This document shows, piece after piece, positions 1 to 64,000 of a stretch of DNA of 64,000 bases. Under the pieces are notes generated by a model. That model ran no database searches and was not told where the DNA came from. It worked only from the letters and a program-made list of their open reading frames with translations. The stretch covers positions 468,670-532,669 of the forward strand of contig JABYQU010000023.1 of the NCBI GenBank assembly GCA_022264855.1, given 5' to 3'. The stretch's first letter is position 1. The number at the start of each line of letters is the position of its first letter. The translations under genes were made by a program, and so were the position numbers. Source of the stretch: Lenzites betulinus (Eukaryota > Basidiomycota > Agaricomycetes > Polyporales > Polyporaceae).

Positions 1-84
1 ATGTCTGTCATTTTGCACGGGCTCGTTACCTCTTCATGCTTAGGTGGCGGGTGCTGGCTGACGCCAACTTGAAATTGCTTACAG

Positions 85-242
85 GTGTGGTCGACGCGCA
101 TCTGAAGGTGTATGACACGGCCAACGTGCGCGTGATTGACGCGTCGGTCATGCCCATCCAGATCAGCGCGCATCTGACAAGTTCGCTGTACGGCATGGCG
201 GAGAAGGCGGCAGACATCATCAAAGCCGCCCAGCAGGATTGA
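85..242 (+). CDS. GMC oxidoreductase, C-terminal exon (partial)
   Basis: This is the last exon of a glucose-methanol-choline family flavoenzyme; the rest lies left of the window. An acceptor (TTACAG) ends at 84, with a CTGAC-like branch point upstream, so the first 84 bases hold intron sequence. The exon encodes about 51 residues with the family's C-terminal signature: GVVDAHLKVYDTANVRVIDA, then an SAH segment carrying the second conserved active-site histidine, and the closing helix GMAEKAADIIK. The spacing resembles aryl-alcohol oxidase and related enzymes, which use FAD to oxidise alcohols and release H2O2, usually outside the cell. The exact substrate class cannot be read from this fragment. 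The stop is TGA at 240-242. Confidence 0.9.
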
Positions 243-661
243 CTTTTGAGCCTTTGAAGGACGCGGAGCTATGTCACCGTGTAGTACGTATTGTGTCTGC
301 ATAGCTTGCATGAGATGTTCCGGATGTTCACCGACACTGGTGATGCGGACGAATGGCGTAGTACGCCGTCGACCTTAGAGCTTGCCGATAGCGTACTTTT
401 GGAGCCGGGCGAGGTGTGAGTGTTGTCTGCATCGCTCAGCTGTATTTCTTGGCTGCACTCACTGTGTTCGGAGATACGCACGTCAGAACTTGAACGATAG
501 ACAACCCACTCTTTGACATATCAAAGCGAACGAGATATGCATCACTCGATTATACAATCATATTGGGAGCACAGAAGTCATTACAATGTTACACAGCAGA
601 ACCGTAACATGGGCTTGTCGGGTTCCGAGATAATACAGGAGGGGTTGGCACATAGCCTCGC
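243..661. other. Intergenic spacer
   Basis: This spacer lies between the ends of two convergent genes (GMC oxidoreductase on + and the small secreted protein on -). It should carry both 3' UTRs and polyadenylation signals. I see no coding frame with family-like sequence in it. Confidence 0.5.
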
Positions 662-1268
662 TTAGAACACTGCCGGCGACATCTAATCAGCCATATTTCT
701 CGACAATGGAACATGCGATGGGACCTACCGCGGAGGCTGTAGCCCGGGCCGTCGTCGTTGTCGTTGAAGTTCGCCTGGCAGCGCACCTGCCCGCCCGGAG
801 GGCACGTGAAAGGCAGCGTGTTCGTGCCGCTCTGCTTCGCGATCTGCGTCGTGTCGTCCGGGTTCTGTAGCAGACAAGTCGTTAGTTCCAGAACGTCTCA
901 AGCGCAATGTAGAGGGACAGCGTACGTCGACCTCCACGGACCCGATCTTGCTGGTCTCGCCGGGAACGCAGCCGCTTGCGTCCGTCACCTGGCAAGTCCT
1001 ACATGATTGATGGTTTGTAAGTCATAAAAGTCGGGGGCGGGAAAACGTGGAGGACCCACTTCTGCGTGCCCGGGGTGCACGACGCCGTGATCCACCAGAT
1101 GAAGTGGCCGTCGCCGAGCGGGCCCGTCGAGCCGCACCCGGAACGCTTGGCAAGCTCGATGCTGCCGTCGTCGGAGCGGGCGACGAGCGACGAGTCTGCG
1201 GCGGGGGACGGAGTGGCGGAGACGAGGGCGAGAGAGGTGGTAAGAGCGAGGATGGTGGAGAAACGCAT
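662..1268 (-). CDS. Small secreted cysteine-containing protein
   Basis: This is a predicted secreted protein of about 139 residues that I do not recognise. The ATG at 1268 opens a clear signal peptide (MRFSTILALTTSLALVSA, likely cut before TPSPAAD). A KR pair at about residue 41-42 could be a Kex2-type processing site and precedes the folded part. I infer four exons. Intron 1 ends at TTGCCAG or GTAG near 990-1000. Intron 2 begins GTACGC near 921 and ends CTACAG. Intron 3 is about 59 nt, beginning GTAGGT and ending GGCAG, and gives a final YSLRVF before TAA at 664-662. The mature part has five cysteines (SGCGS, SCTPG, GCVPG, TCPPG, RCQAN), so the pattern is odd-numbered. It may be an effector-like or cell-wall-associated small secreted protein. 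Splice sites are my reading, and intron 1 is the least certain. Confidence 0.6.
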
Positions 1269-1368
1269 GGTGGTAGTGGTGGGTAGGTAAGAGTGCGGGT
1301 GGTGAGTGCTTGGTCGAGTGTGCTTGAGAGGCTGGTAGGATGAGGATGGTCCAGCGACGATGTGGGGG

Positions 1369-1376
1369 TTTATATA
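1369..1376 (-). promoter_or_regulatory. TATA box of the small secreted protein gene
   Basis: TATATAAA reads on the minus strand about 100 nt upstream of the ATG at 1268, a normal distance for a fungal core promoter. The strong TATA fits a highly or conditionally expressed secreted protein. Confidence 0.5.
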
Positions 1377-2373
1377 CATTTCGTGCACGCTCAAAAACAT
1401 GCATAACTTCCTTTCGCGAAAGGCCAAGTCCTCTCTGCTGCAAGTGGTTCCGCAGAGCTCACCCATTACGTTCCCGTTACGAGCGTTCGTCCGGTGCCTA
1501 CAGCGCCTGAAATTCAATGAATCTAATAAGCACTCCACTTTTCTGCGTTTCAGGGCTGCACAACCGAAGGATACTCCACCTACGAGCTTCTTCACGACAC
1601 AAGCCATCTCTTCTGCCAGCGAGGCATCCCGCTTGGCCACCTCGTCAGGCGTACTGTTATTTGCTGCGTACACCGGATTATGACGCGATGCAATACTCAT
1701 TCCTGTCCATTTCGTTAGCCGTTTGACGTCGGGTAAAGATGGTGGATGTTCAACAGGCAGGAGGTCATACACGCAGTCAGTGTACGACCCCTAAGCTGTC
1801 GCTACTGAGTGTTTCGATCCTCCGCCCTCGACCTGCGCATAGTGATTATAGTGGAGACAAGTATGTTTGCACTGACAGCATATCCCGGGCTTACTGCGAC
1901 ATCTCAACAGTATACGGAATACTTGTGATGAAGCATCGCGTCCCCCGCTGCGTGTGCGGAGAGGTGACGCCATACCAAGCCTGCCTGCAGTGCATCGTCC
2001 GATCGACGTCGGGCGTCGATGTGAATGTCGTCGCGAAGCAGCATCGCGGCGCGCCGCCATGCGCTGCTGACTGTCGGTGAGCATGCTTTGGGGTCCGTTT
2101 TGGGCGTCCGGCTGCAGGTGGAGTAAGCGGCCAATGGGTCCGGTGTGCACAGCAGTAACACTGCTTCTTACGAGTACCGATTAAGCGTTAATCGCCACCG
2201 ACGGCTGTGTGCGAGGACGTCAACTGTTTTCGGGCGTGGCCCCGAAAGAGGAGATAGGATCATTGGATAGTGAAAGGGTACTTTACATAGTTAAGGATAG
2301 TAAATACATATCCGTCTACGCGCGTCTTGGGTACAATTTGTGGCGAGTGATGTTTCTCCGTACTGGGAGACAC
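1377..2373. other. Intergenic region
   Basis: About 1 kb lies between the small secreted protein promoter and the end of the first DUF6533 gene. Open frames here show no recognisable family, no signal peptide and no splice structure, so I treat them as chance. I see no repeats or RNA genes. Confidence 0.4.
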
Positions 2374-4216
2374 CTATACAATGTATACATCACCAATATC
2401 ATTCGTCCCGCTTGCCAAACCTGGCACCGTGGACGCCTCCGCCAGGGCCGCTTCCTGCTCGAGCTTGGGCTCGTCTTTCTCGTCGGCCTCCCGACTGGTG
2501 TCTTCATACTCCAATGTGCTGTCGGGGTATGATTCCTCGTCCTCGTCGCCGCCCACAAGGGACTCCCCGATGGACCCGATCACGACGGACGCGAAGCGGA
2601 GCGTGTCGCGCCCGGTACCCGCGCCATCTGGCGCCTCGTCAGCATCGTAGGCAGATTGGGTGCCGTTCACAAGTGCGCCCTGGTTCGCGCGCTGGAGAGC
2701 GAGGAGGTAACGCCAGACGAGGATCGCGGTGAGGCTGATTGACAGTGGGTGTCAGTGGTCGTGTGAGAAAATGTATCCGGCGCGAGGGGCTCACGGATCG
2801 GTGAGGCCTGTGACTATGCTGGTGTTTTCGAACGGGGATACGATCTGTGGAGGAGGCGGGTAAGAACTTGGAGCACGCCTTCGCACTGAAAGCCCTGATA
2901 AAGCTGAAGAGGCACGCACCGAGACGAGGGTCAGCACCAGGTGGATCGTGTTGCAGATGCTGAGGATGCTGTATTCGGGGATGTGAATGTTGCCCAGGAT
3001 TCCATAGCGTTGTTAGCGTCTAGACTCACAGAAAATACATTGTTCCTGTTCATGTGACAAGTTAGCTCAATAGCACTGACATAAGCGGTAAGCTGAGGCC
3101 CGGCTAACCATTGTACATGAGAACGTCCGACAGCGTCGGTACGAGCCCCGATATGCTGCGGCCCCGTCCTTTGGCCCATGTCGTCCACGTTATAAGGACA
3201 ACTATTATATCTGCGATGATGAGAGGTCCACGCGATAACGGGACACCTGGCGCACAACACGATTCCAGTTCAGCTTGTGGCGAATAGCGAGGGTGGACAT
3301 ACCGCTGCAAGCGATGATAGCAACGGTTAGAGAGGATGCTTGGACTTGTAGATGCAGATCGCTCACATGATTCTCGATTTCAGGGTGACCGCCTCGATGG
3401 CACCGCAGCCGAAAATGGGGTCGTTTGCCCCGGATAAGTGCTCGTTGATCACTGACCACTAGTGAAGATGTATATAAACGATGTTGGACCCTCGAGAAGC
3501 GACGCTGGCACCTACGACATTGACGATGAAAGGCGCGAGGGCCATGATGAAGACTACAGCGCCCAAGGCCCAATTCATACCGCTTAACGCGAGGGCTCGT
3601 AGGGCGGAGAAAGCTGAGTGGCGGGGATGAGTATGCTCGTCGTTCGCTCGAAACATGAATACAGACCCGCCCAGAAAGGATATTGGCACATCTCGACCGC
3701 AGCCTGCGCTCGTACGAGCCCAGTGCAACTGGGGTCATGCAGCGAGATCAATATTATCCATACGGTACAAAAACCTAATGACTTACGTCTGGTAGTCAAA
3801 GAGTTAGGATTTCGAGGTTCAGTATGGGAGAGTAGAATGTGGGGACGTACGTGATTGGAGACGGTAGCAAACGACAACAAGCCAGTGATGACAGTGAGGA
3901 TGGCCATGTATCGTGTTCCGAGGAACAAGACTGTTGCGCCTGTCACCTTGCGATGCCAGAACAGATTGACTTCTTGGTCGAACGTTAGGATAAAATCATA
4001 CACCAGGAGAGCTTTGTCCAGCCGGAGTGTCAGCACGACATCGTAGGCGGGCTATATCGCGTTAACTCACCATCGGCCCCAAGGAACAACCATGTTGCTT
4101 GAAGGCTGCATGGCGGAAGTAGTACATTAGACTCGAAGTTCGTTTAATATTATAAAGGGCCTGTACCCTGTTGTGTATAGGGCAATCAGCTGCGAGATAC
4201 CGTCAGTATCAGACAT
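2374..4216 (-). CDS. DUF6533-type integral membrane protein, copy 1
   Basis: This is a multi-exon membrane protein of the fungal DUF6533 family. Members usually have an N-terminal signature helix followed by about six further membrane helices, and their function is unknown. The ATG at 4216 gives MSDTDGISQLIALYTTG, followed by short introns. The signature is clear at 3960-3860: ALLVYDFILTFDQEVNLFWH, then RKVTGATVLFLGTRY. A later helix pair reads SAFSALRALALSGMNWALG and then a valine/isoleucine-rich span. The hydrophilic C-terminal tail has the recurring element RFASVVIGSIGES and an acidic end finishing at the stop at 2374-2376. Two more copies lie at 9133-10964 and 12737-14527 on the same strand, separated by unrelated genes. 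A seven-helix receptor-like topology is often suggested for such proteins; that is inference. Confidence 0.8.
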
Positions 4217-4752
4217 GGTGGGGCGGCTAGCATGCTCCTCAGAGACGACCGTGGGGTTAAATGGGTTTTGGATTGTACACAAGAGATATGATCTCTCATA
4301 CGCCGTCCCGCACCCATGAACAAGCTGTCTGTATCTCCAGGGCGATCAGCATCCTGCTTTGATGTTCTCGAGCGAAGAATGTATGGACGTCGGGGCCAAT
4401 GACCTCGCTGTACTGCGATCGACGCGTTTTTGCAGGCTTCTGATAAGCCGGTATGGCGGCGATCAGAAACTAACTCTCAGGCGCGCGAACGTTGCAGCCT
4501 CTTTCTCTCCCCTTGTGTGCCCGCACGGTCGGATGGGTCACGCGTACTCCAAAGGTTGGCAAACGGATCAATGCAAGATCAGCGTGGAGAGGAGTGAGTA
4601 CGGCTCGGCGATCCTTGACCTTGCATGCAGCCGGCAGCTGAATTCTTGGATCTTGAAGGAACCCTGGATGAAGTTATATTCCGGTGATGGCGCGGATCGA
4701 CGAAAAGAGGTTCAGTAAGCTCTAGCAATATAGGCACGTACGATACTACAAG
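4217..4752. other. Intergenic region
   Basis: This is the upstream region of DUF6533 copy 1 and the 3' side of the carrier gene. A 119-codon plus-strand frame (4359-4718) has no family features and I do not accept it. Nothing else is visible. Confidence 0.4.
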
Positions 4753-6047
4753 TCACAGTTGGGTAGATAGATGTATGACCGCCTCATACGCCGTAAACAT
4801 TACCATGTTTACAGGTATTGCCCTGCGTCCGGCATCAGTTAAAGCTACGTATACTGGATATATGTAGACCGGTAGGGGATACGTACCTGATTAGTGTCGG
4901 CGCGAGCCCATGAAAGAACACTCCGAGACCCTCGGCGCGATATGACGCAACGATGGTCGACCACGTCGTTCGATACGGATTGTTTAGCGCTGCTGCTGCT
5001 GTGGTCTGCATACGCGTCTTCACGACATCGAACGGGAACGTAACAACCCATCCTGCGACGCCGGCCATGCCACCAGCGGTGAGGAGTGCAGCGATCGAGT
5101 TGCGCGCCAGCTTAGAGTCCCCGTCTCCGCCGCCTTCGGGCGTGGTGAGCGGCCAGTAGCGCAGTGTTGCCTCGTAGGCGGTGAAGTATGCGCCGTATCC
5201 AATGTCACGAAGGGCTGTGGCAGTGATGCCCCGGTAGAAACCGCAGAGGCCCTGATCCCGCCAGATGTGCATGACGACGTCGCGATCTCGGAGAGGCGCA
5301 ACGGTAGTGGAGGTGCGGACGAGAGATTGTTGATGAATCTTGACGAGCTCTGCGGGAGTGGTGATTAGGCTGTAAAAATCTTATTTCTCAGCAAAACGCG
5401 ACAGATACATGTTGGAGTGAGTGGACATACGAGGATATTATGCCGCTGCCGGCGCCTGCGAGATTAATCTGGGTAAGTGTGGGTATGGTATGCTCATCTC
5501 CTGATTGCGCTTGCAGTAATGATCGGTATGTTGAGAATACAAGGCCGTTTAGAGGCGGTGCGCCAGCCTTACAGGTGCAAGTCAATGTGGCAAATACATG
5601 TCAGCACTTCGGGACAGAAAGCGCTTTTCAGCGAGCATACGCACGAGCGGTGCGGCTATACCGCGGTACAGGCCACGTATACGCTCTTCACGAACGATTG
5701 TAAAGAATGCATGTACGGTAGAACGGTACTTGGACGCTATTTGTGGATTCTGGAACCGGACTTTGACTGGATTGCGAAGTCAGCACACGCGCCGGGGAAC
5801 TTGGTGAGGATCACATACCGGTGTCAAACGGGTAGCCGACTACCAACGAAGCCATACCTGTACGTTCGATATCTTAGAAATATATCCAATTGTGAAACAT
5901 GGGTGCATTACTGACCAGCAACCGTTCCGGCGAAGAAATCGAGAGCAGGGCTGATCTCTTTTGGTTCGGACCGAGCTGTGAGGCGATGCAAATCGGCCAA
6001 GAGAGAAACTGCGCACCCCTGGGACGAGTCTCCGTTGGTTCTGACAT
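4753..6047 (-). CDS. Mitochondrial carrier family (SLC25) transporter
   Basis: This is a solute carrier of the inner mitochondrial membrane, built from three repeats of about 100 residues with two helices each. All three carrier signatures are visible: YPFDTVKVRFQ in repeat 1, TPAELVKIHQQ in repeat 2 and FPFDVVKTRMQ in repeat 3. The matching second-half motifs are GLYRGIAAPL and GFYRGITATALRDIGYGAYF. I choose the ATG at 6047 (MSEPTETRPR), because splicing after a GGTGCGCAG donor joins it in frame to the exon reading ARSEPKEISPALDFFAGTVAG. The end is the typical VNMVMFTAYEAVIHLST helix with TGA at 4755-4753. The gene has many introns, some exons being under 40 nt. The repeat sequences place it near the amino-acid/acylcarnitine-type carriers, but the substrate cannot be named. 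Confidence 0.85.
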
Positions 6048-6292
6048 GGCCGTCTAACGTACGAACTTGAAGTGAGTGATGGGAGATGGGTGCGGCACGA
6101 AAGCATGCATTTGTTGCGGCGACCGACGCGGACGGAGACAAGAGTCGGAAGCGCCCGTCGACATCATCGCCCTGCGCAGATCAGACGCGGCACCGCAAAC
6201 ACTTCCTCCTTCTCCTCGTACCTCGACACTCAACCTCGTACCACGACCGCATCCCTCATATCTACACTCCAAGAAACTCGAGATAGCCTGCG

Positions 6293-8875
6293 ATGTCTTT
6301 GCAGGTGAATCTGTCCAGCAGAGAGCTGAACGAAGCATACGAGAATGTCATCCACGCGCGCGGCATAGATTGGGCCATCTTTACCTATGACAAGAGTTCC
6401 AACGACCTCAAGGTCCAGTCGGTCGGAGATGGTGGCCTGGAAGAGCTCCAGGACGAGTTCTCCGACGGAAGGTGCGTCCACCCGCACGCGCGCTGCTCAT
6501 CGCTCGGAATCGTAACCCTTGCGCAGAATTCAATACGCGATTGCACGCGTCAAAGATCCCAACGTACGCCCCTCTCAGCTTCCTTTCCGACGCGCAGGGA
6601 ACTGACCGCCTTGGTACAGTCTGGCCTCCCCAAGTTCGTACAAATCAACTGGTGCGGCGACGGTGTCCCCGTCTCCCGCAAGGGCCTCTTCCACAGCCAC
6701 TCCAGCGCAGTTGCCAACTTCCTTCGCGGAACGCACGTCGTCATTAACGCTCGTAACGAAGTATGTTACCTGGCACTATTCATACACAGACATACTCACC
6801 ATTCTTCTAGTCCGATGTTACGCCCGACCTAATCATGACTCGCGTCGAAGCAGCTTCCGGCGTCAACTATACTGCGCAGAAGCAAGCACCCCGCAAGTTC
6901 GAGCCCATTGCACCTACTGGTACCAACTACACCCCTGTTGGCAAGGTCGATATGGCCGCACTCCGCAGAGGGCCCGCGTCTTCCCCCGCTGCGCCGCCCC
7001 CTGCGCCTGCCGCTGCAAAACCATTCGGATCGCCTGCGCCCCGTGCTGTGCCACTCGCGCCCTCCCCCGCGCCTGGCATTGGAAGGGCCCCTGTGTCGAA
7101 CAGAGCACCCGTCGACGCGTGGGCAGATGAGGCGGACAGCTTCGCCCCTCCTCCTCCTCCACCGGCCGCTTCACGTCCCCCGACGTTTGGTGCGCCCAAG
7201 CCAGCCGCTTCGGTACGCGCTTCCTGACATTCCTATCATCCCCATACGGAGACTAACATCTACACAGCCTGCCCCTGCTCCACGCTTTACCCCTGCGGCG
7301 CCCGCACCCGTCGCGTCGTCCACGGTCCCTACGAAGCCTGCCGACGAAGACAAAATCGGCCCGGTCGGCACTGCATACACACCGATCAAGTTGCAGCCCA
7401 AGAAGCTAGTCAACCCCTTCGCCGCGCAACAGGCGCAGGCGCAGGCGCAGGAGGAATCGCACGCGCCAAAGCCCCAGTTCGGGGGCGGCGCCAAGAAGCT
7501 CACCTGGAGCGAACGCCAGGCACTCGCGAAGAAGCAGCAGGAAGAGGACGAGGCTCGTGCGAAGAATGCCCTCGGCTCGGTGCCCCAGCCCGCCGCCGCG
7601 CCCGCACCTTCGTTCCGTGGTGTGCCACCCCCGCCTCGCGCGCCTGCGGCACCTACTCCGCCTCCAGCAGAACCAGAATATGAGGAAGAGGAATACGAAG
7701 CGGTATGTAGACCATTCGTTCTGTGCATTCCCCTGATATTAATGCATCGTCTCCAGCCGCCCCCGCCTCCAGCACCGCCCGCGTTCCCTACCACATCGCG
7801 GCCAGTACCTGTGGTTGAGTCCGAGGCACCTCCTCCGCCCCCTCCTCCGCCCCCTCCTCCGCCGCCGGCCGCTTACCACGAGCCAGAACCCGAGCCAGAA
7901 GAGGCCGCGCCGCCTCCGCCCGTAAGTGCAGTTAGGATGATTACATCTATACGATCCTGACTGTGTTGCAGCCCCCGCCCCCACCGCCGCCGCCTCCTCC
8001 GGCAGCCGCAGCGGCTCCCATCGTCGCGGCAGTTGTACCAGAACCCGAGCCCGAGCCGGCGCATGCTCCTGCCCATGCACAGGGCCAGGGCTTGTGTGCT
8101 ATCGTGCAGTTCGCCTACGAGGTAAGTGCCGATTGCCGCTCATGCTGGACACATTCTAAGCTTGAGACTATGTGTAGGCGCAAGAGGACAACGAGATGAA
8201 CCTCGAAGAGGGTGAGCTCATAGAACAGATCGAGCAGCTCGACGAGGGCTGGTGGTCCGGCGTCGCCGCCGACGGCTCCAAGCAGGGTCTCTTCCCGGGT
8301 ATGTTTAGCCCTGGCATTATATTTGCTACCGAGTATGGGGATGGCTGACTTTTGTGCGTTTCAATAGCGAACTATGTCGAGATCATCGAGCAGGAGACGT
8401 CTGCACCTACTCCCCCACCGCCGTCTCCACCCCCGCCCCCGCCTCCGGTATGCGGTTATCGTTCTTGTTCTTGAACTAGGAGAGCTAATAGTTTGTATGC
8501 GGCCATGTATAGCCCCCAGCGCCGCCTGCTCCCGCCGCCGCACACGTAGAGCCCGAGCCCGCTGCAGAAGAAGACCTCGGCTCATGGGCGGTCGCGCTAT
8601 ACGAGTACGTCCTGGCTGTTTCATGTTCATACACGTCGGTGCTGTCAACTGACTGGGACTGCAGCTACGACGCGGCAGAGGACAACGAGCTGTCGTTCAA
8701 GGAGGGCGACCGGATCACGCAAATTGAGGCGGCGTCCGACGACTGGTGGCAGGGCACAGATCTGCACGGGAATGTTGGGCTCTTCCCTGGTATGTGGTCG
8801 CGTTGTGTTCTCGGTGTCGGCATGGTGCTGACCGCGTTCAATATGACAGCGAATTACGTGGAGCTACAGGCTTGA
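6293..8875 (+). CDS. Abp1/drebrin-like actin-binding protein (ADF-H plus two SH3)
   Basis: This is a homolog of fungal Abp1/App1, an adaptor that binds actin filaments and links Arp2/3-driven cortical patches to endocytosis. The ATG at 6293 starts MSLQVNLSSRELNEAYENVI. The N-terminal ADF-homology domain (about 140 residues) runs through KFVQINWCGDGVPVSRKG and NFLRGTHVVINARNESDVTP. It is followed by two copies of a PxGTxYTPxK-like element (near 6910 and 7370), a short charged KKLTWSERQALAKKQQEED stretch, and several proline runs split by introns. Two SH3 domains close the protein. SH3-1 (about 8090-8400) has ALCAIVQFAYEA..., GWW and GLFPANYVEI; SH3-2 (about 8590-8875) has VALYDYDAAEDNELSFKEGD, DDWW and GLFPANYVEL. 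Two SH3 domains match fission-yeast App1 better than budding-yeast Abp1. At least nine short introns are present. Confidence 0.9.
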
Positions 8876-9132
8876 GAGACAGCCTGGGAACATAATGAAT
8901 GCGAGGGGTATCGAGAAGTTTTTCAGGAGGCAAGTCAAGGTCGGTTTGGATTGAGAAGGGAACCCGAATGTAGTCGGGCACGTTTGTCGCTCACTGGTAG
9001 ACATGCCATGTCGAACAACACGACAAATTTGCGTGAGTTCTATTTTATGCTAGCGACGAAATCCAAGGATACAGTATCGAAGACATCGAATATGTACCCG
9101 CACATCGTCAAAGGTCAACCACTACATTCTCA

Positions 9133-10964
9133 TCACCCTCGTTGGACAGACTGTGAGGATGTAGGCGCTTCCCCGTAGCTGTCTGCTCCTCCGACTTCTT
9201 CACATTCGGTCTCCCTGTTGGACCACATAAGATCTTCGTCGTCGTCGTCTCTCCTCTGGATCGACGCTCCAATGGAGCCTATGACGCGCGACGCAAACCG
9301 CAGCGTCTCTTCCGCGGCGCCAGATCCGTCCGCATCCCAACGGGAGAGGGTTTCTCCGCCTCTGAGCACTTTCTGGTTCGCCGCCTGAAGGGCTAACATG
9401 TAGCGCCCGATGAGGATGGCTGTGATCCTGGGGGGAGAGAGTAGGTAAGTAACAGAAATAAAGCGCCATGACATTCGTATCCTAGGTGCAGTGCTTACGG
9501 GTCGATGGCGAGGCCTACTTCGCTGTCGTTTTCCGTGACTTGTACGATCTGCGGATGTGTTTATCGGTATTGGAGATCCTCACAAAGGGGTAGATCATAT
9601 ATGTAGCGCCGCACCGAAAGTACCGTCAGTGTAAGGTGGGTGACATTCAAGGCGACCAGGGGCCTGCGATTGGGTATTTTCAGCGGATTCGCCCAAGAGT
9701 TGATCACTGAGTGTGGCTTCTCACAGGAAGTAGATAGTTCCTGGATCGCGAAATACCATAAGAGTTTTAGCTGAATAGCTATCCAGATGAACAGAAACAG
9801 TCATATACGGACCGTTATAGAGCAGGACGTCGACAATCTCGGACGGCGTGATTCTACGAATGCCCCGCCGAAAAACACCGTGTTGAATGGCATACTTCCA
9901 GGTCGCACCAATGACCAGGCTGTCGGCTACGATACTGCAGGAACGCGACAAAGACGTTGCTGAATACATCGACGCGATGTCAGGACATAGAAGGGCGCCG
10001 TGACTGTAGTAGAACACCTCCTACCGCTTCAGGCAACGATGAGTGGATGGGGGGCAACATCTGGAGAGACGATTGGCTCACATTGATGTTGCGTATATCG
10101 GAGCTTTGCCCGCTGCACAGCAGCCGACCACGGGTAGGTTCTCTCCGGTGACCCCAATAGATAAGAGCCACTTACAACCCGAGTGTGATCAGCCTTCGCC
10201 GATAGTGCTATCATATGAAGCTGAGACTCACCACGTTCGCAGCGAATGGGACCGATGCCAAGATGAAGACGATCACACCGAACGTCCGGTTGATGCTGCT
10301 CAACGCGAGTGCGCGCAACCCGGAGAACACTAAAGTATGGCCTGAGAGGCAGCAAGGGATATTATAAAGACAGACAATGTCGACCCACCAGCCCAGGGGA
10401 GATATTCGGCGATTTGAGTGGAGGCCTGAATGCCGCTGAGCAACGAACAGCTGCGATCTTTCCTTACTTCTGTCTCGCCTAAGTGAGGAAAGCCAGTACG
10501 TACCTCTGGTAGAACAATCATACAGCGAGTCGCGCTGCTAAGTACACGAACTGACGCTGGCTGAGACCTCGCGTTTGCGCACCTTGTCAGACATCGGCGC
10601 CAGTGTCGCGGCATTAAGCAAACAGATGCCGAGCAGCGCCAGGTACCGGATGAGAAAGAAGAGCCACGTCGCTCCGGTCTTCTTCCGCATCCAAAATAGA
10701 GACACCTCTTGGTCGAACGTGATAACGTACTCGTACGCGTACACGACTGAAAGTGGTCGTCAAGAGGGTAGTAAGCATGCAACAATATTGACAATGAATG
10801 GACTCTTACTGCCGAGGGCGAGCGAGAGACGGCTTTGAGTGACGCTATAAATTGGAGCTGATCAGCTCAGGAAGTCGCAACAGGCTCAGATATTAGATAT
10901 GGACGAACAGCGAAGAGATAACGCTGACGGGGACGACGTCGGCAGAGCCCGATGTGGACGCCAT
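9133..10964 (-). CDS. DUF6533-type integral membrane protein, copy 2
   Basis: This is the second DUF6533 paralog. The ATG at 10964 gives MASTSGSADVVPVSVISSLF. An intron of about 46 nt joins this to LQFIASLKAVSRSPSA, and another joins it to the signature helix VVYAYEYVITFDQEVSLFW, followed by MRKKTGATWLFFLIRYLALL. Further helices follow in small exons. The C-terminal exon repeats the copy 1 tail pattern: ITAILIGRYMLALQAANQKV, then LRFASRVIGSIGAS and an acidic segment ending at 9133. Membrane topology and family are secure; the biological role is unknown. Its closest visible relative in the window appears to be copy 3, from the MRKKTGATWLFF and WKRKKSGATWLFF blocks. Confidence 0.8.
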
Positions 10965-12736
10965 GTCAGAGCGATGCTGGACCAGTGCAGCTTGTGGGGA
11001 GGAAAGAGGACCGACGATGAGTCGGAGTGCTCATGGCCGCTATATACTGAGGTTGCGTTCAGCGTCCCGGAATACTTCAAACAATCACACCATGTACCTA
11101 TCATCCGAACCCCGAAGCAAGAGTGTATGCAGATGCCATCCGCCATGGCAGCCGCACCCCACGGTCCGTGGCTTCCTCCGCCTCCTCTGCCCTCGTTATG
11201 GTGCACGTGTATACGCCGAACTGATAGTTGCTGATATGCAGTATTCAGCTCCAGGGTTTGCTCCCGCAGCTGCACATGCAGGGTCCGGGCCCGCCGCAGA
11301 AAGAGGGCTTCGGCACACAAACGAGGATAGCAAACGCACTCGTATGCCGCTGCCAGTATGCTTTGATTTTCACCGCGCTCGCCGCGCTCGAAGACACGGG
11401 GGAGCGTCTTCTGCTGCGAGAAGTTCAGCTATGCAGGTGTGGGCGAATCTTGGAGCTGAAATGCTTACTCCACAGGCCTCAAAGCTGAAAACTCGGTGAT
11501 CAGGCCTCAGACCTCAGGGCCCGCCACATTTAGTCCGCGCCATGGGCCTATTCGGAGAAGGTAATGAGCTAGCGGGGGTTGGTTTACTGGCAGTGCTGGG
11601 CGATATTATATACTAAAACCTGCAAGACGGCAAGCCGAGGTATATCTACGTGAGATGGTAAGAAGGTGAGCCCTCAAAGTGGGAATGGACCCTTCATCGC
11701 AACCCCGTCCCATTCAGCTCTCAGCTGCTCTGTCAGCTCTCTCGCGCGCTCGTAGTATGGTACTTTGGGCCAACCTCGCAACAGCCAATCTCCATGTAGA
11801 GAAGCGACACGTTCTACTCGTACTCGGCCTCCACCGCCTCGCTGAAGTCGAGACTTTTCCCAGGAAAGACAACGCTGGGCACCTACCACGCGACATGCTA
11901 TGCCTTCCAACGCGTCGACATTGAAAGGGGAGTGCCGAAGCTTGTGTTCCATGAACTGGTCATGGCCTCAGCATGCGCGGATGGAGCAACAGTTATGCAT
12001 GCGTTGATCGCCATTGCAAAGCTTGGCAAACCCATCGGCAGGAGTTGTCCGCGAAGAGGGTTTCAAGGTCAGGTCGGTTAGAAGGCAACGTGGACAAGGT
12101 CCGAGTACTAGTGGCTATAGAGTGTTGAAATTCAGACCACAGCTCAGGACAAGTACTGGCAGTCTGTGGCGGGCCTGTGTATCAAACGGTTACAGCGAGG
12201 ACTCATAGAATCGTGACGAGACGGAATATGCACAGGTCGTACTTAGTGTCTTGGAAATATCAGCTTTGCGCGTCCGGAGAGGGGACAACAACATAGCGGG
12301 CCTCCACAAGAGGCAGCTTCAATCTTAAGCCCGAGGGAAGGCCGAGTTGGAACGTGTGGGTGGTGGTGGTTGTGGTAGAGGAGGAGATAGGAGGAAGTCC
12401 TCACATTGCCGCCCAAGCGCTTGACTAACCGGCACCAAAAGGTGTTATTACTGGGCGGAGGCAGCATGGCGGCCGGGGGCTGCTCACTGATATAGCGTGT
12501 AGTTGGGATATGCTGGAGTAACGTCTGATTCGTCGGACGTGGATGTAATATCGTATGTAGCTAGAGGTGTCCAATAAATATGCATGCGTAAGTTCAAAGG
12601 GTTCCGCGCCACGACTCTCCCCAACTCTACCTAGTATGTGCTCATGATCATAGTATCCAAGCATTTGCGTCGTCCTCGTCCATTAATCTACACTCATCCC
12701 ATAATATACAGCGTCCCACCAGCAACCATACACGAC
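10965..12736. other. Long intergenic region, possibly with a decayed gene
   Basis: This is a 1.77-kb stretch without an acceptable gene. Short frames at 11228-11488 (+) and 11674-11952 (-) contain protein-like pieces, for example YERARELTEQLRAEWDGV on the minus strand. They have no continuous reading frame or plausible splice structure, so a gene relic is possible but unproven. I see no repeats, RNA genes or transposon ends. Confidence 0.35.
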
Positions 12737-14527
12737 TCACACGCTGCCTACCAGCAGCCGCCGTCTGCGCACCTCCGACAGCTCCATATAGTCCGTGGCG
12801 TCGGTGCACGACTCGGTCCAGCGGGAGTCGTGCGACGAGTACAGCGCGGAGTCGACGTCCACCGGCCCGCGCATCGACATGACGGCCTGGTGCGCGAAGC
12901 GGATCGCTGCTACGTCGTCGTAGTTGTCGTCGGGGTCGGCTGCGCGGGAGTCGCTCATGCCGTGGCCCATCATGACACGCTTGTTCGCGGCTTGCAGCGC
13001 GAGCATGAAGCGGCAGATTAGGATCGCGGTGAATCTGTCGGCCCGGGCGTCAGTGAGTGAGAACGCGGTCGAAGGGGAGGAGGAGCTACTGACGGGTCGG
13101 CGAATCCGATGAAGTTGCTGAGGCTGTCTACGTGCGGGACTGCGTTGATGTTCTGCCGGCAGATCGGGTGAGTATGGTTCCTAATCATCTCGAAGACGTG
13201 CGGAGATTTACCGATGCGAAAACGAACGCAAGCTGGGCTGCAGGGAGACAGAGGAGCATTCTGTGACGGGCTCATTAGCATTGTGCGACAAACATGCATT
13301 GGAAACGGGCGCACAGGAAGTACACGCAGCCTGTTTGAGATGGATGGATGAGCATTCGCTCGGACCAATCGATCGACCGGCTCACCGTTTATGACGAGCA
13401 CTTTGCGCAGGGACGACTGCACCCCGCACGCATATGCGGACGTGCTGCTTATGGTCGTGTACCACCAGGTGACCCCGAGGACCATAAGGTTGGCGGCTAT
13501 GACGCAGGATCGAGATATCACGATGTGAATCACTGAGGAAAGTGAAGCCGGATTCAGCGATGGCCAAAGAAACGGAGAGGGGTTTCACTCCTAACGAGCC
13601 GCCATGGGTTGTTAGCTACTACATAGGGAGCGATGAACCGCGAAGCTTACGCCATAAGCATAATCACCCGTCCACGAAGGTCCACCATAGCACCCAATCA
13701 ATGGCAAGTTTTGACCCGAGATACCGTATGAGATCGCCCACTAAACACAATGTTCAGTATTGAACCGGGCAGGCAGTTGAAAAGCGTTCTGACGTACCAA
13801 CTCGAGTCCGAACGGGACGCTTGCGAGCACGAGCACGGAGATAGTGAACCACCAGTTTAATTGGCTGATAGCGGCCGTACGAAGACTAGAAAACACTATT
13901 GTCGGAACCGTGACAAGCGATCGCATGTGACAAATGCGGATGAGTGCAATGTGTATCCAGATAGTGTGCAGCACTGACCTGCCCAGACAAGATACTGCGA
14001 TATAAGTATGGGGTATTGTGCCTGTTGAAGCTTCGTGCAGCTAAACACATGTTCGTTGTTGGAAACCCGAGATAATTATGTAGCACAATGGATTGCGCAC
14101 CTCTGTACGAGAGACGCGTTAGTTCCAGAGGAGGGTCAACAAAGGAAAACCCGCGTACATCATCGTCTATCCCGGAAGCGAGCTGGATCCCTGGAAGGAT
14201 GGCGTACGCAAGGACCGAGAGGTAGCGAGTAACGAAGAAGAGCCATGTTGCGCCTGACTTCTTGCGCTTCCAGAAGAGGGCCACCTCCTCACTGAAAGTG
14301 ATGATGTACTCGAATGAAATTAGAGCTATTCAACGACGAGGTTGAGTCGGGGGAGAAAGGAAGGATCGAAGTGTTCGACTCACTGATGACCCCAACGCCA
14401 ATCTGGTTGACCGTCAGCCTGTTCCGCGCCCAACGGAATTCGTTCAGTAGCTGCCACGCGATAGGTTGGAGGGGACATACAGAGTCGATAGTGTGTCCAA
14501 GTCATCACTCGAGGCTATTATGGACAT
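12737..14527 (-). CDS. DUF6533-type integral membrane protein, copy 3
   Basis: This is the third DUF6533 paralog. The ATG at 14527 gives MSIIASSDDLDTLSTL. A 30-nt-class intron (GTATGT to GGCAG) leads to LLNEFRWARNRLTVNQIGVG, then the signature helix ALISFEYIITFSEEVALFWK and RKKSGATWLFFVTRYLSVL. Later helices lie in small exons between 13,100 and 13,900, including LVLASVPFGLELVR. The last exon reads LALQAANKRVMM, then AIRFAHQAVMSM and an aspartate- and serine-rich tail ending at 12737. It keeps the glutamate and FW pair of the signature, but the upstream residues are more diverged than in copies 1 and 2. The first intron is unusually short if correct, so the extreme N-terminus is uncertain. 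Confidence 0.75.
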
Positions 14528-14994
14528 GAGGTCGGTGCCGACGTGGGCAGCGGGAGGGGATCCGCTGTCAAAATGGGGGCCAACGAGAAGAGAAAAGAGC
14601 AGTGAGCCGGCGGGTACACCTTCCGAAGTCTGCTCTGGCTAATAACAGTCCACCGCCTTCCGCTCGGAACGGTCATGGCTGCCTTGCCTTGCACCCGGGT
14701 CCCGTGAATAGCCAGGATCAAGCCAGGATCCCGCCCGTGGCGCTGTGTTTGTTAGTCGCGGGCGCTGTTTCCTACTATAGATACTGATTGGGCCCCATCA
14801 CCCATGCCGCGTTATAACGGATCGTCGGACAGCGAGCGCGCACAGCAACCGGTGTGCATGAACAAGGAGTGTGCAGGGCACGGGGAGACTAGAAGGCTTG
14901 CAGGGTGCATCATTATCGGCGCTATTGATACGTACAGGAGCGCTCGCATGTGAGCATTTTCCCCCTATCCGCGGGCGGCTTCGGCTTCCTACGT
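14528..14994. other. Intergenic region
   Basis: This is the promoter side of DUF6533 copy 3 and the 3' side of the FAD oxidoreductase gene. I see no coding, repeat or RNA feature. Confidence 0.4.
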
Positions 14995-16846
14995 CTACTC
15001 CGACTCGTGTAGACGGTTCTGAGTGAGATGATGTCTCGGGAGCCAGTCGGGCACCGTCCACTCCTTTCCGCTTATGTCGGCGAGCATCATCTGCACCACT
15101 GCTTCGGCGCTAAGAGAACATCAGCCTGCGAATGATCAACAGAGGAGAGTCCCTTACCAAGAGAAGGCGCGGGGCATACCGTGCCCTGTATATCCCGCGG
15201 AAACATACTGACCATTGTAATACGCGCCGGAGCTCGCGGAGTCGATTACCGGCCCAACCTGAATCCCGGCGTGATCAGCATTGCCCGGTTGCATGATAAC
15301 ACTGACGCGCACAAAGGGGTCCCCCGTCTTCGTGTATCCCATAATACCACTCTGTGTGCCTATCAGCTCGTGCGCAAATGGGCGCAGACCAATCGTGATG
15401 TCGACGGTACGATATTACGACGTACCCATTCCATCTCAGGTGCTTTTCCGGCTTCATACAGCCCTGGAAACACCGTCGGAAGGAACTCGCGCAACGCTTT
15501 CCCCACCTTCGGATTCACTTGAGAGTCGTCTGTGACGTAAAGCTCGAACTCGGGTTTCGACTGCTCCCGTCCGCCTCCGAGAATTACAAGCGGGTTCGTC
15601 TGGTTTGCCTCCAGTGGGCGCGGGAACCAGTATTCAAAGCCTTCGTTACCTGTGAATCCGCTAGTGGTGAGGGCGTCGAGCGTAACCCCCGCGCGTGTGG
15701 CGATAATTTGGCCTCGGGTGGGAACGATCCCCGAAGGTCCGTGGAGATGGGGAAGGAGGTGTGAAGCATAGGCGTTCGTGGCGTGGAGGACGTAAGACGC
15801 TGCGACAGGGCCGCGTGGAGTGGTAACGTTCCACCGACGGGACGAACTCTCGGAGCCGGAGATCGGGGTAATCGCCGTAGCAGGGGTGTTAGTATGCAAA
15901 GCGAGCGAAAATGTGGTAGAGTTGTCAGAGGTCTCTTTCGCAAGACGATAGAGATGGGTAACAAGCTTCAAGGGCCAGATGTTGTAGCCCGGGGTGCGAA
16001 CTGCAGGGTAGGAGGCGCCGTATTCCTGACGATCACCAAGTCAACTACGGCATATGATGGCGCGAGTTGGGCGTTTACCTTCTTAACTTGTTCTTTAGTG
16101 AGGAACTCGACACCGCTGACATCTATTCCGGCTTTCTTGGCTGCTTCATAATCTATTCTAGCCTCTGCAACCTCCGGCTCTGTGAAGAGCAGATTGGTGC
16201 GGCCACCTGCGATGAGATCAACCGCATGTTGATGCCCCGAGAGGTTCAGAATGTTGACGATCTCGGACACGGTGTGCTTCTCCAGGGCGATGGCCCGCTT
16301 AGCATCATCGACCCCGAAGAGAGCAGAGTAGGCAGCGAAATCCTGGAATACGTTCGCAGTGAGGTGGCCACCATTTCTGCCTGTGACGAATGTGAGTCGT
16401 AGGTCGCCGGGAGCGGGTAGTTCTGAAACAGACCGGTTGCTCCAGAACCTGCACATCAAATAAGAATACAAGTTGCATGTAAAGTAGAGGCACGAACAGA
16501 AATCCCTGGCCTCGAGTATGACGACCTTGAGCGGCTGGTCAGTCGCGCTCAGCAGCCGCGAAAGATGGTAGGCTGCGGAGACGCCCGTGATCCCCGAACC
16601 CAGGATCACGATATCAGCGTCTGCTGTGAGAGGGCCATCACTGCCCTCCTTGGCGAGAGGGTTGGCATCTGGAGTGTCGAGCCAAAAGGACTTGGTGGGG
16701 TTGGGCACAGGCAAGGACGCAGCCTGCGAGCTCTGAGCCGGGCCTTCAAGCACGGCTTGCTGCTGAGCGAAGACGTTGAGGAAGACGGGGAGCACGGCAG
16801 CCATGGCGAAGATGAGTCGAGAAACGGGGCTAGCAAGAAGTTGCAT
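14995..16846 (-). CDS. FAD-dependent oxidoreductase (DAO fold), likely secreted or membrane-anchored
   Basis: This is a flavoenzyme of the D-amino-acid-oxidase-like (DAO) superfamily, which oxidises C-N bonds of amines or amino acids. The ATG at 16846 starts a hydrophobic leader (SRLIFAMAAVLPVFLNVFA), consistent with a signal peptide or anchor. The dinucleotide-binding motif follows: ADIVILGSGITGVSAAYHL, then VVILEAR. After an intron comes the block GRNGGHLTANVF, typical of fungal members in which a GRNGGH motif contacts FAD. The middle reads RGPVAASYVLHATNAYASHL and PTRGQIIATR, and the C-terminal FAD-closing segment reads GIMGYTKTGDPFV, then YVSAGYTGHGMPRAFSW before the final exon and TAG at 14997-14995. 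Substrate unknown. It is divergently paired with the PanE-like gene across 298 bp. Confidence 0.85.
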
Positions 16847-17144
16847 CGGCGCAAGAGGAGAGCAACGTTCGAGCTCGCTCGAGTCAGCGCACGCCCTGGC
16901 CCGGGACAAGGTGCGATGGACGGAGACTCGGAGAGAGGCTCTGGCCAATCCAAGGCCAATCTGGCGCGGATAACGCGTCCGGGCCGGGTGCCGGGACCCA
17001 CAACCTCCCGGAGACGCCCGTCAAGTCAGATTCCCAGTCCGGGAGCTGCATCCCCTCCTCCGGCTAGCCTCCATCACCTTCAGTCGTCCAGTGAATCCAA
17101 TAGTCCCGGGGCCGCAGTGATTTCCGCCAGGCACCGTTGAGGTC
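16847..17144. promoter_or_regulatory. Shared divergent promoter, FAD oxidoreductase / PanE-like
   Basis: These 298 bp separate the two start codons, which face away from each other. The segment is GC-rich without an obvious TATA box on either side. The head-to-head layout permits co-regulation of the two redox enzymes; that is inference from spacing alone. Confidence 0.4.
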
Positions 17145-18669
17145 ATGTCTTCTCCAAGTCCGCTCAAGGACATACTCCTCATCGGATACGGTGCAGTGGG
17201 TGCTGCCTGTAAGTTTTAACTTACGAAACACCCGACTCGTAGCAGTAGCTCACTTCACGCTTGTTCCTTCAGATTCATTCGTTCTCAAACGCGGCGCTCG
17301 CGCGCGAGTTACTGTTGTCGCCAGAAGCAATTACGAAGCAGCCAAAGGTATCCACTGTCTAACCTCTGCAGAGGCTCTCAGAATTATTCTCACGGCCCTT
17401 CAGCAAAGGGTTTGGACTTCAAGAGTGTCAAATACGGCACCCATCTAGGCTGGCGTCCCGATAGACGTACGTAGTCCTTTTTCTAAAGGTTGCACCCCAT
17501 ACTCATCTGTAATATCAATATCGCGCCAGTCTGTTCGAGCATAGAGCAAGCCCTTGATAGGCCATACGACTACGTTGTACTCACCACCAAAGCCATCCCA
17601 GAAATTCAGCGCACACCATCCCTGCTCCGCTCTCTTCTAACTACACCGTACATCAACGCACACCCACAGCCGACATACGTGCTCTTCCAGAACGGCCTGA
17701 ACGTCGAGATCGACCTATACGAGGCGCTCAAGGCGCTCCGCCCCGAAGAGGAGCCCCGCATCCTCAGCAGCGCGGTGTGGATCGGCGCCGTCGCCAAGAG
17801 CGGCACCGAGGTCGAGCACGGCCCATTCGTGCGTCAAAATCTCTCTCCCCGCTCTTATGCCAGCAGCGCTCACCGCGCCCGTCGCGCGCCCAGGACCGCG
17901 TAAAACTCGGAGTCTACCGCCGCTCGACAACGGATCTGAGCACGACTCCCGCGCAGGCTGCAGCGCTCGCGGACTTTGCTGAGATCCTCGTCGCCGGCGG
18001 GTCGGAGGCCGCGGTCGTGCCCGAGATACAGCGCATCAAGTTCAGCAAGAACCTCTGGAACGCGGGGCTTGGCGCGAGCGCTGCCCTATCCCGCGCGTCG
18101 CTCCGCTGTTTCTTCCGCCCGCCGCACCGCGAGCCCGGACGCGAGGGTGAGGCGCCGGCAGCGGATGAGCCGACGCGCGAGGTTGTGGAGGCGAGGGAGA
18201 GCCCGAGCGCGCAGACGACGCGGGATATCTCGTCCGCGGCTCCTTCCGTCGGCGCGTACTCGATTCCGTACCTGTACGACGTTCTAAAGGAGATGGAGGA
18301 CCTCGGGCGGGTGCTGTTCCCGCCTGTGGGCGACGTGCCGGGGCTTGAGGAGGACTTGGCAAAGGGGACGCTCGAGCGCACGGCAAAGCTGCACGAGGGC
18401 CCGGAGAGCATGCACATTCCGAGCATGCTCGTGGATGTCCAGTTGGAGCGCCCGATGGAGGTTGAGCATGTCGTAGGCGAGGTCGTGCGGATGGGGCGAC
18501 AGGCAGGCGTGAGCCTTCCGGTGAGTTTATCCCGCATCACTTTGCGTGGTTAACAGCTTTCTGAACGCGGGACAACCCGATGCAGAGGATGGAGACGCTC
18601 TACGCGCTCTTGCTCGTCAACCAGAATCAGTTCCTGCGCAAGCTGCGGGAAGGAAAGAAGCCACTGTGA
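17145..18669 (+). CDS. Ketopantoate reductase-like protein (PanE/ApbA family)
   Basis: This belongs to the NADPH-dependent 2-dehydropantoate 2-reductase family, which in its canonical role reduces ketopantoate to pantoate for coenzyme A synthesis. The ATG at 17145 (MSSPSPLKD) leads to the Rossmann motif ILLIGYGAVGAAYSFVLKRG, interrupted by an intron after GAA. RVTVVARSN follows. The exon from about 17531 has YDYVVLTTKAIPEI and YVLFQNGLNVEIDLYEAL, matching the family blocks around the conserved lysine and asparagine. The C-terminal helical domain includes EIQRIKFSKNLWNAGLGA and ESMHIPSMLVDVQLERPMEV. The final exon (LYALLLVNQNQFLRKL) ends TGA at 18667-18669. It carries an inserted charged segment (near 18120-18220) absent from bacterial PanE, as in many fungal paralogs, so the true substrate may differ. 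Confidence 0.85.
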
Positions 18670-19399
18670 ACGTAACATTGTGCACCTTTAGATGACTTGA
18701 TACTGTACCAACTATTTGTTGGCTGCGCTGCGATCACGACATGCGAGACCCATTCATCTACCGGGATGTCTTGAGCGTAAGGCTTCGCCATCCTCTCGTG
18801 TAGCATAGGCCTCGCAGTGCAGCACAGCGCATCATCTTGGTGAGCGCACAAGGACGGAGATCGGGGATGCGATGACCATGCGGCATATATAAGAAGACCA
18901 GGGTATATCTCGATGGACATCGAAGAAGACGAGAAGGAGGGCGATGCGGCTAACGTTTATCGACCGGCACAGTTGTGAAGTATATCGGGCGCGTATGTGC
19001 AACATGTATGAAATACACGCGAGTGCACAGCCGCGCGCGGTAACCCGGGCATGTACGCTATCCAATGAGCGTTGCTGAACGATATTGGGGCCGATGCGAC
19101 AACCTTCTGCATGCGCGAGGGAGCGTGAGGATCATTCAAATTCGGTATATACCTCGCGTTCTCCACGTGCAATACGGCATGTTCACGACTCCTCGTGTAC
19201 CGCGCTTCCGCCAATCTTGAACTTCACAGCGGTTAGATTATCACCGTCAGAACCCTGCAGACGCTGCTTGCGGGCGAGATAGTCAGAGGAGCCTAGTTTG
19301 GAAGCTCAATCTCGGCCTGTGAAGAGCTTGAGTCGCGTGTTCAGCTCAGCGAAGGGACCCTGAAGCAGCTGCCACTGGGACGTACAATATCTTTGCTTC
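18670..19399. other. Intergenic region
   Basis: About 730 bp lie between the PanE-like gene and an aldo-keto reductase relic. No coding frame with recognisable content, repeat or RNA gene is visible. Confidence 0.4.
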
Positions 19400-19800
19400 A
19401 GGGAGCCCCATGTCGAACGGCTTGGCGGCCTCGATCACCCCGCCATGCTCATCAGTGAGACTCAGCCGCGGCGCGTCCACGTTCCGCGGCAGGGGCTCGA
19501 CCCTGCACCCGCCCGACGATGGGGAACACGAACGTGACGGCGCCGTGCGCAGCACCGTGACGTACGCGATCCCCACCGCGCCAGTGTGCATGTCTTTGCC
19601 TGCGCCGACCTCGCGCGCGAGCACGTCGCATGACCGGCGGGCGCCCGCCCTCGCCAGAGACTGCGCAGCGCGCCTCCTCGGCGTCCCTGCGGATGTGCCC
19701 GGCGACGAGCGCGAGGCCTTCGTGCCGAGACATAGGCAGAATTTCGCGCTGAGTCGATGTCGCGTGTGAGCATGAGACAATATGGCTTGAAAACCGACGA
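19400..19800 (-). pseudogene. Aldo-keto reductase relic (aryl-alcohol dehydrogenase type)
   Basis: These are fragments in alternating minus-strand frames that line up with the C-terminal third of fungal AAD-type aldo-keto reductases. In order: PYCLMLTRDID (family: a W-nnLTRDIERD-like block), SRHEGLALVAGHIRRDAEEA (the CRHEGLALCPWG-like block with most of it replaced), AREVGAGKDMHTGAVGIAYV, VTFVFPIVG, and VEPLPRNVDAPRLSLTDEHG followed by AKPFDMGLP (the PIxGGRKVEHLKxNIEAL and PFDPGFP region). At least four frame changes occur within 400 bp, and the N-terminal two thirds with the catalytic tetrad are absent. The gene is therefore dead. Intact members reduce aromatic aldehydes during lignin-fragment metabolism. 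The family call rests on my reading of the fragments. Confidence 0.65.
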
Positions 19801-19851
19801 AGGGCGTGCGGCCGTGCGCAGAGCGTATGTATAGGCTTTTATGCCAAGCAA

Positions 19852-20517
19852 GTCAGGGAAGTCGGAGACACTTTAGATCTGGGTTGCGAGGTAGGAGGTA
19901 TAGCCAGAGAAAGTGGTGGAGAACTTTTCAGGACAGGGCGGTGGTGCGGAGGCCTCATGACGTCTGAGATGTAGGTGCCTCGGAGAAGGGATCTGTCAAC
20001 TACTCCCAGATGTGGATGAGAAGTGGTTACTGGGTTGCTATTGGCAGTAAGCGTGTTCAGCATCGATCCTTCCGCCATCCAATCAATTCCCACTCTTACT
20101 GTCGAAGCCAAGCCCGTCTGAGCGAAGCGAGTCATCTGCTCCAGCTTCGGATGCTCCAGAGCGCTGTGGAATGCGTGGACGTACATATCTACGCAAGTGG
20201 CGGTGTGGTTGCGGACGTATGCGCGCGTATGCGGTGTTAGACCTAGGTTGTAGAGTGTATGAGTTAGGGAGAGGACGGTGAGGACACCAAGGTCATAACA
20301 GAGTAAAGCAAAGCGACTAGTAGTTCTCTTGAACAGTGCTTCATTACCTTTGACACCAGAAATGCGGATTCCGGAAAGGGTGCAAAACAGAAGAGAGAGG
20401 ACGATGCTCAATCAATGTGATAATAGTCTATGCTTAGTATGCTACATTGCCAGGGTTGAACCTGCCACCACCCACTCACCCCGGTAGACCACATCTCGGA
20501 TGCCAACGCGTCGCCGC
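19852..20517. other. Intergenic region with an uncertain 190-codon frame
   Basis: A minus-strand open frame (20411-19839) starts MSIVLSLLFCTLSGIRISG and contains hydrophobic pieces. It matches nothing I know, has no close downstream partner exon, and sits upstream of the reductase relic. It could be a chance frame or an orphan gene; I do not call it. Confidence 0.3.
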
Positions 20518-22170
20518 TCACCCGCGGTAGTACCGCGACGGGACGAACGGCATCGGAGTGAGGACCGCACCGCGGAGCTTGCCACGGACCTCGACCGCGA
20601 CCTCGGTGCCCTTCTTATGGAAGCCGTTCTGGACATATCCCATCGCGATGTTCTTTCCAAGCGTGGGGGACGGGATGCCAGACGTCACCGCGCCTGCATG
20701 TCAGTAGGTCAGTAACGGGGCGTGCTCGAGAGAGCGAAAGACGCGCACCAATCTGCTCCTTGCCAGACGTCTCGAAGATCTTCGCGCCCTCTGTAGGAAC
20801 ATGAGCATACGACGCGGAGCGTAAAAGACGGACAACATACGTCGCGCCGGGGCGCCCTCGACGGTGAGCCCTACCCTCCTGCGGGGCGGTCCCTCCTTGA
20901 GATGTTTCAAGACGAGTTCAGCGCCGATGAAGTTACCCTCTTGCCGCCGTTCCTTCCCTAGACAAGGTTTTTAGCGCACTACCACAAGCGCGTAGAGTGT
21001 ACGACGGACCGATAACCCATGACAGGCCTGCCTCGACTGGGCTTGTGTTCTCGTCAAGGTCCTGGCCGTACAAACACATGCCCGCCTCGAGCCGCAAGCT
21101 GTCGCGGGCACCCAGGCCGGTGAGCTGCACGGGGGGCTTTGAGAGCAGTTGTGCAACCTCGACCGTTTGTGATGGCGGGATGGAGATCTACATAGCCGCA
21201 GTCAGCACATAGGAGAGAGCGGGCCAAAGGGCGGAGCAAACCTCGAAGCCGTCCTCCCCGGTGTAGCCGCCGCGAGCAACGTGGAGGCTGAAGCCCTCAA
21301 TAGGTACGAACGCGCACTTTCCAAACGTGAGCTCGCGCAAGTCAAAGGAGGTGAGTCCCTGCAGGTACTGAGCTGCCTCCGGACCTGTGCGAGGTCCGCA
21401 TGAGCATAGTACGCGTTAGCCAGGTGCGCGGATGACTTGCCTTGGAGGGCGAGAAGCCCCCAGCCATCGAGAAGCTCGTGTGAGACGGCGCCGTGCTCGC
21501 GCGCGTATTGACCCGCGTTCCATTGCTCAATTTGGGACTTGAACCAGGCCAGGTCGCGATCGCGGCGGCCGGCGTTAGTGACGACGTAGTACGAGTCCTC
21601 AGCATGCTTGGTGATGATGGTGTCATCTATAATGCCTCCCTGTTCGTTGAGGAGCACGGAGAGAGTGGAGGAGTACGGGGAGAGGGTACGGAGGGTGGAC
21701 GGCGTGAGGTGCTCCAGGAAGGCGGTGGCGGACGGGCCGCGGAAGCTGGCGCAGAGTGAGATGGAGACACGGAGAAGAGCGTTCGACATACATAGACTGA
21801 ACCATGTGTCCGACGTCGAAGAGCCCGACAGATTCGCGAACATGTTTATGGCTCGCGACTGTAGCGCGGTGAGTGCGGGAATGACAGGGAGATCACGGAG
21901 CGCGTACTGGCGCCGACGTCGCCGTAAGAGAGCGGCATGTGGTAGCCCGCAAAGGGAACCATCTTTGCGCCGTTCTGAACGTGAAAGTCGTAGAGGGGGG
22001 TTTTGGACAGCTGTGGGGGACGTGAGCGATGTCCGGACATGGCGGGCGGAGTGACGGACCGCGGACGCGCTGTGGGCCATGGACCTCGCGGGGACGCTGC
22101 GACGTGCATATCGCGCAGAGATCAAGATGGCACGGGGGAGCGGTGCGCGGGCTGCGACGAGGGCCGACAT
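20518..22170 (-). CDS. GCV1: Aminomethyltransferase, glycine cleavage system T-protein (mitochondrial)
   Basis: The T-protein transfers the aminomethyl carbon carried on lipoylated H-protein to tetrahydrofolate, releasing ammonia, in the mitochondrial matrix. I choose the ATG at 22170 because it opens an arginine- and alanine-rich targeting peptide ([20 protein letters not shown]) before the conserved start of the mature protein. That start, [20 protein letters not shown] then AGYHMPLSY, is reached through a 52-nt intron (GTCCGT to CCACAG). Later blocks include [37 protein letters not shown], and a [16 protein letters not shown] stretch. The C-terminal barrel reads [13 protein letters not shown] and [12 protein letters not shown], ending [11 protein letters not shown] with TGA at 20520-20518. 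All family regions appear present. No H-, P- or L-protein gene is nearby, as expected for a eukaryote. Confidence 0.93.
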
Positions 22171-23165
22171 GGCGGCGACGGGAGGGGGGGAGGGGGAGGA
22201 GGAGGAGGAGAGGCGGAAGGCCGCGGTCCTTGGACGTAAATCCAGGCGCCTGTCCAATCTCCATAGATTAGGCGTGTCTGCTCTAGATTAGATTAGATCC
22301 AACTTAACGTTACTGCTCCAGATTAGATTCAGTTGCTCTTGCTCCCGGCCACCACTCGCACCCACTAGTCCGTCTACATACGATGAAACTATTTGAGCCT
22401 CCGAAACCTCCATGTCAGCTTTGTGGACTTCAATAACGAATGGATATCTGGCACGAGCGCGATGACTCCAAGGCTCCCTCACGACGATGCTTCTCCGCCT
22501 CGAAGGCGCACGCACGCACGGAGGCCTCTCCACGCTAGCATCCAACGTTCAATGCCGCGGCCACGTTTGCTATGGTCAGTCACCATTCTGTGCCCCTTCT
22601 TTTCTGCGTTTTTATGGAACCTTCGGGTCGATGACAGCCGCTGACACGCCTTTGTCCGTCTGCAGATACTAGAAGCCCGAGCGTGCTGCCACGAGTTTGC
22701 GACGTTTTGTGATCTATATCCGTCCAGCCACGCGCCGTTAATGCGCTTGACTGCGGTCCACTAAATTTACCGCGCTCGGCGAGAGGCTCTACAGTTCAGG
22801 GTCGAGCGCATTCAACCTATCAGGGATATGTACAATGTGACACGAGATGAGAAGAGACAACGGCCTTCAACGGGTGTCCATCAAAGCCGGAAGGATGTAC
22901 ATGTGCCGCGTTCGTCGTTGTCGCCGTCTCCGATGACCCTGCACACCTCAAGTCAAGAGGATATTTCTACTAAACGACTGTAGGGCGACTTTCACTTGCG
23001 ACTTCTTCTGCTGCTCTTCACCGCTGCGTCGCGTTCTCTCTACCTTTCTTGTCCAACAGGACAGAACCGAACTCGCAGCGAAAACGGTGCGTCGAGCATG
23101 CGTGCCCATCGCATACTTGTCGGGGCTCCGTGACTCACTGCACTCGTCTCATACTAGTCAGCATC
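22171..23165. other. Intergenic region
   Basis: About 1 kb lies between divergent starts (GCV1 on -, MYND gene on +). Near 22280-22330 the string AGATTAGATT occurs more than once and resembles a TA-rich promoter element. A similar TCTAATCTAATC string lies at about 32372, upstream of ALG5. No gene is visible. Confidence 0.35.
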
Positions 23166-24521
23166 ATGCCGCGCCCGCCGCGCTGCGAAAACGCATGGGA
23201 CTGCGACAACTCTTGCGGCAACGCGGACGCCTCGGCGCTCAAGTGCTGTTCCGGATGCAAGAAGGTGTGGTACTGTAGCAAAGAGTGCCAGAAGCGCGAC
23301 TGGCGGCGCCACATATTCGACTGCACCCACACGCGCCCCATCCCCACCGCGTACTATCTCTCCCGCGCGTGCGCTCAACGCGTTTTCCCCATACACCGCA
23401 AGACGCGGACGGATTTTGGCTTCGAAAAGGCCGAGCTGCTTTGGCTCCCCTGTGCGCAGACAGAGCTGCTAGCGCTGTGGATCATAGTATTCCGCGACGC
23501 TGGGATGTCCGAGAAGGATGTGCAGAAGTGGCAGGCGACAGGGACCCTGGTGGACGGTATCGAGGCGACGTTTGCCCGCCTTCCGCGTGATGCTCTCCTC
23601 GACGATGCCTCCGCGTTTTTCAATGCCCACCGTGACCTCTTCGATGGATCTCCCGCGGACAAAGCAGAAGCGGAGGCAGCCATGGAGGATAGTTGCGGAA
23701 GAGCCATCCGTAAAGGGTGGGTCAAGACCGGCGGACCGCCCGTTGACGACCCAGGTACGATTGTCCGCAAGATATCTGCGATGCCGGAGCACTTCCGGGA
23801 CTGCCATCTATTCTATGCGCTCCTGGCGGTTTACTCGCATCCGGGGCCGTTGTGCCCGGAGTGGCTCTCGTTCGGGATCGTCGCGGCGAGGGACGAGGGG
23901 GACGCTTTCTGGATCGGGCGCTGGTACGACAGACTCATCGAAGTCTGCACGTTCGACGCGTTCGCTGCTGCGTACCGGACGTCCTCCCTACTCAGTCTCG
24001 GCGAGGCGCATGGAATCCACCTGTCGTGCTCGCTCTCCGGCGCCGCGAAGGTGCTCTTCTTCGACGTCATGTCCGAGTCCCCGCGCGGGTTCAAGACAGT
24101 GTGGCCCCTCAAGCAGTACGTCGACCGTATCCGCGACCTGGATTCGGACTCCTCCGCACCTCGCCCTTCTCTGTCGCAGGCCGCGCAAGAAGACTACGGA
24201 TTCGTGAATTGCAGGGACGCCACGGAGCGGAAGTTGCTGGACCAGTTGTGCTTGGCATACTTCGCCCACCTGGACGCGGATCCGCTGGATCTGCACAAGG
24301 CTTGCGTGAGGGGCGCACTGGTAGAGTACGTGAGTGGCTTTGTGAAGTTGAAGCCGAAGACGAAGGCGTATAGACGGCTTCTTAGGAATGCCTATTCGTC
24401 GCTCGCAGGGGAGGACGGGCAAGGTAAGCATTGACTGCTGGTCTGGTCAACGTACGAAGCTGATCGCACTTTTGCAGGGTCTGTTGCGGACGATTCGAAA
24501 GCACTTGTGCGTTGGAAGTAG
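23166..24521 (+). CDS. MYND zinc-finger protein
   Basis: This is a protein of about 435 residues with an N-terminal MYND-type zinc finger, a protein-protein interaction module. The ATG at 23166 gives MPRPPRCENAWDCDNSCG. The finger follows as LKCCSGCKKVWYCSKECQ and KRDWRRHIFDC, with the C-C-C-C-C-C-H-C order of MYND domains. The rest is a helical, tryptophan-rich region without a SET domain, so it is not a SMYD-type methyltransferase. Such MYND-only proteins are expanded in basidiomycetes and have no settled function. The first exon is long. I place the donor at GGCAAG|GTAAGC (24,424) and the acceptor TTGCAG at about 24,478, so the protein ends ...SKALVRWK at TAG 24519-24521 rather than at the read-through stop at 24434. 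Confidence 0.8.
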
Positions 24522-25050
24522 TGAAAGTCTGTGACTGTGCAGGGAAGATCATCTTGTGAGTGAGTGTAGTCAGTTGCGCGTGTGAGAATATATCTACAGG
24601 GACAGGGGATGCAAGTGAAAAATTCAGGATCGGGGTGCCCCTTCGGTGCGCAGGAGGGTGGCGTGTGGGGTGAGTACCACTAGTGTGACCACGTCCGCCT
24701 CCTCGCCATCGTCCCCCACTCGGTGAATCGGGCGTCGTGTCGTTACCGATTTCCACAAGAAACGTACTGGCATCAGATGTAACTTCAAGTCGCCGGGATC
24801 CGAGAAAGAGCAGAGTATCAAAGATACATGTGGGCGGCGCGAACGAAGCTGTACCGCTACTCACGACCTGTGCTATGGAACAGTACGTGTCTCACAACTA
24901 TGCATAGGGCATGGTGTTGACCATCTATGTAGCTCAACTTCCTGAGTTCTTCCGAGGACACTTGCTCTCTCTGCCCGTCACTCCTCGCGCAATAAACAAC
25001 GCCTCGCTCATGAGACGGTTGCGGACTTAGTTAGTATTTGGTCTCGCATG
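24522..25050. other. Intergenic region
   Basis: This is the 3' region of the MYND gene and distal upstream region of the small secreted peptide gene. No gene is visible. Confidence 0.4.
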
Positions 25051-25330
25051 TATCACGCTCCTCCCAGCACACCCATTGCGACTGACTAGATCACAGGTAT
25101 CAGCATGAATTATCACGCTCAACCGGTGCCTCTCATATGCACGTCGTCAAGATGATGTCAATCTGAACCATGGCGAAAGCCACCAGCGCCGCCGAGGGTC
25201 CGCATCAAGACTGCAGGGGCTGGGCGCTGCACCTCAGCGCACCTCCCCTGGTCAGCGAGACCTTGCCATGTATCCCCTAGACTCAGAGCCTCTGAGGACA
25301 GATATAAAAGCCCGAGTGGGTATCACGCTC
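25051..25330. promoter_or_regulatory. Three copies of TATCACGCTC upstream of the secreted peptide gene
   Basis: The same ten bases occur at 25051-25060, 25111-25120 and 25321-25330, all in the same orientation. The spacings are 60 and 210 bp. The first two lie upstream of the TATA box at 25303 and the third between it and the ATG. Three exact 10-mers in 280 bp are unlikely by chance, so a repeated factor-binding site is a reasonable guess. Confidence 0.4.
25303..25309 (+). promoter_or_regulatory. TATA box of the 46-residue secreted peptide gene
   Basis: TATAAAA lies 94 nt upstream of the ATG at 25397, in GC-rich surroundings where such a run stands out. It supports the small reading frame below as a real transcribed gene. 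Confidence 0.55.
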
Positions 25331-25396
25331 AGATGCACAGGGCGCCAGCTCCTCGCAATACCCACACCCGACACAACCCCTTCCTCTCGTACGCCA

Positions 25397-25537
25397 ATGC
25401 TCTCCCTTCGTGCCGTACTCGCTCTGGCCATGCTCGCGCAAGCGATCGTCGCGGGCGCATTCCCCGCTGCCATTGCCGCCGCCCCGGATGCCGATATCAC
25501 TTTCCCGTGTAGACCCCAGGGCGGCCATGTCTGTTAG
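25397..25537 (+). CDS. Small secreted peptide, 46 residues
   Basis: This is a single-exon frame starting MLSLRAVLALAMLAQAIVAG, a strong signal peptide with predicted cleavage near GAFPAA or AIAAAP. The remaining mature part is only about 17-25 residues: PDADITFPCRPQGGHVC, with two cysteines that could form one disulphide. It has a well-placed TATA box and repeated upstream elements. I know no family for it. It could be a secreted signal or defence-type peptide, or a pheromone-like precursor. However, it ends in C alone, not a CaaX box, so a mating pheromone is unlikely. A downstream exon cannot be excluded. Confidence 0.5.
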   Translation: MLSLRAVLALAMLAQAIVAGAFPAAIAAAPDADITFPCRPQGGHVC

Positions 25538-26189
25538 CCGCCGAGTTGATTATCCCGACGAGTTTGGCTACCGCGACAGCTGGTACGGCTGAGAACACTT
25601 CGGTTTTGTGCTCGTTTCTGACGCAGTGTTAACAGGACTTGATTGAACCCGCACCGTCCCCGTTCGTGCTGGCTGGTCGAGCTGGTGGATAATATCAGGC
25701 GAGAACTGGCAGACTCACTGTATTGGCTGTGTAAAATGGATATCTTGGTGGTTTAGGCGGCTTATATGAACAACCTAGCGAGCAAGTTCGTGGGGACCTT
25801 CGGGCTGCCCTGGACTACAGTATCGGTCGTGCCGGATTGTGAATGGTCGGGATCAACGAAATGCGCATGCCACTGGTGCTACACAGGACATGCATCATGA
25901 TACACACGCCGTAGCTTCAGCAACGTACCGATGAGGTACTTCGAAGGTAGATTATGAGCACTTCGTCTGTCGATGACGTGGGCCAGCGATTCCGCACGTA
26001 TTCGGGTACGCAGGAACGGCACGCCGGCATTGCCCCGAGTGGTACACGAAACGCGCGTACAGCGTCTTCCCTCGTTCTACACCGCTAGTTTTTCGTAATA
26101 CATTGTCCCCATTCCACGCCGTCTTCCCAGTCCCCAGTCCAGATTCCAGTTCCAGCTCCCGCATCTCCAAGCGGCCGCGCGCTCAGCGC
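25538..26189. other. Intergenic region
   Basis: These 650 bp lie between the secreted peptide gene and the convergent end of the coronin gene. Nothing further is recognised. Confidence 0.4.
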
Positions 26190-28139
26190 TCAGCTGTCGA
26201 GCAGCGCGGCGGCCTTGCGCGCGTTCGCGCGCACGGCCTCGACCTGCAGCTCCAGGTTGCGGATCTTCTCGCGCGCGTCGCGCAGCTCCGACGTGAGCCG
26301 CGCGTTCTCCTCTCTCAGCCCCGCAGCGGCGCCGTCCTGTGTCCGTCGTCAGCGTCAGCGTCCGTGTGAGCATCATAGCAGGATGAAGGGGAAAAAGAGG
26401 GGAAGGACGCACGTCGACGGAGGGCGCGGTCTGCGAGCGGAACGGCGTGCGCGGCTCGCTCGGCTCCGCGCGCGGTGCAGGCGGCTCTTCGTGCACGGCG
26501 ATGACCGGCGCAGGCGCAGGCGCGGGTGCGGCGGCGGGCGGCGGCGCGGAGAACGTCTTGGTGGGCGCGGGGGTGGCGGGGGTGACGGCGAACGCGGGGA
26601 GGGGCGCGGCGCCCGTCGAGATCGAGCCGTCCTCGAGCGAGACGAGTTTGGGCGGGGCGGTCTTGCCGGCGAAGAACTCGGCGGCGGTGAGTGCGGGCTC
26701 GGCGGAGGGCGCGGGCGGGTAGATGTCGGATTGGAACGATTCGGCCTGTGCGAGGGTGTGTGTTAGTATGCGTGAGTGTGTGTGAATGCGTGAGTGTAAG
26801 AAGGGACGGGAGGGGGACGTGCCTTTCGGGGGACGATGAAGGAGATGGGTTCGATGGAGGACGCGGCGACCTTGTACGCGCGCGCGATCTCGCAGTCGGA
26901 CACGCTGAGGCCGCGGCGGGGGAGGAAGCACATGCCGCGCTGGGGGTCGGAGGACTTGTACTCCGCGAGCGGGAAGAGCGTGTCGTTTTCGTACTCAAAG
27001 TAGCGGATGTTGCCGTCGCTAGCGTATCGTCAGTACATCGCGGCGCAGCACGCGGGCGGCGCGACTCACCCCTTGCCGGCTGCACGCGGACACGTTAGGT
27101 TAGCATGCTCAGAGACGGAGAGGGACGGGGACGGGCGCACCGAGGAAGAGGATGTGGTTGTCCGTCCAGAAGGGCATGAGCACGCCCGAGGACTGGTCGA
27201 TCGTCGTCGTCTTGACGTTCGCGAGGCTGCCGGTCTCCCAGAGCGCGACCTGGCGGTCGCTCATGCGGCTGAAGCCGGTGGTGGCGAGGCGGTCGAGCTC
27301 GCCCATCCAGGTGATGCGCGCGCCCTTGATGCCGGAGTGGCCCTCGCCGATGCGGACGGCGTCGCTGCCGGCGCGCGGGTCGAAGAGGCGGATCTTGCGG
27401 TCGCGGGAGGTGGTGGCGAGGAGGGTGCCGGAGGGGTTCCAGGCGAGGCTCTGGATGGCGTCCTGGTGGCCGCCGAGGACGGCGGCGGGGGACTCGACGG
27501 CGGCGAGGTCCCAGAGCTTGACGACGTGGTCGCCGGTGGAGGTGGCGAGGACGTTGTTGGCGGTGGGGTGGAAGAGGACGTGGCCGACGCGGCGGGGGGA
27601 GACGTCGATGCGGGCGACGGGGTCGAAGTCGGAGGGCTCCCAGCCGTCCTGGCCCCAGCCGTCGAAGGCGGCGGACTCGACGGACCAGATGAGGGCCTTG
27701 CCGTCCTCGCCGGCGGAGGCGACGACGGCGTCGTTGAAGGGGGACCAGTCGGTGTCGAGGACGGGGCCGGAGTGGCCGCGGGCGAGGGGGATGAGGTCGG
27801 GGAGCTTGGAGCTGAGGCCGACGGGGAGCGGGGCGAAGGGGCTGGGGAGGGGGAGGATGGCGAATGCGCCGCCGCCGGACGCGTTCCAGTTGAGGGAGAT
27901 GTAGCGCTGCGGGGCGGGCGCGGTGAGCGGGACGGCGCACGCGACGAGCGCGCCCTGCACGTACCGTCGAGGCGGCGACGATGTTCGTGTCCCAGGCCGA
28001 GTTCGTCACCTTCACGTTGTCGTACCCGTACTCCTTCTTGCCCGACTGCCCGAACACATGTCTGCGCGCGGTGAGCCACGCTCGCGGCGCAGGGGCGGGG
28101 GACGCACCGGTACTTGGATGCGCGCACAAAGCGAGACAT
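26190..28139 (-). CDS. CRN1: Coronin
   Basis: Coronin binds actin filaments, moderates Arp2/3 and works with cofilin at cortical patches. The ATG at 28139 gives MSRFVRASKYRHVFGQSGKK across a 46-nt intron; this R-SK-RHVFG start is the family hallmark. The beta-propeller follows with WD blocks: GPVLDTDWSPFNDAVVASAG, VGHVLFHPTANNVLATSTGD, AIQSLAWNPSGTLLATTSRD. The coronin-specific segment WMGELDRLATTGFSRMSDRQ is also present. The later blades read GDGNIRYFEYE and the signature RGMCFLPRRGLSVSDCEIAR. A proline/alanine-rich linker follows, and a C-terminal coiled coil (LREENARLTSELRDAREKIR, then NLELQ) ends in AALLDS at TGA 26192-26190. All expected parts are present and the frame is intact. Confidence 0.95.
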
Positions 28140-28588
28140 GTCAGTGGCGGGATGTTCTCAGCGCGGGGTTGTTCCAGACGGGCGGGTCTGGGAGAAGAGG
28201 ATGAGTGGATGAGGGCGGGAGGGAGGAGGCGATGGGCAGATCCGTTGCAGCATCCACAGCCATCTGTTATCACCAAACCCTAACCCCGCGAGCAGTGCAG
28301 AGTGCATCTAACTTACGCATAGAACTCGCAGACAACTCATGGATAGAGTACACGTACACGGCGGTATTACATTTGCATCCACGCGCGTCGCGGTGCACCG
28401 ACTACAGTTTCTAGTACTACGGGGCCGGGTCATTGTGTGAGCAGTGCAAAGCGTGCGACGGTTCTGAAATGTGTGCGAAGCGGAGATGCGGTACTACGTA
28501 TGCTAAGTGCCCAATGGTGTCGACAGAAAACCCAGGAGTGAAATAAAGATACGAAAGCGGGGCGAGGCCGTTCTAGAGGCGGCGCGCG
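28140..28588. other. Intergenic region
   Basis: This is the coronin promoter region and the 3' side of the next gene. It contains a short AAACCCTAACCCC string near 28275, too short to call telomeric. Confidence 0.4.
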
Positions 28589-30851
28589 CTACGACACATC
28601 CATCGGCTCGTCCTCGCCCTTCGCGCTGCGCGGCCCGTCCAGCTCCAGCTCGAGCCGCAGCTCGTCGCCCGCCTCCGCCTGCGCGCGCGTGTACAGCTCC
28701 TCGCGCTTGTTCTCGTCCGCAGTCAGGTTCGCGAGCACGAGCAGCGCCTCGACCAGCAGCGGCGACACCTCGTCCCCGCCGTCGTTGTCCGCGCGCACCG
28801 CGGGCGCACCGAGCGCGAGCGTCGTCGTCTGCCCCTTCGCGCGCTCGAAGAAGGAGATGGCCATCGCGAGCCCCTCGCGCGCGTCCTCCGCCTCGGCGGA
28901 GTGCAGGATCTCCGTGTGCCCCGCCTCGAGCGCGGCCTCCATGTCCTCGACGGGCGCGCTGCCCATGACGAGCCAGCAGCGCCCGCGCGCGGAGAGGATC
29001 GGCCCGCGCCACGCGTCCATGTCGGCCTCGTTCTTCATCTGGTTGAAGACGGAGTCGGCCCAGGACGCCCAGTAGTGCCGCTGCGTGCCGGAGCTGAGGC
29101 GCTCGGCTACCCCGAGCACCTCCGAGGCGATCGTGAAGAGCTCTTTGGGGCGCGAGAACGCGAGGCTCGACGGCGAGCTCGTGGTATTTGTCGAGAGGTC
29201 GGAGGAGGGCGAGGCGTAGTGCGGCGCGGGGGCGCACGCGGAGGAGAAGTAGCCCGCGGACTGCGAGGCCCCGCCGGAGGCACCGGGCGTGTGGATGAAG
29301 GACGGGTTGTGCGTCGCGGCGTACTGCGGGTGCGGCATGTGGAAGATCCCGCGCGAGAACTGGTCCATGGCGAGCACCATGATGTCGTGCGCGGACGCGG
29401 AGTAGAGGGACATGCGGCGCGTGACGGGCGGGCGGAACTGGGCGATGGCGTGGAAGGGCGAGCTCGGCGGCCACTGCGGCTCGGCCATGGAGAAGGAGGA
29501 GCCGGAGGGATAGTAGCAGTACTCGCCGGCGGGCGCGACGGACGCGGTGGCCTGCTCCTTGGCCTTCTTCATGTTGTACGTCACCTTTTCGTCCGCGAGA
29601 CTGACGAGGGTGCGGCCCCAGACGATGGCCATGCGCCAGTCCTCGGCAGTGTCGAGGTTGGCGCCGCTGACGCGGCTCGGGAGGTTCTCGCCGGTCTCGA
29701 AGACGTCCAGCGCGGCGAGCCAGTAGGTAGAGGGGGCGTCGGGCTCGCCGGGGAGGACGATGGACGGGTCCTGGGCGACGAGGTTGCCGACGAGGAAGAG
29801 GGTGATGCCGAAGATGGCGTGGAACGCGGTGGGCAGCTCCGTCGCACTGCAAGGGGTCAGACGGGGTGCAAACATGCAGACGGGGGGACGTACCGGGCGG
29901 ACGATCTGCGGCGATGGAACCAGCCGGAGGAGGCGGCGGGGTCGGTGTCCATGCCCCAGTCGCGGGAGAGGCGCTCCTCGGTGGGGGTGATGGCGTCGGG
30001 GGATCTGCTGGAGCGGGAGCGCTGGGGGTCGGCGTAGACGACGGAGGGGTCGGGGTGGTCCATGAGGAACCGGTGGCATTCGCGGATCACGGCGCGGAGG
30101 AGGGGGAGGGCTTCTGGCAGGTCGTCGGCTGCGCGCGGTCAGCAACTGTGGATGATAAGTGGAGAAGGGACGGACCATCGTAGCGTTCTGCGGCGCGGGC
30201 GAAGAGCTCCTTGAGGTTCTCCCAGTCCTCGTAGTCTGCGGAGCGGACGAGCTTGCCCTTGGGGCGGGGGGAGGAGAGGATGGAGATGGAGGCGGAGGGG
30301 CCGGGCGAGAGGGAGGGCGGATGGGGGAAGTCGGGGAGGGCCATGGTGCGTTGTGGACGGCTCAGGGCAGGGGCGGCATTATAGAGGGGGACGGGGAGGG
30401 CGGGGGGCGTCGTGCGGGCGGTGAAGGTGGACCCGGAACTCGGCGAGGTGGTGGACGGGTCTTGGTCTGCGAAGCGGCGGCGCTTGGAGGAGGAGGAGGA
30501 GGCGGAGCGGGCGTCGTCCTCGTCGTCGTCCTCGTCGTCGCAGTCGGAGAGAGACCTGCGGGAGGAGGGGGAGGACGGGGAGTGGATGAGGATGGGGACG
30601 GGGTGGAGGACGGGGACGGAGAGGAGGGCGGTGTGCGAATGGGCTCTGCGCCATTCGGCGATACGATCGTGGGAGTAGGCCGACTTATTTGGCCAGGGAT
30701 GGAGGGGCAGGGCCTGGGCAGCACGGGCAGCCTGGACTCGCCGCTGTTTCCAGAGCCCGCGGGGGCGTTTGAGCGACGGCGGCGGGGGCGGACGGCGCGC
30801 GGACGAGGCGGGAGGCGCGGGGACGGGCGAGGGGAACATGAGGGCGAGCAT
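28589..30851 (-). CDS. Helical repeat protein, tentatively Ett1/Nro1-like
   Basis: This is a protein of about 700 residues in three exons. The ATG at 30851 is 38 nt downstream of a TATATAT run. The N-terminal quarter is basic and low-complexity (KRPRGLWKQRR near residue 25, then serine runs and an acidic DCDDEDDDEDD patch), as in nuclear proteins. The rest is helical: DYEDWENLKELFARAAERYD, ALPLLRAVIRECHRFLMDHP, FHAIFGITLFLVGNLVA and EDWRMAIVWGRTLVSLADEK. It ends KGEDEPMDVS at 28589. The order of a short KRP motif, a helix pair and a FHxIFGxxL block reminds me of Ett1/Nro1, which influences translation termination and prolyl hydroxylation, but I cannot confirm it. The coding region is clear; the function is not. 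Confidence 0.7.
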
Positions 30852-31058
30852 GTCGCAGAAGGTGGCCAGGGCAGGAGGAGTGCGAGGGTATATATTCAGA
30901 GGATGGCCTGGGCGGAGGAGAGAGCTAGAACACAGCGCAAGGCTGGACTTGTGGGTCCAGACCCGGTCTCTTGCAGCCAATCCCCTTGAACGCCGGCCAC
31001 CTCTCTCCAGCCAATGAGCGTCGTATAAGTTACTACATACATTCTATCCGCGTCACTG

Positions 31059-32259
31059 CTAGCGCGGCGGGTGCACGCGCCAGCGACCGAGCAGCAGGTT
31101 CGCGCGCAGGACGAGCAGGTCGCGCAGCATCTGCAGCGAGTCCGCGAACACATGCAGCTTGCTCCCCGACACCTCGTGCCACTCAATCGGCACCTCCGCC
31201 ACCCCCATCCCCAGCTCCTTCGCCAGCAGCAGCACCTCCACGTCGAATATCCACGTCGCCAGGTGTTGTGCCGGGAAGATCGCGCGCGCCGCCCGCCGCG
31301 TGAACAGCTTGAACCCGCACTGCGTGTCCCGGATGTGCCCCACCCCCACCACCCGCAGCAGCGTGTGCAGCCCGTACATCAGGATGTTCCGCACCACCGA
31401 CCGCTGCCCGTGTGTCAGCGCGAGATGCAAGAGAAATACACGGTGCGCACCTTCACGACGGCCTCCGTCTTCACCAGGTGCGCGCGGCTGCCCACGACCA
31501 CCCCCGCCTCCTCCGCCGGCGCGAGCTTGTCCATCGCCGCCCACAGCAGCTCCAGGTCCTCGAACCGGCTCGCCCCGTCCGCGTCCACCATCAGCAGCCG
31601 CCGCCCCCGCCCGTGCAGCATCCCGTGCCGCACCGCCCCGCCCTTGCCCACGTTCTGCTCCAGCACCACCACCCGCACCTCGCGCCCCGCGTACCCCGCT
31701 GCCAGCTTCAGCGCGAGCTCCGCCGTCCCGTCCGACGACCCGTCGTCCACCACCACGATCTCCCACGTCCGCCCCGATATTGACGACAGGTGCGCGACCG
31801 TCGTCGCGAACATCGCAGGCAGCCGCTCCGTCTCGTTGTACGCCGGGATCACCACCGTCAGGTCTACCGACGCCGGCTCGTGGATCGACGGCAGCGGCTG
31901 TCGTTTGCTTGGGCTCGCTGCGCTCCGGTACGTCTTCTCCGACGCCTTTGGCACGATCGTCTCGGGCGACCAGAGCACGAGGAGCGTGTATGCCTGTGGG
32001 CGGGCGGGTCAGCGCGGGCGGGACACGGGCGGAAGGGGAGGGCGACGCGCTCAGAACAGGCGACTCGAGGTCGGCCTGGCCGGGGTCGTCGTCATCCCGC
32101 GGCGCGCACCTCGGCGAGGGGCCCGCGGGTCGTAGAACAAGGATGATCGGAGGCTCATCGCGGCGCGTCGCCCTCGGGTTGCGCAGAACGAGGACTCACC
32201 GTGGCGAGCGTGCTGGCCGCGAGCGCGAGCGCGCCGTAGAGTAGCCCAGAGTTGTCCAT
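31059..32259 (-). CDS. ALG5: Dolichyl-phosphate beta-glucosyltransferase
   Basis: ALG5 makes dolichyl-phosphate-glucose from UDP-glucose at the ER membrane, the donor for the last glucoses of the N-glycan precursor. The ATG at 32259 gives MDNSGLLYGALALAASTLAT. The next exon starts AYTLLVLWSPE, so an N-terminal membrane anchor is present. The GT2 catalytic core is complete: DLTVVIPAYNETERLPAMF, EIVVVDDGSSDGTAELAL, VLEQNVGKGGAVRHGML and LLMVDADGASRFEDLE (the DAD metal-binding motif). The last exon carries IRDTQCGFKLFTRRAARAIF (the QCGFKLF signature), TWIFDVEVLLLAKELGM and VPIEWHEVSGSKL. The stop is at 31061-31059. Only short introns interrupt it. Confidence 0.93.
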
Positions 32260-32547
32260 GTAGTCGTCGCTCGCTGCTAGTGTGGGTGAGTGTGTGATTT
32301 GAGCGAGCGCATGGGGAGGTTGAGGAGGAGGTGTTGATGCACTGCTGCAGTGCTCTGCCACGTCGAGCACTTTCTAATCTAATCGTGGCAGATTAGATAG
32401 CCGCCCGCGCCCCGCCTTGAGGCTACCAGACTCCTGCCTTCGCGGAGAGAGCTCGTCTCTACGCGAGTCCATCCACCTGGAACTGTGTGCTCGACACTCC
32501 GCCGCCAAGCATTGCCACTACAAAGCAGAGACAAAAGCGCGACTTGA

Positions 32548-33076
32548 ATGAAGTCGATCCCATCGGAAACGTCCTGCCCGCCATGCCAGCGGGAAGAGCC
32601 GGGAGCCGGCCTTCAGCCCCTACCTCCTGGTCAGATACCGGGGCCGCTCCCAGGCGTGTTCTACGACCCTGCGAAAGGGTGGCAGCTCCAGCCGTTCCAG
32701 CCACTGCCGCCTATGTTGTACGGGTTTTATGGCCCAGGTCAGGTATGGCAGCCTTGGGGCAACCCCCGCCGGCACATGCGCAGCTGCAACCCGCGGCGCC
32801 GCTAGAGGCCCCTTCGCAGGCGCAACCCGCACAAGTCCCGCGGCCGCCCTCCGCTCCCGGCAGCCACTCGCGGGGCGGCGGCGCCCCAATCCGCAGGCTC
32901 CTACTCCCATACCTACGAAGTCGGCAGCGGAGTCTCCTGCGGCTGAGGGTGGGACCCTCGAGGTCCCCGAGCCGTCCTCTGGGAGCGCGACGCCCAGCGA
33001 AAACGGCTCTATCCCGTGTGACGCGGGCGAAGCGACTGGTACGGCGCTCGACGCGAGCACGCGTGAGGGCGAGTAG
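32548..33076 (+). pseudogene. Proline/alanine-rich gene with two apparent single-base losses
   Basis: A protein-like frame starts MKSIPSETSCPPCQREEPGA and runs PPMLYGFYGPGQVWQPWG (near 32,755). It then continues smoothly in another frame as QPPPAHAQLQPAAPLEAPSQ up to SHSRGGGAP (near 32,890), and then in the third frame as PQAPTPIPTKSAAESP to STREGE with TAG at 33074-33076. Both jumps need one extra base and fall at GGGG and CCCC runs, with no GT-AG splice explanation that I can find. Either the gene is decaying or two homopolymers are undercalled. No known domain; the composition suggests a disordered protein. Confidence 0.45.
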
Positions 33077-33482
33077 GAGAGGAATGATACACATCGGGTT
33101 CGTAGTGACATTGATGTGTACATAGGGAGAGTGGATGTATGATATCTTTTTGCTGCACGCGCACGGTCGCGGGGCCGTCAACGGTGGAGTAGGGAGAGCG
33201 AGGCGAGAGGATAGCAGGGCAGGAGGAGGAGATCCAGGGATGCTTAGTCAGCAGGAGACGCCGAGATAGCGTAGAGCGCCAGGTGCCAGGATTGTAGCTT
33301 CAGATCGATCCAGGAGGACATCGGTCCACCCTTTCTCTGTGTCTTATCGGGCTGAGTCTGCTTCATATTCGACTACCTCGACGACTACGGGAGTGTGCTA
33401 GTCTAGTTCGGACTACTCCATCTGGTGACGACAGCACGATCCGACCCAGCCACAGCAGACAGAACGAGCCAACAAACGATAA
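33077..33482. other. Transition to subtelomere
   Basis: These 400 bp lie between the proline-rich gene and the gag fragment. If the retroelement once had a left LTR it should lie here, but I cannot delimit one. Confidence 0.35.
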
Positions 33483-34577
33483 GTGCCCAGTCTGGCAACA
33501 CGAAAGACTACGGTAACGCGGTTTCGCGACAAGAACGGCCACTTTCGAGCACCAACAGCGGAGGAGAAGCGAGCGTTGGAACAACAAGAAGGAGAACTAC
33601 CAGCAGACGGAGAGACAGAGACGAAGGAACTAGACGACGAAGAAGACCAGGTCTTGTCCCAACTCTCCACATCCTTTGACCGTAGCGCTGCCCCATCGCC
33701 ATTTCTCCAGTCGTTCCCGCCAAGCACACACTCATCGCCAGCAATCAGTGAGGCTGAGCTTGATCCGCCGCCTCCGCCAGGCTTTCAGGCATACTTCACG
33801 CGAACACCTGCAGCGTCCAGGCCAACCAAACCGACAAACACCATCGTATTTCCAGACATCGAGCCGATGGCACATAACCAGGCCCCGAAACCGAGCTCAT
33901 TCGGAGGAGACGTCAACGAGGAGAACCCGGAGCAGTTCTGGAGGGACGTCGAGGAGTACTTCGCGGCAGAAAAGGAACCAGTGCGGTGCGCCCGGTTCCA
34001 GAACCTCATCAGAGCTCGATCAGCAGCAGACAGCTGGTTCAAGGGACTTGCAGACGAGGTCAAGGCGAGCTGGTCGAAACTCAAAGAAGCGTTCGACACG
34101 GAGTTCGTGAGCCACGAAGCGCTGCAGATCTCAGACACGAACCTGCTAGAGTTCCTACTCCAGGATGCACCGAAGCTCGAGGACCTGCTCACGTACAAGA
34201 CCGCAGCCAGCGGTACGTTCATATACCACAAGTGGTGGAAGAACCAACTACGCGTAGCGGTGATGACACGACAGGCGGGACCACACCTCGCGGAGCAAGT
34301 GCGGAAGGCGCTGCCATACCCACTGAGAAAATGCTTCAAGTCCGCAGCGAAGACGTGGAAGGAGCTCTACGACGGGTTGGAAGCAGTCGACCACTACCAG
34401 CTTGCCGACGAAGTCGAGCATATCCAGACAATGATGGGCAGAACGACGACGACAGCAGCAGCACCAAGCAACGTCGGACCAGCACTCACGGCAACCATCC
34501 AGGCACCTCAAACCATCACGTTAACCACGGAGCAGCTCGCGGCGCTCTATCCATATAATACTGGATTCTACATGTAA
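33483..34577 (+). mobile_element. Ty3-type retrotransposon gag fragment
   Basis: A 364-codon frame encodes a retrotransposon capsid-type Gag: an acidic, proline-rich start, then FGGDVNEENPEQFWRDVEEY, FQNLIRARSAADSWFKGLAD, WSKLKEAFDTEFVSHEAL and PYPLRKCFKSAAKTWKELYD. It has no zinc knuckle, protease, reverse transcriptase or integrase. The last seven codons (YNTGFYM) are not Gag: they are the first bases of the subtelomeric repeat that begins at about 34549. The element was thus cut at its 3' side by the repeat, or the chromosome broke here and was capped. The frame upstream is intact, so the event may be recent. The first bases around 33483 may be unspliced leader; the start codon is uncertain. 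Confidence 0.7.
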
Positions 34578-35242
34578 AATCCGGATCCAAATGGATCCAA
34601 GCACGGATCCAAGGCAGTTTATGGGACAACCGCTTGGACAAACCCATGGATCCAAGGCCTTATTCTATAGCCCTGATTCAGGGCTACAAGATGCACTTGG
34701 GTTTAGGGTGATAGCTGCTCTCCCCGTCTCACAACAGCCTTGGATCCGTCGGATCCAAGGGTATCCAAATGGATCCAAGCACGGATCCAAGGCCATTTCT
34801 CCACAACCACCTGGACAACCCCTTGGATCCAAGGCCTTATATTGTAGCCTTGCTTCAGGGCTATCCAGAAATGTAGGTCTCATGGCTGTGCGACGTTTCC
34901 CCGTCCCACACTGGCCTTGGATCCGTGCACACCTCCAAATGTTGACTTTTTTGACGGTTCCAAGGGCCATTGCTCCATCACTACAACACCTGAGAGCATG
35001 TAAGTAGGTGATCTAGACTCAGATAAGCTCTGACTACATGCCACAACTTTTCCGGAGTGAATCAGTGACCTTCACTGACGGTCCAAGTTACAGAAACGCC
35101 CCCCCCTTTCTTTAATAGTCACTTATCTCAATGACTAGTAGAGCTATTAGTACATAACAAAGTGCTACTAGTACAGAACTAATAGGCCGACGTTTTGAGA
35201 TTGTCATGTGGCTGTGCTAGTGAAAAAATGCGACAGTCATCA
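34549..35242 (+). repeat. GGATCC-rich subtelomeric repeat, internal copy
   Basis: This segment is matched nearly base for base by 61845-62532 beside the telomere. It opens with TATCCATATAATACTGGA and contains two diverged tandem halves about 178 bp apart (atggatccaa at 34591 and 34769). Each half has GGATCCAA boxes and a TAGCCCTG...CAGGGCTA-type hairpin (perfect at 34668-34686). It ends near GTGAAAAAATGCGACAG. It is non-coding; the 138-codon frame inside is accidental. Confidence 0.85.
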
Positions 35243-35957
35243 ATACGTGTCCTAATAAGGATATAAAGCATGTGACCTTGGTCTGCCAGACCTGGGTCAC
35301 CTGACCTATGTGACTGAACGTGACCAACTTGGACAGACTGTCGAAGTTGGTCACAAATCTGTGACCTGCTTTGACTGCCAGTCGAAGAGGGTCACACTAC
35401 CAGGTCACAGTGAGGGGTGACATTTCACAGGATTTCTGTAGACCGTCACTGTCTACTGTGACTAGCTTATATCATCATTGGTCACGGACCTGTAACATTT
35501 GTGACCGTCTTTGACTGACAGCCAAAGAGGGTCACAAAAGTGTTACATTTGTGACTGGCTTTGACTGGCAGTCAAAGAGGGTCACGTCACCTAGTCACCC
35601 AGAGTAATATATATTATAATGTGAATTATTGACTGTTCTACACTTGTAATTCAAAAAACTCCGCAACTAGAGGGCATATTAAAATGTAATCAAGTGCTAC
35701 AAGTGCTCACAATGAAGGACTACAATGCTATACTAACAGATTGATATATGGGTGAGCCCAAGATGCAAAGCAGCAAGATAAGTGGTGAGAGATCATGTGA
35801 CCCAGGTCTGGCAGACCAAGATCACATGACTTTGTTGTGCTTTGTTTGTTTCTAATCAGATTACTGCTGATGTTTGATCAATCACCTCTTGACTCTCTAC
35901 CACCACTATCACTAACATCAATACTGCTCAGCTTCAGCTTCAATCTCAATTTCTACT
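35243..35957. repeat. Palindrome-rich segment left of the RecQ-type gene
   Basis: Two kinds of near-palindrome alternate here. Type A has the core GGTCTGCCAGACC inside CATGTGA...TCACATG flanks (35269-35305 and, in opposite orientation, 35794-35830). Type B has the core CTTTGACTGCCAGTCAAAG or a close variant between GTGAC and GTCAC (35361-35395, 35501-35535, 35551-35585). At 35641-35670 is another recurrent box, CTTGTAATTCAAAAAACTCC, which recurs at 41977, 61776 and 62641. The segment is AT-richer than the core chromosome and otherwise non-coding. Confidence 0.75.
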
Positions 35958-38900
35958 ATGGCTATCATCTGCTCCTTCTGCAACCAGTCCTATGAGGGGG
36001 CTGCAAGTCTCCATATTAAGACTTGCAAAAAATATACATTTTCTGTTCACCAACACCCCCTTTCCCACACAGGTCCTCTCATAGAAGTCCAGAGAGGATC
36101 TGATGATTTTATTATTTGCAGATGCATCAATCAGCAAGGCAAGCTCTGCCATAGGAAATATGCTGGCCAAGGATCCTTGTGGAAGCATCTCAGAGATACA
36201 GGCAATGACCTGTGGCAGGTCAGTATTTCTTATCTCTTACATCAATCTATTACTTATATAATTGTTAGTTGCCTGCTGCTGCCCCTCCTGCACTACCACC
36301 CATTCAAGAAGTGCCCTCAGTTTCTGCTACCCCAGCTGTAAGTATTTCAATTATCTTCTATCTATGGCTACTAATATATTCTCCTTAGCCCTCAAGACCC
36401 TCTACTCCCACCACCCCTCCTCACTCACCCAGACCAATGTCTGTGGTGCCCAGTCCTAGTGGCTCCAACAGCTCTAGGATGTCTGTAGACCCTCCTGCCC
36501 TCCCTGAGGTGAGTCTTAATTATAATAAATATATCTCAGTGTTCTCATTATTGCTATCAGCTCTATGATGTGGCTGAGGGGACCCTGGCAACTTGGGGTC
36601 TCCTTATCAACCGCCGGCTCCAGGCACTGGTCTGTATGACCTGCCAAGTAGTGGTCTTGCCCTCCCATCTCCCTCGCCACTTCCACACCAACCACAAGGA
36701 GGCGAAGATCAATTTCAGCCAGGAAGAGCTGGATGAGATTGTCGGGCAGGAGAATATCTTGCCTAACTGGCCAGCCATTCCCTCTGCTCGCCAGGTAGAG
36801 TACGAGGGTCTTCGACGTGTCTGGGGCTATCATTGCCCCTCCTGCCCTGCTGCGTATCAAGGGATCAAGGCGATCATGGCTCACCTGAAGGAGCATCAGT
36901 TGACACTGTCTGCAAAGGAGGTTCCTCGGGCATGGGTCCAGCAGCTATCCCACTCCCCTGAGGCAAAGTCCTCCTTCTTGGTCACCCCCCGTTCGGCACA
37001 ACTTCTCTCTCCCTCTGCAGACTATCTTCTGGCCATGCGCAAGGAGCTAGACACCCGCCCTCCCCTCCCTGCCTCTGATCTGGACCACCGCCACATCAGC
37101 CCTTGGCACGTAACCACGCGCTGGGTCCAGTACCTGGATGAAAAAGACCCTAAGGTAATGCTCGGGCAGATTGAGGTGCCTCGTGCAGAGGAACCTCTCT
37201 TCCCCCTTCTCGCTGCAGTCCATGGCTATCTGGAGGCAGCATACCGTCTCATCCCGCGCACTGGTGAGGTCTGCCTTCAGATCTTGAACACTGAGACAGT
37301 CACGGAGTGAGCATTATATTTATCTGATTTATCCTCTTGCTGATCTGTTTGTGCAGCGACTACAACCACCACCCGTTCGGCCAGCATCAGTTGGATGGCA
37401 CACTGCGTGCGTACATGCGGCTTGTCATCCAGCTGCTCTGCTTTGTGCTGCGTGTGGAGGAGGAGCTGTCCCTGCCAGCTGAGGTGGCGGCCCTGGTTGC
37501 GGCGCTGCGTCAAGAACTCAGTGAGGATGGCTTAGGGGTTGAGTCAGCCATCCATCAGCTGCTTCTTGCGTTGTGGATGCGCGAGTGGACTCCCTCTGAG
37601 GGCAACCTCTTCCCAGACCCCACTGTGCGTTTCGTCATCCACACCCAGGTCCGTGCGGATGGCAGCCTCAAGAAGCCGGAGGAGGTCACTGGCGTGTTTG
37701 CCAAGCTGGTCTACAACATGGTATGTTTCCCAGTCTTTGTGTTCAAACATCTATTTACCCTTTACAGCGCTTGGCCTTCTTGTATGAGTGCCACCAGCGC
37801 TCCAAGACCCTCCCTCCCCCTCCCTCGCCACCTCTGCTCGCACACTCCGGCCCTGGTTCACCAAGGGGCTAGAGTCCACCTTCCACACGCTCAAGTCCCT
37901 CCAGCATCGCGCATCCAGCATTGTGATGTCCAGCCAGAATGAGCCCAACATGGTCTGGAAGGACAAGACTGGCTTTACGACCCTGATCTACCTGGGTCAT
38001 GAAGTCAGTCTGGAGGCGCTGCGCAAGTGCCAGGGTGCGCTAGAGGATGAGACACTGTCTCTTCTCAAGAAGACCCTCCTCCTCGGCCACTGTTCAACAT
38101 TGACATCGCTGCGCTGAAGGACGACATGGGCAACAAGCAGGCCGGCTACTCCCTGTTCACAGACCGGGTCAACTCGGACACCCTGGGCCCAGTCGACCAG
38201 CTTGCGGGCCACATCCTCCCACCCCAGCGCTGTACAAGCGCTTCGTCATGTACGTGCGAGATGGCAAGCCAGTCTGGAACGCGGTGGCCATGTCAGAGTG
38301 GCTCAATGCCTTCACCCGCCTAACCTCCTCTGCCTCGTCCAGGCAGAGATGAACTGCGGTGCGCCTGGTCGTACCACGGAGCTTACAGCCATGCCACCTC
38401 CAACACCTCTGGTGGCATGCTCCGTGCTCTGCGGATCATCGACGGCCACGTGGTGCTCATGCGCACCTACCACAAGATGCGGGCGGCCTCTGGCTTGGAC
38501 CGGTCATCCCCCACTCCCTCAATGCTGCCCTTGCGTCGGTGTTCATCTACAAGGAGGCAGTCTGCCGTCCTTTCGCCCAGCTGTGTGCTAGTGTGCTGCA
38601 GCCAGGTGACGCAAAGGTGAAGTCCCTTTACCAGGACTATCTGTTTGTCAACTTCGACAAGCCCTTTGTGGGAGATGACATCTCAGGCGAGATGCGGCGG
38701 TGGACAGGGAAGCACTTGGGTGTTGAGCTTGGCATCCAGAAATGGCGCCAGTGTTCCACCCCTTTGCGGCGCAAGCATGCTGGGCTGGAGGAGATGTGGC
38801 TGGAGGACCAGGACACGGTGGACTCGGCACAGGCAGGCCACTCTCACAGGGTGGACACACTCCGCTATGGAGTGACTGACATGTCTGCCACTGGCATGGC

Positions 38901-41570
38901 TGAGGACTACATCGGTCCCTTCCTCAAGACCTCTGTGCTTTGGCACAAGGTTCTTCACTTGGTCCCAGGTAAGTGGCACTTTAATATCTGTCTATTCCAT
39001 CTAATAATCCTTTGTAGGTGGGGAACTTCTTCCTCTGGAATCTGCTGTGCGTTCCAAGTTCCAGCCAGCCCCTGAGCGTCTCCCTGCTGCCCCACAGCAA
39101 GGGATTGACCTCCAGGCTGTGGTGGAGGCTGTCAAGAACCAGCTGGAGCCCAGGCTAGCTGCCATTGAGCGGCGCATTGAGGAGACAGCCTCTGCAACCA
39201 AGCAAGAGTTGCGGGGGATGTTCAGTGAGCTCAAGGACTTCCTAGGAGGTCCCAGGGCCCCTGTGCCTGCCCCTGCTGTGCCACAAGAGCCAGTGGTCGC
39301 TCCAGAACGTCCCCAAAGCCCTGGCAGTGTTCAGAATATTTATTATAATTTTTAGCTCACATCTATCACAGAAGATCCAACTGAGGGCATGTACTACGAT
39401 CCCCATCCCCTGCTGTCCCTGTTGTCCCTGCTCCTCCTCCCGTGGTTGCCCCTGTCCCTCCTGCTCCTGCTCTGGTATGTGAGATATATCAGTGTCAAAT
39501 AATATTCCTTAATGATTTATAGTGCCCATCCCCACTGAGCCGATGCCTTGGAGGCGTGCGGCTGTACTCCATAATCCCAGGCTGAATGGTCAAATGAGGG
39601 CCAGAAGCTTGCGGTTATGTCAGGCCTGGAGTGGAAGAAGGATGTGGTCGTCATTCTTCCCACTGGGTCAGGCAAGAGTGCAGTGGTCGCCACCATTGCC
39701 AAGCTGGAGAAACTCAAGGTCACCGCGGTCCTCTGCCCTCTCAGGTCTCTGTTCAGTGACTGGAACGTCGCTTGGACCGTCTTCAGTTCTCTTATGAGAT
39801 CTTCTCCCCTCTCACCGGCACCATCTCTGGCCAGGCTCCCATCCTCCTCGTCTCCCTGGACTCCATCACCAGTGCTAGCTGGCAGCAGGCTGTGGCTTCT
39901 ATGCGTCCAGAAGTCACTCTCAATCGCTATGTGATTGATGAGGCCCACATGATCCTCACTGAGGCCAGCTACAGGGACATCATGACCCGGGTGAAGGAGT
40001 TACGCTTTATTCCTGCGCAGCTCATGCTCCTCTCTGCCACTATCCCTCCCAAGTCCCTCCCAGATCTGCGCAAGGAGGCCAACCTCACTGCTGGTTCCAA
40101 CACCCGGTAATCAGGGCTCCTCCAACCGGTCAGAGATGCGGTTTACCATGGCGCATACCTTTGTGTCGCTCACTCGCGAGGTGCGTAGTATAACACTATT
40201 ATATGGCTATGTACTCAATTATATTCAGGCTGAGGTGCCATCTGCAAGGCCATTCAGTCGCTATGGCTGGGCTTATGCCTGAAGACCGTGTGCTGGTGTT
40301 TGTCCAAACACTGGCAAATGGGCAGCAAATGGCCAAGGCGCTTCAGTGCGACTTCTACCGCGGCACCACGACACCACCATCACCAACTCGACAGGGAGGC
40401 CATGGTTGAGCGCTGGTACTCTGGCGTGCAGAAGACCATGGTGGCCACTGATGCATTCGGGCCAGGGAATGACTATCCCCATGTCCGCTACGTCTACTTC
40501 GTCGGCAGCCCCAGGGGAGTGGTGGACATGCTCCAGATGGCAGGCCGGGGTGGGCGCGATGGCAATGTCGCGCACATTGTGTTCTACCACCTCAGTGGCC
40601 AAGGATTCCCTTCCAGCCCAGCTGACAAGCACGTAGGCCGACCCGAGCTCCAGATCCTTCACAGAAGGCCCACTGCCCGCTGCTGGAGGGAGGTCTGCAC
40701 CAAGTTTGTAGAGGGGTTGGAGTCAAGTGCACTGACACAGTGTTTGACTGGCGCTGCCCTGCCTGCAGTGCTGGGCCCACCCCTCTCCCCACTCGTCCCT
40801 CAGCCTGGTTCAAGTCACTGGCAACATCTCCATCCCCATATCCCCACTCTTCCTCCAGCCAGACTTCTCCCTGCTGAGCCGATCTCTTCTCCTCAAGTTG
40901 GTGCTAGTCGCCTCGCGCTCCCTCCACTTCCCTGGCTCTCCCACTCTCTGCGGCGCCTCCCTCCTCCATTGCCTCAGTCATGGGCAGTGGTGCAGCATTC
41001 ACTGATGCTACCAGGCATGCCAAGCGGTACAGGCAAGACAGGGATGCGCTCATGGAGCCTTGGTGCAGCGGGTCACTCAGGCAGTCGGCATAGTCAGTGG
41101 CCACTGCGCGTTGTGCCACCTGTGTACTGGGGAGGTGGTCCTACACATGCTGGTGGGATAATTCGCTGTCCCAGCATGCTCAAGCTTCTGCAAGACACTG
41201 AAGGGGAGGACTTCAGGCAAGGAGGGCAGTATCTGGACTGGAAGAGGAATTGGAGTATGTGAAGGGAAGTGAGGTATGCTGGAGGTGCCATCTGCCCTTC
41301 CTCCATGACAGGGTCCACCAGCCCAAACAGGGGAGGGCCATCACCTGCAACCCTGGTCATGAGGATATGGTGATGCCAGTGGTGTACTGGGCTTACATGA
41401 ACAGGGATATGAGGGCCAAGATGATGAGCAAGTTCCATGTGCAGTGGGTCACTGACTTGGACTATGTCAGGTGGCTGGGGGCCAAGGGGAAGAAGGCAGC
41501 ATTCACCAATGTGATGGAGGTCTTTATGTGGGTAGTGGAGACCAAGTTTCCAGGCTCTTATGTTGTGTAG
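35958..41570 (+). pseudogene. Telomere-linked RecQ-type helicase gene, frame-disrupted
   Basis: This is a homolog of the RecQ-like helicase genes found beside telomeres in many fungi (TLH in fission yeast, similar genes in smuts and other fungi). The ATG at 35958 gives a cysteine finger (ICSFCNQSYEGAASLHIKTC), then short introns. A second finger reads CMTCQVVVLPSHLPRHFHTN (36,640), then a large unassigned middle with GYSLFTDRVN, LLCLVQAEMNCGAPGR and RTYHKM. The helicase core begins at 39,580: NEGQKLAVMSG, Walker A VVVILPTGSGKS, SDWNV, YVIDEAHMIL, LMLLSATIPP. The second RecA lobe has DRVLVFVQTLANGQQMAKAL, ATDAFGPGNDYPHVRYVYF and MLQMAGRGGRDGNVAHIVFY. Cysteine-rich blocks follow (RCPACSAG, CALCHLC, VCWRCHLPF) to the stop at 41570. 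The motifs are intact but spread over all three frames by about 18 changes, nearly all one-base losses. Confidence 0.85.
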
Positions 41571-42091
41571 ATGTATTCTGTACTGAGTGCTAGGCAATGT
41601 ACTTGTAGTTTGGCTATTATGAGACAGACTGGACACAGGGAATATTTCCGCATTTTTAGTGATTTTATAGTGCCAAAAGTCATGTGACCTTGGTCTGCCA
41701 GACCTGGATCACATGACTTATTTCCTTTTTTGAACACATCCCAAAAGGCAAAAAATCACGTGACCCAGGTCTGGCAGACCAAGATCACATGACTTTTTCC
41801 CTTATTGGGACATGTAAAAGGTTTTCCTGATCCTGCTGTCTGTTTGACCAAGTAGAACAGCCCACTGAGCTACCCATATACCTGACACTCACCTGTCACC
41901 CTGTGACCTGCTTTGACTGCCAGTCAAAGAGTGTCACGTCACCAGGTCACTGCAAGTCACAGCAATAGCATTATAAACTTGTGATTCAAAAAACTCCGCA
42001 CCTAGATGAGCTTATAACATGCAACCAAGTGATATAAGTAGCTGGCTTATGGGACTACAATCTGTGATTACTAGTGAAGCTGTGCAGATTC
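41571..42091. repeat. Palindrome-rich segment right of the RecQ-type gene
   Basis: Type A palindromes lie at 41681-41717 and, inverted, at 41757-41793, and a type B copy at 41903-41937. The CTTGTGATTCAAAAAACTCC box is at about 41977-42005. This mirrors the left flank, so the helicase gene is bracketed by the same palindrome families. Confidence 0.75.
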
Positions 42092-42988
42092 AAAAAATGC
42101 GAACCAAAGTATCAATACAGAGTATAAGTCAGGTTATAAGGCAACTAGTAATATGTTACCTGCCACCTACTAGAGTGAGCATGCCCAGAAGCCCAAAAAT
42201 GCGAAGCAAAGTCTTATTGCATAGTGTGAGCTAGCTACTAGTGCATATCACTAATATCAACAGCCCAGTAAGCCAAAAATGCGACCCAAGTGTGCTACTA
42301 CAGTCAGCTCAAGCCAATACCAGTCTAGTCACTATATCTGTGAGCCAAGTAAGCCAAAAATGCGAACTAGTATACAACTGTGACTGCTACTAGACCTCAC
42401 CTAACCAACTATCAGAATATTAATAACAGTCAGAACACCAAAAATGCGACACAAGTGTACTCCTACAACCTGGTGCTAGTATACTTCACTACCAGTGCCA
42501 GTCAGTAAGCCAAAAATGCGAACCAGACTACAACTATGACCACCACTTGAGCTACCCCAGTGAACACCAAGTAATCATGTCACCAAAACACAAAAAATGC
42601 GCCACACTAGTCAGACTACAGCAAATGTGAACTCGATACAACACAAGTAACTGCTACTAGTCAAGTAAGCCAAAAATGCGAAGTCAAGCAGCACTAGCAA
42701 CTAGTGTCAAGCCAGTGTGAGATGCAACAAGTGAGTCAACACACTACAAGCAACCACTGCAAAGCACACTAGCAGCTGAGACTACAAGTGACTACTAACA
42801 CAGTACTAACCAGTGACAAGTAAGACTACCAAGTGTCAAAAAATGCGACCACTTGTGGTGTCCCCAGTAAGTAAGTGAGTGTAAGGGACAAGTGAGCTTT
42901 GGGTAAGTAGTGTGAGAGTGTACTAGGGTAAGTGAGTGTAAGTAAGCTTAGGTGTTAAGGGAGTAGTAGGTGTGTAGTAGGGCTAAGC
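42092..42988 (+). repeat. Internal array of AAAAATGCG boxes at about 80-bp spacing
   Basis: Nine boxes (ATGCG cores at 42097, 42199, 42279, 42360, 42444, 42516, 42597, 42676, 42843) are separated by 72-84 bp, apart from one 102 and one double gap of 167. The DNA between boxes is diverged but rich in CTAGT and CAAGT. Towards 42,850-42,988 it becomes GTAAGT-rich. The array is collinear, spacing for spacing, with 62762-63415 next to the telomere. Confidence 0.85.
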
Positions 42989-43003
42989 TTAGGGTTAGGG
43001 TTA
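42989..43003 (+). repeat. Internal telomere-repeat remnant
   Basis: TTAGGGTTAGGGTTA follows directly after the box array and GTAAGT-rich segment, in the same order and orientation as at the real end. A further GTTAGGGTTAG sits at about 43073. Short length and position suggest the scar of a former chromosome end. Confidence 0.65.
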
Positions 43004-43149
43004 TGAGGACATGCCAGGGGTCACAGGGGTCAGATTATGGGCCAAACCTAACCCCACGGTGCGCACTGTTAGGGTTAGCACTTGCCTTATTGGGACATCA
43101 GTCATAAAATATATTTCGCTACAAGTTAGGTATAGCAGATAATATTTGC

Positions 43150-43830
43150 GTATCATATGACAAGGGGTGTCTCCCGGAGGCTCTGCTAGTATGTAGTACA
43201 TAGCTTCATACGCACCGTGTGTGTACTTGGAGCAGGTGTGTGTATAGAGCATGTCTCCTGGAAACACCCCCTGTGCACGTGTACACACCGTACGTGGCAC
43301 TCGGAGCAGGTGTGTATATGGAGCATGTCTCCCGGAAACACCCCGTGCTCACACACCGGCATAATGCTCTGAGCAGGTGTGTGTGCAGGGGTGCTTCCCG
43401 GAAACACCCCCTGTGCACGTGTACACACTGTACGTAGCACTCGGAGCAGGTGTGTATACAGAGCATGTCTCCCGGAAACACCCCGTGCTCACACACCGGC
43501 ATAATGCTCTGAGCAGGTGTGTGTGCAGGGGTGCTTCCCGGAAACACCCCCTGTGCACGTGTACACACTGTACGTAGCACTCGGAGCAGGTGTGTATACA
43601 GAGCATGTCTCCCGGAAACACCCCGTGCTCACACACCGGCATAATGCTCTGAGCAGGTGTGTGTGCAGGGGTGCTTCCCGGAAACACCCCCTGTGCACGT
43701 GTACACACCATACAAAACTGCCTAATGCTCTGAGCAGGTGCGTGTGCAGGGGTGCTTCCCGGAAGCACCCCCTGGTCATGTATTTGTACTGTGCTCTGAG
43801 CGGGTGTCAGTGTTAAGTTATATGTAAGCA
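43150..43830 (+). repeat. 140-bp tandem repeat with TCCCGGAA palindromes
   Basis: The unit containing CCTGTGCACGTGTACACA recurs at about 43269, 43410, 43550 and 43690, a period of 140 bp. Each unit contains two copies of the odd palindrome TTCCCGGAA or TCTCCCGGAA followed by ACACCCC, plus GAGCAGGTGTGTGT. Open frames on both strands are by-products of the repeat. The block starts with a lone CTCCCGGAGG at about 43171. Confidence 0.8.
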
Positions 43831-43894
43831 GCCTATGTCTCAGTTATGCTCTATTAGAGATTTCTATAAATTGTATACAACCCAAGTTAAACTA

Positions 43895-45164
43895 TTATAT
43901 ATCATTTCCACAAATAGGGCATTCATAAATGTCCTCCGGTTTCCAACCCTGCAACATAGCCAATGCCTCCTGCGGCATCAGCCCAATATCCTTTGCCACA
44001 CCAATATTCTCCAGAAGGTACTCTTGAACGTCATTGGGGCAGCCGTTCTGAGCATCTTCTTCGCGAATCTTGCTGACAATGAGCTCGAATGAGAGCACGT
44101 AGTTGAGGCCTGGCATCCCACGCTGGATGGGAAGTGTGCTGAGCTGCTGCCAAAGCAACCAGTCGAATGGCCCATATTGGACACGGTTTCCGCATCGCAT
44201 TTGAACGGCCTCCTCGACTGTTTGGGGCTGAAGAGGACGGGTATCGCGAGGGAGGGGGAGGGAGACCTCGACAGCATTGGAGCGCTCGCAGCAGGTGGTA
44301 TGGAGCCACTTGTTGCACCGAAAGCACCACCGAAGTATGTCACCCTCAGCTCCCATGGCCGGTAGGCTATACTGGCCATCACAGGTTTCGGTGCACATGC
44401 TGAACACACAGCTCTAAAGTCAATACATATTAGAAATAGATTTGAGCAAATACGGGGGGAAAGAACTCACGAGTGGCAGCTCATAGCGCTCAAGGGTGGG
44501 GTTGTTCATGTTGAAGCTGCGTATGAGAGTCTTGTCACCCCTGGCGAAAAGGGTGACTGCATTGATCACTGGGAAGGAGATGGCAGTGGGGGTCATATTG
44601 ATGACCCGCTCGAGCGAATGGATGCGTTCGACGAATGTGTATGTGTCGTGGGACAGCGATACGAGCTCGTTCTCCCCCTGGGACACAATAAAGTCCCGCC
44701 CGACTTGGTTGGCCATCTCATCAGGGGTAAGCTCCCCATAGGAGAAGTACCAGTGGAGCTTGACAAGCTATGTGAAGTGTAATGTGAGAGATAGCATATT
44801 ACATGTTGTATATGTACTTACCGAACCCAGTTCAGGATGCTTGCACAATGCAGCAATGCGTGCATACATCTTGCGGTCGAACTTGATTGCATCGTCACGT
44901 CCCGACCCGTCAGGGTAAATGGAGACACTGCAAGCAAACTGTTAGCGTCTGTGCACAAATGACAGGCAGAGCCATACTAATCACGACATTTGATGTAGAA
45001 GCTTTCACCAGGTTCTGGGCGACGGCCTAATAATTCAACTTAGAAAATACACCAGCACACGGGCGGGATGAACACTTACACAACAGGCCCTGCACGACTT
45101 CACCAGCACGGAACACATCGCTCCACTCTGTGGCAGAGCGAGGGACAGGTGGAAGGGTAGGCAT
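43895..45164 (-). CDS. BAH-like / PHD-finger protein
   Basis: This is a multi-exon gene of about 340-350 residues. The ATG at 45164 gives MPTLPPVPRSATEWSDVFRA; introns at about 45080-45030 and 44990-44940 lead to YVSIYPDGSGRDDAIKFDRK. The exon from 44768 reads LVKLHWYFSYGELTPDEM, then FIVSQGENELVSLSHDTYTF and FPVINAVTLFARGDKTLIRS. This resembles a BAH domain, a nucleosome- and chromatin-protein-binding fold. The last exon has paired cysteines in PHD order: FSMCTETCDG, ILRWCFRCNKWLHTTCCE and, after an insert, YECPICGND at the stop (43895). PHD fingers usually read histone H3 tails. The BAH call is moderate, the zinc finger good. The gene is AT-richer than the core genes, as are the RecQ-type and 934-residue genes. 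A chromatin-reader role is inferred from the domains. Confidence 0.7.
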
Positions 45165-45546
45165 GGCTAAAGGGGAAAACTGGCAAGGGGAAGAGGGGGA
45201 AGCCAAGGCCAAACAGCTCACATTATATAGTGAAAATCCAGTGGCTATCAGATGATCGGGATCACTGATGGTATCGTGTGGTGATCATGATCACTAAAAC
45301 TCTCATGTGGTCCCTGATATCTATATATCACAATCACAGCACAGATATTTATGAAAATCAGCAGATACCTATGTCTCATAAATAACATTTATATCAAGTT
45401 ACATAATTAAATATACAGCCACGCCTGTCGGCACGCACATGCTGGAACTATGAGGGTTGGCCTAAACTAGTGCATAACGATTACTCCCACTTAATTAATC
45501 ATAGTCAGCAGAGCAACAGGGACTACCACGCATATGAGCATGAACA
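45165..45546. other. AT-rich upstream region of the BAH-like/PHD gene
   Basis: About 380 bp of AT-rich sequence precede the GC-rich repeat array. A TATATAG string lies near 45225 and may serve as the TATA box, about 55 nt upstream of the ATG. Confidence 0.4.
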
Positions 45547-46745
45547 CTATGTCTCCGGGAGACACATGCGAAGCCCCACCAGAGTTTCCCATGGTGCTCG
45601 ATGACTGGGCCGTGTCTCCGGGACATATGTCCGTTCATGAGGGCACCACACACTCATGAGATGGAGTCGCTGCGGTCCGAGGACACATGTGCATCCAGGA
45701 AACATGCCCGCGACGGCCAGAGAGCGGTCGCGAGATCGCGCATGTGTTGCGCCGTTCAAGTTCGAGGAAACAAAGCGCAGGCGTGTCTTCGGGAGACACG
45801 CGGGCGCGAAGGTGCAACAGTGCCCGCGAGACCACGCACTCGTCGCGCCCTCGAGATCGTTCCCGCGAACGCAAACGGCGCGATGCGACGCGGGAACGAT
45901 CTCGAGGGTGTGTCTCCGGGAGAAATGCGGGCGCAAGGGCCAGACATCGCGCACGTGTCGCGTCGTTCGCGTTTGCGGGAATGATGCGCAGCCATGTCTC
46001 CTGGAGACACGCGCGCGCGAGGGAGGGAGAGAGCCTGCGAGGAGATCGCGCCCGTGTCGCGCCGTTCGCGTTCGCAGGAATGATCTCGAGGGCGTGTCTC
46101 CGGGAGACACGCGCGTGCGAGGGCCAGAGAGCGCCCGCGAGATTGCGCACGCGTCGCGACGTTTGCGTTCGCAGGCACGACGGGTTGGCGTGTCTCCGGG
46201 AGACGCGCGCGCGCGAGGGAGAGAGAGAGCCCGCGAGGAGATCGCGCCCGCGTCGCGCCGTTCGCGTTCGCGGGAACGATCTCGAGGGCGTGTCTCCGGG
46301 AGACACGCGCGCGCAAGGGCCAGAGAGCGCGCACTCGAGATCGCGCGCGCGTGGCGACGTTCTCGTTCGCGGGAACGATGGGCTGGCGTGTCTCCGGGAG
46401 ACACGCGCGCGCGAGGGAGAGAGAGAGAGCCCGCGAGGAGATCGCGCCCGCGTCGCGCCGTTCGCGTTCGCGGGAACGATCTCGAGGGCGTGTCTCCGGG
46501 AGACACGCGCGCGCAAGGGCCAGAGAGCGCGCACTCGAGATCGCGCGCGCGTGGCGACGTTCTCGTTCGCGGGAACGATGCGCAGCCGTGTCTCCGGGAG
46601 ACACGCCTGGGCATGGGCCTGAGAGTGCCCGCGAGAGCGCGTCGCGTCCTTGGAGTGCGCCGGTCTGTAGGGGATGTGAGCTTATAGATATGGAATTTCA
46701 TCCTTCGCACGTTGGCGTGCCTCCGGGAGACACGCCGACGTGCTA
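45547..46745. repeat. GC-rich array of GTGTCTCCGGGAGACAC palindromes
   Basis: The palindrome (8-bp arms around one base) or close variants recur about every 100 bp; near-perfect copies start at about 46093, 46289, 46388, 46489 and 46588. Two 100-bp half-units alternate, so 46190-46390 and 46390-46590 are almost identical 200-bp units. Between palindromes are runs such as GATCGCGCCCGCGTCGCGCC and TTCGCGTTCGCGGGAACGAT. The outer units are diverged. GC and CpG content are very high. The long frames on both strands (up to 387 codons) arise from the repeat and are not genes. Confidence 0.85.
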
Positions 46746-48103
46746 GTCACTCCGGCGCCTACCCTCGCGAGATGGGGGCTTGGACACGGGCGCCGTCACA
46801 GCCGTCTTGCGAGTCTGTACACAACACAGATATACGGTACTACTATATTATTTGGAGTGCTTGATATGGCGCTACAGCCGGGAATACAGAAGAAGCTACT
46901 ACATCGTATCAAGGCGCTCGTTAGTCCGTTATGAAGTCACATCTAGGAGGTGCTTGTATTAGCGATCAACGCTCACGCAGGTAATAACGGCCGTCTCACC
47001 CGGTAGCGATGGGCGTACCGCGAAAGCGAGCGATCACGGCAAGGCTGAGCGCGTGCGAGGGGTTCCGGGAGACACGCATGCGCACAACCGCCGCGCACAG
47101 TATTTGACGGCCGCGGGCAGGTCGTCCCGGAGACATGGATAGCGACGAGACTGGACAAGGTCGTGGGGCGCGGTGATGTGCGGGGAGGGCTTCCCGGAGA
47201 CAGCGACGAGGACCAGACTGGTCAGTGTCAGCAACATCAAACAGGCGGATGGTGGACATACCCGAGGACGGCGGACCAGGACGAGATGCCTTGCCATTAT
47301 TCGCGATGGTACACTCAGAGTTCCACGGGCGTTGCTTACCGTTCGCGAATGCTCCGGAGGATGATCGCGATACAAACTGCGTCGGCACTGGGGTTAGTTG
47401 CGCACGAAACATAGGTTAGTTGGTGAATCGTCGTACCGTTCGTTGCCCTCCTCCCATCCCTACACGCACCAAAGTTCCGCGCACAGCGCCGGTGCCCAAT
47501 TCGCTCGAAGGGTAAGTTAGAGCTCTAGCAAGATTAGGATGACGATAAACACGAGTGAGTAGACGTGAACAGATAAACGAGCGTCCAACGTTAAGAGTGC
47601 AAAGGTGCCTGGTGAGAGAGAGCTTGGCATCAGGAGCCGCGAGATTAGAGATTAGAGTTAGGGTTGGAACTCCGCGCCTGGACCGGCTAGTTGACTGGTT
47701 AGTCGTCGTCCGCTTATGGCAATCGTAGTTATTCGCGCGTGCAACTGAAATCAACGCCCATTCACGCCGAAAACCTGCACCTCCCAACGCATTGACGCGA
47801 GCTCACAATATCTAAGATGATTATCGCGACGCTGAAACATGCGCTACCCTCACGTCGGACGACTTATCGGCGGATGGTGGCGGTAGATCGATCGGTCCTT
47901 CGGGCGCAGGGATGGCGGAGGAGCGGGATGCTGACTGGTATGGAGAATTGTACACGCGCGAATGAGTCCCATTATCTAACAATTCTCTAGCGGTCCAATA
48001 GTACTTCCGGTATACTGCTGGACTTATAAAACATGGCCACAAGGTGCGCAGGATCCCCCCGCTCCTCGAAACCCGTTCCCTGCGTCTAACAGCTACACTC
48101 AGA
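46746..48103. other. Spacer with scattered palindrome copies
   Basis: Single diverged copies of the CCGGGAGAC motif lie near 47070, 47132 and 47195 (GTTCCGGGAGACACG, CCCGGAGACATGG, TTCCCGGAGACAGCG). A short AGTTAGGGTTGG string is near 47655. Frames here show no family features. Confidence 0.5.
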
Positions 48104-51100
48104 ATGCCTACCGACCAGTATTTCGAGGCTTTCCTGCATATGGCGGCCTCGACCGATACATCCATGCCCGCGCCATTCTGCTGGCCTGAATGGCGCGAAT
48201 GCATAGCCGATACCGTACCCCCTTGGGCCCTCTCGGCCACCCCGTTGAACAGCGGCATGAGCCAGGATGTAATCGACAAAATAAAGGCCTTCGCACAGGG
48301 TTACTACGCGCTCTCCTCGGCCAAGGACCGCACCGCCTACTGTCAGCGTCGTGGTGCTCATAACAACCTCGCCGGTCGCGACGCGTTCATACGATACCTC
48401 GCTGACAAGTGGTCCGAGTGGGGAATCAACGAAACTGTCGACACATTGCTCAAGGACCACGATATCGACGTTTTTACTATGGCTGAACCTGGGATGGAAA
48501 AGGTACGTGCTGGATTCCTTGGCTATCAGGCATCACTCAAGCCCCCGCAGCTCTACCCTCTAGACCTCTCGCCCGCCGTCGCGCTCTACCGCGAACTCGC
48601 GGTGAGGTTCTTCGGAGACGACGCCTATCAGAACAGTCTCATGGTAAAGGAGCCAGCTACGCGTTTTGTCCGCACCCTGTGTGCCGGGTACTGGAAGAGG
48701 ATGCGCAACAAACTCACCCGCGAGCGCGCGGCCCTTAGGAAAGCGGAACAAACGGTAGAACGGGAGCGCAGCTGTAAGTGCATGCGTCATGGCGGAAATG
48801 CGCGCATACTGATATATCTAAAGCTTTCGAATCGCTGCCCCGTCCTACGGCATCGGCCGGAATGCGGTACATTCGCGCCCTCGAAACTTGGCTCAATCGC
48901 TTGAGCCGGTGGAAGGTCGATCACCTCGGGGACAAACACAGCCACGCCAAGGAAATATTGGAGGGCATACGTGACCAACTGCAAGGCATGCCCACCACCG
49001 CGTCGAAGAGTGAGTTCGCGAGTTTGCATCACAATCTAAACACATCGTAACCTGTTCACAGAACTGCCTGCTGCGCTTGCTGCCGCTCTGGCGACTCTTG
49101 CGACGCAGGAAGAATGCGCGCAGGTGCTGGGCTCGGTCATGGAGTTGATCGCCTGCCACAACCACGACGAGGAAGACCCGATCGTTCGCTCGACGAAGGA
49201 GGGGGACATGAAGGGCTGGAAGGAGGGCGTTGAGGAGTACCAAGCACTCCCCATATCGAAGCTCACTCGCGCGCTCGGCCTGACGAACTCCAACCTCCCT
49301 TTCTTCAACGAGAAGCAGGACGCGATTGGTGAGCTCGATGCATGGTCGGAGGAGGGACTCGCTGCTCTGCGCGTCGAAACCGCCGTACCGCTCGGCCCCA
49401 GGTGGCACCAGTGGGTGGGAATAGTCAAGATCATGGACAACCTGTTCGACAAGAAGAACATTCTCATCATGGACGACGTTGGCGTCGGAAAAACCCTCCA
49501 AGCCGTCGGAGCTATAGCCATGTACGAATACCAACGCCTGCATTACAAGACTCACGGAAAGTATACCGAGCGCTTTGGTGAGTGCTACGTTTACTGGACA
49601 ATTACGAGCGCTGACCCTGAGTTTTTGCCTAGCACGCGGTTCCAAGGAGAAGCTTCAGCTGAAGGCCGACACCCACGTGATCGTCGTTCCACCCGGGCTT
49701 AGCCACCAGTGGCTAATGGAGCTTCATCGCTACCTTCAACACGGCTCATTCAGTGTTCTGCCGTATACGAGCAGCTGCTCCGTTGAAGGTCGACGGGCGT
49801 TCTGGGAGCTCTACGCCTCCGTCCCCAAGCCAGCAATTATCCTCGCAACCAGCACCGTAGGTCTTACGCATTTTTTTCGCACACCGGAGACTCACCCGCT
49901 ACCTATAGGCAGTCAACTCCGATATGGAGGTTTATTTCCAGAAACCGATAAAAGGCATCCGACCCAGTCCGAGCCGATCATGCCCTCCAGGACTTGTCGA
50001 CAACACTCTATTTTCGCCAAATCGGCGCTTCGCTCTGATCGTCATCGACGAAGCGCACTACGCGCGTACGCAGAACAAATTCCGCATTGGGTGCGTGGAG
50101 TTGGCCTCGCTTGGTCGGATGACCATCGCCATGACTGCCACGCCCGTCATGACAACTCCAATGGTCAGTCCCTTTCTCCCGCAACTCGTCAGGTACTGCT
50201 GCTGAAAGCTCCTAGGATATCGTCAACATTGCTCGACTTCTCGAGATCCCTGGCATCATTGACTCAGAGATGCAAGAGTTCCGACGTAGGGTTGAGCGCG
50301 CGCGCCGCGAAGAACGGAAGAAACGCCGCGACGGGAAGGGCGAAGTCCGGCTCGCTCGCTCGGTCGCGCTAGGAAAGTACAGCAAAGCCCCCAATGTTGA
50401 CGATGTCAAGACGGCCAACCGCGAGTGGATCGCTCGTCTGCGCGAACGCTTCGAGGGATACATGATGCGTCGCACAGTGTGCTCGCTGGACAACACCGGC
50501 AACCCGATTTCCGGTCTTCCACCGTGGCTTGAATCATCAATACTTGTCAATCTTACCGACGAGGAGATGGATGTGCAACGGCGCCTGGCAGCTACTCTGG
50601 CAGAGGAAGGCGTGTCCGTGGCTTCCAAAGGAGTTCGGGTAAGTCATCTTGTCTCAGCTCGTGCTAGCGATACATGCAAAGTCTGTGTCCCGAAGACATG
50701 CTTGCTGTTCACGCGTGGAACACGCCAGGGAGCCTGTCTCCGGGAGGCTCGCCTGCGTGGCACGCCCTTATCGTGGATGTCCACGCTCGTCCGCGACGCA
50801 CCCGCCCTTTCCTGTGGGAAGAGCATGTCTCCGGGAGGCTCGCCTGCGTGGCACGCCCATATCGCGGATGTCCACGCTCGTCCGCGACGCACTCGCCCTT
50901 TCCTGTCGGAAGAGCATGTGTCCGGGAGGCTCCTCTGCGTGCGGCGCGCAGGTGACTGCGCGTTTCTACGAGGTGCTCACTTACCGCGGCTGAGAGCGTG
51001 CCTCCGCGAAACACGACATTGGTGCGCCTGGCATTGCGCTACACCAGTTGTGGGAGTGGGAGTGCGGATGGCGGGTCTCCGGGAGACACGTCCATGCTCA

Positions 51101-54100
51101 CTGTGTGATGTGCTCGTATCTACGACACGTCGCCAGCTGCACAGCGTCTGCGCATATACGCCGAGACAAGTGCCATCGACCGACCGGGGCTCCCGCTACC
51201 TTTCTTTAAGTACGTGTCCTGCGGAGCGGCTTTCGATACGTATGTGTTCAGACAAACTTCCTGCGACCCACGCTGTAAGTTCTCAACGGCGAACGTTCCG
51301 CGATCACAGTTTGCAACTCCCAGACACGCAGTGTGGCCACGGCGCGGTGGTTGGCGCGCATGGCGAATCCTTCTTCCTATGCGCGTGCGAGCGTGTCTCC
51401 CGGTGGCCCTCGATCCCGAGAGTACACGTCGGGACGTGCCGATTACTCATGCGGTAATCCCCCACACATGCGAGCGTCCATGACAGATACTTTGGGTTCC
51501 GCGTGCATAGAAACACTCACTGACCATTTCACAGAGCTTTTACCTCAAAATCCGACAAGCACTCCTGCACCCTGGTTTCTCCGGTCTTGCCGGACACCTT
51601 TTCGATAGCGCTGACATGTCGAAACCTTATTCGGAGCATCCGTCGACGAAAATCAACGCGGTCCTTCGGCTTCTCGACTGGCACCTCGAACATGTTTGTC
51701 GCCCCCCTGTTACCCTCAAAAACGACGAGTTGGTGCCTGCATCACCCGAGGCATGGTCATGGGACGCTGCTGGTGAAGAGTATCCGGAAGACAAGATTAT
51801 TGTTTACCTGGCGTTTCCCAGCCTTAATTGGCTGATTATCTCGGTATGTCTATGGCCACAGTCTTTCCTGAAGATCCCTTACGGACTTATTGCAGGCCCT
51901 CGAAGAGCGCTCCATCAAGTTCCAAGAGCTCAATGGGAACATGAACGCCACTCATCGTTCCGCCGCCCTCGCCGAGTTCCGGACAAACCCGGACTGCCAC
52001 GTTCTGTTGCTCTCCGGTGTCGGTATGTGCGGCCTTAATATGGCTTTCGCGAACATCATCATAATCGTCGTACGTTCGGGTCGCTGTCGTCGAAATACAG
52101 TCGTCTAATGCTTATTTTGTCATAGGACAACCTCTGGTCCGCACAAGAGGACCAGCAGCTGATCGGCCGGGTGTCCAGGTTCCCCCAGAAGAAGCCCGTC
52201 ACGATTTACCGCGTTATCGCTCGTCGTACGTCGGATGTTTTCCTCAACAACATCAGTTTCGAGAAGGGTACGCTGCACGAGGAATTCTCCGGGCTCGAGC
52301 CCACTCTGCGTACGTGTAGTCGATCGAACTTGACTGCAGTATACTTATGCTTCGCACAGGTCGTGCATTTGAACCGTCGAGCGGGGACGAAGACTCTGAT
52401 TCTGAGGATTCCACCGATGAAGCTGATCACAACCAAGCGGGGCCCTCGAGAGTCACCGTGACGAAGGCGCCTCGCGAACGGGGCACGACTACCGAGGAGA
52501 CGACGTCAGGTCGCAGCAAGAAGACATCGAGTGCTCGCGGTCGCGCGAAGAAGACCACCACCGCTCGCCGCGCGAGTAAGAAAACATCTGATACACCGTT
52601 GATAGATTTGGCCTCCAAAGACGCATTTCAGGCGGCAGCAAAAGCGAAGGCCCTTACCACACGTGCGAGGAAGACGTCCAAAAAGGTAGCTGTAAAGAGC
52701 GCGCCAACGGTAGAGAGCTCTGACGACGACAATCCGGTCTTCAATGCTACTAGCGGGTCCAGGCAGCCGCAGTCGCCATCGTCTCCCCCGCATGCGCCCC
52801 TTCCGCCTCCGAGTCCGCCTCCCTCGTCGACGTCCCCGGCTCTGCCCCCCTCGTCGACGGCCGCGCATCCGCCTCCGCCCCCCTCTTCGACCCCCCGGCC
52901 TCCACCTCCGTCGTCGACGACCGCGCCTCCGCCTCCGCCTCCCTCGTCGACGGCCGCGCATCCGCCTCCGCCCCCCTCTTCGACCCCCCGGCCTCCACCT
53001 CCGTCGTCGACGACCGCGCCTCCGCCTCCGCCTCCCTCGTCGACGGCCGCGCATCCGCCTCCGCCCCCCTCTTCGACGGCCGCGCAACCGAGTCCGCCTC
53101 CGTCGACGCCCCCGCCTCCGCCTTCCTCGTCGACGACCGCGCATCCGCCTCCGCCTCCCTCGTCGACAACCGCACATCCGCCTCCACCTCCGTCGACGCC
53201 CCGGTCTCCACCTCCGTCGACGCCCCCGCCTCCGACGACCGCGCATCCACCTCCGCCTCCCTCGTCGACGGCCCCGTTTTCGCATTCCCCGTCTACGGCC
53301 GCACATCCGAGTCCGCCTCCTTCGTCGACGCCCCTGACCGCGCATCCGTCAGCGACGCCTCCGACACCGCCTCCCTCGTCGACCACCCCGGCTCGCCCTT
53401 CCTCGCCGCCGTCCCCTCTAGCCTCCCGGATCTCGGCTACACTCGGGGTGGCACACGCGTCCAATGCGTCGCACAGTAACTCACGCGAGGGGTCGATTAT
53501 CTTCCCGACCCCCTCTTCATCTCCTACCACGACCATGTCCGCCAACGCCGCATCGCAGAATGTGTCCTTAAGTGCAAGTGCGGGCGCTGATGCGTCGCGT
53601 GGACAGCGCGACCTCACCGCCTCTCGAAACGACGGCCACGCGTCAGCGATGAACGGAAGTGCCGTGAAAAGCGCGGTCCTCAACACCATACCCGCCAACA
53701 CGACCTCTGGCAGCCCTGGCGGGTCTGTTTCGAAGTCCGGGAACGGAGAATCGCCCTCCGCGCCTGGATTCCACGCGGCCAGCAGGATCCGCGCTGTCTC
53801 TTGCACTCCGCCAGTCGGTTCTAGCCAGCCCACCTCTGAGGCCACCTCTGCCACTTGCGCAGTCAAGGACGACGACGTCCCCGCGGGCTCACGCAACACA
53901 GCAGAGTCTTCCCTGCAAGACACGAAGGTACTCGCGACGCAGATGGGAAAGACCTCTTCGGCCCCAGGGGCATCTTGTAACGAGCATCGGACGCCCCTCT
54001 CGGCTGCTCCCAGAACCATAGCGACAGACAGTCCGACGGTAGGCTTGTCTACATGTTTCTACTCTCATATGTCTAACTCACTATCGCTACAGCCGAATGC

Positions 54101-54710
54101 TCCGATTACCTCCAACGCCACCAGTGGGGATGACCCCACAGCCCACCCCGACACTGCGGACGACACAGCGAGCTCGCGCGACGTTGTTGGGCACCGCGAA
54201 GGGCCCACATATAAATTTGCAGAGGACGCAGACCGGGACGGAGAAGCTGACGAGGACTACGGCACCAACGAGTTCGAAGACGCGTTCCCGCAGTACAACG
54301 CGGACGTCGACACCGAGACCCAGGTAGCAATGCAGGTGGATCCGGTTGCGCACGACGTCGGGCGGGACATCGCATCGGGGCCATCCTCTTCTCAAAGCGG
54401 GACCGCTCGCACGATGGCGTCCGACAAAGGAAAGGAACGCGCAGTTCCGCGCACTCGCGGCAGCACTCACCTCAGCGATACGGAGGACCCCGATGGCCGC
54501 CAACCAAAGCGTCACAAAAGCGCGGGTAATAGCGACTCGGCGCAGCTTCTCGCACAGTACATGCGGCCTGCCACCCGCAATCAGGTCGCTATGCTGGGTT
54601 TAGGACAGAACACGCGCCCTGCCAACCTCGCAGGACTTCCTCCCGCGGGTGGCTCGTCGCGAGGTGGCAAGAGGGGAGGAGCATCTCGCCACCTTAGTAC
54701 TCGCAAATGA
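48104..54710 (+). CDS. SNF2-family DNA-dependent ATPase with proline/serine-rich tail
   Basis: This is a very large protein (well over 1,500 residues) with intact frames. The ATG at 48104 gives MPTDQYFEAFLHMAASTDTS. A helical N-terminal region precedes the SNF2 motor: motif I LIMDDVGVGKTLQAVG, Ia VIVVPPGLSHQWLMEL, II LIVIDEAHYART, III IAMTATPVMTTP. Then come EGYMMRRTV, motif IV KIIVYLAFPSLNWLI, V LLLSGVGMCGLNMAFAN and VI DQQLIGRVSRFPQKKPVTIY. SNF2 proteins move nucleosomes or other DNA-bound proteins. The C-terminal 790 residues are low-complexity, with lysine-rich SKKTSSARGRAKKTT, then proline repeats and an acidic patch, ending SRGGKRGGASRHLSTRK. I count about a dozen introns, one of them 896 nt and filled with repeats, the others short. 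Confidence 0.85.
50639..51534 (+). repeat. Repeat-filled 896-nt intron of the SNF2 gene
   Basis: The donor GTAAGTC (after GGAGTTCGG) and acceptor CATTTCACAG join ...SKGVR to SFYLKIRQ in frame, so this is an intron, many times longer than its neighbours (50-60 nt). It contains a 91-bp tandem repeat (GTCTCCGGGAGG at 50736 and 50827, GTGTCCGGGAGG at 50918) and further diverged copies near 51000, 51074 and 51394. The repeat core is the same palindrome seen in the flanking arrays. Confidence 0.75.
52849..53095 (+). repeat. 31-codon proline-rich repeat inside the SNF2 tail
   Basis: A 93-bp unit starting GACGGCCGCGCATCC recurs at 52856, 52949 and 53042. It encodes TAAHPPPPPSSTPRPPPPSS and similar. 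Shorter degenerate copies continue to about 53400. The near-identity of the units points to recent expansion. Confidence 0.8.
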
Positions 54711-55261
54711 CACTATCCCCGCTAATCGTCTCCGCCTTCCGTTTGTGCAGGACATAGAGTTCTTCTGCTTACCGAATGTACAGTAGACTACTCAAATACA
54801 CGTATCGCACTCATATTATGGTTCTCTCACATGGCACTGTCCCGCAGTCCGACACAGCGCGCGGCTGGATGGCCCAGGTCCCCAACATATATTGATGTTT
54901 CGCCATTAACCGTAACTAATAAACATGTACTTCCTTGGCCAGATGAGAGAGTAACTCTCCCAGTCTGAATTAAAATGCGTGCAGTTGGCTCGGCTTGTCA
55001 CCGGCATACACGGCTCTTATATTTGGATAGCAGTTGCGCCGAACTTTGGGAGTCCGATGTTCATTTCATTGAAGGTGTCGACCCGAGCGATAGCATGGCG
55101 GGCTAATGTACGCAGCCCTCCTGTATGCTGTATCGCGCGATGTTCAGCTCGTTGGCATGACGGTGGAACCGAGATACACCTAGGGACTTGATTGTCAGTA
55201 ACCGCCGACTCGCAGTACGTCCACAAGCGAACTAACACGGGACACATGGAAGTCCTATCGC
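54711..55261. other. Intergenic region
   Basis: This is the 3' flank of the SNF2 gene. No gene or repeat is recognised. Confidence 0.4.
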
Positions 55262-57000
55262 GTCTCGCCTACCCGGTAGGCGTGTGTCCCGGAGTCTCGC
55301 CTGCGCCGTGTGGATAGAGGGATGCAGAACCTGACCGCGGTCGGTATCTCGGAGGTTAGTTTCAGTCTAGAGCATTCGCGTGTTTCCTGGAACCACGTAC
55401 CTGTGTGCAGCCGGCGTTCTGCCACTCCACCCTCAACGGACACCCGCTATCTGTTCGTGTCGACGAACTTGAAGTCCGCTGTCGAGTCATCCAGAACTGT
55501 CTGTATCTGATTAAGCTCCTCGTTAGTCCGAGCTATTAACGCCATCAACTCTTCGAGTACCTCACCCACTACCTTTAAGCGGTCGCGGATGCTCGCCGGA
55601 GTATGAGGGCGCGCTGGGCCGCGTCGCTTGAATGAGCCACCCCGAGTCTCTTCGTTGGCCCACCGAGGAGGACGCCGACAGGGTCAACGTCGTAAGACGT
55701 GCTGGACCGAGTGGCGACGGCGGGCCACCCGGAGTCTCGCTGGCGCCATGTTGATCGCGGTGGGCACTAGCTGACCGTGCGTCCAGACGCCAGTCGCAGA
55801 CGTCCGTGGGGTCCTTCAGTGTGTGGAGCATTCGCGTCTTTCCTGGAAAAACATACCTGTGTGCAGCCTCTGTGCTGTAGTCTGCCGAAGCCTACGAGGC
55901 GGCGCCTAGGGTGTGTCGCGCGGGCGGGCCACCCGGAGTCTCGCCGAGGTTACGTCGAGAGGGACGCCGACACCGTCCACATTTTATGACGCGCTGGGCC
56001 GAGTCGCGACGGCGGGCCACCCGGTGTCTCGCCTGTGCGATGGTGATCGCGGTTGGTATAAGTTGACTGCGCGGGCAGACGGCAAGCGCATTCGCATATT
56101 TCCTGGAATCACGTACCTATGTACGGCCTTATTTCAGTGAATGCAAACTGCCAACGCGTATGATGGCGCGCTCAGTGGTCGTGTCGCGTCGCGTCGCCGG
56201 GCCACCCGGAGTCTCGCCTATGCGATGGTGGTCGCGGTGGGCATTGGTTGACCGCGCGTCCAGACGCCAGTCGCAGACGTCCGTGGGGCGTTCAGTGTGT
56301 GGAGCATTCGCGTCTTTCCTGGAAAAACATACCTGTGTGCAGCCTCTGTGCTGTAGTCTGCCGAAGCCTACGAGGCGGCGCCTAGGGTGTGTCGCGCGGG
56401 CGGGCCACCCGGAGTCTCGCCGAGGTTACGTCGAGAGGGACGCCGACACCGTCCACATTTTATGACGCGCTGGGCCGAGTCGCGACGGCGGGCCACCCGG
56501 TGTCTCGCCTGTGCAATGGTGATCGCGGTTGGTATAAGTTGACCGCGCGGGGCTCCGACAAGCGCATTGCGTATTTCGTGGAAGCACATACCTATGTAGT
56601 CCTGGAGTTCAGAGACTGGGAACCGCCAACGCGTATGATGGCATGCTCGGTGGTTGTGTCGCGTCGCGTCGGCGGGCCACCCGGAGTCTCCCTTGAGCGC
56701 TGTGGACCGCGGTCGGCACAAGTTGATGGCGCGTGCGCATGTCATGCACAGGCCTGAGGGCGTACATTAGATCTGTCACTTAGGGTTAGTTTCCGGAAAG
56801 GCACGTACCTTTGTGCAGCCTGACTTATGTGACTGCAACGCGTATGATAGCGCGCTTGACCGTTTCGCGTTGCCGGGCCACCCGGAGTCTTCATCGAGCA
56901 CTGTTAACTGCAGTGGCCAAAACTTGACTGCTCATATAAGTGCCAAGCATAGGCGTAGCACACTGCTTTGGATCTCAAAATCTATGTATTTTCTGGAAAG
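55262..57000 (+). repeat. Repeat block with two alternating motifs and a 476-bp duplication
   Basis: Motif 1, GGCCACCCGGAGTCTCGCC (also CCCGGTGTCTCGCC), occurs at about 55720, 55925, 56015, 56199, 56402, 56491, 56674 and 56877. Motif 2, TTTCCTGGAA followed by ACATACCTGTGTGCAGCC or similar, occurs at about 55383, 55840, 56099, 56316, 56574, 56795 and 56990. The segment from 55781 repeats almost perfectly from 56258, a period of 476-477 bp. No reading frame is conserved between copies in a way that suggests protein. Confidence 0.8.
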
Positions 57001-57608
57001 AACACTGTGAGAGAGCACACCCGGCCGTGTTGCGTGTACGGGATATTCGTATTTGTCCTTCATCCTGATCAGGTTGCATTAAATATAATTTACACAAGTC
57101 ACATTGGAACAGTTTTTATATAGTGCCACAATAGCAGCAGACCATAGCTACTCACATTACGTGGCAAGCCTTTTTCCTTGTGTCTTACATATCTAGGCTA
57201 TGAACTGCAGCCTAGATGCCTATATGGTTACAATTTCTAATATTATATTGCATAGTGGACCTTTGTTGGCCCGCTCCAAGCTTACATTGATTATTCTTTT
57301 TCTTATTACTACTTAATAAGCATATTTTATCCTCTGCGCAAGATTTTCTTACATATTTACTAATCTTTGTCCTCCTCATAGCTATCAACTTCTCCTTAGA
57401 TTAGATATAATATATTGATATATACTTATAATATTTGAGGTACGAAAATTGTTTTGGTAATTTATTGTCCCCTGATCGATGGCTAATTTGATGATCGTGA
57501 TTTTTGAATTTGATGGATATTGGTGCATCATATGCAAATAGCCATGGGGTATATATACCTGGCAGTGAGCAAAACTGTTCCCCTCCCTTTTCTTCTTCCT
57601 ACCACATC
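57001..57608. other. AT-rich region upstream of the 934-residue gene
   Basis: A sharp drop in GC content follows the repeat block. The region contains TATATATA at 57550-57557, about 55 nt upstream of the ATG at 57609, which I take as the TATA box. The rest is featureless. Confidence 0.45.
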
Positions 57609-60517
57609 ATGGACTATCCCGATGATATCCTCCCTGCCATTCAGCTTGGGCTCCCTGGTCTTCTTGAGAAGGCCCGCACCATGTTACAACAAGGTCACTC
57701 TGATGACTTTGTAACCCTTATGCTTGCAGGCCGTTTATGGGAGGGCGACCTTGTGAAGCGAGTCTTTGTTAACCCTCTTCAGGGAATGTCCTCAGCATCA
57801 TCTTCTGAGTGCACTCTCACTGGCGACTTCGATTCTCTCCTTGGCTTTACTCCACACCTCCCCATTGCTCTTCCACTTTCCATCTACCCTGTTCCAAACT
57901 TTAAGAATACCTTAAAGAAGCCAGTTCACATCAATATCACTGTCACAGTCAATGGAGTAAGGCTCTATATTATAATTTGATATTGACACCTCTAATGAGT
58001 ATTCTATTAAGGTACCCAAGTCAGTTCCAGTTCACAAAATTGCGAATGTGTGCTTCGGGACATTTGGAATACGTTCCCAAGTCCGCGCGTTTTTCCCACA
58101 CCTCCTTGGAGAAGATGGTCCTATTGCCCTATCCCAGGAAGATCTGGCCTTGATCTATGATCAGGGTATTCTACCTGCAGTCGAAACAGTTCTTCCAGAC
58201 CAACGTGCACACTGGCCTCCTTCGTATCAAGCTGCTATGGCTCTCTATCGTGGCAGTAATGGTCAATATCACTTCGGCTCTATCGACATCCCCCCCGACT
58301 ACCTTGAAGAATTCGCTGACACCTTCCGTGCAAATCTGCGAAACTCCCGCCGCCTTGGTGTCCCCTTTTTCCAAATTGAGCTACGGGGTACCAAAGGGAT
58401 GTATTCCTTTCCATTTGGAAACATCGAAGCACGCCAAGATGCTCTGAATCGGATGCTCGATCAACTCAATATGGCGTCGGAGCATGCCCATCTTGATCGT
58501 TGGTATGTGGACGTGGGGATGGAAGTTGTGCGGCCTTATCATGTGGTTCAATGGCTTTCTGGTGCCCATGAACAACTGCTTCAACATGCCTTGTCAACTC
58601 TCCCTGCAAGTAGCATCACCTCACTCCATGAAGGGTCTTTGTTCTCTCGCGATACTGCTGCCCACCTCTTTGATCTATCCGGGTTCCGATGCCATCCAGG
58701 TGCTCGTGGACGTCCCAGCCAGGTCGCTCACATCCAACTCTACACCACTGATAAGACAGTGACATACCAACTTCATCATGGTGCTTTCTCCCTCCATTCC
58801 ACCCCATCGCTTTATCCAGGTGCTATAACCAAGCTACTCAGTGACATCGACATCATCGCGAAGATGTTCACAGAGTGTGCTGGTGCCAATGGCCAGTCTC
58901 AAGATGGAACCGCACGGTTTGAAATCCGGGTTGGTATGGCGAAAGCCATGTCAACATTGAACACGTTTCCTGCCGAACTTCTCCGTGCTAGTGCAATCTG
59001 CATCCCTAATGCAATCTGGTGGTAAGTAATTCAATATCTTGATTATAATAATATTAATCATTTGATTTAGGGATTTCAAGTTCTGTCGTGTTGCTGCGAT
59101 CAACTATGTGCTAGAAGAAATGGCCTCTGATCCACCCAGGTCTCGAGCCCTAGTGCCATCCTTAGCCTTAGGGGCTGTTTTGATCTACATGCTCAATGCG
59201 ACCATCTCTCGTCCTGGAGATTGGGGAGCAGAGCGCGCCCTTGCCGAAGCTTGTGCACTCCTGGTCCCACATGGTGAAGACATTCAAGATCCTGGCACCC
59301 TCGAATTGGAGTACGAGCCTGAAGATATAGAGCCGATTGGAGATCAGCAGGGACTCTATTTCGTTTGCGATATCCTTCGTGACGAAAAAGAAGGCTGGTG
59401 GCGGGTGCCGATTGGTCGGGCGCGACTGGAACTACCCCAGCTGTTCACACTCTACAAGGCTGCCAGTTTGGCTGATATTGAAGGCAACCTAGGAGCAACT
59501 GGTCTTCGCAGGACTGCTAGAGATGCCAATACTACCCGCATTTCAAACCGTCGTGACCGTACTGCCGAGATACAATATCTCAATCCGGATGCGGTGGTTC
59601 CCTTGGGACTTGACCTTGCTGCCTTGAACATCTCTATAGCCCCATCTCTCGAACTCTCTGGACCAGATGTTGCCTTCCACCGCGGTATTCCTGAAGACGA
59701 CCACGATGACATCGGACCAGATACCGATCTCTCTGCCCTCATAGATCGTCTAGTTGCCCAAATGTCTCTGGATATCATTCAGATCTCCCCCAATCTGAAA
59801 AGCCGTTTGGATCCATCCTACACAACCCTATCTATTGATCAACAACATGCTGTCACTATTGATCTCTACAAGTCATTGGTCTTGCCGTTCACTGGAGTTT
59901 GGTTCCGCACCAGTAACAGCAAACACTGGGATCTTCAATTTGATCGCTTCTTCCCTGGCTATGATAAACAACTTGACAAGTTGCAAAACTTCCCCTCCTG
60001 CCGATACTTTCAACTTTGGCTTCGCCTCCGAACGCAAATGAGAAAGCCTGCATTTGAAGCCCTTCGTGCCAAGTTGCGCGTCCCTTTCCGTGACCTTTCC
60101 TGGCTCCCCTATACCGACTCCGATCGGATGTGGGATACCCGCCGACCTACTCAGACTGTCCACTCTTGGACCTACCTATCCAAAAGTCCTGCAGGGGCTC
60201 TTCGTGGGGTCAGGATTGCTATCAATGGTCTCAAACATCCAAGCCCCAAGCCCATCCTAGGTGTGGCTATAGCCGAAGAAGAGGAGGAGGATGATGAAGA
60301 AGATATTCGACACCTGCCTCCACCCCCCAGACAGATTTCAGTATCTCGTCCTTCACCTACCCCAGGCAATATTGGCGCTAGTAACAGTGTGGGGATTCAT
60401 AGCAGTGGTGTACAAGGCAGGTCTGATGCAGGATCATCTAATGTTCGGTCGGAGAACATTGATTGGCAAGCAATGTGGCAAAGTTTGCGTCAAGGGGAGT
60501 TTGAGGAGAATCTCTGA
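57609..60517 (+). CDS. Uncharacterised 934-residue protein
   Basis: I do not recognise this protein. Three exons (57609-57956, 58012-59021, 59071-60517) join cleanly at GGA|GTAAGG...TTAAG and GTG|GTAAGT...TTTAG to give an uninterrupted 934-residue frame. The ATG at 57609 (MDYPDDILPAIQLGLPGLLE) lies below a TATA box. The middle has ANVCFGTFGIRSQVRAFFPH, YHFGSIDIPPDYLEEFADTF and VGMEVVRPYHVVQWLSG. Part three has DFKFCRVAAINYVLEEMASD, FDRFFPGYDKQLDKLQNFPS and CRYFQLWLRLRTQMRKP. The C-terminal 110 residues are low-complexity with an acidic EEEEEDDEED run, closing with DWQAMWQSLRQGEFEENL. No zinc finger, helicase, transposase or signal peptide is visible. It is AT-richer than the core genes. An intact, intron-containing, telomere-proximal gene of this size is probably a member of a subtelomeric family. 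Confidence 0.75.
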
Positions 60518-60642
60518 TCATATACTCTATTACTAGCAGATTAGAAGTATGGACAGCACAATTATATGGTACCCAAAAAGCACTTTATATAGACTGTTTT
60601 AGATTGCAAAACTATATTGTCTTTGTATGTATTTAAATGGAA
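60518..60642. other. 3' flank of the 934-residue gene
   Basis: This is a short AT-rich spacer before the minisatellite. No feature is visible. Confidence 0.4.
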
Positions 60643-60985
60643 GGTTCCGGGAGGCATGCTTGAGTGGGGCATATATGTGTCGTAAATCTGTGTTAGACAT
60701 TTGGAAAAGAGAGGGCTTCCGGGAGGCATGCTTGGGTGGGGCATATATGTGTCGTAAATCTGTGTTAGACATTTGGAAAAGAGAGGGCTTCCGGGAGGCA
60801 TGCTTGGGTGGGGCATATATGTGTCGTAAATCTGTGTTAGACATTTGGAAAAGAGAGGGCTTCCGGGAGGCATGCTTGGGTGGGGCATATATGTGTCGTA
60901 AATCTGTGTTAGACATTTGGAAAAGAGAGGGCTTCCGGGAGGCATGCTTGGGTGGGGCATATATGTGTCGTAAATCTATCCATAT
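60643..60985 (+). repeat. 72-bp minisatellite with TTCCGGGAGGCATGC core
   Basis: The unit start GCTTCCGGGAGGCATGC occurs at 60715, 60787, 60859 and 60931, with a slightly different first copy (GGTTCCGGGAGG) at 60643. The period is exactly 72 bp and the inner copies are identical as far as I can read. Because 72 is a multiple of three and the unit lacks stops in some frames, repetitive frames are open on both strands (132 and 161 codons on -, 126 on +). These are not evidence of genes. Confidence 0.9.
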
Positions 60986-61007
60986 AACCCGGCTTTTACA
61001 ATCATAA

Positions 61008-61135
61008 AAGTGGATCCAAATGGATCCAAGTGCAGATTCAAGGCAGTTTATGGGACAACTGCTTGGACAAACCCATGGATCCAAGGGATTATTCTATAGC
61101 CCTGATTCAGGGCTACAAGATGCACTTGCTTTCGT
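61008..61135 (+). repeat. Truncated copy of the GGATCC repeat
   Basis: GGATCCAAATGGATCCAAG through GGCTACAAGATGCACTTG matches the first 110 bp of the repeat at 34580 and 61875, then stops abruptly at about 61130. It is a solo fragment lying between the minisatellite and the terminal block. Confidence 0.8.
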
Positions 61136-61844
61136 CACTGAGCGTTGGATCAAATATTCGGGCCGAATATATGGCGACTAGTTGAAATAGACTTTACATA
61201 TTCCGCCGATTGTCGCCTCGCGTATACTACGAATATAAGAATCCCTTTTAAACTATTCAAGGTATATTCCGGAGACATTCCGCTGGCACCTGATGTAGGA
61301 GCAGCAATATCGTCGCCCGGGCGCCCTCCTGATTGGTCTACAGGCTCTTTCAATCAGCCCTTTTGTGGGCTCGCACGAGCTTCGACAATAAATGGGCCAT
61401 AAAAATATATAGGGGTGCTATATAGTACTAGTACACATGTTCTATAGCTACGGGGTAGCAGTAGCAGCAAGAAATAGAGTATAAATGAACCTGGAAGGCA
61501 GTCAGAAGAATGCATATATGTGGATAATATGCTACACCTACCTTCGGTGTCAGGTCATAACACCTGGCCACCGGTAGGATTTGGATTTTGCGGCCTGCTC
61601 AAATCAGCCTTGATAGCAAATTAGCGGATGGTTAGCGTGTTAGTATGTTAGTGCGTCAATCACAGTCAGTATGGGGTTAGTATGTCAGTACTTGGGAAGT
61701 TAGTACAGTGTCATGTCACCTAGTCACCCAAGGCACAGTTTCAAGTCACAGTTTACATTATTGACCCCCTCTAAAGTTGTAAATCAAAAAACTCCGGAAC
61801 TAATGGGGCTAAAAATGCGTAACAAAGTGCTACTAGTACTATCC
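61136..61844. other. AT-rich spacer before the terminal subtelomeric block
   Basis: It includes a run of GTTAGTATG-like words (61630-61715). At 61711-61844 it includes a segment with GTCACCTAGTCACCCA and the AAATCAAAAAACTCCGGAAC box, resembling 35586-35700 and 62600-62690. No gene is visible. Confidence 0.5.
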
Positions 61845-62532
61845 ATATAATACTGGAATCTACATGTAGATTCCGGATCCAAATGGATCCAAGCACGGAT
61901 CCAAGGCAGTTTATGGGACAACCGCTTGGACAACCCCATGGATCCAAGGCCTTATTCTATAGCCCTGATTCAGGGCTACAATATGCACTTGGTTTTAGGG
62001 TGATAGCTGCTCTCCCCGTCTCACAACAGCCTTGGATCCGTCGGATCCAAGCGTAACCAAATGGATCCAAGCACGGATCCAAGGCCATTGCTCCACAACC
62101 ACCTGGACAACCCCTTGGATCCAAGGCCTTAGATTATAGCCCTGCTTCAGGGCTATTCAGAAATGTAGCTCTCATGGCTGTGCGATGTTTCCCCGTCCCA
62201 CACTGGCCTTGGATCCGTGCACACCTCCAAATGTCGACTTTTTGCACAGTTCCAAGGGCCATTGCTCCATCACCACAACACCTGAGAGTATGTAAGTAGG
62301 TGATCTAGATTCAGATAAGCTCTGGCTACAGGCCACAACTTTTCCGGAGTGAATCGGTGACCTTCACTGACGGTCCAAGTTACAGAAACACCCCCCCCTT
62401 TCTTTAATAGTCACTTATCTCAATGAGTAGTAGGGCTATTAGTACATAACAAAGTGCTACTAGTTTAGATCTAATAGGCCGACGTTTTGAGATTGTCAGG
62501 TGGCTGTGCTAGTGAAAAAATGCGACAGCCAT
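61845..62532 (+). repeat. GGATCC-rich subtelomeric repeat, terminal copy
   Basis: This corresponds to 34549-35242 throughout, with scattered substitutions and small indels, starting TATCCATATAATACTGGAAT. A perfect 20-bp palindrome, GGAATCTACATGTAGATTCC, lies at about 61859-61878; the internal copy has it with mismatches. The two tandem halves and the TAGCCCTG hairpin are preserved. Confidence 0.88.
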
Positions 62533-62761
62533 CAGTTCATGTTCAGATAAGGCAAGTGGTCATGTGACCCAGGTCTGGCAGACCAAGATCACATGACCCA
62601 TGTCACCTGTGTCACAGTTTACATTATTGACCCCCCCCTAAACTTGTAAGTTAAAAAACTCCGGAACTAATGGGGCTACAAACATGTAACAAAGTGCTAC
62701 TAGTAGGTATCTAATGGGCCTACAAGCTCTGATTATCAGCTAAGCCAGCCAAGACCAAAAA
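62533..62761 (+). repeat. Type A palindrome and CTCCGGAAC box, terminal copy
   Basis: One type A palindrome (CATGTGACCCAGGTCTGGCA... at 62561-62597) is followed directly by the GTAAGTTAAAAAACTCCGGA box (62647). In the internal block the same two landmarks are about 6 kb apart, with the RecQ-type gene between them. Confidence 0.75.
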
Positions 62762-63540
62762 ATGCGAAGCAAAGTGTAGGCCAACTAGTCATAAGCAGTA
62801 AGTAACTGCTAGTAAGCAACTCTGACTGCCAAGTAAGCAAAAATGCGAAGCAAAGTGTGTACTCACCCTGCTAACTACCAGCACTAGAGTCAACTACAAA
62901 GAGTTTATGACTGACTACAACCAAAAAATGCGGACTAGTATGCTACTACTGCTGCTACTAGACCACACTTGACCAACCCTCAGAATATCAATGTCACCCA
63001 GTAAGCCAAAAATGCGACACAAGTGTACTTGTACAACCTGGTGCTAGTATACTTGACTACTAGTGCAAGTCAGTAAGCAAAAAATGCGAACCAAACTACA
63101 ACTATAACCACTACTTGAGCAAACCCAGTGACCACCAAGTAATCATGTCACCCAAAACCTAAAAAATGCGCCACACTAGTCAGACTACCAGCAAATGTGT
63201 ACTCAGATACTGCAGCAAGTAACAGCTACTAGTCAAGTAAGCCAAAAATGCGAAGTCAAGCAGCACTAGCAACTAGTGTCAACCCAGTGTGAGATGCAAC
63301 AAGTGAGTCAACACACTGCTAGCAACCACTACAAAGCACACTAGTAGCTCAGACTACAAGTGACTACTAACACAGTGCTAACAAGTGACAAGTAAGACTA
63401 CCAAGTGTCAAAAAATGCGACCACTTGTGGTGTAGCCAGTGAGTGAGTGAGTGTAAGGGACAAGTAAGCTGTGGGTAAGTAGTGTCAGAGTGTACTAGGT
63501 GAGTAAGTGTAAGTAAGCTTAGGTGTTAAGGGAGTAGTAG
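62762..63540 (+). repeat. Terminal array of AAAAATGCG boxes
   Basis: ATGCG cores lie at 62762, 62843, 62928, 63012, 63084, 63166, 63248 and 63415, so the spacings are 81, 85, 84, 72, 82, 82 and 167. The internal array from 42199 has 80, 81, 84, 72, 81, 79 and 167. The two arrays are duplicates of one ancestral subtelomere. Confidence 0.88.
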
Positions 63541-63838
63541 GTGTGTAGTAGGGCTAAGCTTAGGGAGTTGTAAGGAGTGTTAAGGGAGAGTAAGAGTGAG
63601 TAAGCTTAGGTGTTAAGGGGTTACTAGGGAGTAAGTAGGGGGTAAGGTAAGTTTGTTAAGGAGAGTTACAGAGTGTTAGGGAGTGTAAAGAGGGGTAAGC
63701 TAAGTTTGTTAAGGGGTGTTTGGGTGTTAGGGAGTGTAAAGAGAGGTAAGCTAAGTTTGTTAAGGGGTGTTTGGGTGTTAAGGAGTGTGAAAAGGGAGTT
63801 AAAAGTTTCAAAAAGTAAAAGAGTAAGCTATTAAAGTA
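63541..63838 (+). repeat. Telomere-associated GTAAG/TTAAGGG-rich sequence
   Basis: This is a strongly strand-biased segment (G and T, few C) with words such as GTTAAGGGG, GTGTTAGGGAG and GGTAAGCTAAG. A 51-bp tandem unit is visible (GGTAAGC at 63694 and 63745). It grades into the perfect telomere and looks like degenerate telomere repeats mixed with a short tandem. Confidence 0.75.
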
Positions 63839-64000
63839 TTAGGGTTAGGGTTAGGGTTAGGGTTAGGGTTAGGGTTAGGGTTAGGGTTAGGGTTAGGGTT
63901 AGGGTTAGGGTTAGGGTTAGGGTTAGGGTTAGGGTTAGGGTTAGGGTTAGGGTTAGGGTTAGGGTTAGGGTTAGGGTTAGGGTTAGGGTTAGGGTTAGGG
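63839..64000 (+). repeat. Telomere, 27 perfect TTAGGG units
   Basis: 162 bases of uninterrupted TTAGGG run to the last base of the window. The G-rich strand points right, as it must at a right-hand chromosome end. The array is cut by the window or contig edge, so its true length is unknown. Confidence 0.98.

Follow-up and report, generated by a model that had tools for sequence, protein, structure and literature searches.

A long odd palindrome kept in the non-coding gaps of a multi-gene chromosome-end element of Lenzites betulinus, with the features of a candidate site for a dimeric protein

The window analysed here is a 64,000-nucleotide stretch that forms the end of contig C25 (JABYQU010000023.1, positions 468,670 to 532,669) in the genome of Lenzites betulinus, a wood-rotting polypore; the genome comprises 37.4 Mb in 108 contigs. 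Wherever a contig is not one of those with telomere repeats among the matches listed, we infer that its end is a chromosome end. Towards its telomere the window contains three genes, A, B and C, accompanied by tandem arrays of an odd palindrome that we call M1 (GCGTGYYTCCNGGARRCACGC; 17–21 bp, with a free central position). Table 1 gives the positions of these features.

Table 1. Features of the element and its surroundings; positions are counted from the first base of the window.
Feature	Position	Strand	Description
Multi-gene element	~43.0 to 61-61.9 kb		arrays fill non-coding gaps and one SNF2 intron
Left (centromere-side) end of element	42989..43014	+	TTAGGGTTAGGGTTAT then GAGGACATGC
Array 1	43165..43770	.	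140-bp units, 9 M1 copies, 3' side of gene A
Gene A	43895..45164	-	351 aa, introns, predicted splice model
Array 2	45547..47205	.	between divergent genes A and B, 15 M1 copies
Array 2 spacing			core 96-102 bp (200-bp units) plus scattered copies
Gene B, SNF2-family helicase	48104..54710	+	PF00176 E 1.1e-15, PF00271 E 4.6e-12; exon junctions approximate
Gene B intron	50639..51534	+	GTAAGT...CACAG; 7 M1-like copies, three in 91-bp units
Array 3	54993..56692	.	between genes B and C; 476-bp units
Gene C	57609..60517	+	~935 aa, predicted splice model
Array 4	60639..60977	.	3' of gene C; 72-bp units, five M1-like copies
Flanking subtelomeric block	61878..63838	+	RecQ-less relative of parts of 34.5-43.0 kb
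Telomere	63839..64000	+	(TTAGGG)27

The product of gene A is Cys-rich (LRWCFRCNKWLHTTCC) and PHD-like by eye only; no Pfam family was found for it, and a guess from its sequence that it might be a BAH-PHD reader was dropped, since neither Pfam nor PDB sequences supported it. There are 12 matches to gene A in the genome. The C-terminal part of the gene B product is of low complexity. Gene C also gave no Pfam family, and its relatives among the proteins compared come from Trametes pubescens (64%), T. sanguinea (50% and 44%), T. elegans (43%) and Exidia (24%). Searches that included Pfam found no DNA-binding domain in genes A or C, and the structures predicted for the gene C exon at 59066-60517 (from a single sequence) and for P0001 with P0002 were unusable, with mean pLDDT values of 32–33. 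The right edge of the element, read in the window only, lies between 61.0 and 61.9 kb; the flanking subtelomeric block marks its latest possible position and contains no M1-like site at a threshold of at least 14/21.

The initial annotation of this DNA reported a short palindromic core, TCCSGGA, in several unrelated repeat families. The palindrome sites that it listed are real, as are their tandem units of 140, 200, 91, 476 and 72 bp, but the short core is ordinary: genome-wide, CTCCSGGAG occurs at 581 places and its reversed control at 640, and we therefore dropped both the core as the conserved unit and the idea that TCCSGGA is generally enriched. Nor is the central base restricted to S, being C in 15, G in 15, T in 12 and A in 2 of 44 flank-dissimilar contexts (below). 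The significant unit is the 17–21 bp palindrome, many of whose copies are perfect 21-bp palindromes. When its extended arms are counted it is found almost exclusively near contig ends; the exact 17-bp form, GTGNNTCCNGGANNCAC, is present at 76 places in the 37.4 Mb, 74 of them near seven contig ends, and reversed controls gave 2. The G/C-centred 17-bp form (GTGNNTCCGGGANNCAC) occurs at 66 places genome-wide, 65 of which lie in seven contig ends (C2, C25, C27, C29, C48, C73 and C88; reversed control 0), and the A/T-centred form at 10, nine of them in those same seven ends (control 2). Matches to M1 at 16/21 or better, with the centre taken as S, number 50 in window positions 42,951-61,870 and 1 in positions 1-42,950, with none in either part for the reversed control. 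No earlier description of M1 was found in the titles and abstract openings of literature on subtelomeric, palindromic and tandem repeats and on basidiomycetes.

Strict TCCSGGA is present 39 times in the 64-kb window, 33 times from 43,172 on and 6 times in the first 43 kb. Copies at 53,424 and 53,736 are both inside the last open frame of the SNF2 gene, and the near-absence from the RecQ block that had been remarked upon is borne out by a count of zero at 34-42.9 kb. The palindrome had also been placed in the block at 55.3-56.9 kb, which holds in part: copies are present there as variants, those at 55.7-56.7 kb departing from the strict core (ACC.. or CCTGG), but the 55-57 kb region has a single strict copy, at 55,287. 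Array 3 carries two M1 variants, of the GCGGGCCACCCGGAGTCTCGC and GCGTCTTTCCTGGAAAAACAT types, and variants with a changed arm (GGAGTCTCGC) occur both in the 55.7-56.7 kb block and in the element copies on C19 and C32.

M1 is confined to non-coding DNA and is present at corresponding places in diverged copies of the element. Across 31 segments we counted matches to M1, or to the second motif M3 described below, at 13 or more of 16 defined positions, and took expectations from first-order shuffles. The five non-coding segments of the window hold 9 (3' of A), 15 (A–B), 6 (gene B intron), 6 (B–C) and 4 (after C) M1 matches, for a shuffled expectation of 0.03–0.17 per segment, and the four coding segments (gene A, two gene B exon stretches and gene C) hold none at this threshold. 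Two diverged copies, on C27 and C48, share 52–75% amino-acid identity by segment with the window in gene B (both copies) and gene C (C27); their corresponding segments contain 9, 9, 7 and 13 matches in C27 and 9, 9 and 6 in C48, and M1 is absent from the coding stretches tested in both. The A–B array repeats every 194 bp in C27 and every 96 bp in C48. Five diverged copies extend far enough to show the point (about residues 761-768 of the query) at which the gene B protein is interrupted, and it is the same in all of them; the interrupting stretch carries an M1 array in C25, C27 and C48 and M3 in C88 and C75.

M3 (GTGCGCACNGTGCGCAC) is 17 bp long like M1 and has GTG...CAC ends as in M1. It belongs to a sister subfamily of the element, represented by gene A copies on C3, C75 and C88 (73-86 kb), and the stretches fetched for these three contain no M1. 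M3 is present in 8 of the 9 sister-subfamily gaps examined. With overlapping matches included, four C88 segments have 25, 1, 6 and 7 matches (17, 1, 5 and 4 without overlaps), C75 has 0, 10 and 3 (9 in place of the 10 without overlaps) and C3 has 13 and 4; the thin gaps are A–B in C88, with 1, and the 3' side of A in C75, with 0. The SNF2 intron accounts for 6 of these matches in C88 (5 non-overlapping) and 3 in C75, where 0.05 were expected in each. All 19 segments of the M1 elements on C25, C27 and C48 lack M3, so that the two motifs are mutually exclusive over the 31 segments at 13/16 positions or better. M3 is noisier and less clear-cut than M1: GTGCGCRNNNNGCGCAC gives 56 strand matches in the genome, which fall at 33 distinct places (20 in sister elements and 13 elsewhere), and its control gives 16 strand matches; the M3 copies of the 3' arrays are good in one arm and poor in the other. 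Contig C88 carries both codes, M3 at 73-86 kb and M1 at 93-97 kb.

The genes differ greatly in how far they have diverged across this switch of motif. The gene A protein is 96–97% identical over its first 181 codons, with dS of 0.14–0.20 and dN/dS of 0.09–0.14 over the first 545 nt of coding sequence, whereas the SNF2 protein is 25–49% identical by segment and gene C is 54% identical over 164 residues (C75) with dS saturated. Near-identity of gene A in the face of diverged SNF2 and gene C sequences makes a host factor or gene A a less likely reader of the motif; the genes that differ along with the motif are B and C, as judged from one switch only, and the subfamilies have probably traded gene A. 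A host protein acting at chromosome ends, be it a transcription factor, a silencing or boundary factor or a telomere-associated protein, might nevertheless bind the palindromes. The 74 of 76 M1 sites near contig ends and the location of the arrays in intergenic gaps and an intron would suit it, as would a further palindrome, CATCGGCANTGCCGATG, that also lies near contig ends among the matches listed and so points to several subtelomeric elements of this style. We consider a host protein unlikely, because one such protein would not need two palindromes, and the two subfamilies carry differing ones at corresponding places in one genome and even on one contig (C88); M1 is, besides, hardly used outside the ends (2 of 76 places).

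The element has a fixed left end, at which 0–2 telomeric units (TTAGGG) are followed by TTATGAGGACATGCC. Among the loci fetched there are 10 instances of this end against 9 different flanks, one flank being shared by C25 and C88, and at 10 ends the 0–2 TTAGGG units, telomeric repeats at the attachment end, precede TTATGAGGACATG. GGTTATGAGGACATG occurs at 11 places genome-wide, every one of them no more than 40 kb from a contig end (control 1). Finding the fixed end beside nine different flanks indicates that the element to which the arrays belong, a single multi-gene unit, is mobile or has been copied many times. By eye, the copies on C19 and C32 adjoin sequence resembling retroelement genes. 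The suggestion in the initial annotation that the palindrome is the target site of a repeat-spreading element is unsupported, since the fixed end adjoins nine flanks and the 70 flanking bases shown are free of the motif by eye. That annotation is supported as to a kept motif and, as far as the arms of M1 can tell (below), as to putative dimer sites; the element, its diverged copies and the M3 subfamily had escaped it.

Because the element is mobile or duplicative, as its fixed end and nine flanks suggest, the arrays might instead be iteron-like and bind an initiator or recombinase by which the element is amplified or paired, serving as an origin, barrier or exchange signal and having no concern with expression. 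Arrays of dimer sites do look like replicon iterons in layout, and array copy number differs among copies of the element. This reading seems to us improbable: the sites occupy all five tested non-coding gaps, the intron included, which is more than one origin needs; no replication initiator was found among the ORFs scanned with Pfam; and neighbouring M1 sites are not clearly spaced in phase with the helix (R 0.20 at 10.5 bp, n = 52).

The motif has been kept without its background. From nine contig ends, 191 M1 sites were grouped by flank similarity into 44 dissimilar contexts. Relative entropy per position in these contexts is 0.65–1.77 bits within the half-motif, 0.12–0.40 in the first six outer bases and at most 0.11 beyond, where selection of the sites by motif score (at least 16/20, CC and GG required) raises the inner values and grouping by flank dissimilarity lowers the outer ones; the strongest outside information is a CG at -4/-3. 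This sharp fall at the palindrome edges agrees with the earlier view that the motif rather than the repeat is kept. Likewise, when M1 was masked and 15 arrays from five contig ends were compared by sensitive BLAST, the six window arrays gave no alignment in 15 pairs, which upholds the description of the array families as unrelated beyond the motif, and the whole set gave 4 in 105 pairs (reversed control 0 in 105). All four aligning pairs are corresponding arrays in different element copies; for example, the A–B array of C48 still aligns with that of the window, at about 80%, and the A–B array of C27 does not. Those four pairs, together with the frequent exchange of sequence at chromosome ends, are what one might cite for a neutral relic, in which an ancestral palindrome-bearing repeat was tandemly duplicated while its background drifted, or the motif spread by conversion, without any function. 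We think this very unlikely, given that the motif survives among dissimilar flanks (in sites chosen at 16/20 or better) and beside exons with 52–75% amino-acid identity, and that the tested coding segments lack it.

The two arms of M1 vary nearly independently, in the manner of half-sites. Arm pairing is seen in 328 of 440 cells, compared with 317.5 +/- 5.5 when arms are permuted among the 44 contexts, so that independence is incomplete (overall p = 0.035). Position 7 pairs above chance (p = 0.006), and in some copies a change in one arm is matched by a change in the other (GCGTGTCTCC to GGGTGCTTCC); at position 6, which is mostly T or C, there are 16 pairings against 18.9 expected, with 11 T-G and 7 C-A combinations. 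The weak excess still counts for something, and near-chance pairing together with a free centre fits two half-sites of a dimer better than it fits a base-paired hairpin; the sequence pattern thereby lends support to the putative dimeric-protein sites of the initial annotation. We give least credence to the palindrome being kept as a structure, a DNA cruciform or an RNA hairpin feeding small-RNA or processing pathways, for which the numerous perfect 21-bp copies, the compensated changes with position 7, and the longer palindrome families of 32–33 bp also present here may be adduced, since arm pairing barely exceeds permutation, position 6 goes the other way, a one-base loop is unable to close and Rfam gave in array 1 only sub-threshold mir-147 matches (26–27 bits for a threshold of 57). 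The RNA hairpin reading in particular is unsupported by the arm-pairing test and the Rfam scan.

The explanation towards which we lean, with moderate confidence, is that the palindromes are cognate sites for a dimeric protein encoded by the element and working in the mode of the VANC proteins of VANDAL transposons. On this proposal M1 would be what a sequence-specific, homodimeric DNA-binding protein recognises, and that protein would be a product of the chromosome-end element or have close ties to it. Site arrays would be retained in the element's non-coding stretches, allowing the protein to cover that element while occupying little else. Such coverage would most likely serve in cis, keeping the genes of the element active or accessible in silenced chromosome-end chromatin, and the predicted dimer may act together with the element's SNF2 remodeller. 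We suggest protection from silencing because of the likeness to VANC, the chromosome-end position and the presence of an SNF2 gene. Tandem duplication would make and renew the arrays while the DNA between the sites drifts freely, and as the recogniser diverges the sites would change too, giving M1 in one subfamily and M3 in another.

VANDALs are Mutator-like transposons. In accounts of the VANDALs of Arabidopsis, VANC-target motifs form tandem repeats in introns and upstream regions, are rare elsewhere and depend on the subfamily, and the arrays change rapidly around a constant motif (Hosaka et al. 2017, PMC5735166; Sasaki et al. 2023, PMC10398659). As far as those accounts go, the Lenzites element resembles them in having a short motif in the non-coding parts of one element family that is rare elsewhere (74 of 76 places near the ends; 40 matches in non-coding segments and 0 in coding ones), in having arrays, introns included, that diverge as tandem repeats form yet retain the motif, and in having different motifs in different subfamilies, although there is a single switch and M3 is the noisier motif. 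It differs in that M1 is an odd palindrome of 17–21 bp, whereas the VANC target motif they describe is a same-orientation 9-mer, YAGTATTAY (PMC5735166, PMC10398659), and in being a fungal element at chromosome ends whose genes are an SNF2 gene and unknowns. No VANC-like gene was identified in the element, and no transposase family was found among the element ORFs scanned with Pfam. On the present comparison the element may work like VANC/VANDAL and cannot be called a member of that group.

The nearest case that we found of a box kept in changing repeats is the 17-bp CENP-B box, which, in the text of PMC9673304, is kept in satellites whose units are otherwise 36–74% alike, for example in Meloidogyne. 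The M1 consensus differs by eye from the box given there (YTTCGTTGGAARCGGGA), which is no full palindrome; the box lies in satellites, whereas M1 lies in the gaps of a protein-coding element; and the portions of PMC9673304 consulted mention no subfamily-specific second box, where Lenzites has M1 and M3. There are also precedents for units of several genes, or for helicase genes, close to chromosome ends, in the telomere-attached multi-gene Terminons of rotifers, which a review describes as having telomeric repeats at the attachment end (PMC6431247), as 10 ends of the Lenzites element do, and in the subtelomeric RecQ helicase genes of Agaricus (PMC7473861, whose main text contains no word starting with "palindrom"). 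A crude scan for [YF]xDD over 34-64 kb gave one match, FGDD in gene B, in a context that is not that of a reverse transcriptase, and a non-autonomous copy could lack such a gene; no hammerhead or other ribozyme family was found in window positions 42-64 kb at E 0.1.

M1 and M3 are not the only long palindromes at contig ends. A scan for near-perfect 20–21 bp palindromes found none of odd and two of even type in window positions 1-34,000, none in three other 10-kb stretches (L016, L017 and L024), and several repeated families at other contig-end loci. The palindrome CATCGGCANTGCCGATG occurs at 59 places (control 0), and among the matches listed all lie within 41 kb of a contig end, those in C56 set aside. 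On C3 and on C6/C10, open frames that are similar by eye are interrupted by arrays of differing long palindromes, which in both cases start with TGTCTC and end with GAGACA; 40 M1 copies do the same. These families suggest a wider class of element-specific palindrome codes. It is possible, and we put it forward only tentatively, that several selfish chromosome-end blocks co-exist, each using a palindrome code peculiar to it and a rapidly evolving protein of its own to read that code: M1 and M3 in sister elements of the type that carries gene A, and CATCGGCANTGCCGATG and CTGGCGGACGTCCGCCAG in another type. Such blocks, if real, would parallel VANC self-recognition in a fungus and at its telomeres, with several distinct codes in the same nucleus.

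To our knowledge, what is known in detail of how mobile elements escape silencing by sequence-specific self-recognition comes mainly from one plant system. If M1 is indeed read by a dimer that the element encodes, recogniser and site could be paired by sequence and tested in vitro, in a fungal case that offers a natural motif switch, several families within one genome and a readable code of 17–21 bp. The same explanation would account for how subtelomeric repeats of unrelated sequence come to look alike, and palindrome arrays would then serve as a marker for such elements in other Polyporales.

Besides M1, the 17–21 bp odd palindrome arrayed in the non-coding gaps of the multi-gene element, a second odd palindrome, CATCGGCANTGCCGATG, occurs at 59 places genome-wide (control, 0), and its repeat period is 54–63 bp; the places listed lie on contigs C2, C6, C10, C13, C17, C27, C29, C42, C56, C57, C73 and C75, and in C6/C10 the sequence forms part of a 33-bp palindrome beginning TGTCTCTCC. 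More odd palindromes are present in both the RecQ block of the window and the RecQ-less block before the telomere. One of these, TCTTTGACTGNCAGTCAAAGA-like, is repeated in 50-bp units, and another is CTTGGATCCGTCGGATCCAAG, of which other loci have the compensated variants CTTGGAACCGTCGGTTCCAAG and CTCGCATCCGACGGATGCGAG. Contig C3 carries arrays of an even palindrome, TGTCTCGCTGGCGGACGTCCGCCAGCGAGACA, which by eye lie in an apparent intron of their host gene; in the C6/C10 relative of that gene a CATCGGCA palindrome was seen, also by eye, in place of TGTCTCGCTGGCGGACGTCCGCCAGCGAGACA.

Positions of further palindromes and of distant gene A relatives
Feature	Property	Location	Coordinates
Even palindrome TGTCTCGCTGGCGGACGTCCGCCAGCGAGACA	52-bp arrays	C3 (loci L012, L013)	1307-1448, 3556-3795, 10788-10977
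Odd palindromes of RecQ/RecQ-less blocks		window	35480-35586, about 41910; 34585-34926 and 61879-62218
Distant gene A relative	27% amino-acid identity	C27	about 482.1 kb (oriented coordinates 20100-20423)
Distant gene A relative	23% amino-acid identity	C13	about 772.0-772.6 kb

Between the fixed end of the element and its unrelated flanks stand zero to two TTAGGG units, the number varying among 10 ends, that of the window copy (42989-43004) included, as if elements had been joined onto telomeric or broken ends. The M1 array between the divergent genes A and B is split in the C29 copy by about 2.8 kb of DNA extra to the window (oriented coordinates 12896-15810). Six open frames of 220–399 aa are listed on both strands of this array at window 45547-46746; they are probably not genes, but a by-product of stop-free GC-rich repeats. 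In plain translation, the first exon of the C27 copy of gene B, the SNF2-family helicase gene (oriented coordinates 6895-7569), shows an in-frame stop as well as a sequence that differs locally, which may mean that the copy is undergoing decay or that it has another intron.

Gene A, which is Cys-rich and has copies at 12 places in the genome, is little diverged (dS 0.14–0.20 over the first 181 codons) between elements whose SNF2 proteins are only 25–49% identical by segment, a disparity suggesting that one gene has been exchanged or converted between subfamilies. Since CATCGGCA/CAACGGCA-type arrays adjoin the distant gene A relatives in C27 and C13, other palindrome families may have a gene A of their own.
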